From a virus: DNA of 44,633 nucleotides. The notes under the pieces were generated by a model. The model was not told where the DNA came from. It did no database searches and saw only the letters and a program-made list of their open reading frames with translations. A program made the translations under genes and the position numbers. This document shows, piece by piece, positions 1 through 44,633 of the stretch (within the stretch, counting starts at the first letter, position 1; every line of letters starts with the position of its first letter). The stretch covers positions 1-44,633 of the IMG/VR virus record IMGVR_UViG_3300035670_000410; one strand, given 5' to 3'.

Positions 1-78
1 CGCTAGAGTAGGATCATCAACCTCAAACTCCAGATTAGGAAGAAACCTATTCTTAAGTTTAGACCATGTTCTCATCAT
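1..78 (-). CDS. Small phage protein, partial (C-terminus beyond window start)
   Basis: This is the first part of the gene that is complete at 43873-44073 on the other contig end. It begins ATGATG at 78, overlapping the last codons of the upstream nuclease gene, and runs off the window at base 1. The visible residues are the same as in the complete copy. It is not a separate gene in the closed genome. Confidence 0.75.
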   Translation of the reverse strand, partial: MMRTWSKLKNRFLPNLEFEVDDPTLA

Positions 79-638
79 TAATCAACCTCTGATAGCCGGG
101 GCAATCATCAATCAACGTCATCATAGATTCGTCGGATACAGTCAAACCCTCAACACCATTATACTCGTACCAGTTACCAATATGTTGCTTCTCTTCCTTG
201 CTGCAACCACACGGATCATCATCCTGTTCCTTCCACGGACAGAACATTGTTGAATAGTGGGGACGATACCAGTATTCCCAACGCCGCTCCTTCTTATTAT
301 GCTTCCACTCGTACACACCATCTAGAACGTCAGGCAATGCGAGCGAGTTAGTTTGATACGCATCAAGCGCATCCTCAACCTGACCAATACGATGCGTAAG
401 CACATCCTTACCAATAGGATCAACATAATAAAACACAGGCTCAGGCCAGCGCCTACGATAATCCGGCGTAGTAGGCAGATACAAAATACCTACACTATGC
501 ACACCCGGCATACCATAATGGTAATAAGCACTAACCTGCATAACATGCTCAGGCTTAGGACCATCAAGAAATCCGAACGACGTACCACTAATAGTCTTAT
601 AATCAACAAGCATAAGATTACCATGCTCATCATTCATA
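1..638. repeat. Terminal overlap, copy A (pairs with 43996-44633)
   Basis: Base 1 aligns with base 43996 and base 638 with base 44633 without any gap. By eye about 37 of 638 positions differ (roughly 94% identity), and the reading frame of the nuclease gene inside is preserved. The simplest reading is that the contig ends overlap because the molecule is circular or circularly permuted, with the two ends taken from different members of a mixed population. A real diverged direct terminal repeat or a tandem duplication is less likely, because both copies are cut by the window edges rather than ending at gene borders. Confidence 0.9.
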
Positions 639-931
639 TAAGCATCAGCAGTGCCAACCCAAGGGTACTTATGTTCCTCGCATACAACCTCAACTTCGCT
701 AGCATACGGCTTATGATACTCACTCATGATAGCATGAATCTGCTCATGAATAGCCGTGCCCTGTAGAAGCGGTAGCGTGTTCATCCAAGGCTTGTCCCAC
801 ACATCAGGATAACCATGATAATAATAGAGCACAGTATGCCTATCGTTCTGCAAATGGCTGGAGAAGTGTAGCATACCATCGTTGCGGGGCCGATTGGTAG
901 CCTTCTTTAGAGTGCTAATCAGACTCTTCAT
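59..931 (-). CDS. RecB/Cas4-like PD-(D/E)XK exonuclease
   Basis: The protein of 290 residues has the RecB/Cas4 nuclease pattern: a conserved G-T-A-D motif, then about 14 residues later a D-Y-K-T motif, the D...(E/D)xK metal site. Near the C-terminus there is FCPWK followed by CGC, which could hold an iron-sulfur cluster as in Cas4/AddB-type nucleases, though only three cysteines are obvious. Such proteins resect DNA ends for recombination. This fits the Rad52-like annealing protein a few genes downstream in the closed circle. The start at 931 is chosen because a GGAGGGGG ribosome site precedes it; the longer ORF to 994 would begin inside the upstream gene. Near position 1 the gene overlaps the next small gene. 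A diverged partial copy lies at 44054-44633. Confidence 0.8.
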   Translation of the reverse strand: MKSLISTLKKATNRPRNDGMLHFSSHLQNDRHTVLYYYHGYPDVWDKPWMNTLPLLQGTAIHEQIHAIMSEYHKPYASEVEVVCEEHKYPWVGTADAYMNDEHGNLMLVDYKTISGTSFGFLDGPKPEHVMQVSAYYHYGMPGVHSVGILYLPTTPDYRRRWPEPVFYYVDPIGKDVLTHRIGQVEDALDAYQTNSLALPDVLDGVYEWKHNKKERRWEYWYRPHYSTMFCPWKEQDDDPCGCSKEEKQHIGNWYEYNGVEGLTVSDESMMTLIDDCPGYQRLINDENMV

Positions 932-1091
932 AATCGTGCCATTCCCCCTCCGCAAAATCATTACCATCATAAACACGAATATGAAACTCGTCATCTTCCT
1001 TCTCGATGAGAAGTTCTACGAGTTTCTGCCCATTGTAAAACACACCAGCCTTAAAATAATCATCCTCAGACTTGGTAGCAAACTTATACAC
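915..1091 (-). CDS. Small acidic hypothetical protein (58 aa)
   Basis: A GTG-started ORF of 59 codons, with an AGGAG ribosome site about 7 bases upstream of the GTG at 1091. The start overlaps the stop of the preceding gene (GTGTATAA), and its end overlaps the start of the nuclease gene at 931, so it is tightly packed in the operon. The protein is rich in D, E, Y and F and has no motif I recognise. Overlap coupling on both sides is the main evidence that it is real. Confidence 0.7.
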   Translation of the reverse strand: MYKFATKSEDDYFKAGVFYNGQKLVELLIEKEDDEFHIRVYDGNDFAEGEWHDYEESD

Positions 1092-1218
1092 GCTGCTTCT
1101 CCTTCATCTTACGAGCCTGACGCAGAGCCTTAGCCTCCGCCTTCTTCTTACCACGCTCCAGCCGACGATTAAACGCAGCCTCCATCTTAGCCTTCTTAAG
1201 TGTGCCCTTAAGAGCCAT
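1084..1218 (-). CDS. Small Lys/Arg/Ala-rich basic protein (44 aa)
   Basis: From ATG at 1218 the protein starts MALKGTLKKAKMEAAFNRRL and continues as a highly charged, probably single-helix basic peptide ending KEKQRV. It begins one base after the stop of the upstream gene and overlaps the next gene by 8 bases. Charge suggests nucleic-acid contact, but function is unknown. Starts further upstream would run back through the neighbouring gene. Confidence 0.65.
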   Translation of the reverse strand: MALKGTLKKAKMEAAFNRRLERGKKKAEAKALRQARKMKEKQRV

Positions 1219-1219
1219 G

Positions 1220-1492
1220 CTAGTCATTCTCCTTATCAAACCACAAAACAGTAGCCTTGTATCGGGGACGGCCCTTCTTATCAGGAAACCTACGGAACGC
1301 CCAAGTCTTATACCCCATATCATACAACATATGGCTCACCCCATTGAGTGTAGGGCTTGTTCCAACAAACTCGTTATCCAACTCAATATGCCAAGCCACC
1401 ACAGGATTGATTCCAGAAGGGCGACCTCTCTTACGCTTGTATGTAACAACTACCTCATGCTCCTTACGCTGTTTCTTTTTCTTCTTACTCAT
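1220..1492 (-). CDS. Basic hypothetical protein (90 aa), possible DNA binder
   Basis: It starts MSKKKKKQRKEHEVVV and includes KRKRGRPSG, an AT-hook-like R-G-R-P core, followed by a more globular stretch with several aromatic residues. The start at 1492 overlaps the preceding stop as TGATG, the usual arrangement for translational re-initiation; the GTG at 1510 is less likely. The AT-hook resemblance suggests minor-groove DNA binding but is only a short motif. No family was recognised. Confidence 0.7.
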   Translation of the reverse strand: MSKKKKKQRKEHEVVVTYKRKRGRPSGINPVVAWHIELDNEFVGTSPTLNGVSHMLYDMGYKTWAFRRFPDKKGRPRYKATVLWFDKEND

Positions 1493-1644
1493 CAGAATCC
1501 GGGTTCCCACTTAACATCCTTATCATTAATATTACTATTATTCTTATTTTTATATGTATATGAATACTTATTCTCTATATATTCTCTATACTCTCTATCC
1601 CATTCTAGATACTCTTCATATGTATAAGGCTCATTATTCTTCAT
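1492..1644 (-). CDS. Small Tyr/Glu/Asn-rich hypothetical protein (50 aa)
   Basis: The start at 1644 is set by GGAGGG six bases upstream. The ORF could be read further up to 1680, but that would run into the -10 element of the promoter at 1671-1699. The protein is rich in Y, E, N and K with repeated YxEY-like runs and no recognised domain. It is the first gene behind that promoter and is coupled to the next gene by a TGATG overlap. Confidence 0.7.
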   Translation of the reverse strand: MKNNEPYTYEEYLEWDREYREYIENKYSYTYKNKNNSNINDKDVKWEPGF

Positions 1645-1670
1645 AAGATCCCTCCACGATTCATACTTGT

Positions 1671-1699
1671 ATCTTACCATACTTATTCTCTCTTGTCAA
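1671..1699 (-). promoter_or_regulatory. Sigma-70-type promoter, leftward
   Basis: On the minus strand a perfect TTGACA (1694-1699) is followed by a 17-base spacer and TAAGAT (1671-1676). It lies just downstream of the two tRNA genes and immediately before the small-gene operon starting at 1644, which leads into the recombination genes. The next gene starts about 27 bases after the -10 box. Confidence 0.75.
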
Positions 1700-1720
1700 G
1701 TTACGATTATGTTAAGATTA

Positions 1721-1791
1721 CTAGGGGACTAGGACTCGAACCTAGATTCTTGGGACCAAAACCCAATGTCCTACCATTAGACGATCCCCTA
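1721..1791 (-). tRNA. tRNA-Gln (anticodon TTG)
   Basis: Read on the minus strand, the 71-base gene folds as a cloverleaf: acceptor TAGGGGA pairs with TCCCCTA, the anticodon stem TTGGG/CCCAA encloses loop TTTTGGT (anticodon TTG), and the T-arm is CTAGG-TTCGAGT-CCTAG. The discriminator is G and no CCA is encoded. One base separates it from the neighbouring tRNA-Leu. Confidence 0.93.
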
Positions 1792-1792
1792 A

Positions 1793-1874
1793 TGCGGGTA
1801 GAGGGAGTCGAACCCTCATGCTTCGCAGCGGCAGATTTTGAGTCTGCTGTGTATTCCAATTCCACCATACCCGC
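1793..1874 (-). tRNA. tRNA-Leu (anticodon CAA)
   Basis: Acceptor GCGGGTA pairs with TACCCGC, the anticodon stem GCAGA/TCTGC encloses CTCAAAA (anticodon CAA), there is a long class II variable arm, and the T-arm contains GGTTCGACTCC. The discriminator is A and no CCA is encoded. It reads the TTG codon, which is very frequent in this phage. Confidence 0.93.
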
Positions 1875-1880
1875 GAACCT

Positions 1881-2342
1881 TTACTGCTTGGCTACATTAA
1901 CAATTTCACTATCATAGTTAATATCATACTCAAGCATAAACCGCTCAATCCCCTCATTATCAAGAAGATCCTTAGCCGCCTCCTCGGCATAATCCATATC
2001 AGGCGCCTCAACAGTAAGCGTAACACTCACAGGCACCATAACAGTAACCTCGTACTCATTCCTAAACCACTCAGGATCAACATCAACACCCATACGCTGA
2101 AGAGCACTAATAGTAGTATTAAGATCAATACCAGTATCATCCATACTATTAATAACACCGTCAACAAACAAACTCATATCAGACCGCTCAGCACAACGAG
2201 CCAAAAGAGTATAAACAATAGGAAGAAGAATACTAGCATCACTATGCTCAGTCAAACTATTATCCACAATCTGCTTCCTAAGCATATTAACTTCAGTCTC
2301 CAGAGCAACAATCATATCCTTATGATAATCAATCTCACTCAT
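1881..2342 (-). CDS. Hypothetical acidic protein (153 aa)
   Basis: The N-terminal 40 residues (starting MSEIDYHKDMIVALETEVNM) look like a short coiled coil. The C-terminal 60 residues alternate hydrophobic and acidic residues as in a small alpha/beta domain (VPVSVTLTVEAPDMDYAEEA). Two ATG codons stand in tandem at 2345 and 2342; the second has the better distance (6 bases) from GGGAG. The start overlaps the upstream gene. The stop lies six bases before the tRNA-Leu gene, so the tRNAs are probably co-transcribed with it. No family recognised. Confidence 0.75.
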   Translation of the reverse strand: MSEIDYHKDMIVALETEVNMLRKQIVDNSLTEHSDASILLPIVYTLLARCAERSDMSLFVDGVINSMDDTGIDLNTTISALQRMGVDVDPEWFRNEYEVTVMVPVSVTLTVEAPDMDYAEEAAKDLLDNEGIERFMLEYDINYDSEIVNVAKQ

Positions 2343-2574
2343 CATAATCTCCCTTATCCCAAGTATTAAGCCTATTACCAATAGCCTTACGCGCTTCTAC
2401 AATAGCATCAGCATAATCCCAAGCCCTAGCATTAGCACTATCCGGCGTAGGCTCACCCGGAAGATTACCATCATACGCTTGGGTAATACGCTGTGCTGCA
2501 AGATCCAGAATCTCCAACACAATCACAAGATTCTGCGCACAAGCATCCAAATATGCGTCACGCTTATTACTCAA
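2335..2574 (-). CDS. Hypothetical helical protein (about 79 aa)
   Basis: A mostly helical protein (for example LVIVLEILDLAAQRITQAYD) followed by ARAWDYADAIVEARKAIGNR. An AGGAGG box directly abuts the ATG at 2580, with no spacer, whereas a TTG at 2574 lies an ideal six bases away, so I choose TTG. If the ATG is used the protein is two residues longer. It overlaps the 53-aa gene upstream and the 153-aa gene downstream. Function unknown. Confidence 0.7.
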   Translation of the reverse strand: MSNKRDAYLDACAQNLVIVLEILDLAAQRITQAYDGNLPGEPTPDSANARAWDYADAIVEARKAIGNRLNTWDKGDYDE

Positions 2575-2728
2575 TGCCATCCTCCTGCATATAATCATAA
2601 TACGCATCAGCCTGCGCCCACAACCACTCATCACGCAGCCTATCCAACTCTACCCAACTAATCTCATCATCAGGCTGAACGTCAAACTCCTCATCATCAT
2701 ACCAACCATCACCAACTACAACAGTCAT
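2567..2728 (-). CDS. Small very acidic protein (53 aa)
   Basis: The 54-codon ORF starts MTVVVGDGWYDDEEFDVQPD and stays strongly acidic, rich in W, Y, D and E. Its ATG at 2728 overlaps the preceding stop as TAATG, and its end overlaps the next gene. Strong negative charge in an early phage gene is compatible with a DNA-mimic or host-takeover role, but nothing in the sequence proves it. Confidence 0.65.
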   Translation of the reverse strand: MTVVVGDGWYDDEEFDVQPDDEISWVELDRLRDEWLWAQADAYYDYMQEDGIE

Positions 2729-2922
2729 TAAAACCACCCCACAATCTGATCGTAATACTTAGGATCCGTCATCATCTTATCCATCTTCTCATCCAAGTCT
2801 GCTACCAACTCAAAGTAGTCAGACTCACGCTCTACAAGATCCTCAAAGTTATCAAACTCGTCCCACTCTTCACCAGTAAAATCATCCATCGTGACCCATA
2901 CTCCTTTATAGTAGATTTCCAT
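2728..2922 (-). CDS. Small acidic protein (64 aa)
   Basis: The protein contains DDFTGEEWDEFDNFEDL and DLDEKMDKMM and is strongly acidic. The ATG at 2922 follows the ArdC-like stop by four bases but has no ribosome site of its own. An internal ATG at 2889 lies 11 bases after AAAGGAG and would give 53 residues, so either start is possible. It is coupled to the next gene through TAATG. Confidence 0.65.
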   Translation of the reverse strand: MEIYYKGVWVTMDDFTGEEWDEFDNFEDLVERESDYFELVADLDEKMDKMMTDPKYYDQIVGWF

Positions 2923-2926
2923 TGTG

Positions 2927-3817
2927 CTACGCTACGGCGTACACATCTTCGGTTACAAAATCAACTGCCTTCTCGGCCTGATTAGCAGCAGAGATTAGCA
3001 GTCCCGGCTCTTCCTTGCAAGCCTTCGCCCAACCCTTAAGATACGCAGCAGACTGCTCCATATCCGCAGGAATGTCAAACGCACCACACAGCATAGCAGC
3101 ACCAAACTCGGCTACCAACTCTTCCTTAGCATACGTGCTAGTACCAAACCCAGCCCGCTCCAACCGCTTAAGCCTATCATCATGCCCAGTAGCATGAATA
3201 ATCTCATGCCCTAGAGTCTGAGCATACCACGACTGACGCTTAAAACTATCAGGCGTAGGCATCTGGATAGTATCCATGCTAGGAATGTAGCAGGCACGAT
3301 TACCACCATGCTCATACGCAGCAAGACTACCACGACACCAATCCTCTAGCACGTTAATGCCGGGGTACTCATCCTCAGCGTCAGGCTGAAGCGGAGCCTC
3401 AGAGTCATCATCATACTCAGGCAGATTATCAATCATAGAAGCGTGGAACACCTTGTAATACTTGACATTCCACCAAGTCTTAGTCTCTACTTCACCCTTA
3501 TCATTCTCAACTTCGGCAATAGCCGGAGCGTTATACACTACGATAGTAGACTTGCTACCCTTCTTGACCTTGGCACCAATCTCCTTCACATTGTTAAACG
3601 TGAACCATCGCGGATCCGTGCTACCAAACTGATCCTGTAGCATACCCAGATAGATACGATTAAACCCGTTGTAGAGGCGACCACTAGCACCATTCTGAGG
3701 CTGGTAAGCCTTGCTAATAACCCAAGGCTGTTGCCACACGGCCACGCCCTGCTCCATCTGCTCAATAAGTCCCGCAGTAACCTGCTGGTACAGTTCCTTC
3801 TTAAGTTCCGGCTTCAT
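2927..3817 (-). CDS. ArdC-like antirestriction protein with zincin domain
   Basis: The N-terminal half (about residues 1-130) has the ArdC single-strand-DNA-binding pattern: ELYQQVTAGLIEQMEQG, then W-Q-Q-P-W and a G-R-x-Y-N-G-x-N motif. The C-terminal half is a zincin-like metallopeptidase domain with HEIIHATGH, followed about 25 residues later by E-E-L-V-A-E-F-G. ArdC proteins protect incoming DNA from host restriction; the peptidase half is conserved in the family but less understood. The start ATG at 3817 follows AAAGGAGACAAGTG (a GTG at 3820 is an alternative). The gene is in the early leftward operon, and its leader holds a long hairpin at 3859-3907. The 297-residue ORF matches the usual ArdC length. 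Confidence 0.88.
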   Translation of the reverse strand: MKPELKKELYQQVTAGLIEQMEQGVAVWQQPWVISKAYQPQNGASGRLYNGFNRIYLGMLQDQFGSTDPRWFTFNNVKEIGAKVKKGSKSTIVVYNAPAIAEVENDKGEVETKTWWNVKYYKVFHASMIDNLPEYDDDSEAPLQPDAEDEYPGINVLEDWCRGSLAAYEHGGNRACYIPSMDTIQMPTPDSFKRQSWYAQTLGHEIIHATGHDDRLKRLERAGFGTSTYAKEELVAEFGAAMLCGAFDIPADMEQSAAYLKGWAKACKEEPGLLISAANQAEKAVDFVTEDVYAVA

Positions 3818-3858
3818 CACTTGTCTCCTTTGGTATTTCAGGTTTCCGGCAACTCTAT

Positions 3859-3907
3859 CTCTCTATATAATCTCTCTTCACTTCGTTACAGAGAGATTAT
3901 TAGAGAG
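3859..3907 (-). promoter_or_regulatory. Long leader hairpin before the ArdC-like gene
   Basis: CTCTCTATATAATCTCTCT (3859-3877) pairs with AGAGAGATTATTAGAGAG (3890-3907), with one bulged base and a 12-base loop containing TCACTTCGTT. The same inner stem and loop recur at 5440-5468, also just upstream of a gene. It lies about 40 bases before the ArdC-like start. There is no T run, so it is not a classical terminator; a role in mRNA stability, processing or translation control is inferred. Confidence 0.7.
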
Positions 3908-3915
3908 TATATAGA

Positions 3916-4095
3916 CTAGGCTTTCTCAGCCCTCTTGCAGTAGGCGACGCCCTCAGCGTGAGCATCATTAGCATTATCATAGGATGCGTAGTATTCCCAA
4001 CCATTATCCTCGTCCGGGACATACAAATCGTATGCTCTACCAAACTCATTTTCTACCTTCTCAATGATATAATCGTTGTAGTATTTCTCAGTCAT
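3916..4095 (-). CDS. Small acidic hypothetical protein (59 aa)
   Basis: An ORF of 60 codons starting MTEKYYNDYIIEKVENEF. It is rich in Y, D, N and E and ends in a basic CKRAEKA tail. It starts at 4095 behind AGAAAGGCTGTAAA, a moderate ribosome site. It fills what would otherwise be a 280-base gap between the ArdC-like gene and the next small gene, and its composition matches its neighbours. No family recognised. Confidence 0.65.
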   Translation of the reverse strand: MTEKYYNDYIIEKVENEFGRAYDLYVPDEDNGWEYYASYDNANDAHAEGVAYCKRAEKA

Positions 4096-4134
4096 TTTAC
4101 AGCCTTTCTAAGCAATTTACATGCCCCACTAGTA

Positions 4135-4187
4135 GGGTAGCACTACCCACACCCTCCAAGGCCCTTAGAGAGCCTGCAAAGGGCCTT
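4135..4187 (-). promoter_or_regulatory. Two adjacent hairpins in an intergenic leader
   Basis: GGGTA/TACCC (4135-4148) and AAGGCCCTT/AAGGGCCTT (4158-4166 with 4179-4187) lie in the non-coding stretch 4096-4203. Neither is followed by a run of T on either strand, so termination by the simple rho-independent route is not supported. They may be mRNA processing or stabilising elements between the 82-aa and 59-aa genes. Confidence 0.4.
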
Positions 4188-4203
4188 AAAATGGACGCTA
4201 CAC

Positions 4204-4452
4204 CTACACCATATGGTCTAGCGCATCACGAATGTCATCAACATTATTAATAGGCTCGCTAAGTGTCATCACATCCACACCATGACGCGCCATGATACGC
4301 GGACCACGCTCAGGCTGCTCCGCAGTAACATACCCATACTCCATAATAGTACCGCCCGGAGAGAACGAAGCGAACAGGTACACGTCGTCATCGAACGGGT
4401 CGCACACGGTACCATCATCATACATGAACACGGTAACATTATCAAAAAACAT
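4204..4452 (-). CDS. Acidic hypothetical protein (82 aa)
   Basis: The start at 4452 (MFFDNVTVFMYDDG) follows GGGAG with a nine-base spacer and lies five bases from the upstream stop; longer readings run back into the neighbouring gene. The sequence alternates hydrophobic and acidic residues like a small beta-rich fold and ends NNVDDIRDALDHMV. No family recognised. Confidence 0.7.
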   Translation of the reverse strand: MFFDNVTVFMYDDGTVCDPFDDDVYLFASFSPGGTIMEYGYVTAEQPERGPRIMARHGVDVMTLSEPINNVDDIRDALDHMV

Positions 4453-4456
4453 TTTA

Positions 4457-4642
4457 CTACTCTCCCTTAGCCTTTCTCGCTTCATCACAAGCCTGAACAT
4501 GCCCAGCATACCACTCGCGGAACGCTATATCCTCCGCATTGACACGCTCCTCGTGCCAATACTCACGAATAGCGTAGCCGGGCTCACGATCACCCTCGTC
4601 CACATCTTCGTACCAATCCAACCAATCATTGTCATCATACAT
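4457..4642 (-). CDS. Small very acidic, Trp/Tyr-rich protein (61 aa)
   Basis: It starts MYDDNDWLDWYEDVDEGDRE, about a third D/E over the first half, with a helical second half rich in A and E. A strong TAAGGAGG site lies upstream of the ATG at 4642. It is one of a run of small acidic early proteins between 1.9 and 4.85 kb. A DNA-mimic or host-factor-binding role is possible but not shown. Confidence 0.7.
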   Translation of the reverse strand: MYDDNDWLDWYEDVDEGDREPGYAIREYWHEERVNAEDIAFREWYAGHVQACDEARKAKGE

Positions 4643-4671
4643 ATTTGCCTCCTTAGGCTACAAGGTACACG

Positions 4672-4848
4672 CTACGCGGCGACCGGGCGCTGCTCCCACA
4701 CGTACGCAATCTCGTTCCAATCATAACCCATGCCCTCCAACTCCTCGCGCAAGTCGGCAAGCGCATCGCTCGTGAGATTGTATTGCACATGATCCACCAC
4801 GTCCAACACGTCCACGATCTCGTCATTGAGTTCTACACGGTAACGCAT
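4672..4848 (-). CDS. Small acidic protein (58 aa), first gene of its operon
   Basis: The ATG at 4848 follows CGAGGAGGCCAGT. The protein (starting MRYRVELNDEIVDVLDVVD) looks alpha/beta, with a helix LADLREELEGM. It is the first gene behind the promoter at 4879-4907, about 30 bases from the -10 box. The longer ORF to 4878 would overlap the -10 region, so it is rejected. Function unknown. Confidence 0.72.
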   Translation of the reverse strand: MRYRVELNDEIVDVLDVVDHVQYNLTSDALADLREELEGMGYDWNEIAYVWEQRPVAA

Positions 4849-4878
4849 ACTGGCCTCCTCGGCTGATCGACTAGGCAT

Positions 4879-4907
4879 AGCCTACACAAGCCTAGCCACA
4901 GTGTCAA
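4879..4907 (-). promoter_or_regulatory. Leftward promoter TTGACA-N17-TAGGCT
   Basis: On the minus strand a perfect -35 TTGACA (4902-4907) and -10 TAGGCT (4879-4884) are separated by 17 bases. A TAnnnT -10 of this kind is common in actinobacterial sigma-70-type promoters. It lies in the gap between the GC-rich zinc-finger gene and the small early gene at 4848. Confidence 0.72.
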
Positions 4908-4951
4908 GTAACGATTTTGTAAAGGTCTGTTTTCCGCTTAACCGTGCGGCT

Positions 4952-5419
4952 TCAGATCTCAAAGCGCTGCTGGTCGGCACCCACACGGGAGCAGGTGGGC
5001 AGGCCCTTGGGCTCGCTACCCGTGCGCTTGCCACGCTTGGCGTAGCCCTTGCCCTTGCTCGCATAGCGGGCAGCCACACGCTCGCTGTGCCTGCTGCTCA
5101 GGCGCTTGACGCGGAACCGCTGACCATCGATCACCACCGAAACAGAGTTTCGGCCACGCTTACCCATCCGACCGATGACCTCGACCTCACCGTCCTTGCC
5201 GTCCTTGACGGCATCCGTGCAGACCTTGCAGGCCCCGGTCTCTACGAGACCCTTGCGAGGCTTCTTGTGGAAACCACACACCTTGCACTTGACCTTGCCC
5301 GACGGTGCGGCCTTCGGCTCCTGCGTCGTCGGCTCGTCCATGCTGAGCGTGGAGCGCAGCGCAGCGAGGTCCTCGGCGGAGAGTCCTTCGATCTTGGCAA
5401 TCATCTCGTCGGTCGTCAT
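4952..5419 (-). CDS. GC-rich zinc-finger protein, first leftward gene (155 aa)
   Basis: The protein has three parts. Residues 1-40 are acidic and helical (MTTDEMIAKIEGLSAEDLAA). Residues 45-70 form a zinc ribbon (CKVCGF...GACKVC). Residues 75-155 form a basic tail with SVVIDGQRFRVKRLSS and many K/R. The start at 5419 is set by AAGGAG five bases upstream; the longer reading to 5452 would start inside the leader hairpin. Its codons end mostly in G or C, unlike every neighbouring gene, which suggests recent acquisition or selection for high expression. The position next to the intergenic leader suggests an immediate-early gene, perhaps a nucleic-acid-binding regulator. No specific family was recognised. 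Confidence 0.78.
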   Translation of the reverse strand: MTTDEMIAKIEGLSAEDLAALRSTLSMDEPTTQEPKAAPSGKVKCKVCGFHKKPRKGLVETGACKVCTDAVKDGKDGEVEVIGRMGKRGRNSVSVVIDGQRFRVKRLSSRHSERVAARYASKGKGYAKRGKRTGSEPKGLPTCSRVGADQQRFEI

Positions 5420-5439
5420 CTTTACTCCTTCTTGGTTTC

Positions 5440-5468
5440 TATCTCTCTTCACTTCGTTCAGAGAGATA
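5440..5468 (-). promoter_or_regulatory. Leader hairpin, second copy of the conserved-loop element
   Basis: TATCTCTCT (5440-5448) pairs with AGAGAGATA (5460-5468) around a loop containing TCACTTCGTT. Stem and loop match the inner part of the hairpin at 3859-3907. It ends 20 bases before the start of the zinc-finger gene, directly upstream of its ribosome site. Confidence 0.7.
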
Positions 5469-5507
5469 TAAACCTAAGAAGAGAGTAGGGTTTCCAAGCC
5501 GATCTCC

Positions 5508-5969
5508 CTAATCTATATCTTATAGAAGATATAGATTAGAACTATCCTAATCTAGTATAGACTAAATAATGCCAAAGGCACTTATTTAGTAACTATACTA
5601 TTAGGATAACCATAACTATCTCTGATAGTTAAACTAGACTACAAAGTAGTCTAAACGTACAATCTAGTAGATACTCCGTATCATACTAGATTTGGCTTAA
5701 CTAAATAGATATACAGTAGTTACTAGTAACTACTATATCTATATTATCTAACCAAGTAAAAGATACTAATCATAGATTAGTATAAGTATCTTCTATAGTA
5801 ATATATATATTATATATATATACTATAGGGCTGGCTGATAGTAAACTATGCTAGGTATAGGTATTATATATAATACCTAAGTCGAATGTAAAAACCTTGG
5901 TACCAAAACTAGTATGGGTCTACCCCCACCCTATCATAAAAGATTTTACAAACTTTGCTTTGTAAAATC
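5508..5969. repeat. Chain of about eleven inverted repeats in AT-rich spacer
   Basis: Successive inverted repeats by eye: 5508-5539 (perfect 14-bp stem, 4-base loop); 5544-5607 (about 28-bp imperfect stem); 5613-5631 (8 bp); 5635-5653 (8 bp); 5661-5692 (13 bp with a bulge); 5707-5740 (18-base perfect palindrome plus an outer 7-bp arm); 5761-5791 (two alternative pairings); 5793-5828; 5858-5879 (22-base perfect palindrome); 5897-5906; 5942-5969 (perfect 11 bp). The sequences differ from one another, but most contain CTAG or close variants. There is no ORF of useful size. The region separates the divergent arms, so it may be a replication origin, a structured leader RNA, or both. Confidence 0.85.
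5863..5892 (-). promoter_or_regulatory. Candidate leftward early promoter
   Basis: On the minus strand TTTACA (5887-5892) and TATAAT (5863-5868) are 18 bases apart. The -10 box lies inside a 22-base perfect palindrome, so an operator role is possible. Transcription from here would give a leader of about 430 bases to the start at 5419, made mostly of the hairpins at 5440-5828. Confidence 0.45.
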
Positions 5970-6180
5970 CGTATACACATACCCATACCCCCGTTATGAC
6001 CCACCCACATATATATAATTACTATGCATATATTTTTTGAACATTATGAGTTTTGGCTTAAAACTGTTATATTATGTTAAGGTTTGATTAAGATTATGAT
6101 TTTTGTTTCCGGTTTGTGTTGTTTTGTTCGTTGGTATTAGTGTAGGGCTATTTTTTTTTATTATCCTGAGGGGGTGTTTT
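5970..6180 (+). other. Non-coding leader of the rightward arm
   Basis: This AT-rich stretch before the first rightward gene holds no supported ORF; the in-frame extension of the fibre gene from 6103 is hydrophobic and lacks a ribosome site. I found no convincing -35/-10 pair: TATATT at 6068-6073, preceded by TG (6065-6066) one base earlier, resembles an extended -10 without a good -35. A rightward promoter is expected here but not located. Confidence 0.4.
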
Positions 6181-6918
6181 ATGTCTTACGCGAATATGGA
6201 TGGTGTTCCTACTCAGACGGCGGGGACTAGTGAGATTCTAGCGTCGGATTGGAATACTTATGTTCGGGATAATTTTGATTCGATTAAGTCGGGTCATATT
6301 GTGTGTACGTCGTCTACTCGTCCTAGTGGTGTGCAGGAGGGGACGATGATTTATGAGACGGATACGAATCTTATTTATATTTATAATGGTTTTTCGTTTA
6401 CGCAGAATAATTTGTCTCCTGTTGGTATGCTTAGTCCTTTTGCTGGTTCGTCTGCGCCGGATGGGTGGTTGTTGTGTCATGGTCAGGCGGTTTCGCAGAC
6501 TACGTATGCTACATTGTTTGCTTTGATTGGTTCAACGTATGATGTTACTTCGCCGGGGGCGGGTAATTTTAGGGTGCCTGATTTGCGTGGGCGCGTGGTT
6601 GCTGGTGTTGATAATATGGGTGGTACTGATGCTGGACGTTTGTCGTGGCAGAATACGCTTGGTACTGTTGGGCCCTCTAGTATTAGTACGGATGGGGGCA
6701 CTCAAACACATACGCTAATTACTAGTGAAATTCCTTCGCATAGTCATACGTTAACTGCTGCGTTTGCTGATACCGCTCAGGCTATTAATAATGTGGGCAC
6801 TACGTGGGGTTCTTTGTCTGGCGCAACGCAAACAAAAACGAGTTCCGACACGGGCGGCGGCGGGGCGCATAATAATATGCAGCCTACGATTCTGTTAAAT
6901 TATATTATTAAGTATTAG
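6181..6918 (+). CDS. Tail-collar domain protein, short tail fibre
   Basis: The 245-residue protein has an N-terminal region that may attach to the virion (about residues 1-80) and then a phage tail-collar domain: SPFAGSSAPDGWLLCHGQ, followed by TYATLFALIG, then FRVPDLRGRVVAG and DNMGG. It ends HNNMQPTILLNYIIKY. The collar domain forms trimeric receptor-contacting fibres. The same domain and an almost identical last line occur in the collagen-like fibre at 19513-21258, so the two are paralogous. The start at 6181 follows GAGGGGGTGTTTT. It is the first gene of the late arm, far from the other tail genes in linear order. Confidence 0.85.
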   Translation: MSYANMDGVPTQTAGTSEILASDWNTYVRDNFDSIKSGHIVCTSSTRPSGVQEGTMIYETDTNLIYIYNGFSFTQNNLSPVGMLSPFAGSSAPDGWLLCHGQAVSQTTYATLFALIGSTYDVTSPGAGNFRVPDLRGRVVAGVDNMGGTDAGRLSWQNTLGTVGPSSISTDGGTQTHTLITSEIPSHSHTLTAAFADTAQAINNVGTTWGSLSGATQTKTSSDTGGGGAHNNMQPTILLNYIIKY

Positions 6919-6928
6919 GGGTTTTGGG

Positions 6929-7066
6929 GTGTTTAATTCTAATGTTCAGCCGAAGATTCGTAAGGTAGATGTGCCGAAGGAGTCTTGGTCTTGTGTTAAG
7001 TGTTCTAGTGAGAATCAGTATTATATGCGTAGGTGTGGTACGTGTAATAGTCGGAGGCCGCATTAA
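6929..7066 (+). CDS. Small zinc-ribbon protein (45 aa)
   Basis: A GTG-started ORF of 46 codons begins 11 bases after the fibre stop, behind TTAGGGGTTTTGGG. The protein has two C-x-x-C pairs (SCVKC and RCGTC) 11 residues apart and a basic tail RRPH, a minimal zinc ribbon. It ends just before the AAGGAG ribosome site of the terminase. Nucleic-acid or terminase-associated function is a guess. Confidence 0.6.
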   Translation: MFNSNVQPKIRKVDVPKESWSCVKCSSENQYYMRRCGTCNSRRPH

Positions 7067-7075
7067 GGAGTAGTT

Positions 7076-8536
7076 GTGGGTAATTATTCGTATGATTCGG
7101 AGAAGTTGTCTGCTAAAGCGTTAGAGGCTACTATTCTAGAGTTTCCTGAGAAGATGGGCTGGTTCTTGTCTAAGGGTTACGCGCCGCATTATTATCAGGT
7201 TTTGTTTCATACTGATAAGAATGGTAAGAATCTTACTCGTTTTCGGCATTTGGTTGCTGGGCGGCGTGGTGGTAAAACATTGTCAGCGGCTTGGGAAGTG
7301 TTGTTTTATTGTTTGCATCCCGCGCAGTTTCATTTGGATGCGCATGGTAAGAAGAATAATGAGTCTCCTTTGTGGGTTTGGGCGCTCTCCGCGTCGTATA
7401 AGGTGGGCCGCCCTTCGTATTTGACGTTTCGGGACGCTTGTATTAAGGCTGGTCTTACGATTGGGAAGGAAGTTAAGGAGAATAAGGGTGGTTTGCGGTT
7501 CGAATTTGAGAATGGGAGTCTAGTAGAGTTTAAGTCTGCTGAGGATCCACAATCTCTTCGCGGCGCGGGCCTTGATATTCTCTGGATGGACGAGGCCGCG
7601 TTTGTTAAAACGGACGAGGCTTGGGGTGTTATACGCCCATCCCTCTCAGATAAGCAAGGATTGCTTATCACAACGACCACTCCTAACCAGAAGAACTGGT
7701 TTTATGAAGAATTTTTTAGTGATGATGCTCGCAAGGACATTAATAATAGTCGTGTAGAGTATCGGAGTATTGATAATCCGTATTTTCGTCGTGAAGAATG
7801 GGAATATGTGAAGTCTAGGTATCACCCGCTGCTATTCGCACAAGAGTATATGGCGAGTTTTGACAGTATGGCAGGCAAAGACCTAGCCGGGGACTGGCTT
7901 CACTACTATTCTAGCGAGGATCTTATTGATGAAGAGGGTAAACCGCTTAAACTGCGTAAATATATGGGAGTTGACCCGGCAATTAGCCTCTCCGCTAATG
8001 CGGATAGGTTCGTAATTACCGTTATAGGGGTTTCAGACTCTAACGAAGTGTTTCTACTAGAACAGTTTGCGGCTCGTATCCCGTTCGCGGAGCAACTTAT
8101 TCGGATCGAAGAGTATTATATTAAGTATAAGCCTGATATTATTGGTATTGAGTCTAATGCTTATCAGGCGGCTCTAGTGCAGCAGACTGAAAGACTGCAA
8201 ACGATGCCGCCGGTTGTTCCGTTGTTTGCTAAGGGTAAGAAGTGGGAGCGTATTCTTGCTATGAGTCCGTTGTTTCGGATTGGTAAGGTGAAGATTAAGA
8301 AGGATCATACTGATTTTATTCAGGAGTGGGTTGATTATGATTCGTCTGCTCGTGCTCCTGCGGATGACTGTTTGGATAGTATGGAGATTGCGCTTCGTAC
8401 TGCGGGTGCGCTTATTGGTGATTTTGGGGCGCCTGCTCCTGTTGAGAATGGTTTACCGGATTGGGTTCTTGCGGATCGTCCGGGTAATAAGAAAGAGGAT
8501 CGTTATGTTGACGAAGTTATGGGGAGTTTTTGGTAA
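7076..8536 (+). CDS. terL: Terminase large subunit
   Basis: The 486-residue protein is the ATP-driven DNA packaging motor with headful or site-specific nuclease. It has Walker A AGRRGGKT (about residue 60), Walker B LDILWMDEAAF (about residue 165), a coupling motif ITTTTPNQKNW, and a C-terminal RNase-H-like nuclease domain opening with MGVDPAISLS (about residue 300) and later D-D-C-L-D-S. The start is GTG at 7076 with AAGGAG eight bases upstream. Codon use changes inside the gene: about 7560-8090 has many C- and A-ending codons while both ends use G/T-ending codons. Confidence 0.93.
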   Translation: MGNYSYDSEKLSAKALEATILEFPEKMGWFLSKGYAPHYYQVLFHTDKNGKNLTRFRHLVAGRRGGKTLSAAWEVLFYCLHPAQFHLDAHGKKNNESPLWVWALSASYKVGRPSYLTFRDACIKAGLTIGKEVKENKGGLRFEFENGSLVEFKSAEDPQSLRGAGLDILWMDEAAFVKTDEAWGVIRPSLSDKQGLLITTTTPNQKNWFYEEFFSDDARKDINNSRVEYRSIDNPYFRREEWEYVKSRYHPLLFAQEYMASFDSMAGKDLAGDWLHYYSSEDLIDEEGKPLKLRKYMGVDPAISLSANADRFVITVIGVSDSNEVFLLEQFAARIPFAEQLIRIEEYYIKYKPDIIGIESNAYQAALVQQTERLQTMPPVVPLFAKGKKWERILAMSPLFRIGKVKIKKDHTDFIQEWVDYDSSARAPADDCLDSMEIALRTAGALIGDFGAPAPVENGLPDWVLADRPGNKKEDRYVDEVMGSFW

Positions 8537-8877
8537 TGCCTGAGTTTTCTAATATTCGTGGTAATGGTGCTGATGCTATTACTGGTGAGCGTTGCGCTCC
8601 GGGTGAGCGTGTTTTTGATACGGGGATTCGTAATCGGGTTGCTCCGTATATGAGTAATCATCGGACTCGTGTTCTTAAGGAGGCTACGATTGTTTGGCTG
8701 GCGGAGCAAGCAGGATATGATGTTGTTAAGCGTGATGCGGGAGATTCTGGAGACGCAGAAGTCGTGGACGGAGCGGATGCTAGCGTTGGAGGAGGAGAGG
8801 CTGAGGCTGGAGAGGTTAAGGCTGGAGGGAGCAAAGCCCCTAAGCGGCGTTCCAATGGGGCATCTAAGGGTAAGTGA
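8536..8877 (+). CDS. Hypothetical virion-region protein (113 aa), overlapped by next gene
   Basis: The start at 8536 overlaps the terminase stop as TAATG. Residues 1-70 look like a folded domain (FDTGIRNRVAPYMSNHRTRV, WLAEQAGYDVV); residues 75-113 are low-complexity G/A/E then K/R. The last 188 bases overlap the next ORF in another frame, so either the tail or the overlap start is uncertain. No family recognised. Confidence 0.65.
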   Translation: MPEFSNIRGNGADAITGERCAPGERVFDTGIRNRVAPYMSNHRTRVLKEATIVWLAEQAGYDVVKRDAGDSGDAEVVDGADASVGGGEAEAGEVKAGGSKAPKRRSNGASKGK

Positions 8878-8989
8878 AGAGGAGCAGGACGCTGATTGGG
8901 CATTAGATAATGGTATTATTACGCCTTTTGAGTATAATGAGATTTTATCTAAGACTGGTTTGGCTTCTACTGATTTAAAATTTGAGTAA
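8690..8989 (+). CDS. Coiled-coil protein overlapping the previous gene (99 aa)
   Basis: The most likely start is TTG at 8690, because a strong AAGGAGG box stands six bases before it; the portal gene also starts with TTG after the same box. Internal ATGs at 8735 and 8777 have weaker sites. Residues from about 30 to 48 form a charged coiled coil (LEEERLRLERLRLEG), followed by an acidic stretch (EEEQDADWALDNGIITPFEY). It may be a small head or scaffold-like component, but this is not shown. Confidence 0.6.
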   Translation: MFGWRSKQDMMLLSVMREILETQKSWTERMLALEEERLRLERLRLEGAKPLSGVPMGHLRVSEEEQDADWALDNGIITPFEYNEILSKTGLASTDLKFE

Positions 8990-9000
8990 GGAGGCTCGTA

Positions 9001-11304
9001 TTGGACGATACTAGCACACAGTATGTAGATGATATTCCTACTGGTTTTGCTTCGGCGGCTAGTCTCGTTAAGCGTGTCGAAGAGTTGTCGCGTCAGCGTG
9101 ATCTTATGGAGCGGCAGTGGAAGTTGAATTTGTCGTTTTATAAGGGTAAGCAGTATGTGTTTTATAATCGTAAGTCTCGTCGGATTGAGGCGTTGCCTGT
9201 TGAGGATGGTGATAAGCCGCGTTATCGTGTGAGGCTTGTGTCGAATCAGATTGCTCCGAATACGCAGAGTCTTCTTAGTCGGCTTGTGAAGTCTAAGCCA
9301 CAGTTTTTTGCTACGCCGGGTCAGGCGTCGTATGAGGCGCAGAAGGCTACTGAGGTTGCTGAGAATCTTCTTGATTATTGGTGGGATGCGTTTAGTCTTA
9401 CTGAAAAGCGTGAAGAGGCGATGATGTGGGCAATTATTTGTGGTAATGGGTTTTGGAAGATTACATGGGATGATAAGGCTGGTCAGGGTATGCGTGTTAT
9501 GGTGGGTCCTGATGGTCAGCCTATTGTTGATCCTATGATTCGGCACTTTTTTGAGAAGAATCTTGAGGCGGCTGGTGTTGATTCTTCAGAGTTTGAGAAG
9601 ATGATTTATCAGGGCGAGATTAAGGTTGATGTTATGTCACCGTTTGATGTGTTGTTGGATGATTCTGCTAGTGTGTTTGAGGATTGTCAGTATGCGTTTT
9701 GTCAGCATCCTATGACTAGTGATGAAATTTTTGAGCGTTATAATGTTCGTTTGAAGCCGAATGCTGTGAATAAGTATCCTGATGAGACGCTTCCGGGTAT
9801 GTTTGGGAATCTTGATGCGAAGACGCAGGAGAATGTTCGTATTGTGTATTACGGGTATTTTTTGCCTTCGCCTAAGAATCCTGAGGGGCGTTTTGTGGTG
9901 TTTACGAAGGATCCGAGTATTGTGTTGTATGATGCTCCTTGGCCGTATCCGTTTGAGAAGTTGCCTTTGGTGAAGTTTCCGGGTATGCGTGTGCCGGGCC
10001 AGTTGTGGGATTCTAGTGTTGTTGAGCAGGCGATTCCTCTTCAGAAGGAGTTGAATCGTACGTTGTCGCAGATGATTGAGTATAAGAATTTGACGTTGAA
10101 GCCTCAGATGTTGGCTCCGGTGGGTTCTTTGCGTCAGCGTGTTACTGATGAACCGGGGGCTATTTTTGAGTATAATCCGGTTGCGGGTAAGGTTCCTGAG
10201 GCGATTCCGATTCCTTCGTTGCCGCCGTATGTGTTTGAGCATTTGCAGGATCTTGGTGCTCGTTTGAAGGATACGTTTGGTCTTAATGAGATTGTGGAGG
10301 GTAGTGTTCCTCCGAATGTTGAGGCGGGCGTTGCTATTGATCTTCTTCAGGAGGCCGCTACGGATCGTATTGCTCCGCAGATTATGCTGATGGAGAAGAG
10401 TTTGGAGCGTTGCGGTAATCTTATGCTTCAGTTGGCTCAGCAGTATTATAATGAGCCGCGTACTATGATTATTACTGGTTCTGGTTCTAAGCCTAAGATT
10501 GAGCGTTTTGAGGATGCGGATCTTATTCGTGGTGTGAGTGTGAAGGTTGAGGCTGGTAGTGGTCTTCCTCGTACTCGTGCTGGTCGTCAGGCTCGTGTTA
10601 TGCAGATGATGCAGATGGGTATTTTGTCGCCTACTAAGGCGTATAAGTATCTTGATATGGCTGATTTTAAGAATCTCCAAATGCAGTTTGAGGCGGATGA
10701 GGAGCAGGCTATGCGGGAGCATGATAAGTTGCTTGATGGTGGTATTGTAAATGAACAGGCTTCTAAGCAGGCGAATGACCAGTTGATGATGAGTATTATG
10801 CAGGGTGGCGAGATTGATCCTATGATGCTTGAGCAGAGTGTTGAGGCTGGGTTGCAGCCGCTCGCGTATGAGAATAAGGCTGTGCATTTGGAGGTTCATT
10901 CTCAGTTTATGAAGAGCGCCGAGTTTGAGTCTCTTCCTTCTATGGTTAAGGATCAGTTTTATAAGCATTATGAGTTTACGCAGCAGGCTTTGGTGGCTGA
11001 GCAGTCGCCGCAGGGTGAGGCTCCGCGTGTTTCGCTTCAGTTGCGTGGCGCTGTTGGTCCTACTACTGGGTCTAAGATTCTTAATAGCACGGGTATTGAG
11101 AATGTTACTCCGCAAGAGTTGTTGGAGCCGCCGCTTGATACTGTGGTTATTGATAATAAGGATAAGCCTAATGCGCCTGAGGGTGTTGGTGGGCAGATGG
11201 ATGCGTATCAGATGGAGTTGTTGCAGAAGTTGCAGCAGAATCAGGCTGAGGCGGATCAGGAGATGGCTCAGGAGATGGCGATGAGGACGGTGCGCGGTGA
11301 GTAA
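9001..11304 (+). CDS. Portal protein
   Basis: At 767 residues this is the large dodecameric head-vertex ring through which DNA enters and leaves. It starts with TTG at 9001 behind TAAGGAGG. Recognisable features are the N-terminal RQRDLMERQWKLNLSFYKGK, the middle IPLQKELNRTLSQMIEYKN and GVAIDLLQEAATDRIAPQIM helices, and a long Gln/Met-rich C-terminal helical barrel (LLQKLQQNQAEADQEMAQEM). The size suits podovirus portals with an extended barrel. It sits between terminase and scaffold genes, in the normal order for head modules. Confidence 0.85.
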   Translation: MDDTSTQYVDDIPTGFASAASLVKRVEELSRQRDLMERQWKLNLSFYKGKQYVFYNRKSRRIEALPVEDGDKPRYRVRLVSNQIAPNTQSLLSRLVKSKPQFFATPGQASYEAQKATEVAENLLDYWWDAFSLTEKREEAMMWAIICGNGFWKITWDDKAGQGMRVMVGPDGQPIVDPMIRHFFEKNLEAAGVDSSEFEKMIYQGEIKVDVMSPFDVLLDDSASVFEDCQYAFCQHPMTSDEIFERYNVRLKPNAVNKYPDETLPGMFGNLDAKTQENVRIVYYGYFLPSPKNPEGRFVVFTKDPSIVLYDAPWPYPFEKLPLVKFPGMRVPGQLWDSSVVEQAIPLQKELNRTLSQMIEYKNLTLKPQMLAPVGSLRQRVTDEPGAIFEYNPVAGKVPEAIPIPSLPPYVFEHLQDLGARLKDTFGLNEIVEGSVPPNVEAGVAIDLLQEAATDRIAPQIMLMEKSLERCGNLMLQLAQQYYNEPRTMIITGSGSKPKIERFEDADLIRGVSVKVEAGSGLPRTRAGRQARVMQMMQMGILSPTKAYKYLDMADFKNLQMQFEADEEQAMREHDKLLDGGIVNEQASKQANDQLMMSIMQGGEIDPMMLEQSVEAGLQPLAYENKAVHLEVHSQFMKSAEFESLPSMVKDQFYKHYEFTQQALVAEQSPQGEAPRVSLQLRGAVGPTTGSKILNSTGIENVTPQELLEPPLDTVVIDNKDKPNAPEGVGGQMDAYQMELLQKLQQNQAEADQEMAQEMAMRTVRGE

Positions 11305-11794
11305 GAGGACTGAGTGGACAGATGAGGACAAGGCTGCCGCTTATGTAATTTGGATTAGTAATGATAAGAATATTCGTGCTACTGCTCGTCAGTGTGGGAT
11401 TGGTCATACGACGATTGCGTATTGGGTGAAGCAATGGGAGGAGAATGGTCCTCCTGAACGGCTTGATGATAAGATTCGTGCTAATGCGTACGAGTTTGTT
11501 CATCATGCTTCTACGGTTCGTCAAAAGGCGATGGATAAGTTAGAAGAGTTAATTCCTGAGGCTGAGATTAAGCAGTTGGGTACTCTTGCTACTGTTGTTG
11601 GTATTATGGATGATAAGATTCGTTTGGCTCAGGGGCTTGCTACTAAGCGTACTGAGACGGTTCATACTCTTCCTACGAGGGAGGAGATGAAGGAACTTAT
11701 GAGTGGTTTTGCTGATAATCTTGTGAGTGCTGCTGAGGATCGTGCGTCTGAGGTGGTTGAGATTGAGGCGTCTAGTGTTGTTGTGAATGATTAG
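11297..11794 (+). CDS. Helix-turn-helix protein, probable terminase small subunit
   Basis: GTG at 11297 overlaps the portal stop. Residues 5-48 form a transposase-type helix-turn-helix (ARQCGIGHTTIAYWVKQWEE), followed by long helices (KLEELIPEAEIKQLGTLATV) and an acidic tail. A DNA-binding N-terminus with a helical oligomerisation region is the plan of terminase small subunits, and the head-gene context fits. It lies downstream of the portal instead of upstream of terL, so a different DNA-binding role remains possible. Confidence 0.6.
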   Translation: MSKRTEWTDEDKAAAYVIWISNDKNIRATARQCGIGHTTIAYWVKQWEENGPPERLDDKIRANAYEFVHHASTVRQKAMDKLEELIPEAEIKQLGTLATVVGIMDDKIRLAQGLATKRTETVHTLPTREEMKELMSGFADNLVSAAEDRASEVVEIEASSVVVND

Positions 11795-11820
11795 CGACCA
11801 ACCGGAATAACCCGGAGTCG
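11795..11820 (+). terminator. Weak hairpin between HTH and scaffold genes
   Basis: CGAC and CCGG pair with CCGG and GTCG (11795-11820) with small internal loops, followed by TTTGATTATT. It is short and lacks a clean T run, so at most it attenuates readthrough. Confidence 0.25.
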
Positions 11821-11840
11821 TTTGATTATTGGAGGATACT

Positions 11841-12662
11841 GTGAGTGATGGTATTGATATGGATGGCGCTATGAATGCGCTGTCGGCTGAGTTGCCGGAC
11901 GAGGCTCCGGTTGATGAGGCGCCCGCTACGGATGAGACGCTGGTGGGGGACAATCAGTCTGAAGAGTCTGAATCCTTTACTGGTTTTGATCCTAGCGTTC
12001 TTCCTGAGGATATGCAGCGAGTTTATAAGTCTATGCAGGCTGATTATACTCGTAAGACTCAGGAGATTGCAGAGTTGCGTCGGAGTTATGGGACGCTCTC
12101 TGAGCAGGGAGTGGATCCTGATGTTGCGCTACAAGCGGTCGGATTCTTGCAGGAGTTGAATACTAACCCGGAGTTTGCTAAGCAGGTTGCGGATGAGATT
12201 CAGCGGAATGCGGGAACACCCGATGTTAGCCAGCCAGCGTTCGAGACTACTTCTGAGAATAATAATGTTAGTTACGAGGGGCTTCCGCCACAACTTGCTT
12301 CTGAGTTGGAGGAGATGCGAGCGTTCCGTGAGGAGATGCTTGCGCTTCAGGCTCAGCAGGAGTCGTTGGAAGAGTTGGAGGCGATGGAGAATACGATTCG
12401 TACTTCTAATCCGCAGTTTGATGATTCGGATATGGAGGCGATTTATTCTCTTGCGTATGCTCATGATGGGGATTTGATGGCGGCTGCTGAGCAGTATCAT
12501 GCTTTGCAGCAGCGTTTGCTTGGATCGTATTTGCAGTCTAAGCAGGTTCCTTATGGTGCTACGCCTGCTCCTACTGCGCCGTCTAGTACGCCTAGTCCGG
12601 GTTTTAAAAGTGTGGACGAGGCGCATAAGGCGGCTTTGGAGGCTATTCGTAACATGTCCTAA
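11841..12662 (+). CDS. Capsid scaffolding protein
   Basis: A 273-residue acidic protein with the standard scaffold features. It has an unstructured D/E-rich N-terminus, long helices (MQADYTRKTQEIAELRRSY, LEEMRAFREEMLALQAQQE), a P/T/S linker and a short C-terminal helix ending EAIRNMS. Scaffolds bind the inner face of the procapsid and are lost before DNA filling. GTG at 11841 is preferred because GGAGG is five bases upstream; the TTG at 11829 overlaps that site. It lies directly before the major capsid gene. Confidence 0.82.
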   Translation: MSDGIDMDGAMNALSAELPDEAPVDEAPATDETLVGDNQSEESESFTGFDPSVLPEDMQRVYKSMQADYTRKTQEIAELRRSYGTLSEQGVDPDVALQAVGFLQELNTNPEFAKQVADEIQRNAGTPDVSQPAFETTSENNNVSYEGLPPQLASELEEMRAFREEMLALQAQQESLEELEAMENTIRTSNPQFDDSDMEAIYSLAYAHDGDLMAAAEQYHALQQRLLGSYLQSKQVPYGATPAPTAPSSTPSPGFKSVDEAHKAALEAIRNMS

Positions 12663-12683
12663 ACTATAGGAGGTGTTTGTAGG

Positions 12684-13931
12684 ATGGCTGGTGCTAATCT
12701 TACTACGCTTAGCGATATTCTCAAGGAGTATTACCTTGGGCCGGTTGCTGAGCAGTTGAATAATGAGGTTCTTCTTCTTTCGCGTCTTAACACGAAGTCG
12801 GAGGATCTGGTGGGTAAGCGGGCTTATGTTCCGCTTCATGTGTCGCGTTCTGGTGGTATTGGCGCTCGTGCGGAGTCTGCGGCTCTGCCGACGTCGGGAT
12901 CGCAGGATTATGACAAGGCTGTGTACGATCTGAAGTATCTGTATGGTCGTGTGCAGGTTACTGGCCCGTCGATGGCTAAGACCAAGAACGAGGCTGGCGC
13001 GTTCCTTCAGGCTCTTAAGAGCGAGTTGGATGGCATTCGTAATGATCTTCAGAAGGATCTTGCTCGTCAGGTGTATTCTAAGGGCGAGGCTATTATTTGT
13101 GATTGTGGTACGACGACTTCTTCGACTACGGTTCAGTTGAATACTGATGGTGGTAAGGAAGCGATTCGTAAGGGTCAGTTGTATGTTGGTATGCTGATTG
13201 ATCTTGGTACTACGGCTAATGTGGATAATGTGGCTGCTGGTGTTGAGATTACGGCTGTTGATTATACGAATGCTACGATTACGATTAGTGGTTCGGCTGT
13301 TTCGACTACTTCTTCGACTCGTGTGTTCCGTGCCGGGGCTGGTGTGGATAATGGTGTTCTGGCTACTGGTTCGCGGTCGAACGAGGTTGATGGTCTTGCT
13401 CGTATCGTTTCGATTGGTCAGGAAGCGTTTGGTGAGATCGACCCGGCGGCTAAGCCGTTCTGGGATAACAAGCGCATCGGGTCTGTTGGCGCGATTGCTC
13501 TTGACGATCTTCAGCAGGGTCTTAACCTGATTCGTCTTGAAGGCGGCCGTCCGTCTGTGATGGTTACGTCGCTTGGCGTTCAGCGCGAGATCTTTAACCT
13601 GCTGGATCAGAATGTTCGTTACGTTGATCCTGAGTCCTACAACTACGTCGCTGGTTTCCAGACGATTGAGTACGCGGGGCTTCCGGTCATCGCTGATATT
13701 GACGCTCCGTATGGCCGTCTTTACATGCTGGACGAGTCCACCATTAAGGTGTTCTCGGATCAGGATTGGCACTTCCTTGACGCTGATGGGCAGACGCTCC
13801 GTCAGGTGGCTGGGTATGATGCTTTTGAGGCGGTCATGACTCGTTACATGAACCTTGGTGTTACGAAGCGCAACAATCATGTTGTGTTGTCGGGTATCAC
13901 GGTTGATGGCGGAACGGACGCTGGAGTCTAA
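12684..13931 (+). CDS. Major capsid protein (HK97-fold)
   Basis: The 415-residue protein has the expected major-capsid features: an N-terminal arm (residues 1-60), VYDLKYLYGRVQVTGPSMAK, a long spine helix (AFLQALKSELDGIRNDLQKDL), an inserted T/S/G-rich beta domain (about 140-215), and a C-terminal part with ALDDLQQGLNLIRLEGG, YAGLPVIADIDAP and LDESTIKVF. An AGGAGG site lies upstream of ATG 12684. The second half uses C-ending codons (TTC, AAC, GAC) much more than other late genes, as expected for the most abundant virion protein. A strong terminator follows at once. Confidence 0.9.
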   Translation: MAGANLTTLSDILKEYYLGPVAEQLNNEVLLLSRLNTKSEDLVGKRAYVPLHVSRSGGIGARAESAALPTSGSQDYDKAVYDLKYLYGRVQVTGPSMAKTKNEAGAFLQALKSELDGIRNDLQKDLARQVYSKGEAIICDCGTTTSSTTVQLNTDGGKEAIRKGQLYVGMLIDLGTTANVDNVAAGVEITAVDYTNATITISGSAVSTTSSTRVFRAGAGVDNGVLATGSRSNEVDGLARIVSIGQEAFGEIDPAAKPFWDNKRIGSVGAIALDDLQQGLNLIRLEGGRPSVMVTSLGVQREIFNLLDQNVRYVDPESYNYVAGFQTIEYAGLPVIADIDAPYGRLYMLDESTIKVFSDQDWHFLDADGQTLRQVAGYDAFEAVMTRYMNLGVTKRNNHVVLSGITVDGGTDAGV

Positions 13932-13937
13932 TCTGGG

Positions 13938-13963
13938 TAGGGAGGGGCTTCGGCCCCTCCCTA
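13938..13963 (+). terminator. Strong hairpin terminator after the capsid gene
   Basis: TAGGGAGGGGC (13938-13948) pairs perfectly with GCCCCTCCCTA (13953-13963) around a TTCG tetraloop, followed by TTCTAGC. The stem is very stable but the T tract is short, so partial termination is likely. This would set capsid mRNA above the downstream genes. Confidence 0.8.
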
Positions 13964-13986
13964 TTCTAGCATGAAGGGAGGTGACT

Positions 13987-14382
13987 GTGGCTCGTACTAA
14001 TGAAAAACTTTGGAAGCGTATTGTTGCTAATGTTAAGGCTGGTTCTAAAGGCGGTGATCCGGGTGAGTGGAGTGCACGTAAAGCACAGTTAGCCACTCTT
14101 CGTTATAAGAAGGCTGGCGGTGGTTATTCGGGTTCTAAAACTAAGGCGCAGAAGAGTTTATCTAAGTGGACTCGTGAGAAGTGGCGCACTAGTGATGGTA
14201 AGCCTGCTAAGCGTAAGGGCGGGACTGTGCGTTATTTGCCTGATGCGGCTTGGAAGCGTTTATCTCCGGCTGAGAAGGCGGCAACTAATCGTAAAAAGTT
14301 GGCTGGTGATCGTGCTGGGCGGCAGTTTGTTCCGAATACTAGGGCGGCTAAGGCTGCTGGTAAAGCCGCTAGAAGGGGTTGA
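13987..14382 (+). CDS. Basic DUF5872-like protein (131 aa)
   Basis: The protein starts MARTNEKLWKRIVANVKAG, followed by GSKGGDPGEWSARKAQLA and a G-G-G-Y-x-G-x-K motif, then W-T-R-E-K-W and RYLPDAAWKRLSPAE. This is the pattern I know from the DUF5872 family of virus proteins; the family name is from memory. It is very basic and ends in an R/A/K-rich tail. GTG at 13987 is preferred because GGGAGG lies five bases upstream. A DNA- or virion-associated role is inferred from charge and from its place after the capsid gene. Confidence 0.75.
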   Translation: MARTNEKLWKRIVANVKAGSKGGDPGEWSARKAQLATLRYKKAGGGYSGSKTKAQKSLSKWTREKWRTSDGKPAKRKGGTVRYLPDAAWKRLSPAEKAATNRKKLAGDRAGRQFVPNTRAAKAAGKAARRG

Positions 14383-14383
14383 T

Positions 14384-14506
14384 ATGCCTAAGAAACTTGA
14401 TGATATTGTGAGTGCTTTAAAGCGTGATAATCCTGATTGGCCTGAGGGTAAGGTTTGGGCTATTGCGCAGTCTACGTATAAGAAGATGAAGGGAAAGATG
14501 CGATGA
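14384..14506 (+). CDS. Small basic protein (40 aa)
   Basis: An ORF starting MPKKLDDIVSALKRDNPDWP and ending TYKKMKGKMR, located one base after the DUF5872-like stop behind AAGGGGTTGAT. The pattern of a short helix, N-P-D-W-P and W-A-I-A-Q-S-x-Y-K-K occurs in many small phage proteins next to structural genes. Its role is unknown. Confidence 0.65.
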   Translation: MPKKLDDIVSALKRDNPDWPEGKVWAIAQSTYKKMKGKMR

Positions 14507-14565
14507 GTAGTTTTGCTCATTGGAAGTATCGTTTGCGGTATTTTTATCGTCGTCGTAGGGGGTGA
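14503..14565 (+). CDS. Possible 20-residue Arg/Tyr-rich peptide
   Basis: The ATG overlaps the preceding stop (ATGA) and the ORF encodes MSSFAHWKYRLRYFYRRRRG. Its end supplies the GGGGGTGA ribosome site of the next gene. It may be only a re-initiation bridge, and coding status is uncertain. Confidence 0.35.
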   Translation: MSSFAHWKYRLRYFYRRRRG

Positions 14566-14568
14566 GTT

Positions 14569-14838
14569 ATGGCTAAGACGCCTGCTTGGCAGCGTAAGGA
14601 GGGCCAGAATCCTAAGGGTGGTTTAAATGAGGCTGGTCGTAGGTCTGCTAAGGCGCAGGGGATGAATCTTAAGCGTCCTGTTAAGCGGGCTGAGGCTAAG
14701 CGGTCTAAGAGCGCGGCTGCTCGTCGTCGTTCGTTTTGTGCGCGTATGAGTGGTATGAAGAAGCGGCTTACTAGTGCTAAGACTGCTAATGATCCTAATA
14801 GTCGTATTAATAAAGCGTTGAGAGCGTGGGATTGCTGA
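14569..14838 (+). CDS. Small basic DUF6321-like protein (89 aa)
   Basis: The opening TPAWQRKEGQNPKGGLNEAG, the later K-x-Q-G-x-N-L-K-R-P-V-K and S-F-C-A-R-M-S-G-M are the signature I associate with DUF6321, a family seen in many environmental phages; the number is from memory. The protein is K/R/A-rich, and its context beside the capsid gene suggests a virion- or DNA-associated role. The start follows GTAGGGGGTGAGTT. It overlaps the next gene by one base. Confidence 0.72.
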   Translation: MAKTPAWQRKEGQNPKGGLNEAGRRSAKAQGMNLKRPVKRAEAKRSKSAAARRRSFCARMSGMKKRLTSAKTANDPNSRINKALRAWDC

Positions 14839-15278
14839 TGAGTAGTATTTATATTCCGGGTCATGGTGAGATGAGTTTTGATGAGGTTCGTATTGATCGC
14901 GCTGTTCGTGAGTATGATGAGCGTTTGTTTTTTGCGCGGAATGCGGATACTTGGGATTGGTGTGTTTTTGTTAAGATGCCGCGTCCTGAGCCTGCGTATC
15001 CTGTGATTGGGTTTGGGCAGGAGTTGCCTCCGGTTGATGAGGTTATGCGTCGTGTGTATCGGGCTGATGCGCATAAGCATGGGTTTCAGATTTATGATGA
15101 GATTATGGATTCGCAGGAGAAGTATAAGCAGAAGTTTCGGGATGCTGCTGATGAGGCTTCGGAGGAGTCTGCTGAGGTTGTTGAGCATTTTCTTCGTCAG
15201 CATGGTAAGAGTCCTGTGATTAAAGAGTTTATTAATTATGATGTTCCGAAGGGGGGTGAGGCGAGTGACGCTGGATGA
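14838..15278 (+). CDS. Hypothetical structural-region protein (146 aa)
   Basis: It starts at 14838 through a TGATG overlap and encodes MSSIYIPGHGEMSFDEVRID, a compact alpha/beta domain, then a charged helical tail (MDSQEKYKQKFRDAADEASE). The place between capsid and tail-tube genes suggests a head-completion or neck role. No family recognised. It overlaps the next gene by 14 bases. Confidence 0.68.
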   Translation: MSSIYIPGHGEMSFDEVRIDRAVREYDERLFFARNADTWDWCVFVKMPRPEPAYPVIGFGQELPPVDEVMRRVYRADAHKHGFQIYDEIMDSQEKYKQKFRDAADEASEESAEVVEHFLRQHGKSPVIKEFINYDVPKGGEASDAG

Positions 15279-15972
15279 GTTGTTTGATGAGATGGATTTG
15301 TATGGGTTTGAGGATTTTGAGGATTCGCAGAAGTTGACGCTTCTGAATGAATCGTATTTTGATATTGTTACTCGTGAGCCTTGGCCTTTTATGGAGAAGT
15401 TGGTTACGTTTGTTGTGCCTAGTGGTGTGTCGCAGGTGACTAGTGGTTCTTCGTTTAAGGTTCGGAATGATAATAATCGTTTGGATAATTCGTTGACGAA
15501 TCCGGTTCTTATTCCTTTTACTGAGTATACTGTTAATAGTGTGTTGTCGTTTATTGACGATTCTAATAATATTGTTATGACGCCTGAGCGTGGGGATGTT
15601 ATTGAGAAGAATTATCGGCTTGTGAATGATACGAGTACGCCGACGCGATACTATTTTGTTGGTGATGATATGTATTTGTATCCTCAGGCTGCGGGTGATA
15701 CGACGTATCGTTTGTATTTTCTTCAGTTGCCTGTTGCTGCTACGACTACTACTGATACTGGTGCTTGGTTTGTGCCTGCTCGTCATCATAGTGTTGTGTT
15801 GTATGGTGCTCTTGTTAAAGCGTTTCTTGTTAATGATGATCCGCAGGCTGCTGCGTTTCAGAATATTTTTGAGTCTCGTTATCAGCAGATGAGGAATGAT
15901 GTTTGGATGAATCAGTATGATCGTACGGATACGATTCATACGCTTTCGGATTCTTATGATTGGGCTTACTAG
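15265..15972 (+). CDS. Tail tubular protein A-like (gp11-type) head-tail adaptor
   Basis: The 235-residue protein has the plan of T7 gp11-like adaptors: an N-terminal helix region (TLDELFDEMDLYGFEDF), LLNESYFDIVTREPWPFME, a beta-rich middle, and a C-terminal helical part with HHSVVLYGALVKAFLVNDD and a closing FESRYQQMRNDV. These proteins join portal to tail nozzle in short-tailed phages. It is followed directly by a very large beta-rich protein, as gp11 is by gp12. GTG at 15265 is chosen because the upstream in-frame start falls in the GGGGG ribosome site. Confidence 0.68.
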   Translation: MTLDELFDEMDLYGFEDFEDSQKLTLLNESYFDIVTREPWPFMEKLVTFVVPSGVSQVTSGSSFKVRNDNNRLDNSLTNPVLIPFTEYTVNSVLSFIDDSNNIVMTPERGDVIEKNYRLVNDTSTPTRYYFVGDDMYLYPQAAGDTTYRLYFLQLPVAATTTTDTGAWFVPARHHSVVLYGALVKAFLVNDDPQAAAFQNIFESRYQQMRNDVWMNQYDRTDTIHTLSDSYDWAY

Positions 15973-15985
15973 TCAGAGGGGGTGA

Positions 15986-18900
15986 GTGGCCTTGTCGTTG
16001 ACTTTTGTTAATCAGGTTGGTGCGCCTGAGGGTATGAATCAGGCTGCTCCCGGCTCTTTTATTCCTGAGTCGTTTGTTCGTTGGTCGCAGGATGTGTTGT
16101 ATGATCGTGTTGGTCAGTTGCGTCGGCGAGCGCCTTATACTACGTTGCCTTTGTATAATGTTGATGGTACTGCGTTGGAGCAGCCGGATGTTGATGAGCA
16201 GCGTGTGATTGGGGTTGTGAATACTCGTAATCCTAATAATGAGAATCGTATTGGTATTATTGTTACTGATGGTACTACGACTCGTGTGTTGTTTTATGAT
16301 TCTGAGTATCGTAAGCGTTGTTTTTGTGTGATTGAGAGTGTTCGGCAGGATACTGTTGTGTTCTCGCGGCCTGCGCTTGGTGGTGGCGTGTTTATTGGTT
16401 TGCTTGAGAATTATGGTATTGCTAGTGGTTCGAATAAGAATCTTTTGTATTATTGGCGTGGTGGTACTGGTGAGGGCGATTATACGGTTAATTCGTGTAC
16501 GCTTGGTATTACCAATAATACTGGTTTGACTGGTAACGCTAAGGCTAGTAGTGATAAGATTGAGCGTACTGCGCATGGGCTGCCTAACGGTTATCCTATT
16601 GAGTTTACTAATATTGGTACTATTACTGGTATTTCTACTGGTACGATATATTATGTTGTTAGTTCGGCTACAAATGATTTTCAGATTGCGTCTACGCTTG
16701 GTGGTAGTCCCATTAATCTTGGTGGTACGGATGCTACTGTAACTTTTATTATCGGTGGTCATGTTACGTATACTAATCGTATTACTGGTACGTTTGATAC
16801 AACTAAGTTGAGTGCGGGTATGTTTGTGTATCGCGTTGCTGGTGCTGGTGATGAGCGTTATCTAGGCGTTCTTAAGACTTGGGCTACGGATGGTTCGTAT
16901 ATTGATCTTGAGAAGGATTGTATTCGTACCTATGGGTATGGCGCTCTTGCAGATAATAATACTGCTGCTAATATTAAGTTTGTTAATATTCGTCCTTATG
17001 TGCATAATCATGGTCGTGGTCTTATTACTAAGACTGCGCATGGTTTAACTGTGACGAGTGGTACGATTGGTAGTGAGGGTGAGGGACATTTTGCTGCGGC
17101 GGATCTTGCGGGTACTGTTAGTAGCACTCGTTGGGCTTTGTACCGGGCTAGTGATGGTGAGTGGCTTGGTGATATTGCTAGCGTAGCGTCTAATAGTGCT
17201 CTTACGCTTGATTCGGTGTATCATACGGATATTATTCCGATGAATGCTGATGAGTATGTTGCTCGTCCTTACACGAGCATTAGCCAGTCTAATGATGCTA
17301 CTTCGTATACTGGTATTTTTAATACTACGTATGCTGGTTATCAATGGTATGGGAATGGTGGTACGCCGGGTACGGAGAATCGTATTGTGTTTAGCGCGTA
17401 TCATGATCCTGAGAGTGTTGACTTGTCTCGTGATGCTGCGGACTCTATTCTTATTCCGGGCACTCAGCAGATGCGTGGTATTGCTACTTCTGCTTCTGGT
17501 CTTGTGGTGTTTCTTGAGGATAAGACGTATCTTGTTCGTGGTAATTATCGTGCTAACTTCTCTCTTGAAGAGTTGTATCCTGAGGGTTGTTTGTCTGCTC
17601 AGAGTATTGTTGAGTATGGTGGTGGCGTGTTCTGGGCGTCTAAGAATGGTATCTTGTTTTATGATGGTGCTACGGTTAGGAATCTAACTGAGGCTAATCT
17701 TGGCTCGTATTATACGGATAGTATTAAAACGTTTGATGCTACTGAGCGGCGTATTTACGGATTCTTTTATAAGGATTATTTGTTTATGACGTTTAGTGGT
17801 TTTGCGTCGAATTATACTCCGCTTCGTTACGAGCCTATTTATGCGGAGAATATTAATAATACTCCGGCTATTGCTAATTTTCAGGCTGATGATTGGGATC
17901 CTGATTTTACGCCTGATGATTTTCTTGTTGAGAATAATGTTCCGATTTATTGGAATTCGTATCGGATGTATCGTAGTAGTGGTGCGTCTCAGCAGACTAC
18001 TAGTGGTTTGTGGTCTGCTGGCTTATCTATTGTTGGTGCTACAACTACGAGCGGTAGTGCTACTCTTGGTGGCTTGTCGCTCGCTTCGTTTAGCGGAACG
18101 GTTGATGTAAGTACCGATAAGATTACGTCTAATGCGCATGGTCTTGCAAATGGTACTATTCTTCGTTTTACGAGTATTGGTACTGTTACTGGTTTAACTG
18201 CTAATACTGTTAATTATTATGTGGTTAATGCTACTACGAATGATTTTCAGGTTGCTACTTCGCTTGCTGGTGCGGCTATTGATTTGACTGGTACTAATGA
18301 TACTGTGTCTGGGTATGTTCTTCCGGGTATTTATGTTCTTGGTCCGGGTATCCCAGCAGGGACTACTGTTAGTAGTGTGAGTGGTGGTACGAGTCTTACG
18401 ATGAGTGCTAATGCTACTGCGACGGCTACTATTACCGCACAACTTATTCCTAACGTTCCTACAAATACTTGGAGCAAGAGTCTCCAGTTTGTGTGGGGAC
18501 CTGTAAACTTTATTGAAGCGATGACATTCGCTATTTATCTGCCTACTAATGCTATCACGGCGATTAGTAACTTTGATTTCCGTGGGTTTATTAAGTTAGA
18601 TAGTGCTGGTGGCACGAGGGGTTATGCTGGGATTAATGCTGTTGATCCTGACAGTCTTACCGGAACGTACGCGCGTCTCGTTGATGTAGACAGTATGCTT
18701 AACCCTATCAATAATCATAATACTACACTAGATTCTGAACTTAGTGAGAATCTTGGCAAGCAAGTAGACTTGTATTATAAGGGTCCAGACTTCTACTTAC
18801 AGACGAAGCATTACCCGGTGGGTGATCCGGTTCTTAAGAAGTGGTTCCGACAAGTGATGCTAAATCTTTATCTTCTTGACGGTGGTATCCGTATGGATAT

Positions 18901-19267
18901 TGTGGATATGGAAGATAATGATCGTATTGATGTTGAGAAGAAGCGTCATGTGAATTGGGAATTGTTTGAGGAGGCTGCGTACTCGTGGAACGAGTTTGAG
19001 GATATTATTCTTCCTAAACTCTTGTCTCCTAATCGGTCTACTTGGCAGAATGTTGAGGCGTTGAATCAGTCGTGGTATGATATTACTGATTCGGAGTTTA
19101 CTCGTCGTAAGAAGAAGATTAGTTGGCGATACCCGTCTGCTGGTTTTAGGTTGTATCAGATGAATAAGTATCGTCCGGCTAATTATCAGTCTGAGAAGCG
19201 GCCTCATACTGTGATTGTTGATTCTTGGAATATTGGCTTTAAGCCGATGCGGGCTAGTAGGGTGTAA
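15986..19267 (+). CDS. Large tail tubular protein B-like (nozzle) protein
   Basis: A beta-rich protein of 1,093 residues starting with GTG behind GAGGGGGTGA. The opening has the gp12/nozzle-type pattern: FVRWSQDVLYDRVGQLRRRA, then ENRIGIIVTDGT and later GIATSASGLVVFLEDKTYLV and GVFWASKNGILFYDG, typical of the propeller-like core. Inserted are at least two copies of an 'AHGL' beta module (residues about 188-253 and 705-773). The C-terminal 150 residues (KKWFRQVMLNLYLLDGG, WELFEEAAYSWNEFEDIILP) look like a separate domain. It is longer than T7 gp12 because of these insertions. It probably forms the tail tip below the adaptor. Confidence 0.7.
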   Translation: MALSLTFVNQVGAPEGMNQAAPGSFIPESFVRWSQDVLYDRVGQLRRRAPYTTLPLYNVDGTALEQPDVDEQRVIGVVNTRNPNNENRIGIIVTDGTTTRVLFYDSEYRKRCFCVIESVRQDTVVFSRPALGGGVFIGLLENYGIASGSNKNLLYYWRGGTGEGDYTVNSCTLGITNNTGLTGNAKASSDKIERTAHGLPNGYPIEFTNIGTITGISTGTIYYVVSSATNDFQIASTLGGSPINLGGTDATVTFIIGGHVTYTNRITGTFDTTKLSAGMFVYRVAGAGDERYLGVLKTWATDGSYIDLEKDCIRTYGYGALADNNTAANIKFVNIRPYVHNHGRGLITKTAHGLTVTSGTIGSEGEGHFAAADLAGTVSSTRWALYRASDGEWLGDIASVASNSALTLDSVYHTDIIPMNADEYVARPYTSISQSNDATSYTGIFNTTYAGYQWYGNGGTPGTENRIVFSAYHDPESVDLSRDAADSILIPGTQQMRGIATSASGLVVFLEDKTYLVRGNYRANFSLEELYPEGCLSAQSIVEYGGGVFWASKNGILFYDGATVRNLTEANLGSYYTDSIKTFDATERRIYGFFYKDYLFMTFSGFASNYTPLRYEPIYAENINNTPAIANFQADDWDPDFTPDDFLVENNVPIYWNSYRMYRSSGASQQTTSGLWSAGLSIVGATTTSGSATLGGLSLASFSGTVDVSTDKITSNAHGLANGTILRFTSIGTVTGLTANTVNYYVVNATTNDFQVATSLAGAAIDLTGTNDTVSGYVLPGIYVLGPGIPAGTTVSSVSGGTSLTMSANATATATITAQLIPNVPTNTWSKSLQFVWGPVNFIEAMTFAIYLPTNAITAISNFDFRGFIKLDSAGGTRGYAGINAVDPDSLTGTYARLVDVDSMLNPINNHNTTLDSELSENLGKQVDLYYKGPDFYLQTKHYPVGDPVLKKWFRQVMLNLYLLDGGIRMDIVDMEDNDRIDVEKKRHVNWELFEEAAYSWNEFEDIILPKLLSPNRSTWQNVEALNQSWYDITDSEFTRRKKKISWRYPSAGFRLYQMNKYRPANYQSEKRPHTVIVDSWNIGFKPMRASRV
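16549..16745 (+). repeat. AHGL beta-module, copy 1 (in nozzle gene)
   Basis: It encodes D-K-I-x-R-T-A-H-G-L-P-N-G followed by I-G-T-I-T-G and Y-Y-V-V-x-S-A-T-N-D-F-Q-I-A-S-T. The same order recurs at 18097-18305. A third, partial match (ITKTAHGLTVTSG) is at about 17023-17061. Confidence 0.75.
18097..18305 (+). repeat. AHGL beta-module, copy 2 (in nozzle gene)
   Basis: It encodes D-K-I-T-S-N-A-H-G-L-A-N-G, then I-G-T-V-T-G-L and Y-Y-V-V-N-A-T-T-N-D-F-Q-V-A-T-S, matching copy 1 at 16549-16745 residue by residue over most of its length. It suggests duplication of a surface-exposed domain in a virion tip protein. Confidence 0.75.
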
Positions 19268-19269
19268 TT

Positions 19270-19509
19270 ATGCAGGATTATGATCTCACTACGCCTGCGG
19301 GTAAGCAAGCGTTCCAGCGTTGGATGACAGAGTTGATTCGTAATGAGATTAACTCGTATGTTGAGCAGGTGTTGTTTCAGCGTAATGCTACTAATGTTAC
19401 TGTTCCTACTACTAGTGATACGAATCCGGCTACTGGTTCTCTTTATACTGCGGCTGAGATTCGTGATTTTCGTTTAGAGCGTTTAGAGCAGGCTACTTTT
19501 AGGAGGTGA
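19270..19509 (+). CDS. Small structural-region protein (79 aa)
   Basis: The ATG at 19270 follows the nozzle stop by two bases. The N-terminal part is helical and amphipathic (QAFQRWMTELIRNEINSYVE) and the C-terminal part is T/N-rich, then helical (DFRLERLEQATFRR). It may be a fibre-attachment or trimerisation peptide for the collagen-like fibre downstream. No family recognised. The last bases contain the AGGAGG site of the fibre gene. Confidence 0.65.
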   Translation: MQDYDLTTPAGKQAFQRWMTELIRNEINSYVEQVLFQRNATNVTVPTTSDTNPATGSLYTAAEIRDFRLERLEQATFRR

Positions 19510-19512
19510 TTC

Positions 19513-21258
19513 ATGTCGGTTAGTTATACTAGTAATTATGGTTTTCCTTATCCTCTTGGGGATGATAGTCTGTCTCTTCTTGCTCAGCGTATTCAAGAAT
19601 TATCTGAGTATATTGACGCTACGTATGTTTTGATGGGCATTGATCTTATTGATTTTAGTATGCCTGAAGGACCTCAGGGTGCGCAGGGTGCGCAAGGCGC
19701 TCAGGGTAGTCAGGGTCCCCAAGGTGATACTGGCGCTCAAGGCAGTCAAGGGCCTCAGGGTTCTCAGGGACCGCAGGGTGCCCAAGGCCCGCAGGGAACT
19801 CAGGGACCGCAAGGCGATACTGGTGCTCAGGGACCCCAAGGTGCTCAGGGCGCTCAGGGTGATATAGGCCCTCAGGGTCCCCAAGGCAATACGGGCGCTC
19901 AAGGGCCTCAGGGGGATACGGGAGCACAGGGAGCAACTGGTCCTCAGGGTCCGCAAGGGGATGTTGGCGCTCAGGGACCTCAAGGAGATACTGGGGCGCA
20001 GGGCGCTACCGGCCCACAGGGACCTCAGGGCGATACCGGCGCACAAGGTTCTCAAGGGCCTCAGGGTGATACTGGTCCTCAAGGGGCTGTTGGTCCTCAA
20101 GGTGCTCAGGGTGATACGGGTGCCCAAGGACCACAAGGAGACACAGGACCACAAGGCGCTGTTGGGCCGCAAGGCCCTCAAGGTGATACCGGAGCGCAGG
20201 GACCGCAGGGGGACACAGGGGCGCAAGGGCCTCAAGGCGACACGGGGCCTCAGGGAAGTCAGGGCGCTCAGGGACCACAGGGCGATACAGGAGCGCAAGG
20301 CGCTCAGGGACCGCAGGGCGATACCGGCGCTCAGGGTGCGGTAGGTCCTCAGGGGCCTCAAGGCGACACGGGAGCACAAGGGCCTCAAGGCGATACTGGA
20401 CCTCAAGGAGCAGTAGGCTCGCAAGGGCCACAAGGAGATACAGGCCCTCAAGGCCCTCAAGGCCCGCAAGGGGATACTGGTCCGCAAGGACCACAAGGAG
20501 ACACAGGGGCGCAGGGTCCTCAAGGGGCACAAGGAGATACTGGCCCACAGGGACCTCAGGGTGACACGGGCGCTCAAGGCGCTCAAGGACCACAAGGAGA
20601 CACAGGACCACAAGGCGCTCAGGGACCGCAGGGTGCGCAAGGAGACGACGCACCGACAGGTTCGGTTACCGCATATGCTGGCACAACAGAACCTTCTGGG
20701 TGGTTGTTTTGTTTTGGCCAAGAAGTAAGTCAAGCAACATATGCCGCTTTGTATAGTGTTCTTTCTACTACGTATAATACGGGCGGGGAGGCTGTTGGTA
20801 ATTTTAGACTTCCTGATCTTCGTGGTCGTAGTGTTTTTGGTAGGGATAATATGGGCGGTACGACGGCTAGTCGTATTACTAATAGTGGTACAGATAATAG
20901 TGGTATTGCTGGTACTACGCTTGGCGCCACTGGTGGCGATCAGCGAATGCACCAGCATACGCACACACAGAACGCACATACACATACACAGAATGCGCAT
21001 AACCATACGCAGAATGCTCACTCGCATAATATGGATGGTCCTTGGGCTAATCAGGCTCAGGCCGCTAACCAAGCGGGCGGCACTTGGGGTTCTGCGTTTG
21101 GCGCGAATAATAACCGTGGATCTGGTAGTACGACCGCTAGTAATAACAATACTACGGCTACGAATGATAACACTACGGCTACAAACAATAATACGGGTAC
21201 CGGAGGAAGCCAAAATATGCCTCCTGCTATAATTCTTAATTATATTATTAAAACATAA
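19513..21258 (+). CDS. Collagen-like tail fibre with tail-collar tip
   Basis: The 581 residues fall in three parts. Residues 1-52 are a virion-attachment head ([20 protein letters not shown]). Residues 53-379 are about 109 uninterrupted G-x-y triplets, mainly GPQ, GAQ and GDT. Residues 385-581 form a tail-collar receptor tip ([32 protein letters not shown]), followed by a His/Asn-rich stretch and the end [13 protein letters not shown]. Phage collagen-like fibres form trimeric rods. The tip is paralogous to the protein at 6181-6918. GDT, GAQ and GPQ use varied codons, so the array is not a recent simple expansion. An AGGAGG site precedes the start. Confidence 0.9.
19669..20649 (+). repeat. Collagen-type G-x-y triplet array
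   Basis: About 109 consecutive glycine triplets in frame with the fibre gene, with a loose higher-order period of G-P-Q, G-D-T, G-A-Q. Synonymous codons vary between units, so DNA identity between repeats is moderate. Such arrays can change length by recombination and set the fibre length. Confidence 0.9.
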
Positions 21259-21271
21259 TAAGGGGGCTAAA

Positions 21272-21478
21272 ATGGATATGCTTACTGTGGATTTGATTAA
21301 TCCTGTTACTGGAGATACGATTCCTAATATTAATGCTAATTATCATACGTCTATTAATGTGGGGCCTAATGGTACTCTTGTTATGCAGACGCATATTATT
21401 GCTCAAGTAGAGTTGGATAGTAGTTTTAATCCTGTTCTTGATTCTAATATTACGGGTAGTAAGATTGATATTGGATAG
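21272..21478 (+). CDS. Small hypothetical beta-rich protein (68 aa)
   Basis: It starts MDMLTVDLINPVTGDTIPNI behind AAGGGGGC and reads as a short beta-sheet protein. It lies between two fibre-type genes, so a small tail accessory role is likely. No family recognised. Confidence 0.65.
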   Translation: MDMLTVDLINPVTGDTIPNINANYHTSINVGPNGTLVMQTHIIAQVELDSSFNPVLDSNITGSKIDIG

Positions 21479-21513
21479 TGTTAATTAGTTTATTAATAGT
21501 TAGGGGGTGAGTC

Positions 21514-21765
21514 ATGGCGACGAGTAATTTTGCGTTTTTGCAGTTATCCGGTTCGGATACTGCTGGTTATAATAGTATTAATTCTTTGATTACGGATATT
21601 GATAATAAGTTGTATGCTCGGGTTGCTGTTCCCGGTATGGTTATGTTGTGGCGTACTGCTGCTGGCGCGGTGCCTACTGGGTGGACTGACGTCACCTCTA
21701 CGCTTACGAGTGCGGGTGCGGCGAGTATTACTGGGTATCAGTATATTGAGAAGGCGAGTACGTAA
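21514..21765 (+). CDS. Small fibre-like protein with degenerate collar motif (83 aa)
   Basis: It contains VPGMVMLWRTAAGAVPTGWT, the same G-x-x-x-P-x-G-W turn that opens tail-collar domains, but stops soon after. It is therefore either a shortened collar protein or a small fibre-tip adaptor. An AGGGGGTGAGTC site precedes the ATG. The stop overlaps the next start as TAATG. Confidence 0.68.
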   Translation: MATSNFAFLQLSGSDTAGYNSINSLITDIDNKLYARVAVPGMVMLWRTAAGAVPTGWTDVTSTLTSAGAASITGYQYIEKAST

Positions 21766-22556
21766 TGAGTAGTGTCGATCTTACTACTGCTGCTGGGCAG
21801 GCTGCTGTTGCGTATCAGGATGCTTTGAATCAGGCGCGTAATATGCAAAATATGCTTTTGCGGCAATACGGTTTTACTGCTCCTGCTGTTGGTGGGGGTT
21901 ATAGTGTTGAGTCTGCTCAGCGAGCGTTCGATCCGAATGTGTTGTTTGATAAGGCTACTGGTGGTATTGATGCTGCTCGTGTTCAGCAGTTGGCTGGTTC
22001 GTTGCAGGCTGGTGGTACTGGTTTGCTTGCGGATATTAGTCGTGGTGGTGCGGCTGCTGAGGCTGAGGCTGCGCTTGGTGCTAGGGCTGCTGGTATTAGT
22101 GGTGGTGGTTTGGCTGCTCAGAGGCGTCGGCTTGCTGAGACGCAGACTGGTGAGCAACTTGGTCAGGCTAGGCAACAATTTTTGGCTAGTTTTGGTGAGG
22201 CTATCGCTCCTATTGGTGGAGCGTTCCAAGACTTGCAGATTAGTCAGGCTCAGGCTAGGGCGCAGGAGGAGGCGGCTAGGGCTGCGGCTGCTACGCTTCC
22301 TCAGACTCCCGAAGAGGAGGCTATTGCGGAAGCAAATGCTGAGTCTACTTCTACAACGACTAGTATTTTTAGAGGCAAGAATCAGGCTGGTGGGATTTTG
22401 CCGTCGGGTTCTCGTGGCAATTATAAGATTAAGGGACAGCCTCAGGGCAAGGTTCCCGCAAAGAAACCGGGACAAACTTTTACTGGTAAGGGTGGCGTGA
22501 ATTGGGTTTATCGTCCACAAGGTCCGTCTGGTGCGGGCTGGTATAAGAAGAAGTGA
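21765..22556 (+). CDS. Ala/Gln-rich internal virion protein candidate (263 aa)
   Basis: The N-terminal two thirds are helical and rich in A, Q, G and R (ALNQARNMQNMLLRQYGF, GLAAQRRRLAETQTGEQLGQ), and the end is basic with an unstructured K/G/P tail. Composition and place before a huge protein match the small internal (ejection) proteins of podoviruses, T7 gp14-like in position. No sequence family was recognised. Confidence 0.62.
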   Translation: MSSVDLTTAAGQAAVAYQDALNQARNMQNMLLRQYGFTAPAVGGGYSVESAQRAFDPNVLFDKATGGIDAARVQQLAGSLQAGGTGLLADISRGGAAAEAEAALGARAAGISGGGLAAQRRRLAETQTGEQLGQARQQFLASFGEAIAPIGGAFQDLQISQAQARAQEEAARAAAATLPQTPEEEAIAEANAESTSTTTSIFRGKNQAGGILPSGSRGNYKIKGQPQGKVPAKKPGQTFTGKGGVNWVYRPQGPSGAGWYKKK

Positions 22557-22568
22557 GGAGGCATATTT

Positions 22569-23405
22569 ATGGCTAAGAAGAAGAAGCAGCCTGTAACTCT
22601 TGAGAGTATGATGAATGTTACTCCTCAGCAGTTTCGGCAGTATTTGCAGGGTCAGCAGGGTCAGTTTACTCCGATGATTCAGACGTTGCGTCGCCAGTTG
22701 GCGGGGCTTACTCGTGCTGGTGATCCTACTGCTCGTGCTTATCAGCGTTTGCTTGCTGGTCTTCCTACTGAGGAGGCTGTGAGTGGTGCGTATCGTGGCG
22801 GGTTGGAAAATCTTTCTCAGTATATGCAGGGGCTTGATATGAGTCGTGCTGGTCGTGGTGTTGGTGAGACGGTGGGGGCTCTTGGTGCGGCGCTTGGTGT
22901 TGAGGGCGCTGGTGATGTTGCTCAGGCGGCTGGTACTGTTAGTGGTGTTGGTGAGGCTGGTGGTGATGTTATGTCGAAGGCTCTTATGCAGGCTGCTGCT
23001 GGGCAGTTTGCTGGGTTGGAGACGGAGCGGCTTGGTCAGGTGGCTGAGCAGCGTCAGGGTTTGACTCTTGGGCTTGGTGAGGCGCGTAAGGCTGCGCGTG
23101 AGCAGCGGCAGGAGTTGGCTCGTATGCTTGCTGAGGTTCGTGGTCAGCGTCGTGGTGCTGCGCCTAATCCGTTTGATGTTGCTAATATGATTATGCAGTA
23201 TCAGCAGAATCGTCGCGCTATGAGCGGTTATGGTGGCGGTTACGGTGGAGGCGGTGGTGGGACTACTACCGCTACACAAACCGCACCGAACACAACACAA
23301 CCGCCAAATTATATTCCTGATTGGAGTAAGATTTTTCCAGCGCCTAAACCGGGCACTGCTGGTTATAAGGCTTGGGCTGCTGGCCCCGGCGGCACAAATA
23401 TGTAA
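22569..23405 (+). CDS. Ala/Gln/Gly-rich internal virion protein candidate (278 aa)
   Basis: It starts MAKKKKQPVTLESMMNVTPQ behind GAGGAGG. It has a Q-rich N-terminus, a glycine/alanine-rich hydrophobic middle (GVGETVGALGAALGVEGAGD) that could insert in a membrane, long R/E/Q helices (EARKAAREQRQELARMLAEV), a poly-G linker and a P/T tail. This is compatible with an ejection protein analogous in place to T7 gp15. Function is inferred from context only. Confidence 0.62.
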   Translation: MAKKKKQPVTLESMMNVTPQQFRQYLQGQQGQFTPMIQTLRRQLAGLTRAGDPTARAYQRLLAGLPTEEAVSGAYRGGLENLSQYMQGLDMSRAGRGVGETVGALGAALGVEGAGDVAQAAGTVSGVGEAGGDVMSKALMQAAAGQFAGLETERLGQVAEQRQGLTLGLGEARKAAREQRQELARMLAEVRGQRRGAAPNPFDVANMIMQYQQNRRAMSGYGGGYGGGGGGTTTATQTAPNTTQPPNYIPDWSKIFPAPKPGTAGYKAWAAGPGGTNM

Positions 23406-23422
23406 TTTTATTAGGAGGATTT

Positions 23423-26400
23423 GTGGCTAACACTAAATGGACGGACAAACGGATTACTAGGTATTTGAGTTCTAGTAATCAGCCTATTGAGTGGAATCCG
23501 CAAAAGCAGAAGTTTATTACGGCTAAGGAGTTTCGTCGGGACCCGGCGAAGACTGAGATTTATACTTTGCCGACTAATCGTCGTGTCTTTTGGAATCCGC
23601 TTGCTGGTAGGTATCAAGAAGTTTCTCAGGTTAAGCAGCCAAAGTATACTTTTGGTGAGGCTATGGGGCTGGCTAAGTATGGTTATACTGGCCTGTATGG
23701 TCGTGGTAAGAAGAAGACGGTTGGTTTGCTTGGTGAGAATTATCAGCAGGTTCAGGCTCTTGCTAATTATCGTAATAGTTTAGCGATTCCAGAGTTTAGG
23801 TTGGATCCTAAGTCTAGTAAAGAGGCTCTTACTGATTTGGCTGCGGCTACGCAATTAATTCCGGGTAGGCCACAGTATAATTCGCTTGCACAAATGTATA
23901 CTGGTTTTGTTGAGAAGTATGGTGCGGATGCGAGTGGGTTTGTTCGTCGTTACGGGGCTATGCCTTCTAAGGAAGGTAAGTATGGTGTCCTGTTTGATAT
24001 TAATAATCGTAAGATTCGTCGTGATGATGTTCTTGGGACGTATCAGAATAATCTTGCTAAGACTCTGATTGATGCTGGTAAGGCTATGACGGCTGAGGGT
24101 ATGCCTGAAGAGGATAAGAGTATTGGTATTGATTTGATTGCTGCGGGTCAGGACGCGCGTCTTGCTTCGTCTCGTTCTAAGCCTAATCCTGATAAGATTA
24201 AGATGCTTGAAGAGCAGTTTAGTCTGCTTGGTGAGCGTTATATTCCTGAGGTTCAACAGTCTGTGAGCGCGGCTACTGGTGTTGATGCTGCTGCTCCGTC
24301 GTATTCTAAGAAGGCTACGAGTGCGGCGTTGGCTATGATTGCTGGACCTATTGGTAGTATTGTAGGTAATAGTACGGCTGGTAATGATCTTACTAATCGT
24401 GCTCTTGATTATATGAGTGGCTTGGCAGAGTCTAATATGATGAAGGGTAAGGAGGTTTGGTGGAAGGAAGAGGAGAAGCCTGAGGGCGCTTCTTGGGACT
24501 CTAAGGGCCTTCTTGGTTTGTATGTTAACTTCACTAAGGGCCTTGCCCGGTTCGGGCTTGGCCTGCCTGCTGGTGTTTTTGCTGTTGGTGGTGAGGCTAA
24601 GATGGCTGGTGAAGAGTCTATTAAGGCTCCTCGTCAGGCGGCTGCTGGTCTTGTCAGTACGTCTCTCGCGGTTGGTACTCTTGGCGTGGTGGATCAGGAT
24701 AAGGCTAAGAAGGCGATTGAGAGTGTTATTGGTCGTGAAGAGCGCGACTGGGGTGACGGTGTAGATTTCCAGATTGGTGATATGATGTGGGCTGATTATG
24801 CTCGCAGGTATTATGATCCGTTTGCTTACGAGGTTGATGAGAATGGTAATTTTGTTCTTGATGAGGAGGGTAAGCGGAAGTTTCAAGGATTCTGGTCGGG
24901 TGTTACCAATCAGGATAATTATGATGCTATGGGTAATGAGATTGCTGTTGACCCGTTAGCGATCACTCTTGATGTTCTTGATATTGCTCCTATTATTGGT
25001 TTTGCTACTAAGTCTGCTAGTGTTGCTAGTATTGGTGCTCGTGTGCCTCGTTATGGTGGTAAGATGGGTATTACTCGTGCTGATATTGTGGCGATTGAGG
25101 AGGCTCAGAAGCGTGTTGTTACTGCTGGTGAGGCGGTTGAGGCTATTCCTGCTGCTGCGCGAGAGTCGGCGGAGAGTATTATTAAGAAGTTGGATGAGAA
25201 TCCTGAGTTGGTTGATGTGCTTGATGAGGATCAGATTCTTGAGGCTGCTCGTGTGCTTGCTCCTGTTGAGGAGGCTCGTGCTGCTAAGTTTGAGGTAGAG
25301 GTGCTTCAGCGTAAGTTAGATTCTGCTCCTAATCCTCGTAATTTTAGGCGTATTCTTCGTGCTGCTATCAATGGTGATCCTGAGAGTATTCGCCGGTTTG
25401 ACGAGTGGAAGGCTCAGGGCCTCGCGTTTGATGGTATTGAGAATAAGTGGACGGTTCGTGCGAGCGCGTTGTTTGAGCCGCGTTCCCGCGTCTTAGAGAA
25501 GCCGGAGAGTGTCCTTGAAGGGTCTGATAAGGCTATTATTCGATTGCCTGCTAGCCCTATTGTACGTGGCTTAAAAGAGGGCTGGTATTGGGTTGGTCGT
25601 AAGACTGAGGCTATGGCTGCTAGAGAGTTGGCTAAGCCTGAGACTGGTCGTCGTACGGCGGCTGTGCTTAGTAAGTGGATTGATATGCCTCGTTTTGGTT
25701 ATCGCTGGTCGTATACTCGTGCTATTAAGAATGAGGCTATTTACGATTGGGGCGATAATGCTTCGGAGTTGTATCGTCAGTCTAAAATTATGCGCATTGA
25801 GGGCGCGGCTAATGTTAGTGTGCCTATGCGTCAGGCTATTGAGGCTGAGATTTTTGGTGGCGACGGACTGGTTGGTCCGGCTATCGCTCCTCAGATTCAA
25901 CGAGCAGCGTTGAAGGAGAAGTTGGCTAGCCTCATGCGTGACAAGGATGGTAATGTTGTACCGTCGTTGCGTAATGATGAAGCGTTGTATCAGAAGAAGT
26001 TGAATGATCTTATGGATCGTGAGATTGCTAAGGTTGATACGGATCTTGCTGAGGCCGCTTTTGATGAGGCGTGGGAGTCTGGTCGTCAGGATCTTAAGGC
26101 GCGTATTGCTAATCCGGCGTATAAGGCTGATGATGCTGAGTTGGATGCGGCGATGGATTTGTATCGTCGTCTGGTCGCTCAGGACGAGTCTATTAGTCAT
26201 CGGCTTGTGCATGAGGATATGACGCCTACTACTCTTAATCATTTAAAGCAGTTGTATGCTGAGGCTATGAATGGTCTTAAGTTAACAGAGAATCATTTGT
26301 TTGGTAAGCGTGGTCGTTTGAAGAAGTATCGTGATCGTGTTCTTCGTCCTAATAACGCGCTTGCTTTGTATGTTACTCGTTTTGTTGATGTTGATAGTGC

Positions 26401-29146
26401 TGATGAGATTATTGCTGCGGCTCAGGCTGAGAATCGTATCGGCACGGTGTTTGACGAGTTAGAGCCTAACATTAAGAAGGAGCGGGAGCAGCAACTTGTT
26501 AATGCTGTTCGTGCTTTGACTGAGGATAATGCTGGTATTTTTCGTGATGGTCTTGGTGGTGCGGGAGAGATTGGTCGTCCGGTGCTGATTCTGGCTAGAG
26601 AGCAGACGGCTGGAGCAGACTTTGTGCAGTTCCATATTCCACGCTTGCGACACTCGCTTGATAATGGTAAGGTTATTAATGGTAAGTTAGTTGATGAAAA
26701 TGAAGTGTTTACTATGCCTAAGGTTTTCTTTGTGCGTGGTAAGAAGGGTAAGAAGGCTGCTGTTGTTGAGTCTGTTGAGCAGGGCCAGAAGTTGCTTGAG
26801 GCTGGTTCGTTAAATGCTATGGCGGATATTTATCCTAATGCTCGTTTTTATTCTGAGAAGGTTGCTGAGACTGGTCAGCAGGGCGTCCGACTTAATGAGA
26901 AGATGGTTAAGACTGAGAGTGTTATTGCGAATAGTGCTATTCGTGAGCATAGTTTGGCTCAGGTTATTCGCAGTCAGTATAATTATTTTGTTTCTCGTGT
27001 TGAGCGTGATCTTGGTACGCTTGCAGAGTCTCAGGCGGTTCTTATTCCCGCGTCTCAGGTGGTTGGTCGGGATCCGGCACAGTCTGGTTATCGCGTGTTG
27101 CATAATATTCGCTCGTTTGATAATATTGAGGATGCGCGTATTTTTGCTAGGCAGCGTGGTGTTCTTGACGAGTTTGAGCAGGCCGCAACATTATACGAGA
27201 ATGGGCTTCTTGATGAGATAGATTCTACGTTGGATGTGCCTGCTGGTATGGGCATTCGTCGTATGCCGAATGGTGAGGTTGAGTTTATTGTTCGTGGCGG
27301 AGTGGAGGATTGGGCGCCTTATGCTATTGATGAAAGTTTGGAACAGCATTCTACGCTTGCTGCTTATCGGGATGTTATGTATTCTGATCCTGTTGACATT
27401 CCCGATCACGGCTTTGTTCTTGCTGTCCCTAATCAGGTCGATCGTCAGTTAAGTGTTCTTGCTATTGAGGGTGATGATTTTGCTACCCGCTTGTTATCGA
27501 ATCCTATGCTTAAGGGTTCGACTAATATCTTTAAGTGGTGGGTGCTAAACTTTAATCCTAAGTTTATTTCGAATAACGTGCTTGGCGGCTTAACGATGAT
27601 GATGATTCATAATCCGGCCGCTGCTCCTAAGATTCTTATGCGGGCTGCACAGTCTATTGCGCGTAAGAATGGTGATACTCGTATGAGTAATGTTGTGCGT
27701 GAGTCTGAGGCTGTTAATCGTAACTTGCAGTACGAGTTTGAGCATAATGCGTATCGTAAGGATGCTAACTTTAGAGATAATACGCCTGATAGTATTCGTG
27801 ACTTGTCGAATAAGCACGAGTGGTTTAGGAAGTATATCCAAAACTTTGGTTATACTACTATTAGTGCGTTTGAGGAGTTTATTCGTAGGAATGTGGCGAT
27901 TGATTATCTTCGCCAGGACCCTACGTTTAATGCGTTTATGCTTGGTGATGAAGTTGCAGATTATATTCGTCGTGGCATTGACTGGGATGGTAATGTGCGT
28001 CGCGGTGATGATGCGATCACTCCGTTTGAGGCTGCAACAAACTTGCTTCTTGATCGTAACTCGCCATTCTTTAACGCAGAGTTAAAGCATCGTATGCGTT
28101 ACACTACAAATACTGTGTCTGGTAATTATCATAGGTTTAGCGCAACTGAAACATTTTTGCGTAACTTCCTTATGCCATTCTATTCGTGGCAGCGACACTC
28201 GTTAACGTACACGTATCGGCTTGCTGTTGATAAGCCGATTACTGCTAACGTGTTGTATAATGTTGGTCAGTATGGTTATATTGAGGCTGCTAATTCTGGT
28301 GTGCCTGATTATCTTATGATGACTGTGCCTATGCCAGAGGCTATTAAGGAGATGTTTGGTATTACTGAAGAGGATTATCGTATTGATATGAATGCGTTGT
28401 CGCCGTTTGCTACGGTTGGTGATATGGCTGCTGCGGCTGCTAATCTTCTTACTGGTACTGATCTTGGGGCTAGTGTGTTTGAGTTTACTAACCCTTATGT
28501 TAATCAAATTATTAAGGATACTCTTGGTGTGGATCCTCGTACTGGCCGGTTTGATTTTACTGGTGAGCAGTCTGGTAAGGGCTTCATTAGTGCGTTGTAT
28601 GATACGGCTAAGGGCATTGGTAAGGGTTCGTATCTTGGTCGTGGTAAGGGTTTATATGATGCGGTTGATAGGGAGTACGAGGCTGATTCGATTGCGAATA
28701 AGTATGCTGCGATTGATAATGCTGCTGATATTCTTAAGAATTATGAGGCGGGCGAGGATTTTAGCGAGTGGAAACTTAGTATTCCTGAGATGCGTTCTGT
28801 GCAACAACTTGCTGGTGATCCTAACGCAGCGGTTCTTAATGCTCTTGGTATTAGTACGTATCGTATTAATCTTGATGCTCTTGACGAGTCGCAACGCGCA
28901 GAGGTTGTGGGTGCGTATGTGCTTAATAAGGTGAATGAGTCTAAGTTGGCTGAGCAATCACAGCAGAGGCTTAACGGTGTGCTAGAGTGGCAGCGTGAGC
29001 GGGATTATGTGTATCAGGTTTGGCTTCCTATTGCTGAGCAGCAGGGTCTTCCTGAGGAACAAATTAGGCTGGTTCTTGCGAAGATTGAGGATCAGAAGCC
29101 TAAGAATAAGAAATCACAGAAACTTCTTGAGATGATGGGAGGATAA
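23423..29146 (+). CDS. Giant internal virion (ejection) protein, 1,907 aa
   Basis: The start is GTG at 23423 with TTAGGAGGATTT just before it. The protein is mostly helical, with long charged helices in the middle (residues about 600-1000) and a more conserved-looking C-terminal third (SNNVLGGLTMMMIHNPAA, NFLMPFYSWQRHSLTYTYRL, VDKPITANVLYNVGQYGYI). I saw no transglycosylase, peptidase or nuclease motif. Length, late position and company of two smaller Ala/Gln-rich proteins suggest the largest ejection protein, comparable to T7 gp16 in role. A hydrophobic stretch near residues 300-350 (ATSAALAMIAGPIGSIVG) could be membrane-active. Confidence 0.72.
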   Translation: MANTKWTDKRITRYLSSSNQPIEWNPQKQKFITAKEFRRDPAKTEIYTLPTNRRVFWNPLAGRYQEVSQVKQPKYTFGEAMGLAKYGYTGLYGRGKKKTVGLLGENYQQVQALANYRNSLAIPEFRLDPKSSKEALTDLAAATQLIPGRPQYNSLAQMYTGFVEKYGADASGFVRRYGAMPSKEGKYGVLFDINNRKIRRDDVLGTYQNNLAKTLIDAGKAMTAEGMPEEDKSIGIDLIAAGQDARLASSRSKPNPDKIKMLEEQFSLLGERYIPEVQQSVSAATGVDAAAPSYSKKATSAALAMIAGPIGSIVGNSTAGNDLTNRALDYMSGLAESNMMKGKEVWWKEEEKPEGASWDSKGLLGLYVNFTKGLARFGLGLPAGVFAVGGEAKMAGEESIKAPRQAAAGLVSTSLAVGTLGVVDQDKAKKAIESVIGREERDWGDGVDFQIGDMMWADYARRYYDPFAYEVDENGNFVLDEEGKRKFQGFWSGVTNQDNYDAMGNEIAVDPLAITLDVLDIAPIIGFATKSASVASIGARVPRYGGKMGITRADIVAIEEAQKRVVTAGEAVEAIPAAARESAESIIKKLDENPELVDVLDEDQILEAARVLAPVEEARAAKFEVEVLQRKLDSAPNPRNFRRILRAAINGDPESIRRFDEWKAQGLAFDGIENKWTVRASALFEPRSRVLEKPESVLEGSDKAIIRLPASPIVRGLKEGWYWVGRKTEAMAARELAKPETGRRTAAVLSKWIDMPRFGYRWSYTRAIKNEAIYDWGDNASELYRQSKIMRIEGAANVSVPMRQAIEAEIFGGDGLVGPAIAPQIQRAALKEKLASLMRDKDGNVVPSLRNDEALYQKKLNDLMDREIAKVDTDLAEAAFDEAWESGRQDLKARIANPAYKADDAELDAAMDLYRRLVAQDESISHRLVHEDMTPTTLNHLKQLYAEAMNGLKLTENHLFGKRGRLKKYRDRVLRPNNALALYVTRFVDVDSADEIIAAAQAENRIGTVFDELEPNIKKEREQQLVNAVRALTEDNAGIFRDGLGGAGEIGRPVLILAREQTAGADFVQFHIPRLRHSLDNGKVINGKLVDENEVFTMPKVFFVRGKKGKKAAVVESVEQGQKLLEAGSLNAMADIYPNARFYSEKVAETGQQGVRLNEKMVKTESVIANSAIREHSLAQVIRSQYNYFVSRVERDLGTLAESQAVLIPASQVVGRDPAQSGYRVLHNIRSFDNIEDARIFARQRGVLDEFEQAATLYENGLLDEIDSTLDVPAGMGIRRMPNGEVEFIVRGGVEDWAPYAIDESLEQHSTLAAYRDVMYSDPVDIPDHGFVLAVPNQVDRQLSVLAIEGDDFATRLLSNPMLKGSTNIFKWWVLNFNPKFISNNVLGGLTMMMIHNPAAAPKILMRAAQSIARKNGDTRMSNVVRESEAVNRNLQYEFEHNAYRKDANFRDNTPDSIRDLSNKHEWFRKYIQNFGYTTISAFEEFIRRNVAIDYLRQDPTFNAFMLGDEVADYIRRGIDWDGNVRRGDDAITPFEAATNLLLDRNSPFFNAELKHRMRYTTNTVSGNYHRFSATETFLRNFLMPFYSWQRHSLTYTYRLAVDKPITANVLYNVGQYGYIEAANSGVPDYLMMTVPMPEAIKEMFGITEEDYRIDMNALSPFATVGDMAAAAANLLTGTDLGASVFEFTNPYVNQIIKDTLGVDPRTGRFDFTGEQSGKGFISALYDTAKGIGKGSYLGRGKGLYDAVDREYEADSIANKYAAIDNAADILKNYEAGEDFSEWKLSIPEMRSVQQLAGDPNAAVLNALGISTYRINLDALDESQRAEVVGAYVLNKVNESKLAEQSQQRLNGVLEWQRERDYVYQVWLPIAEQQGLPEEQIRLVLAKIEDQKPKNKKSQKLLEMMGG

Positions 29147-29153
29147 ATGTAGT

Positions 29154-29390
29154 ATGAGTGAGGGCGATATTCAAATTATTCTTCATCGTCTTGATGCGTT
29201 GGACGCTAGGCTTGGTGAAATTTATGCTGAGGTTAAGCGTACTAATGGTCGTGTCACAGAGTTGGAGATGCAGGAGGCGAAGTGGGAGGGTGAGAAGGAG
29301 GGCAAGCGTATGCAGGTTATGGTTGCTACGAGTGTGCTTTCTGGTGGTATTCTTGCTGGTATTATTTGGTTTGTTACTCAGGCGATTTAA
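29154..29390 (+). CDS. XhlA-like holin or holin partner (78 aa)
   Basis: An N-terminal coiled coil (LHRLDALDARLGEIYAEVKR) is followed by a single C-terminal membrane helix (MVATSVLSGGILAGIIWFVT). This is the plan of XhlA-type proteins, which work with a second membrane protein to open the cytoplasmic membrane at lysis. It sits three genes from a second membrane protein (29536-29736). GGAGG lies about 11 bases upstream of the ATG. Confidence 0.72.
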   Translation: MSEGDIQIILHRLDALDARLGEIYAEVKRTNGRVTELEMQEAKWEGEKEGKRMQVMVATSVLSGGILAGIIWFVTQAI

Positions 29391-29401
29391 GGAGGATTGT
29401 T

Positions 29402-29536
29402 ATGCCGTATAAGGATGGTAAGGTTGATATGGCTGGTTATGGTGCGTCTACTAAGACTGCGAAGCCGGTTATGAAGGAGTCTTATAAGACTAAGTTGGCT
29501 AAGATGAAGGCTAAGAAGAAGAAGCGAGGTATGTGA
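29402..29536 (+). CDS. Small Lys-rich protein (44 aa)
   Basis: The ORF starts MPYKDGKVDMAGYGASTKTA and ends in a K/R run. An AAGGAGGATTGTT site precedes it, and the stop overlaps the next ATG as TGATG. It lies between the two membrane-protein genes of the lysis group. Similar small basic peptides are frequent near phage structural genes; role unknown. Confidence 0.65.
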   Translation: MPYKDGKVDMAGYGASTKTAKPVMKESYKTKLAKMKAKKKKRGM

Positions 29537-29736
29537 TGAATTGGCGTGAGATTTTTACTCGTGCAGCGTTGACGTTTATTCAGGCGTTCCTTGCGGTTCT
29601 GCTGGTTGATGGTATTGCTGGTATTGATGAGCCGGGTGATATTGCGGCTCCGTTTGTTGCTGGTCTTGCTGCTGTGTTGTCGCTGGCATATAATATTGTG
29701 CGCGAGTATCAGGCTCAGAAGGGCTGGGACGAGTAA
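29536..29736 (+). CDS. Holin, two-helix r1t-like (66 aa)
   Basis: Two predicted membrane helices (ALTFIQAFLAVLLVDGIAG and APFVAGLAAVLSLAYNIV) are joined by a short acidic loop, and the C-terminus is charged (REYQAQKGWDE). This matches small class II holins of the r1t kind in Gram-positive phages. The holin sets lysis timing; the endolysin is on the other arm at 37698-38444. The start is chosen at 29536 from the TGATG overlap. Confidence 0.75.
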   Translation: MNWREIFTRAALTFIQAFLAVLLVDGIAGIDEPGDIAAPFVAGLAAVLSLAYNIVREYQAQKGWDE

Positions 29737-29738
29737 TC

Positions 29739-31193
29739 ATGCGTGGCGGAGGGCGTTTTGGAACGGATTATAAGCGGCGCCTTGCCGCTAAGAGAACAGA
29801 GAAGAAACAATTCTCGTCTGCTCCACCCAAGGAAGATAATCCAAGTGTCTTTAATCGTGTTGTAGATTATGCTAAAACTGCGGCTAAGATTAGTGAGGAA
29901 TCTTTTTATCCTCAGTTTGGTAGTCCTACTGGTCCTAATTTTCTTGCTCCGCTTGGTAGTCCTACGTTTAGGCGTACTGGTTTGGGACAGTCGCTTGCTA
30001 GGACTGAGATTGGTAGTCGTTTAATGGCGTCTCAGGCTCGTATGGGGGAGGCTGCTGGTGGTTATGAGGGGCCTATTACTAGTGTTGGTAGGGCTTTTAC
30101 GGAGCCTAGTGCTGGTACTATTGCTTTGGGCGCTCTTACTGCTAGCGAGTTTTTGCCTCAGGGTAGGGCAAGTAGGCTGGGCCGTACTCTGTTATCTTCT
30201 GATACTGGAGAGCAGTATGCTCGTGAAGTTATGCAAAGTTTAGATGAGCCCGCTGAGACTGTTATTAGGCGCTCTAATATCCAAGAGGCTAAAAATCTTG
30301 TTGATTCTCCTCAGCGTATTACTGGCGAACCTCGCGCAAGAACAAGAGGCTCTGTGCCTGTAACAATTGAAAATATTGATGAGGCTAATGAACTTCTTTT
30401 TGGGGCTAATGTCCGCAATACTGGTAGTGTTGGTAGCACATTAACGGATGATATTTATGAAGGTTCTGAGGTTATTGTGGGGCGCACACTTAGCCCAGAG
30501 AGGGTTGCTAAAGATATGCTTAATGTCGCGCGCAAAGGGGTTCGTGAGCGTCTTGGAAGGCGTAAGGCTAGTGGGTCTGCTCGTCCTCTTTGGGCTAAAC
30601 AAACGCTAAGTAATTTTGAAAATGATTTTGGAACTGGGGCGGCGCGTGTTACAAGTGTTGAGGGTAGGCGTAGTATTACTGGCCCATATGACGACGCTTC
30701 AACGATTCCTCAGACTATTCAGCACGATCATACTATTGTATCTCCGTCTGATTTAAAGGCTTTTAGAGACGAAACGGATGAGTTGTTTAAGGCTAAGCAA
30801 ATTACTCGTCAAGAGAAAGCGCAGCGCAAGCAAGTTGAGAAGGATATGTTAGCGATTCTTCAGGATCCGCATAATCTTATTCCTGTTCATCGTAATACAA
30901 ATATTCTTTTGAGTAGTTTTAATCGTGAGCGTCTTCTTAATGATCCAGATTTTGCTTCTTCGGTTCAAATTAACGAAGATACGCTTGGTGATATTTGGGG
31001 TATTATGAGCCGTGATGGAAGCGGTTATCGTAGAAGCGTTGAGGAGGCTTATGCTTGGGCGCGAAGAGGGCGTAAGGGTAAACGGGCAGAGTCAGTAGAT
31101 GCTTGGCAACAATGGCAAGATTCTAGAGTAGATAAAACATTAACACGGAGAAATCAAAGATTGGTACAATCTGGTATCAATCTTCCAGAATAA
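29739..31193 (+). CDS. Last late gene: hypothetical protein with possible HNH-like C-terminus
   Basis: The 484-residue protein begins basic and G/R-rich, has a middle of virion-like A/G/S composition, and a C-terminal half with a different look. There QHDHTIVSPSDLKAFRDE is followed about 45 residues later by DPHNLIPVHRNTNILLSSFN. D-H ... N-L ... N is the spacing of HNH/colicin-type nuclease folds, although the usual cysteine pairs are absent. If real it could be a virion-carried nuclease. Codon use has fewer G/T endings than other late genes. It ends at the convergent terminator. Function uncertain. Confidence 0.6.
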   Translation: MRGGGRFGTDYKRRLAAKRTEKKQFSSAPPKEDNPSVFNRVVDYAKTAAKISEESFYPQFGSPTGPNFLAPLGSPTFRRTGLGQSLARTEIGSRLMASQARMGEAAGGYEGPITSVGRAFTEPSAGTIALGALTASEFLPQGRASRLGRTLLSSDTGEQYAREVMQSLDEPAETVIRRSNIQEAKNLVDSPQRITGEPRARTRGSVPVTIENIDEANELLFGANVRNTGSVGSTLTDDIYEGSEVIVGRTLSPERVAKDMLNVARKGVRERLGRRKASGSARPLWAKQTLSNFENDFGTGAARVTSVEGRRSITGPYDDASTIPQTIQHDHTIVSPSDLKAFRDETDELFKAKQITRQEKAQRKQVEKDMLAILQDPHNLIPVHRNTNILLSSFNRERLLNDPDFASSVQINEDTLGDIWGIMSRDGSGYRRSVEEAYAWARRGRKGKRAESVDAWQQWQDSRVDKTLTRRNQRLVQSGINLPE

Positions 31194-31197
31194 TAAT

Positions 31198-31231
31198 AGA
31201 GGACCGGGCATTCGCCCGGTCCTCTTTTTTT
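31198..31231. terminator. Convergent bidirectional terminator
   Basis: AGAGGACCGGGC (31198-31209) pairs perfectly with GCCCGGTCCTCT (31214-31225) around loop ATTC. On the plus strand seven T follow; on the minus strand the stem is followed by ATTATTATT. It ends the late arm and probably stops leftward transcripts from the reductase side too. Confidence 0.92.
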
Positions 31232-31261
31232 ATGGCGCACATTCTTACGGGGAAGTCTGTG

Positions 31262-31284
31262 CCTAGCAACCACATTATGCTAGG
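31262..31284 (-). terminator. Second small hairpin in the convergent gap
   Basis: CCTAGCA (31262-31268) pairs with TGCTAGG (31278-31284) with a nine-base loop. On the minus strand it lies about 35 bases past the reductase stop and is followed by mixed sequence, so it may only protect the 3' end or assist the main terminator. Confidence 0.35.
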
Positions 31285-31319
31285 GATATTATACCATTAG
31301 CAGAGCCTAAACTATACAA

Positions 31320-33236
31320 TTAGCCTTTAATATCCACAACCTCACAAGCATCACTCGTACAAGCAAACGTCTGACTAGACTCAGTATTATCCTCCAACTC
31401 GTAATCACTCAACTTAGCCCAATCAATACTCTTAGGAGACTCCTTTACAAGAGACTCATACTCTTCCTTACTGATCGACTCGTAAGGAGCCTGACGATAC
31501 GTATGATCGCTCTTAGGCAAGAAGGAGATACCACTCACCTCGTCAAAATGATCCCACACCCACGAGCCTACACGCATCCACTCATCCTCAGCAACACTCA
31601 CCGTAATACTAGGCTTATGCTCACACCAATTCTCCTGATAACACAACCAGAGTTCCAAATGCTCAATCGCAGTAAGATCCTGCTTATACATTGTAGGAGA
31701 CTTCTGCGGGAACGAGAACACCATCATATTATCCGGGTTCATAACATCCGGCTCGTGAGGAATACCAGAATCCATAAGGAATTGTGTCAACGGGTCCTTA
31801 ACATCACCGCGCACACGGCGAATATAATACTCAGAATAGCGAGGATGAATGCCGGAAGCGGAGTCTACCAACTGAGAGACAGTACCGCTAGGCTTGACAC
31901 AAGTAATGGCAGTAGACTGAGGAATACCAATCTGCTTAGCATACTTCGCATTAGTCATCACCGCCTCTTGACGCAACTCTCGTAGATTAGAAGCCAACTG
32001 GTAAACACCCTTGCCTACCATACTCTTGTTATCGAAGATTCCCGTGAGCGACACGCCGAGCAGACGCTCCTCCTCCGTGTTCTGCTTCCACACCTTACGC
32101 AAATACTTGAAATCCGTAAGAGTCGCTTGGAACGTCCCAAGAATTGTAGCCAACCGTACCTTACGCTTAAGTGAATCTGGATCATCTTCAGCACGAACCA
32201 CAACCTCAGTAAGATTACAAAACTGGTGCGGGCGTAGAATAATCTCAGAGCATGGATTAGTGCCAAACGCAAATGAGTAGTCCCTCCGTCCATTCTTAGC
32301 GGCCTGCTTCTGCGCAGCCTCACGATTAAAGATACCCCGCTCGCCACTCTTGGACTGGTAGAGGCTTAGCCATTCCTCCATGAACGCATCCATACCCGGC
32401 GTGTCAGTATACGCAACGGAATTATTTGCAAGTGCACGTTGAGGGTTGTCGGTCCACCACTCACCGCTTTTAGCATTCCGCATTCGACCATCTGATAGGT
32501 TGCTAAGCGAGATAAGGGCTGAACGCCTAACCCCACCAACCACGACCACTTCAGCAATCTTACATACAATATCATGACACTCCACCGCGTACAACTTACG
32601 CCCAGCAGCATTTTGAAACACGCTAGTCACAAACTTAAACAAGTCTTCCAATGGTTCGGGTCCACTAGCACGACCACCAAACGTCTTAAGCCGACTACCT
32701 GCGGGACGCACAGCGCTCATGTCCCATTGTGGGATTTGCCCACTATAAAGCATAGCGATCAACTCTCGCAGAGCCTTAGCCCAACCACCCTTAGAATCAC
32801 CAACCTTAATGATCGTATCACTCTTCTCAAAATGCTCATTCACTACGGGCAACTGGTTAATCTCGTCACGCTCCACAGAGAAGCCAACACCTACACCATT
32901 CATAAGAATGTATAGAATCTCATCAAAGCAACGCTGATGATTGACAGGAGTATACGAACAATTATATCCAGCCACGTTCTCTCTGGCGAGGGCTGGTCCA
33001 GCCGTCATGAGCGCTCGCATACTAGGCATAACCTCTAGGTGAATGATAGCATCAAGCAACTCTGCCTTCAGCACAGCATCCATCTTATAATTATGCTTCT
33101 CACGAAGTGTGCACTCCATGAACTCAACATAACGATTAACCGTTTCCGGCCAATATTCTCGCCGCTTCTCCTCGTCCAACCAGCGAGCGTAACGAGACGT
33201 TGCGATAAACGTCTGATAATCAGTTGGTAGGCTCAT
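31320..33236 (-). CDS. nrdJ: Class II (B12-dependent) ribonucleotide reductase
   Basis: The 638-residue enzyme makes deoxyribonucleotides using adenosylcobalamin. The monomeric RTPR-type cysteines are in place: NCSYTPV near residue 95, NPCSEI with FCNLTEV where the two cysteines are 11 apart (as C408/C419 in the Lactobacillus enzyme), and a C-terminal C-T-S-D-A-C pair five apart (as C731/C736). PSGTVSQLVDSASGIHPRYS is the phosphate-loop region. It is shorter than the Lactobacillus protein, as phage versions often are. A GGAGAGAG site precedes ATG 33236. It is the last gene of the leftward arm and feeds phage DNA synthesis together with the dUTPase. Confidence 0.93.
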   Translation of the reverse strand: MSLPTDYQTFIATSRYARWLDEEKRREYWPETVNRYVEFMECTLREKHNYKMDAVLKAELLDAIIHLEVMPSMRALMTAGPALARENVAGYNCSYTPVNHQRCFDEILYILMNGVGVGFSVERDEINQLPVVNEHFEKSDTIIKVGDSKGGWAKALRELIAMLYSGQIPQWDMSAVRPAGSRLKTFGGRASGPEPLEDLFKFVTSVFQNAAGRKLYAVECHDIVCKIAEVVVVGGVRRSALISLSNLSDGRMRNAKSGEWWTDNPQRALANNSVAYTDTPGMDAFMEEWLSLYQSKSGERGIFNREAAQKQAAKNGRRDYSFAFGTNPCSEIILRPHQFCNLTEVVVRAEDDPDSLKRKVRLATILGTFQATLTDFKYLRKVWKQNTEEERLLGVSLTGIFDNKSMVGKGVYQLASNLRELRQEAVMTNAKYAKQIGIPQSTAITCVKPSGTVSQLVDSASGIHPRYSEYYIRRVRGDVKDPLTQFLMDSGIPHEPDVMNPDNMMVFSFPQKSPTMYKQDLTAIEHLELWLCYQENWCEHKPSITVSVAEDEWMRVGSWVWDHFDEVSGISFLPKSDHTYRQAPYESISKEEYESLVKESPKSIDWAKLSDYELEDNTESSQTFACTSDACEVVDIKG

Positions 33237-33245
33237 ACTCTCTCC

Positions 33246-33959
33246 TTATTTCCAGATTTTAATGCTTCTAACGTGCTCTTTATAACGATTGAGACTATAC
33301 TTCATCATACGATCCCAAGCAGTATTCAGAGACTCGCTAATTTTATAGTGTGTTTTATGATCCCAGTTTTCACGCTTAAAAGGAATCATTTGTACCACAG
33401 GGGTACCACAATCAATAACCCCAAACCAATCTCGCTTAATAAGAAATGGAAAATTAATAACCCGTGGATGTTTATCCGTATCTACAATAGCGGGAAGCGT
33501 ATAAAAAGGGGTATCTCCCCGCCAAAATGGATGAGTAAATAATGTAGAGTAACCCTTAGGCGTTTTTACAATCCAATTATGCTGAAACTTATATAATTGT
33601 GGTTGCCAAATAGAAAAATCAATTGGGAATTTTGAAACTTGTGCAAGACTATGCGTCCCAATCATAGGCATAAGATTAGTAGGCCAAGACATAACATGTT
33701 CGCCTGTATCGTCTGATAAATGAACATTAATATCTGTTTGGCATGGAAGAATATAACCAGCCGTTAACATATCAAACACAGGCATACACGCTCTTACTGT
33801 TAGATTTGCTAGGCCCTCTGAACCAAACGTATTAGGCTTGTCATATGCCCAACGCTCCTGCTGTTTATACCAGTCTGGTAAAAACTCTGCCGCTGGAAGC
33901 GGAGGATCAAATACTTTTGCACCATAATCATCAGTAGGTATAAACTCAATTGTTGGCAT
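33246..33959 (-). CDS. Conserved phage protein of unknown function (237 aa)
   Basis: It starts MPTIEFIPTDDYGAKVFDPP behind AAGGAGG. Recognisable elements are PDWYK, a CMPVFDMLTAGYILPCQTD stretch, TPKGYSTLFTHPFWR, VDTDKHPRVINFPF and the closing GTPVVQMIPFKRENW. I have seen this pattern in many marine and freshwater phages (I associate it with DUF6065, unverified). No catalytic motif is obvious, and no function should be assigned. Starts upstream of 33959 would enter the tRNA gene. Its codon use is more A/T-rich than the neighbouring reductase. Confidence 0.75.
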   Translation of the reverse strand: MPTIEFIPTDDYGAKVFDPPLPAAEFLPDWYKQQERWAYDKPNTFGSEGLANLTVRACMPVFDMLTAGYILPCQTDINVHLSDDTGEHVMSWPTNLMPMIGTHSLAQVSKFPIDFSIWQPQLYKFQHNWIVKTPKGYSTLFTHPFWRGDTPFYTLPAIVDTDKHPRVINFPFLIKRDWFGVIDCGTPVVQMIPFKRENWDHKTHYKISESLNTAWDRMMKYSLNRYKEHVRSIKIWK

Positions 33960-33980
33960 AAACACCTCCTTTATTAAAAA

Positions 33981-34062
33981 TAGGGCCGGAGGGGATCGAA
34001 CCCTCACGCCCGTAGGCAACGAATTTTAAGTCCGTCGTGTCTGCCAATTCCACCACGGCCCC
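33981..34062 (-). tRNA. tRNA-Leu (anticodon TAA)
   Basis: The 82-base class II cloverleaf has acceptor GGGGCCG with CGGCCCT (one G-T pair), anticodon stem ACGGA/TTCGT around CTTAAAA (anticodon TAA), a long variable arm, and T-arm GAGGGTTCGATCCCCTC. Discriminator A, no CCA. It lies between the metallophosphoesterase and the 33246 gene, and reads TTA and, by wobble, TTG. Confidence 0.93.
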
Positions 34063-34066
34063 ATTA

Positions 34067-34834
34067 TTACTTACTACGCGCAACGATCTTAATGCCACGA
34101 GCACCATACGAAACCATATCCGGCTTACCATTCGTGATAAACCAGTAACCATTACACCAACTAGGATACGTCGTAGTGCCCTGCAAGTATTCCGTCTGAG
34201 GAATGTTAAAGAAACCACCCAACTCGCCAACAATAAACGAACCACTAGGATCCCAACCCATAGCACAATGATGCGTATGTGCAGTAAGCACATGACACTT
34301 CTTAACCTCTGCAATAGCAAGAGGATTATTCAAAGGGCTTTTAGAGTACGAGTCTGGGTGAGCAATAAAATAACGTTCCTTATTGCTCGTGATATAACAA
34401 TGATCCAGATTGCTGAAACGCAACTTGCATCCGTGACGCGGAACATCCTTAAACACTTCGGTCATACTATCCACAAAAGACTCACGATACTCCGCAGCCT
34501 TAGTATACCGATAATCATGATTACCACGCAAGAACACAATGTTACTAAAGTTAGCACAAAGAATCTCCATCAGGCTCTTAGCCTCCGCAACCTCCTTCTC
34601 AATACCAGCACTCTTCTGCTTAGGATAATACGCGCTCAGCGAATCACCATTCAAGAAGTCGCCAGCGATGAGAAGATTCTTATAATCAGCAGCCTCGCTA
34701 AGAAACTCGTTAACAAGATCAGCATCATACAATGGTACGTGCCAGTCAGCCGTCACAGCCCAATCACCCTTTAACTCAAAGGGACGATCAAGCCCGAACT
34801 CAAACCTACTTTTATTCTTGGTATCAACCCGCAT
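34067..34834 (-). CDS. Calcineurin-like metallophosphoesterase
   Basis: The 255-residue protein carries the full set of metal ligands of the family: D-W-H (D-x-H, about residue 30), G-D-F-L-N-G-D (about residue 58), GNHD (about residue 105), an isolated H in IAHPDSY, and AHTHH near the C-terminus. Such phage enzymes hydrolyse phosphodiesters or phosphomonoesters; some act in DNA repair (SbcD/Mre11-like) and others on nucleotides, and the sequence does not decide which. The start at 34834 has GGAGAG eight bases upstream. It overlaps the sigma region-4-like gene by 11 bases. Confidence 0.85.
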   Translation of the reverse strand: MRVDTKNKSRFEFGLDRPFELKGDWAVTADWHVPLYDADLVNEFLSEAADYKNLLIAGDFLNGDSLSAYYPKQKSAGIEKEVAEAKSLMEILCANFSNIVFLRGNHDYRYTKAAEYRESFVDSMTEVFKDVPRHGCKLRFSNLDHCYITSNKERYFIAHPDSYSKSPLNNPLAIAEVKKCHVLTAHTHHCAMGWDPSGSFIVGELGGFFNIPQTEYLQGTTTYPSWCNGYWFITNGKPDMVSYGARGIKIVARSK

Positions 34835-35120
34835 CAAGAAACTCTCCATTCATAATATTAGTCAAAGCGTCAAGCGCATCGTTAAGACGATAATTAATCA
34901 TCCGAGTGCTGACACCATCATTAAGTGCCTGATCTTGAATAGGCATACCGTTCACAAACACATTCACAATCGTATAATATAATACAGAGTTCTGCTTTTG
35001 TAATTCTTTTAACGCATATACAATATCAAGATAATAATCTGAGAATGTAGAATCCGGGTGCTGTTGCAGGCTATAATAGTTCCTCAGCAGATTCTCCACT
35101 ATCTCCTTCTCGTACACCAT
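34824..35120 (-). CDS. Sigma-70 region 4-like protein (98 aa)
   Basis: Residues 35-95 have the layout of sigma region 4: a helix ALKELQKQNSVLYYTIVN, then the helix-turn-helix IQDQALNDGVSTRMINYRL and a last helix NDALDALTNIM. In sigma-70 proteins this part binds the -35 element. The ATG at 35120 lies inside the end of the region-2-like gene, in a different frame, with GAGGAG seven bases upstream, so it has its own translation start. The 50-base overlap with the upstream gene suggests the two are made together. An ordinary HTH regulator is the alternative. Confidence 0.65.
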   Translation of the reverse strand: MVYEKEIVENLLRNYYSLQQHPDSTFSDYYLDIVYALKELQKQNSVLYYTIVNVFVNGMPIQDQALNDGVSTRMINYRLNDALDALTNIMNGEFLDAG

Positions 35121-35406
35121 CTAGAATCTCCTCATAACTTACTGAATGATTATGCCGTAACCGCTTAGTGAACCGGACCCAATCCTTCATACGATTATAA
35201 ACAATCCTACTTACTAGTTTAACATCCTCGTTCGTTTGTTTTTGTCTTAGATTCCATACTTTGCGTCTCGTATCAGGAGAGCATAACCATAGTGAGATCA
35301 TGCCCTCCTGATAGAGATCATCATACTCTGCTGCTTTACGGAATGTATAAGCGGCGGAGTGGATAGCGCCTTTATACTCCCCGATAAACTCTTCGGGGCC
35401 CCACAT
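35071..35406 (-). CDS. Sigma-70 region 2-like protein (111 aa)
   Basis: Residues 10-40 (IHSAAYTFRKAAEYDDLYQE, then G-M-I-S-L-W) match sigma region 2.1-2.2, which binds the beta-prime clamp. TNEDVKLVSRIVYNRMKDWV (residues about 58-77) corresponds to the region 2.3-2.4 helix that melts and reads the -10 element. The protein ends soon after with an acidic tail, without regions 3 and 4, which appear to be supplied by the overlapping gene downstream. Start ATG 35406 overlaps the SSB stop as TGATG. It is likely to direct host RNA polymerase to phage promoters. Confidence 0.72.
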   Translation of the reverse strand: MWGPEEFIGEYKGAIHSAAYTFRKAAEYDDLYQEGMISLWLCSPDTRRKVWNLRQKQTNEDVKLVSRIVYNRMKDWVRFTKRLRHNHSVSYEEILDGVREGDSGESAEELL

Positions 35407-35762
35407 CAGAACGGAAAATCATCCCCGGTGACGGCCTCAGCAACAGCAGGAGAAGCCGTCGTAGTAGGAGCAGAAACCGTGGTGTCACCAGCGACACGCA
35501 CAACCGTAATAGCGGACAGGTTATGATACGTGACCTGCTCACCCGCCTTGTTCTGCCCAACACTAGACGAATACTTACCGTCACACACGAGGAAGTCGCC
35601 CTTGTTTACAGGAATGCTAGCCTTCTCAGGCCAGATCGTGACACTAAAGTTCTTGTTAGAACCAATAGCCCGGATCACTACATCACGAACCTCCTTACCG
35701 CCAGCCTGACGGGTACGAGGATCAAACTGCACGATACCAGCAACGGTCACATACTCACTCAT
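35406..35762 (-). CDS. ssb: Single-stranded DNA-binding protein
   Basis: A 118-residue protein with a compact OB-fold domain (YVTVAGIVQFDPRTRQAGGK, FSVTIWPEKASIPVNKGDFL), a low-complexity T/A/S/P linker, and the diagnostic acidic C-terminal tip DDFPF, which in bacterial SSBs recruits partner proteins. It coats single-stranded DNA at phage forks. The second of two tandem ATGs (35762) has the better spacing (7) to AAGGAG. It sits in the replication operon between the nuclease and sigma-like genes. Confidence 0.88.
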   Translation of the reverse strand: MSEYVTVAGIVQFDPRTRQAGGKEVRDVVIRAIGSNKNFSVTIWPEKASIPVNKGDFLVCDGKYSSSVGQNKAGEQVTYHNLSAITVVRVAGDTTVSAPTTTASPAVAEAVTGDDFPF

Positions 35763-36084
35763 CATTAGTCTCCTTGTCTGTATACGCATCCCACATTTTG
35801 AGGAATGTCTTGTACGGTACAACTACGAACCTTCTACCAGTTTTGGCTTCTCTTAGAAACAACGCCCATTCTTGCTTGCGAGCATTATGCTGCGCTTGTT
35901 TGAGGTCTGCGTCTTTCAATGAGAGGCGCTTCTGATACTTACATTCTGGTGCGAACTCTATAGGAAGATCGGTTACGTCTGGTACATCAAAACCACGAGG
36001 ACCAGTACGAGTCCCGCCAAGATCACGAGCGACCTCACGCTCCCAATCCTTCCATTGTTTACTCCTGTTCGGAGGCAGGCTCAT
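35755..36084 (-). CDS. PD-(D/E)XK endonuclease, resolvase-like
   Basis: After KQWKDWEREVARDLGGTRTG the protein has D-V-P-D-V-T-D-L, then about 12 residues on E-C-K, the D...ExK metal-binding core. The size (about 109 residues) and helical C-terminus fit phage Holliday-junction resolvase-like nucleases, which debranch DNA before packaging. Several start codons (GTG 36105, ATG 36093, ATG 36084) lie close together without a clear ribosome site, all inside the end of the upstream gene; 36084 is a choice. Substrate is inferred. Confidence 0.72.
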   Translation of the reverse strand: MSLPPNRSKQWKDWEREVARDLGGTRTGPRGFDVPDVTDLPIEFAPECKYQKRLSLKDADLKQAQHNARKQEWALFLREAKTGRRFVVVPYKTFLKMWDAYTDKETNDE

Positions 36085-36400
36085 CCTGCTCATCCCCCGG
36101 ATCACGATCCGTAATATAATCTACCGTCTCTTCGACATACTCATCCCACGACTTAAAATTATCGGGAAGAGCAGCGCGAAGAGCAGCAGCATCATCATTG
36201 GCGGCGATCACGGTGATAGCCTGCTCATCATCAGTCATAAGATAAAACGGACCATCAATAATAGCCCGCACTGTAAGGAACTCTAGCACTCCAGCAACCG
36301 TACGACCCAACTGCTCCTGATCGACATGTGCAAGCAACTCAGTCATGGCGCTATCATACTCTTCTTGCGTCAACTCTACAACATTATCCTCTGTATTCAT
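36059..36400 (-). CDS. Acidic hypothetical protein (113 aa)
   Basis: It starts MNTEDNVVELTQEEYDSAMT behind TAAGGAGGTGAAGT and ends in a D/E/P-rich tail (DPGDEQDEPASEQE). The helical middle has no recognised motif. It lies between the primase-helicase and a nuclease and overlaps the latter. An accessory replication role is possible only by position. Confidence 0.7.
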   Translation of the reverse strand: MNTEDNVVELTQEEYDSAMTELLAHVDQEQLGRTVAGVLEFLTVRAIIDGPFYLMTDDEQAITVIAANDDAAALRAALPDNFKSWDEYVEETVDYITDRDPGDEQDEPASEQE

Positions 36401-36411
36401 ACTTCACCTCC

Positions 36412-37692
36412 TTAGAATGCGTCGCTTGATACCATCAGTTCAACCTGCCCATCTATTGTATCACAGATCTCCACCTTTGTCAAGCCTCCGGCTTGTGTTC
36501 TGCGACTCTTAAAATGAACAAGGTTAAACTTGTTAGGGCCAGTCTTACGAGCCTCAATACCACAATCTACAGCAGCACCAATGTCTGAAGAGCCACGAGT
36601 GCGCACATACGAACTAGTAGAATCAGACTTGTTAGTGTGGTGTAGTAGGATCACGGCTGCACCAGTCTCACGACAAAGAGCGTTGATACTGTCGTTGAAT
36701 AGGCTTGCCATCTCGCCAGCATTATTCTCATCCTTGGTGTGGAATCGGGTAAGACTGTCAAGTACGATCATGGTAGGCTCGTAGGTGATCGCTTCGTCTA
36801 GCAACTTATCAAAGTTACGATCAAGACGTACGCCCTGACGATGCAAGTAACGCAGGTTATCAAAATTATTTACTCCGAGTTGTCGGAGCCTATGGTAGAC
36901 TACATCATGCGGGTTCTCCTCGTCAATATACAAGACTTTACCATGATTGGTAACTTCGTGTCCGATCCATTCGTTACGATTGTCAGACATCGCTACGGCT
37001 AGGCTAAGGCTGATCCAAGACTTACCAACGTTCGGCTCGCCTACTAGCAGAGTGGTATCTCCACGACAAATAAGACCCTTCACAAGCCACTCGTACTCTG
37101 GGGGTGGGATGCTAAGATCCAGAGCCTTATAGTGAAAGTTACCTGCGAGACTCTTGCTTGTAATATCCCTGAACGTGTCAAGAGTATACGAGTCAAAGAA
37201 CTCGCAAATATCTTTCACATCAGATGGGAGGCTGATACGCCTAGCCTTAGCCCCGAGGATACCACGAAGCCTACCCCAAGCCGTGTCAACAGTAGTCTTT
37301 ACATTATAATCATTATCATTGTCAAGAACTACGAAGACGCGCTCGTACTTGTGTAGTGGTGCAAGAACATCATCGGAGAATGCGTTGAAGCCGGGAAGGC
37401 CATACACGCTCTTTACACCTTCTTGCCACAAGCGCATCGTGTCAGTCTCACCCTCGCACAGCACAGCATAGGATTCTTCTGCTACTTGCTTGGGACGATA
37501 CAGACTAACCTTAGCGCCTTTGGTGAAGCGGAACTCGCGCTGCCCGACCATCTTGCGAGTACGATCACCAGTCTCGTAGGGCAGGCGAATCCACTCCTCG
37601 CTTGTTGACTCTACACCAAACGCTTCAAGAGTCTCACCTGTGATACCACGTTCGTTCTGAAACCAATTCTTATGCGACTCTAGAATCAACAT
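36412..37692 (-). CDS. TOPRIM/AAA primase-helicase-like protein
   Basis: The 426 residues start with a truncated primase part: the TOPRIM motifs LCEGETDTMRLWQ (about residue 78) and VVLDNDND (about residue 120). They continue with a RecA-like ATPase: Walker A GEPNVGKSW (about 217), Walker B MIVLDSLTRF (about 310), and a sensor VILLHHTNKS. No zinc-binding N-terminus is present, so it may lack independent priming and act mainly as a replicative or RepA-type helicase. AGGAGG stands only one base from the ATG at 37692, and the TTG codon next to it is an alternative start. It adjoins the SSB/sigma cluster. Confidence 0.85.
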   Translation of the reverse strand: MLILESHKNWFQNERGITGETLEAFGVESTSEEWIRLPYETGDRTRKMVGQREFRFTKGAKVSLYRPKQVAEESYAVLCEGETDTMRLWQEGVKSVYGLPGFNAFSDDVLAPLHKYERVFVVLDNDNDYNVKTTVDTAWGRLRGILGAKARRISLPSDVKDICEFFDSYTLDTFRDITSKSLAGNFHYKALDLSIPPPEYEWLVKGLICRGDTTLLVGEPNVGKSWISLSLAVAMSDNRNEWIGHEVTNHGKVLYIDEENPHDVVYHRLRQLGVNNFDNLRYLHRQGVRLDRNFDKLLDEAITYEPTMIVLDSLTRFHTKDENNAGEMASLFNDSINALCRETGAAVILLHHTNKSDSTSSYVRTRGSSDIGAAVDCGIEARKTGPNKFNLVHFKSRRTQAGGLTKVEICDTIDGQVELMVSSDAF

Positions 37693-37697
37693 TCCTC

Positions 37698-38444
37698 CTA
37701 TCGGACGACGCGAATAAAGACTTGTACCTGACGCTTGTTACGAGTGCGGCGCATAACCTGCCCGCCGTCACTATCATTACCCTGACTCGTGTTACCTTCG
37801 ATACACTTAAAATCACCCTTACTATTAGGCTTTGTCTCAACGATACCAACATGATCGCTGATACCATCCCCCTGCCAGTCGAACATAGCAATGTCTCCGG
37901 GCTCTACCGTGTTAACAGGAACAACGACGAGTCCGTTGCGCTGTGATCGCGCATCATTTACCATGAACGGACAGTATGCCCAACGCGCCTTCTTCGGATC
38001 AAAAGACTGACTGCCCGCCTTCGTGTAACACCAAGTAACAAACATTGCACACCACGGGCCACGCAAACCATACCAGTCGGAGAACATAACCTTGTTAGAG
38101 TTCGGAGGCGACTCCTTAGTTCCAAGCCACTTCACCGACTCTGCAAGCGCCTTCTCACGCATCGGCTTATGCGAAACCTTACGCTTCTCAGCGCGACGCC
38201 GCATAAGCGCACTAGGCTTCTTCTTACGAGTAAGATAATCATGAAGCGCCTGACCATACGTCTGCGTACATTGCCGCTCAGGGTATCCGAGCATCCACTT
38301 AGCCTGCTTAGCAGCAGCCGCAGTAGTAGGACCAAAGATACCATCAACCTTACCAACCCAAGCGCCATACGACTGAAGCGCCTTCTGTGCCTTCTTAACA
38401 TCCTCGCCACGCATATACGGGCTAGTCAACTTTAGGATTCTCAC
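37698..38444 (-). CDS. Endolysin: peptidoglycan-binding plus CHAP domain
   Basis: The N-terminal part (residues 1-70) is a PG_binding_1 repeat (EDVKKAQKALQSYGAWVGKV, DGIFGPTT). A basic linker follows. The C-terminal part (about 95-248) is a CHAP amidase/endopeptidase: the catalytic Cys in GPWCAMFVTWCY, His in ISDHVGIVET, and a later E-G-N-T-S-Q-G-N. It cuts the host cell wall at lysis once holins open the membrane. The start GTG at 38444 has AAGGAG six bases upstream and overlaps the previous stop as GTGA. It is unusual in lying among replication genes, far from the holins. Confidence 0.9.
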   Translation of the reverse strand: MRILKLTSPYMRGEDVKKAQKALQSYGAWVGKVDGIFGPTTAAAAKQAKWMLGYPERQCTQTYGQALHDYLTRKKKPSALMRRRAEKRKVSHKPMREKALAESVKWLGTKESPPNSNKVMFSDWYGLRGPWCAMFVTWCYTKAGSQSFDPKKARWAYCPFMVNDARSQRNGLVVVPVNTVEPGDIAMFDWQGDGISDHVGIVETKPNSKGDFKCIEGNTSQGNDSDGGQVMRRTRNKRQVQVFIRVVR

Positions 38445-38677
38445 ACCCAACTCCTTTGCTCTTTAATAGTCTTCTGCTCTTCAATATAAATCAACCTATC
38501 AATATACCACTTAGCCTTTAGCAGATCCTCCATTCCATTCTTGTAACGATAACGGGCTACATATTTTAGCACATTACCCTGATGATAGTCAAGTCCCAAG
38601 CCCTCAATGGCTGTAATAACTTCCATCTCTCCCTGCGTGTAATGCGCAGGACTGTTTACAGGATCATCAATCGCCAT
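38441..38677 (-). CDS. DUF3310 protein (nucleotide kinase-like annotation)
   Basis: The 78 residues include D-P-V-N-S-P-A-H-Y, E-V-I-x-A-I-E-G-L-G, the Q-G-N-V-L-K-Y-V-A-R-Y-R-Y-K-N-G core and a helix LLKAKWYIDRLIYIEEQ: the DUF3310 (SaV-like) signature, common in phages of many hosts. Biochemistry is not settled. The ATG at 38677 is correct by homology; the ORF could extend to 38800 but that part overlaps the HNH gene. Confidence 0.85.
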   Translation of the reverse strand: MAIDDPVNSPAHYTQGEMEVITAIEGLGLDYHQGNVLKYVARYRYKNGMEDLLKAKWYIDRLIYIEEQKTIKEQRSWV

Positions 38678-39026
38678 AATGAATCTTCCTATGACACGGA
38701 CGACACACGGGAACACACTTCTCAATCTCTCTACGAAGAGAATCTGAAGAACGATTATACACAGCCTTCGACACGTTAAGATCCTTAGACTTAGGATCAA
38801 GGTGGTGAAGGTCGATCAGCGAGGGATGCAGGATCTTCCCACAACAATGACAAGGCTTATACTTAGCCTCTGCGACAATACCCTTGTTGATAATCGTGCG
38901 AGTGTTTGTCTTGTCAATACGACATTGGCGGCACAGGCTCTCGTGTGTGCCACGCTTCTTCTGGAAATAAAAATCGTTTACTGACTTAACTTCTTTGCAA
39001 TGCGAACATGTCTTATACTCAATCAC
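38667..39026 (-). CDS. HNH homing-type endonuclease, downstream of polymerase C-half
   Basis: Residues 5-35 have a zinc finger (C-S-H-C-K-E and C-R-Q-C). The HNH core is CHCCGKIL, DLHHLDPKSK, then CVPVCRPCHRKIH, with two more CxxC pairs. The start GTG at 39026 has AAGGAG eight bases upstream and overlaps the polymerase stop; it is preferred over the ORF start at 39080. HNH enzymes of this kind are typical free-standing homing endonucleases that spread by cutting related phage genomes. Together with the HNH gene at 39755-40033 it flanks the C-terminal polymerase piece. Confidence 0.85.
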   Translation of the reverse strand: MIEYKTCSHCKEVKSVNDFYFQKKRGTHESLCRQCRIDKTNTRTIINKGIVAEAKYKPCHCCGKILHPSLIDLHHLDPKSKDLNVSKAVYNRSSDSLRREIEKCVPVCRPCHRKIHYGD

Positions 39027-39786
39027 TATACGGCTCCTTGTCTGCCCAGTTAGTATACGAGACTTCGCAGTCCGTGTCAATACTAACGTATTCTTCTACG
39101 TTTTTATTCCCCATTAGTGTTGGGATTGTGTTAACTAGTGTTGGGATCTCGTTACGATCCGCGTCTAGGATGATCTCGTCATGCACGATATTTACTATAT
39201 GTGTAGCATAATTAGTATACAGATAATCGTCTACTCTTACGACACTATCACGCATGAGGTCTGCTGCTGATCCTTGGATGAGCGCGTTGAGAGCCTTGTG
39301 AGACTCTGTAACGTGCAGCCTACGCCCATACAAACTCTGGATATAACCACGAGTATCCAAGGTTTCTGCGATACTCTGGTTAAGAAGGCTGATACCGGGA
39401 CGAGTGTCATGATACGCCTTCAACAATCGCTTCGCTTCCTTAAATGATACTCCTAACTGTCGCATGATAGTGGGTGTGCCACCACCATAGATGATACTAA
39501 AGTTTAGTGTTTTGCCTACTTGGCGTTCCTCATCTGATACTTCGGGCTTGTTGTATAGTCCTTGAGCAGTAACGGAATGCGGATCCATTCCATAATTAAT
39601 CTCGCCTGCCAAAGAATTATCCCCGATTGCTGCGGCAAGGTAGTATGCGAGTAGTCTGACCTCAATGGCTTTATAATCGAAGAATAAGTATGCGTCAAGT
39701 TTTGGGACGAATGCACGTTTCACATCCTTTTGGCTTCTGGGAATATTTTGTACGTTAATCAGTATCACCACCAATAATAGACTCAT
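39019..39786 (-). CDS. polA: DNA polymerase I, C-terminal polymerase piece (split gene)
   Basis: The 255 residues contain all three catalytic motifs of family A polymerases: motif A DYKAIEVRLLAYYL, motif B RQVGKTLNFSIIYGGG and motif C NIVHDEI. The piece opens with INVQNIPRSQKDVKRAFV, which in intact polymerases follows directly after T-G-R-x-S-S. That missing part is the end of the other piece at 41249-42190. The start ATG at 39786 has no good ribosome site and lies inside the HNH gene, so translation is probably coupled. Both pieces keep key residues, so a two-subunit active polymerase is plausible; loss of function is the alternative. Confidence 0.88.
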   Translation of the reverse strand: MSLLLVVILINVQNIPRSQKDVKRAFVPKLDAYLFFDYKAIEVRLLAYYLAAAIGDNSLAGEINYGMDPHSVTAQGLYNKPEVSDEERQVGKTLNFSIIYGGGTPTIMRQLGVSFKEAKRLLKAYHDTRPGISLLNQSIAETLDTRGYIQSLYGRRLHVTESHKALNALIQGSAADLMRDSVVRVDDYLYTNYATHIVNIVHDEIILDADRNEIPTLVNTIPTLMGNKNVEEYVSIDTDCEVSYTNWADKEPYSD

Positions 39787-40033
39787 TGTAATGTTCTATA
39801 TTATGACAGTTAGCGCAGATAACTTCACACTTATGTATTTCTGTTAATACTTTTTGCCACGAACTAGTCATCATAGCAGCGATACTACGGATTTTTATAC
39901 CCTTAACATGATGGTACTCTAATGCTGCATGATGAGTATTATAGCCACAGTAAACGCATCCAGCAGAAAGTTTAGCGTCCCTTACAAACTCCCATTTGTG
40001 CTGCATACTTGGCTTTCTATAGTATTTACTCAT
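39755..40033 (-). CDS. HNH endonuclease within the split polymerase
   Basis: The 92-residue protein has the complete HNH pattern: AGCVYCGYNTHHAALEYHHV, then ICANCHNIEHY, with two CxxC pairs and the H-H metal site. The start ATG 40033 overlaps the preceding stop as ATGA; an upstream start is unlikely. Its end overlaps the polymerase C-half by 32 bases in another frame. Position inside an interrupted essential gene, at its most conserved site, is the hallmark of a homing endonuclease insertion. Confidence 0.85.
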   Translation of the reverse strand: MSKYYRKPSMQHKWEFVRDAKLSAGCVYCGYNTHHAALEYHHVKGIKIRSIAAMMTSSWQKVLTEIHKCEVICANCHNIEHYNESIIGGDTD

Positions 40034-40215
40034 GTTACACCATAATATTTTAGTTTTACTAGTACCATGAAGATATTCATGGCGGAGTCGAACGAGTCGG
40101 CGAAGATCGGCCAAGGCTTCTCAATAGTTTCTAGTGTGTTCTCGCTCAGCATACTACAATAATACCAGTTCCAACTACCATCCTCGTCCTCACGATAATA
40201 ATCAAATAGGCTCAT
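40030..40215 (-). CDS. Small hypothetical protein in the polymerase insert (61 aa)
   Basis: It starts MSLFDYYREDEDGSWNWYYC with GAGG seven bases upstream and overlaps the glycosyltransferase stop. The pattern is acidic and aromatic at the N-terminus with a hydrophobic C-terminal half (SAMNIFMVLVKL). It overlaps the HNH gene by four bases. No family recognised. Confidence 0.65.
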   Translation of the reverse strand: MSLFDYYREDEDGSWNWYYCSMLSENTLETIEKPWPIFADSFDSAMNIFMVLVKLKYYGVT

Positions 40216-40978
40216 AACTAGCCTCAATCTGTTCTTTATACTTGGCGGATAGTGTTGCTACATTATCTTGGATTTCTTTGTTGTGCACTCGCTGGGCTGT
40301 GCTACTATGAATATGCTGGAGGTAAAGCAACTTGTCAATATGCTGATACCCTGTGCATGTAGTGAGTGTGCGGACTACAATATCATAATCATCAGCGACT
40401 CTGAGGCTAGTGTCGTGCCCGCCTAGAATATGGTATGCGACTCGTCGCCATGCTCGTACATGATTCGGGGCTGATACGATATGACTAAGCGTAACACTAT
40501 TAATCTTTGGTGCTCGCATCACCCACATCTTATACACCTCATCATAATACTCGCCACCGTAACCAAATGCCCAGCCTTCTGGATACCTGCACGACTGGGC
40601 CTGCTCATTAATCTCAGCCCAATTAGAATATACAAACTCTACAGCCTCATCCTGAAAGGCAGAATTAATTTCTTCTAATGCGTCATGGGTGAGTTCATCA
40701 TCATGGTCTAGTTCTACGAGAATGTCACCACGCCCCATCATAAACGCTTGGTGCTTGACTTCTCCGATGATACCGCTAGGGACATGGCTACGGTACATGC
40801 GAATGGTGTAGCGTTCGTCTGCGCAGAAGCCGTAAACTTGTCGCCATGCTAGATCATTAGGCGAGTCGTCCCATACGATCCATTCCCAATCCGTATACGT
40901 TTGATTCTTTAGGCTATGCCATGTACGGGCCAGCACATTTTGGGGTGTGTTATAGATAGGTGTGATTACACTAATCAT
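40202..40978 (-). CDS. GT2-family glycosyltransferase in the polymerase insert
   Basis: The 258-residue protein opens with SVITPIYNTPQNVLARTWHS, has WEWIVWDDSPND, and the metal-binding D-H-D-D (VELDHDDEL, about residue 95), the DxD motif of GT-A fold inverting GT2 enzymes. A later conserved ED-like position lies in RVADDYDIVVR. The natural role could be sugar transfer to phage DNA or to a host surface structure. An AGGAGG box abuts an ATG at 40990, so the ATG at 40978 (12-base spacing) is the better start. It is unusual cargo for an insertion inside a polymerase gene. Confidence 0.85.
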   Translation of the reverse strand: MISVITPIYNTPQNVLARTWHSLKNQTYTDWEWIVWDDSPNDLAWRQVYGFCADERYTIRMYRSHVPSGIIGEVKHQAFMMGRGDILVELDHDDELTHDALEEINSAFQDEAVEFVYSNWAEINEQAQSCRYPEGWAFGYGGEYYDEVYKMWVMRAPKINSVTLSHIVSAPNHVRAWRRVAYHILGGHDTSLRVADDYDIVVRTLTTCTGYQHIDKLLYLQHIHSSTAQRVHNKEIQDNVATLSAKYKEQIEASYEPI

Positions 40979-41024
40979 AAATGCGTACATCCTCCTTGTA
41001 TAGTGCTGGTGTACGGTTTTGCGC

Positions 41025-41252
41025 TCATACCTTATCCGATCCGATAGCCGCACGAATAGCGTGACGGATTGATTCGGCGCGAATCTTCAGCGCCCGTTCC
41101 TCTGAAGTCTTATAAAAGCCCGACGCAGCAAACGCTTCATATGTTCGCGCTACTTCTGCGGCTCGTCGGATTGCACCAAACGATAAAATATCGTCCTGAT
41201 TTTGTGCGTCTTTTGCGCCAGCATCATAACCACTATTATAATCTTTATTCAT
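41025..41252 (-). CDS. Small helical hypothetical protein in the polymerase insert (75 aa)
   Basis: It starts MNKDYNSGYDAGAKDAQNQD with an ATGA overlap with the end of the N-terminal polymerase piece. The rest is helical, rich in A, R and E (AIRRAAEVARTYEAFAASGF). No family recognised. About 46 bases of non-coding sequence to the glycosyltransferase start are the only gap in the whole insert. Confidence 0.65.
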   Translation of the reverse strand: MNKDYNSGYDAGAKDAQNQDDILSFGAIRRAAEVARTYEAFAASGFYKTSEERALKIRAESIRHAIRAAIGSDKV

Positions 41253-42190
41253 GCTTCTGCTGCTCCGCTACTCATCCGACCAGTACGAGTACCATGCTGA
41301 CGGAAGTTAGGATGCAAGATACCATTCTTAGCCTCAGTATCAAGCGCATCAAAATATGTAGACTTGATCTTATTAGCCTCACGCAATTCTACAATCAGCC
41401 CAGCCAACTCGTCATCTACTTGCGATAGCGCGTCTTTGGAGGTAGAGGATACCACGAATCCTCGTTCTTGTAGCGCAGCGAGAACCTGCTGGTGTGATTG
41501 TGGGTTAAACTCTTTCCCAGCAAGTTCCCCAATACGAGACTTAAGTTTGTAAATCCGATCACCATACTCCTTACGTTTTCGTGTAACATACTCACGATCA
41601 ACCTGCATACCTTGTGCTTCGATTCGCAGCAAGGATAGTGTCAACCGCTTCTCAATCTCATACAAAGGAAGCAGATCATTATGCAAACGCTTCGTAAAAT
41701 CTGTGTAGAGTTGCAATGTAAACTCTGCATCCTTTGCGGCATAAGGCGCTAGAATCTCATTCGGAATAGGATAATAACCATCCTCCTTCTTCATCTTATT
41801 CTTACGCCGCCAAACCTTCAGTACCTCATCCTCATCAGTAGACAAGCCGAGATATGAGGAGGCAAGATACTTTAGTCCTGTGGGCTGGTGCTCATCAATC
41901 AGATGCGCCATCGCCTGAGTGTCCTCAAACTTATCAACAAACACACGATAGGGAATACCTAGCCGCATCAACTTCTGCATATCAAACTTCGCGTTGTGCA
42001 TGATGATACGATCAGCCTTGCCAAGATCAACAGTAACATCGCTGATAATATCAAACCATTCTGCGTCATACAACTCGCGCTTGTCAAACACATACGTTTT
42101 TTGTGGCGTGGCGATACTAATCATAAACGCCTCGTCATCCCAAGCGACACCAGTAGTTTCAGTATCAATTGCCAGTAGATCCAAAACCAT
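41249..42190 (-). CDS. polA: DNA polymerase I, N-terminal exonuclease piece (split gene)
   Basis: The 313 residues carry the 3'-5' proofreading exonuclease: Exo I D-T-E (residues 9-11), Exo II HNAKFDMQKL (N66, D70) and Exo III YAAKDAEFTL (about residue 155). The start of the polymerase domain follows (LYEIEKRLTLSLLRIEAQGM) up to HGTRTGRMSS, then five unrelated residues and a stop. The polymerase catalytic motifs are on the second piece at 39019-39786. ATG 42190 has GGGGAGA upstream and lies inside the dUTPase end. The split point is at the conserved T-G-R-x-S-S / N-x-Q-N-I-P site. Confidence 0.9.
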   Translation of the reverse strand: MVLDLLAIDTETTGVAWDDEAFMISIATPQKTYVFDKRELYDAEWFDIISDVTVDLGKADRIIMHNAKFDMQKLMRLGIPYRVFVDKFEDTQAMAHLIDEHQPTGLKYLASSYLGLSTDEDEVLKVWRRKNKMKKEDGYYPIPNEILAPYAAKDAEFTLQLYTDFTKRLHNDLLPLYEIEKRLTLSLLRIEAQGMQVDREYVTRKRKEYGDRIYKLKSRIGELAGKEFNPQSHQQVLAALQERGFVVSSTSKDALSQVDDELAGLIVELREANKIKSTYFDALDTEAKNGILHPNFRQHGTRTGRMSSGAAEA

Positions 42191-42593
42191 TCTCCCCACG
42201 CTCGCCACCCCAGACCATGCCCGGATTAAAATAATAATCTGTCAGCCGAATAATCATCAGTTGGCAGACCCGCATACCATCATGAACACGAAACTCTTCA
42301 TCACTAAAGTTCCCAAGCACAACCTTGATTGTATCAGAATATCCGGCATCAATCAAGCCGGGAGCGTTAAGTACGAACAAGCCGCCATTCTTAGCCAAGC
42401 CAGAGCGGGACAGGATTAGACCAGCGAATCCTTGTGGAATCTGCATACGAATACCAGTATCAACCGTATCTCGTCCCCAAGCAGGAATAGTTACATTCTC
42501 AGCAGCAAACAAATCATAAGCAGCATCATTAGGATACTTACGATAAGGAGCGTTGAGAATGTCCCCACTCTTATTTTCATAGTTGATTCGCAT
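42165..42593 (-). CDS. dut: dUTPase
   Basis: A 142-residue trimeric dUTPase with the family motifs in order: DAAYDLFA (motif 1), SRSGLAKNGG (motif 2), GLIDAGYSDTIKVVL (motif 3), R-V-C-Q-L (motif 4) and RGENGFGSTG (motif 5). It converts dUTP to dUMP and pyrophosphate, keeping uracil out of phage DNA. It overlaps the next gene, the polymerase N-piece. The ATG at 42593 overlaps the preceding gene's end. Confidence 0.93.
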   Translation of the reverse strand: MRINYENKSGDILNAPYRKYPNDAAYDLFAAENVTIPAWGRDTVDTGIRMQIPQGFAGLILSRSGLAKNGGLFVLNAPGLIDAGYSDTIKVVLGNFSDEEFRVHDGMRVCQLMIIRLTDYYFNPGMVWGGERGENGFGSTGN

Positions 42594-42829
42594 CAGTCCA
42601 TCCTGTAACTAGCATCATCCGTATCGTTAAGACCGATCTTAATAGGCCCGCAACCACAATCACAGGTACACCACGGATTAGACGTAGTGTTAAACGCTTC
42701 GCCAGCCCAACCCTCAAGACACTCTAGCCGAAGGCTGATATGGTCAAGAACACTATAAAGAATACGCAACTCTGCTGCCATAGCAGCGGCTTCCTGCAAA
42801 ACATACTCACGATTAACATTATTACTCAT
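42593..42829 (-). CDS. Small hypothetical protein with Cys-rich segment (78 aa)
   Basis: It starts MSNNVNREYVLQEAAAMAAE, a long helix, then has WCTCDCGCGP, a dense cysteine cluster that could bind metal, and an acidic end. Its start and stop overlap the neighbouring genes by one base each. No family recognised. A place between Rad52-like and dUTPase genes suggests a DNA-metabolism accessory. Confidence 0.68.
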   Translation of the reverse strand: MSNNVNREYVLQEAAAMAAELRILYSVLDHISLRLECLEGWAGEAFNTTSNPWCTCDCGCGPIKIGLNDTDDASYRMD

Positions 42830-43464
42830 TAGATAACTCCCTTATCAGTAAGACTACGACGAATATCATCAACATTAAGATCCTTAATGCCTAGAATCTC
42901 ACACATCTGATCCTTCTCAGGCATCGTTCCCGGATCCAACTCTAGCATACGCTGAGTATATGCTACAACCAACTGCTTAAGTGCTACATCGTTCTGCGCT
43001 GCTTGCCGCTGCAACTCTACAAAGTCACGCTCAGCAGCATCCCACAAGTAGAGCGCAATACCATACTGGTGGCACGCCTTCTTCAGAGCCTCAGCCTGCG
43101 CAGACTTCACAGCAGTATCAGGATCAAAGTTAATGTTCGCTCCGATACCGTCACGACTAATCATAGCCTTCTGCGTAGTGAGGAACGCATCATCATCATC
43201 CCCATCACCACCAACACTAATCACACCAATATCAGATAAGATAATTGTGAGCGTGCCCTGCACTACAGCCATATACTGCGGCTTACCACTACGAGTGGGA
43301 GCAGCATCTTTAATCTCCCAAGAGTTAAGTTGCCATGCCCAAGCATGACCAAGCACATCGTTCAGCCGGTTAATATAACCATCAATGGCTACATAATCCT
43401 GCCCACTCTGATTCTTCTTCACCAGAGAGGGGTGAAACTTCTCAGTTAGTTCGGCGGGAATCAT
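42829..43464 (-). CDS. Rad52/Rad22-like single-strand annealing protein
   Basis: The 211-residue protein has the Rad52-type core: YINRLNDVLGHAWAWQLNSW, V-Q-G-T-L-T-I at the beta sheet, GDGDDDDAFLTTQKAMIS, and the DPDTAVKSAQAEALKKACHQ helix with G-I-A-L-Y-L-W. Such proteins anneal complementary single strands in phage recombination. It pairs functionally with the RecB/Cas4-like nuclease two genes upstream. The start at 43464 follows AAAGGAGGACGG. Confidence 0.85.
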   Translation of the reverse strand: MIPAELTEKFHPSLVKKNQSGQDYVAIDGYINRLNDVLGHAWAWQLNSWEIKDAAPTRSGKPQYMAVVQGTLTIILSDIGVISVGGDGDDDDAFLTTQKAMISRDGIGANINFDPDTAVKSAQAEALKKACHQYGIALYLWDAAERDFVELQRQAAQNDVALKQLVVAYTQRMLELDPGTMPEKDQMCEILGIKDLNVDDIRRSLTDKGVI

Positions 43465-43898
43465 CCGTCCTCCTTTGGCACAGGCCAATAATAATTATAC
43501 TCTCCAACAACGTCAGGATAGATTACATTATACCATGCTGGGTTCTTAAATACAAGGGCCGACTTGTGTGAATCGTGCACACGATTATCGCCCCACCAGT
43601 GTGGCAAACCTACAGGAGTCTGATTAAAATGTTCTGACCAGACAGCATACGTTTTAGCCTCACAAGTATCTTTATAGCCGCGACGTACCCATTCCGTACA
43701 GGTTGCTCGCTGATACATAAGCAGGGCAGTTTCATAACCTTGCCACATACGAGTAGCGGGATGATTAGTCCAACCCTTGCTCAGACCAGCCAGCGCATTC
43801 ATAATTTGTAGAGTCTCTACGCGCTGCTTACCTAGCCGTTGACGGTCAAGGATACGCACACTATTAGTCATACTAGTCTCTGGCACGAATGTCTGCAC
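43461..43898 (-). CDS. MSMEG_6728-type (Pyr_excise-like) DNA repair protein
   Basis: The 145 residues follow the pattern VQTFVP...SVRILDRQRLGKQRVETLQ, WTNHPATRMWQGYETALLMY, then SHKSALVFKNPAWY. I know this from the actinobacterial MSMEG_6728 family, placed with pyrimidine-dimer glycosylases; a role in repair is by family association only. GTG at 43898 is chosen because family members start at V/M-Q-T-F and AAGGAG lies five bases upstream. The ATG at 43871 would cut off this conserved start. Confidence 0.75.
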   Translation of the reverse strand: MQTFVPETSMTNSVRILDRQRLGKQRVETLQIMNALAGLSKGWTNHPATRMWQGYETALLMYQRATCTEWVRRGYKDTCEAKTYAVWSEHFNQTPVGLPHWWGDNRVHDSHKSALVFKNPAWYNVIYPDVVGEYNYYWPVPKEDG

Positions 43899-44073
43899 AA
43901 TGCTCCTTAATATACGCTGCAAACTCTTCCTGACCCTTATCAGTAAACTGATACTTGCCAAGAAACTTCTCAATCCAACCCAACTGCAAAGCCAACGCTA
44001 GAGTAGGATCATCAACCTCAAACTCCAGATTAGGAAGAAACCTATTCTTAAGTTTAGACCATGTTCTCATCAT
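43873..44073 (-). CDS. Small hypothetical protein (66 aa), complete copy
   Basis: It begins with tandem ATGs at 44073 and 44070 inside the end of the nuclease gene and encodes a small alpha/beta domain (DPTLALALQLGWIEKFLGKY, FTDKGQEEFAAYIKEHC), resembling a winged-helix or small phage regulator domain. The beginning of the same gene is visible at 1-78. It overlaps the repair-protein gene. Confidence 0.7.
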   Translation of the reverse strand: MMRTWSKLKNRFLPNLEFEVDDPTLALALQLGWIEKFLGKYQFTDKGQEEFAAYIKEHCADIRARD

Positions 44074-44633
44074 TAATCAACCTCTGATAGCCGGGGCAAT
44101 CATCAATCAACGTCATCATAGACTCGTCGGATACAGTCAAACCCTCAACACCATTATACTCGTACCAGTTACCAATATGCTGCTTCTCTTCCTTGCTGCA
44201 ACCACACGGATCATCTTCCTGATCCTTCCACGGGCAGAACATTGTAGAATAATGAGGCTTGTACCAGTATTCCCAACGCCGCTCCTTCTTATTATGCTTC
44301 CACTCGTACACACCATCTAGCACATCAGGCAACGCGAGCGAGTTAATCTGGTAAGCATCAAGCGCAGCCTCAACCTGTTGGATACGATGCGTAAGCACAT
44401 CCTCACCGATAGGATTAACATAATAGAATGCGGGCTCAGGCCAGCGCCTACGATAATCCGGCGTAGTAGGCAGATACAAAATACCTACACTATGCACACC
44501 CGGCATACCATAATGATAATAAGCGCTAACCTGCATGACATGCTCAGGCTTAGGACCATCAAGAAACCCGAACGACGTACCACTAATAGTCTTATAATCA
44601 ACAAGCATAAGATTACCCTGCTCATCATTCACA
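43996..44633. repeat. Terminal overlap, copy B (pairs with 1-638)
   Basis: The second copy of the 638-base overlap. Differences from copy A are scattered, with a cluster of changes at 44260-44270 and 44380-44410. Most are at third codon positions, as expected for two circulating variants of a working gene. Confidence 0.9.
44054..44633 (-). CDS. RecB/Cas4-like exonuclease, partial variant copy
   Basis: This is the C-terminal 192 residues of the same nuclease as at 59-931, from the other variant. It keeps the D-Y-K-T motif, FCPWK and CGC. It is cut at the window end, so the start is missing. A few residues differ (for example the 44375-44410 region), but the frame is intact. In the closed genome only one copy should exist. 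Confidence 0.85.
   Translation of the reverse strand, partial: VNDEQGNLMLVDYKTISGTSFGFLDGPKPEHVMQVSAYYHYGMPGVHSVGILYLPTTPDYRRRWPEPAFYYVNPIGEDVLTHRIQQVEAALDAYQINSLALPDVLDGVYEWKHNKKERRWEYWYKPHYSTMFCPWKDQEDDPCGCSKEEKQHIGNWYEYNGVEGLTVSDESMMTLIDDCPGYQRLINDENMV

Follow-up and report, generated by a model that had tools for sequence, protein, structure and literature searches.

Introduction

Two-part sigma factors, split sigma factors of phages and overlapping sigma genes are already known. The ECF sigma factors are normally made as one polypeptide, usually with an anti-sigma partner, and in phage SPO1 both gp33 and gp34 are required for the late genes. As regards phage T4, gp55 and gp33 have together been called a "split sigma" (PMC2988020), and a review of this system states that no natural fusion is known and asks why no fused late sigma has been found (PMC2988020). 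The switches that lead to late transcription have been detailed for few phages and for hardly any actinobacteriophages.

The present work deals with a pair of genes in a 44,633-nt stretch of viral DNA (positions 1 to 44,633 of the IMG/VR record IMGVR_UViG_3300035670_000410), here called the window. A first-pass annotation, made from the sequence alone, had proposed that this pair encodes a two-part sigma factor from overlapping genes. That proposal is backed by sequence profiles and structure models, by the constant side-by-side position of the genes and by naturally occurring single-ORF fusions, and it is likely that the pair is indeed a two-part sigma factor.

Gene arrangement and translation signals

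Both genes are located on the minus strand. Gene 1 (r2, 35071..35406) encodes a sigma domain 2 protein of 111 aa, and gene 2 (r4, 34824..35120) a predicted sigma domain 4 protein of 98 aa, with a helix-turn-helix. They share 50 nt (35071..35120, minus strand), with gene 2 in the +1 frame, and gene 2 has a GAGGAG ribosome-binding site (35128..35133, minus strand) placed 7 nt before its ATG at 35120 and lying within the Tyr-Glu-Glu codons of gene 1. The coordinates, strand, overlap, change of frame and GAGGAG site are thus as first annotated.

The pair is part of a tight minus-strand operon, in the order SSB-like gene, gene 1, gene 2, MRE11-like gene, phrog_7084 gene and ribonucleotide reductase (RNR). 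The upstream SSB-like gene (35406..35822, minus strand) has a product ending in DDFPF, for which no strong profile match was found in Pfam or PHROG. Downstream, the MRE11-like metallophosphoesterase gene (34067..34849, minus strand; Pfam Metallophos, 8.5e-8) overlaps gene 2 by 26 nt, and the RNR gene (31320..33236, minus strand; phrog_367, 3.5e-193) serves as a synteny marker. Neighbouring genes in this operon overlap by 1, 26, 47 and 68 nt, so that the 50 nt shared by genes 1 and 2 are unremarkable by themselves. A tRNA-Leu(taa) (33980-34063) follows closely on the MRE11-like gene, where the phrog_7084 gene starts, and a tRNA-Gln and a tRNA-Leu(caa) are found at 1720-1874.

The signals for translation differ between the two genes. 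Of 21 distinct relatives, 14 have an SD-like match of 4 nt or more in front of gene 2, compared with 27% at other ATGs, and in none of the relatives does the match before gene 1 exceed 3 nt. The start of gene 1 overlaps the stop codon of the SSB-like gene in the sequence TGATG (35404..35408, minus strand), and in the relatives it usually does so too, as TGATG or TAATG. Since gene 1 has no SD sequence, its translation is probably coupled to that of SSB: protein 1 would be made by coupling to the SSB stop codon, and protein 2 separately from its own ribosome-binding site.

The two sigma domain proteins

The region 2-like character first assigned to protein 1 is well founded. Its match to Pfam Sigma70_r2 reaches 25.9 bits, over the cut-off of 24, and the same model is matched at E<0.1 by all 19 aligned gene 1 relatives (best 4e-8), while the protein alone matches the sigma70-ECF model TIGR02937 at 5e-6 and phrog_1340 at 1e-4. 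A sequence-profile search of the PDB with r2 gave one weak sigma match (0.006). The AlphaFold2 model built with the family alignment has a pLDDT of 84, and its top 50 structural matches in VIA are, without exception, sigma domain 2 structures (Z 6.6-8.4), on which it overlays mostly at 2.3-3.5 A over 65-80 residues; these Z-scores are moderate for a helical fold, and weight is placed on the profile matches and on the uniform domain identity of the listed matches. Residues D30, L31, Q33, E34 and G35 are invariant in the family, forming a DLxQEG motif (residues 30-35), the segment through which known sigma factors touch the beta-prime clamp helices. Moreover, a basic, DNA-facing segment, NRxKxW...KRL, is conserved. 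The acidic C-terminal tail, to which the first-pass annotation had drawn attention, is encoded by the DNA common to gene 2; it is not conserved, its length follows the gene overlap, and it is modelled as disordered. The idea of a function for this tail was consequently dropped.

The identification of protein 2 as sigma domain 4 is supported by remote homology plus fold. The window protein itself has no Pfam or NCBIfam match, TIGR02937 included, and a sequence-profile search of the PDB with r4 gave none either; it does match phrog_354, "sigma-K factor", at 3e-5, and 10 of 19 gene 2 relatives match Pfam Sigma70_ECF (best 7e-6). Its AlphaFold2 model (pLDDT 91) overlays in VIA on the sigma4 domains of BldN, at 0.9 A over 59 residues, and of WhiG, at 1.0 A over 60 residues, with Z of 8-10 against sigma4 of ECF factors, WhiG and BldN. 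The recognition-helix residues R73 and R78 are conserved, and two additional N-terminal helices are found beside sigma domain 4. The region 4-like helix-turn-helix earlier proposed at 34824-35120 is therefore backed by profile matches in the relatives and by a confident model. Since both proteins match sigma regions in profile searches, the two-part reading passes a test that it could have failed. The two halves were modelled apart because an alignment that combined them with the fused protein came out misaligned.

The fold of protein 2 also admits another reading, namely that gene 2 encodes a Q21-like antiterminator, which has a sigma4-like fold and acts on elongating polymerase, that gene 1 is an unrelated accessory and that there is no sigma factor. 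Protein 2 aligns with Q21 structures along 85-90 residues, its N-terminal helices among them (Z 7.2-9.0); this is about equal to the sigma4 matches and extends over the whole length of the protein, and the antiterminator is for this reason kept as a rival. Moreover, Phage_antitermQ is matched by 5 of 19 gene 2 relatives (best 0.006), and protein 2 matches the Q-like phrog_79 at 0.049. However, the sigma4 fit is closer (0.9-1.5 A), the Sigma70_ECF matches are stronger (7e-6), and gene 2 both co-occurs strictly with a sigma2 domain and is naturally fused to it in sigma order, as described below. An antiterminator is, on balance, quite unlikely.

Relatives in uncultured viruses

The search of viral contigs with protein 1 returned 30 loci, at 44-96% identity, and that with protein 2 returned 14, all of them on contigs that also carry protein 1. 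Genes 1 and 2 are kept in tandem in 30 of the 30 IMG/VR loci. Among genome contigs, the only match was a partial one, at 30%, in a Flammeovirgaceae MAG.

In the window and in 29 of the 30 loci, which come from many metagenomes, the two parts are separate ORFs. The overlap measures 53, 50, 47, 38, 23, 17, 14 or 8 nt depending on the relative, and two loci (L020 and L021) have none, with a stop between the two genes. These differing lengths argue that the arrangement evolved under use and is not a single sequencing artefact. Both genes are under purifying selection: among five close relatives, dN/dS outside the overlap lies at 0.04-0.25 in gene 1 and at 0.10-0.32 in gene 2.

In the remaining locus, L024, both parts form a single ORF of 181 aa, in the same place and followed by the same MRE11-like gene. 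This ORF aligns in order and end to end with the sigma70-ECF model TIGR02937 (positions 4-159 of 165, E 2e-9), with a score of 37.3 bits that lies under the curated cut-off of 42.9. Compared with the nearest split relative, the junction is shorter by about 16 nt net, and not by a single base. A tree built from the concatenated halves places L024 within a clade of split loci, together with L025 and L014 (support 100/98). Being nested among split relatives, the fusion is derived there and does not reflect a sequencing frameshift; within the IMG/VR group, such a derived fusion is represented by one contig. The check for a fused ORF among relatives, called for at the outset, has thus turned up a descendant of split ancestors and given no sign of sequencing error in the window.

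These data bear on two further explanations. According to one of them, a single sigma gene has been broken by sequencing error or by decay, and the intact ORF of L024 could be taken in its favour. But the split is present in 29 of 30 loci, both parts have a dN/dS far under 1, and gene 2 is provided with a start and an SD of its own; L024, moreover, lacks some 16 nt net rather than one base, and is nested among split relatives. This explanation is extremely improbable and is already refuted by the relatives. According to the other, a programmed +1 frameshift in the overlap produces a fused sigma besides, or instead of, the two proteins. In almost every relative gene 2 is read in the +1 frame, and fusions of the T4 proteins made in the laboratory do work (PMC2988020). 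Nevertheless, the overlap ranges from 8 to 53 nt, it is absent from L020 and L021, where a stop stands between the genes, and gene 2 has its own SD. The frameshift fusion, raised in the first-pass annotation as something to look for, is very unlikely and was rejected, given that the overlap length is unconserved and that those two loci lack an overlap.

A homologous pair in Streptomyces phages

Protein 1 weakly matches gp47 of Streptomyces phage Puginator, whose gp47 and gp48 are flanked by MRE11 and RNR, which are neighbours of the pair in the window too, and gp48 matches Pfam Sigma70_r4_2 at 3.8e-5. Relatives of gp47 are present in 164 Streptomyces records, and in some 160 Streptomyces phages of the Arquatrovirinae the homologous pair adjoins MRE11 and RNR. 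In hhalign comparisons between the window family and the Streptomyces pair, the r2 families align at E 7e-9 and the r4 families at E 4e-5 over their full length, compared with E above 0.2 for the crossed r2/r4 pairs used as controls; phrog_1340 is in fact the Streptomyces r2 family. Profile searches of genomes have to be read with this in mind: that with the r4 family was blank even where hhalign finds Streptomyces r4 homology, and is too insensitive for its blanks to be informative, and that with the r2 family likewise missed Salutena.

The Arquatrovirinae therefore resemble the window in carrying the two genes in identical order next to MRE11 and RNR, with profile-level homology of both halves. 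They differ from it in being siphoviruses, some with an integrase, and in a pair overlap of 0-4 nt or a short gap. In Salutena (gp40/gp41) and Vanseggelen, the two genes are annotated as "RNA polymerase sigma factor" and "sigma factor". Furthermore, Caliburn, Legacy and SunsetPointe have one 876-nt ORF (291 aa) in place of the two genes; its linker measures some 50 aa, and it bears the annotation hypothetical or DNA binding protein. In Aaronocolus, Nanodon and Oliynyk, which are closely related to these phages, two genes are present. Single-gene and two-gene forms thus coexist in both phage groups. No description of the actinophage pair as a two-part factor was found in the open-access literature searched.

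Late operon and candidate promoter

The late operon of the window starts at about 6103, after a candidate late promoter on the plus strand (5988..6019) that consists of CCCCCGTT (5988-5995), 16 nt, and TATATAAT (6012-6019). CCCCCGTT is the only 8-mer common to all regions upstream of terL in eight genomes, where it lies 1.0-1.6 kb before that gene; in 300 shuffles of six distinct lineages, the number of shared 8-mers had a mean of 0.01 and a maximum of 1. In 7 of the 8 genomes a TATAWAT-like box follows after 16-17 nt, giving one two-element site per genome, compared with an expectation of 0.017 per genome; these counts are flattered, the pattern having been drawn from the genomes in which it was counted, and the shuffle test of the 8-mer is free of that. 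G005 has CCCCCGTT with a weaker -10, and the element is also present in G010. Shocker, Jasmine and DS1, which have the capsid protein in common with this phage and no r2 match, are without the two-part pattern. TTGACA sigma-70-like sites are present in non-coding DNA on the early strand, but the window contains a near-chance number of them (7 vs 5.5), and no claim is made on them.

A second conserved block, ATATTTTTGGCAC-like, is found about 20-25 nt past the TATA-like box in most of the eight genomes (6030-6050 in the window). The early and late arms are separated by a 650-bp non-coding stretch (5453-6102) with dense inverted repeats, including perfect arms of 14 nt (5508-5539) and of 11 nt (5942-5969 and 5858-5879); G001 has a similar chain of inverted repeats with another sequence. 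This stretch is a possible origin or regulatory hub.

It had been suggested at first that the pair could explain how a phage without its own RNA polymerase turns the host enzyme to its late genes. No T7-type RNA polymerase was found in the phage with Pfam PF00940, for which T7 itself, as positive control, gave 1e-109; two large late ORFs are without assignment in Pfam and PHROG, and might conceivably include a polymerase of another kind. The conserved element in front of the late operon makes a late-gene switch plausible, and the link between this element and the sigma pair is one that we infer. That the pair drives the late operon from the CCCCCGTT-N16/17-TATAWAT element is, in our judgement, an evenly balanced proposition.

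The element also weighs on the notion that the pair is a decoy or appropriation device, which would bind core polymerase or a host anti-sigma and lower host transcription, initiating none. Phage mimics of sigma domains do exist, T4 gp33 being one that binds the flap without reading DNA (PMC2988020), and in one Rhizobium phage record an entry next to the RNR is annotated as a "postulated decoy of host sigma factor". Against this, the DNA-facing segments are conserved in both proteins (NRxKxW...KRL and R73/R78), and so is a dedicated late-operon element; a decoy role is unlikely.

Proposed mechanism and implications

In the two-part reading, genes 1 and 2 would together encode one ECF-like sigma that is divided in the linker joining domains 2 and 4. 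Protein 1 (sigma2) would bind the beta-prime clamp helices of the host RNA polymerase, and would read and melt the -10 element, and protein 2 (sigma4) would attach to the tip of the beta flap and recognise the -35 element. As the two domains attach to different parts of the core polymerase, they can act without a linker, for which SigO-RsoA (PMC8103513) and T4 gp55-gp33 (PMC2988020) provide examples. Together, both proteins would direct the host polymerase to the late operon, and the single CCCCCGTT-N16/17-TATAWAT site is the most likely place for this.

A broader proposal is more tentative, and we hold it to be rather doubtful: that a widespread lineage of split ECF-like sigma factors exists in actinobacteriophages, common to two phage groups that otherwise differ, in which the assembly of two proteins is itself the late switch, by way of an SSB-coupled sigma2, a sigma4 made from its own site and the CCCCCGTT/TATAWAT promoter, and that independent re-fusions remove this control. 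If true, the re-fusions in both groups would answer the T4 question of why no fused late sigma has been found. The presence of split and fused forms together in cultured Likavirus phages makes this question (PMC2988020) testable, provided that the pair has the late function that we infer for it. Moreover, a split sigma with two true sigma domains, common to uncultured phages and to about 160 cultured Streptomyces phages, can be studied in the laboratory, with the predicted late promoter as a concrete target.

Other features of the genome

The first-pass annotation took the phage for a short-tailed one; the profile matches that bear on this are to portal and internal virion proteins. Its capsid relatives, phages of Microbacterium, Arthrobacter and Cellulosimicrobium, suggest an actinobacterial host. 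The gene for DNA polymerase I is divided into two parts (41249-42208 and 39019-39786), which match successive portions of phrog_17; a glycosyltransferase-family-2 ORF and HNH endonuclease ORFs lie between and after them (38667-42208), and the gene looks like one split by homing endonucleases. Two Cas4/exonuclease-like ORFs, both of phrog_1706, are placed at opposite ends of the record (59-994 and 44054-44632), in which no exact terminal repeat of at least 16 nt was found. Among the late genes, a 1924-aa ORF (23372-29146) has no Pfam or PHROG match; its position is occupied by an unnamed ORF of about that size in the related phages Jasmine, Shocker and DS1. An endolysin-like gene (37698-38450) is located on the early (minus) strand among replication genes, away from the late genes.

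Comparison with known systems

The T4 system resembles that of the window in consisting of a sigma2-type protein (gp55) and a flap-binding protein (gp33) encoded by two genes (PMC2988020). The second components differ, since T4 gp33 is structurally unrelated to sigma4 (PMC7892883) and does not read DNA (PMC2988020), whereas protein 2 of the window overlays sigma4. The T4 genes are, furthermore, far apart, whereas those of the window overlap, and the T4 system needs the sliding clamp.

Genes 33 and 34 of SPO1 are, as in the window, adjacent, with a 4-nt overlap. Unlike the split pair, SPO1 gp34 alone matches sigma70-ECF over both domains, and in hhalign it aligns with the r4 family only through a 31-residue sigma4 segment (E 2e-4). 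For SPO1 gp33, hhalign gives no support for homology with either half (E 0.085 or worse).

As for bacterial systems, SigO-RsoA of Bacillus, compared here by description, likewise has sigma2 and sigma4 on separate proteins, encoded by neighbouring genes, which initiate transcription jointly (PMC8103513), but it is a chromosomal stress regulator and not a phage system. The ECF (group IV) sigma factors share with the pair the possession of domains 2 and 4 only, and differ in that the window and 29 of the 30 loci have two ORFs in place of a single polypeptide.

Novelty among phages, which the first-pass annotation had seen in an overlapping pair of this kind in a short-tailed phage, is not supported in view of the T4 "split sigma" of gp55 and gp33 (PMC2988020), the overlapping genes 33/34 of SPO1 and the partly annotated Streptomyces pairs. 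What is new, in comparison with these systems, is that both halves are true sigma domains, that the pair is found in two phage groups, that natural, apparently re-fused forms of it exist and that a single conserved element precedes the late operon.
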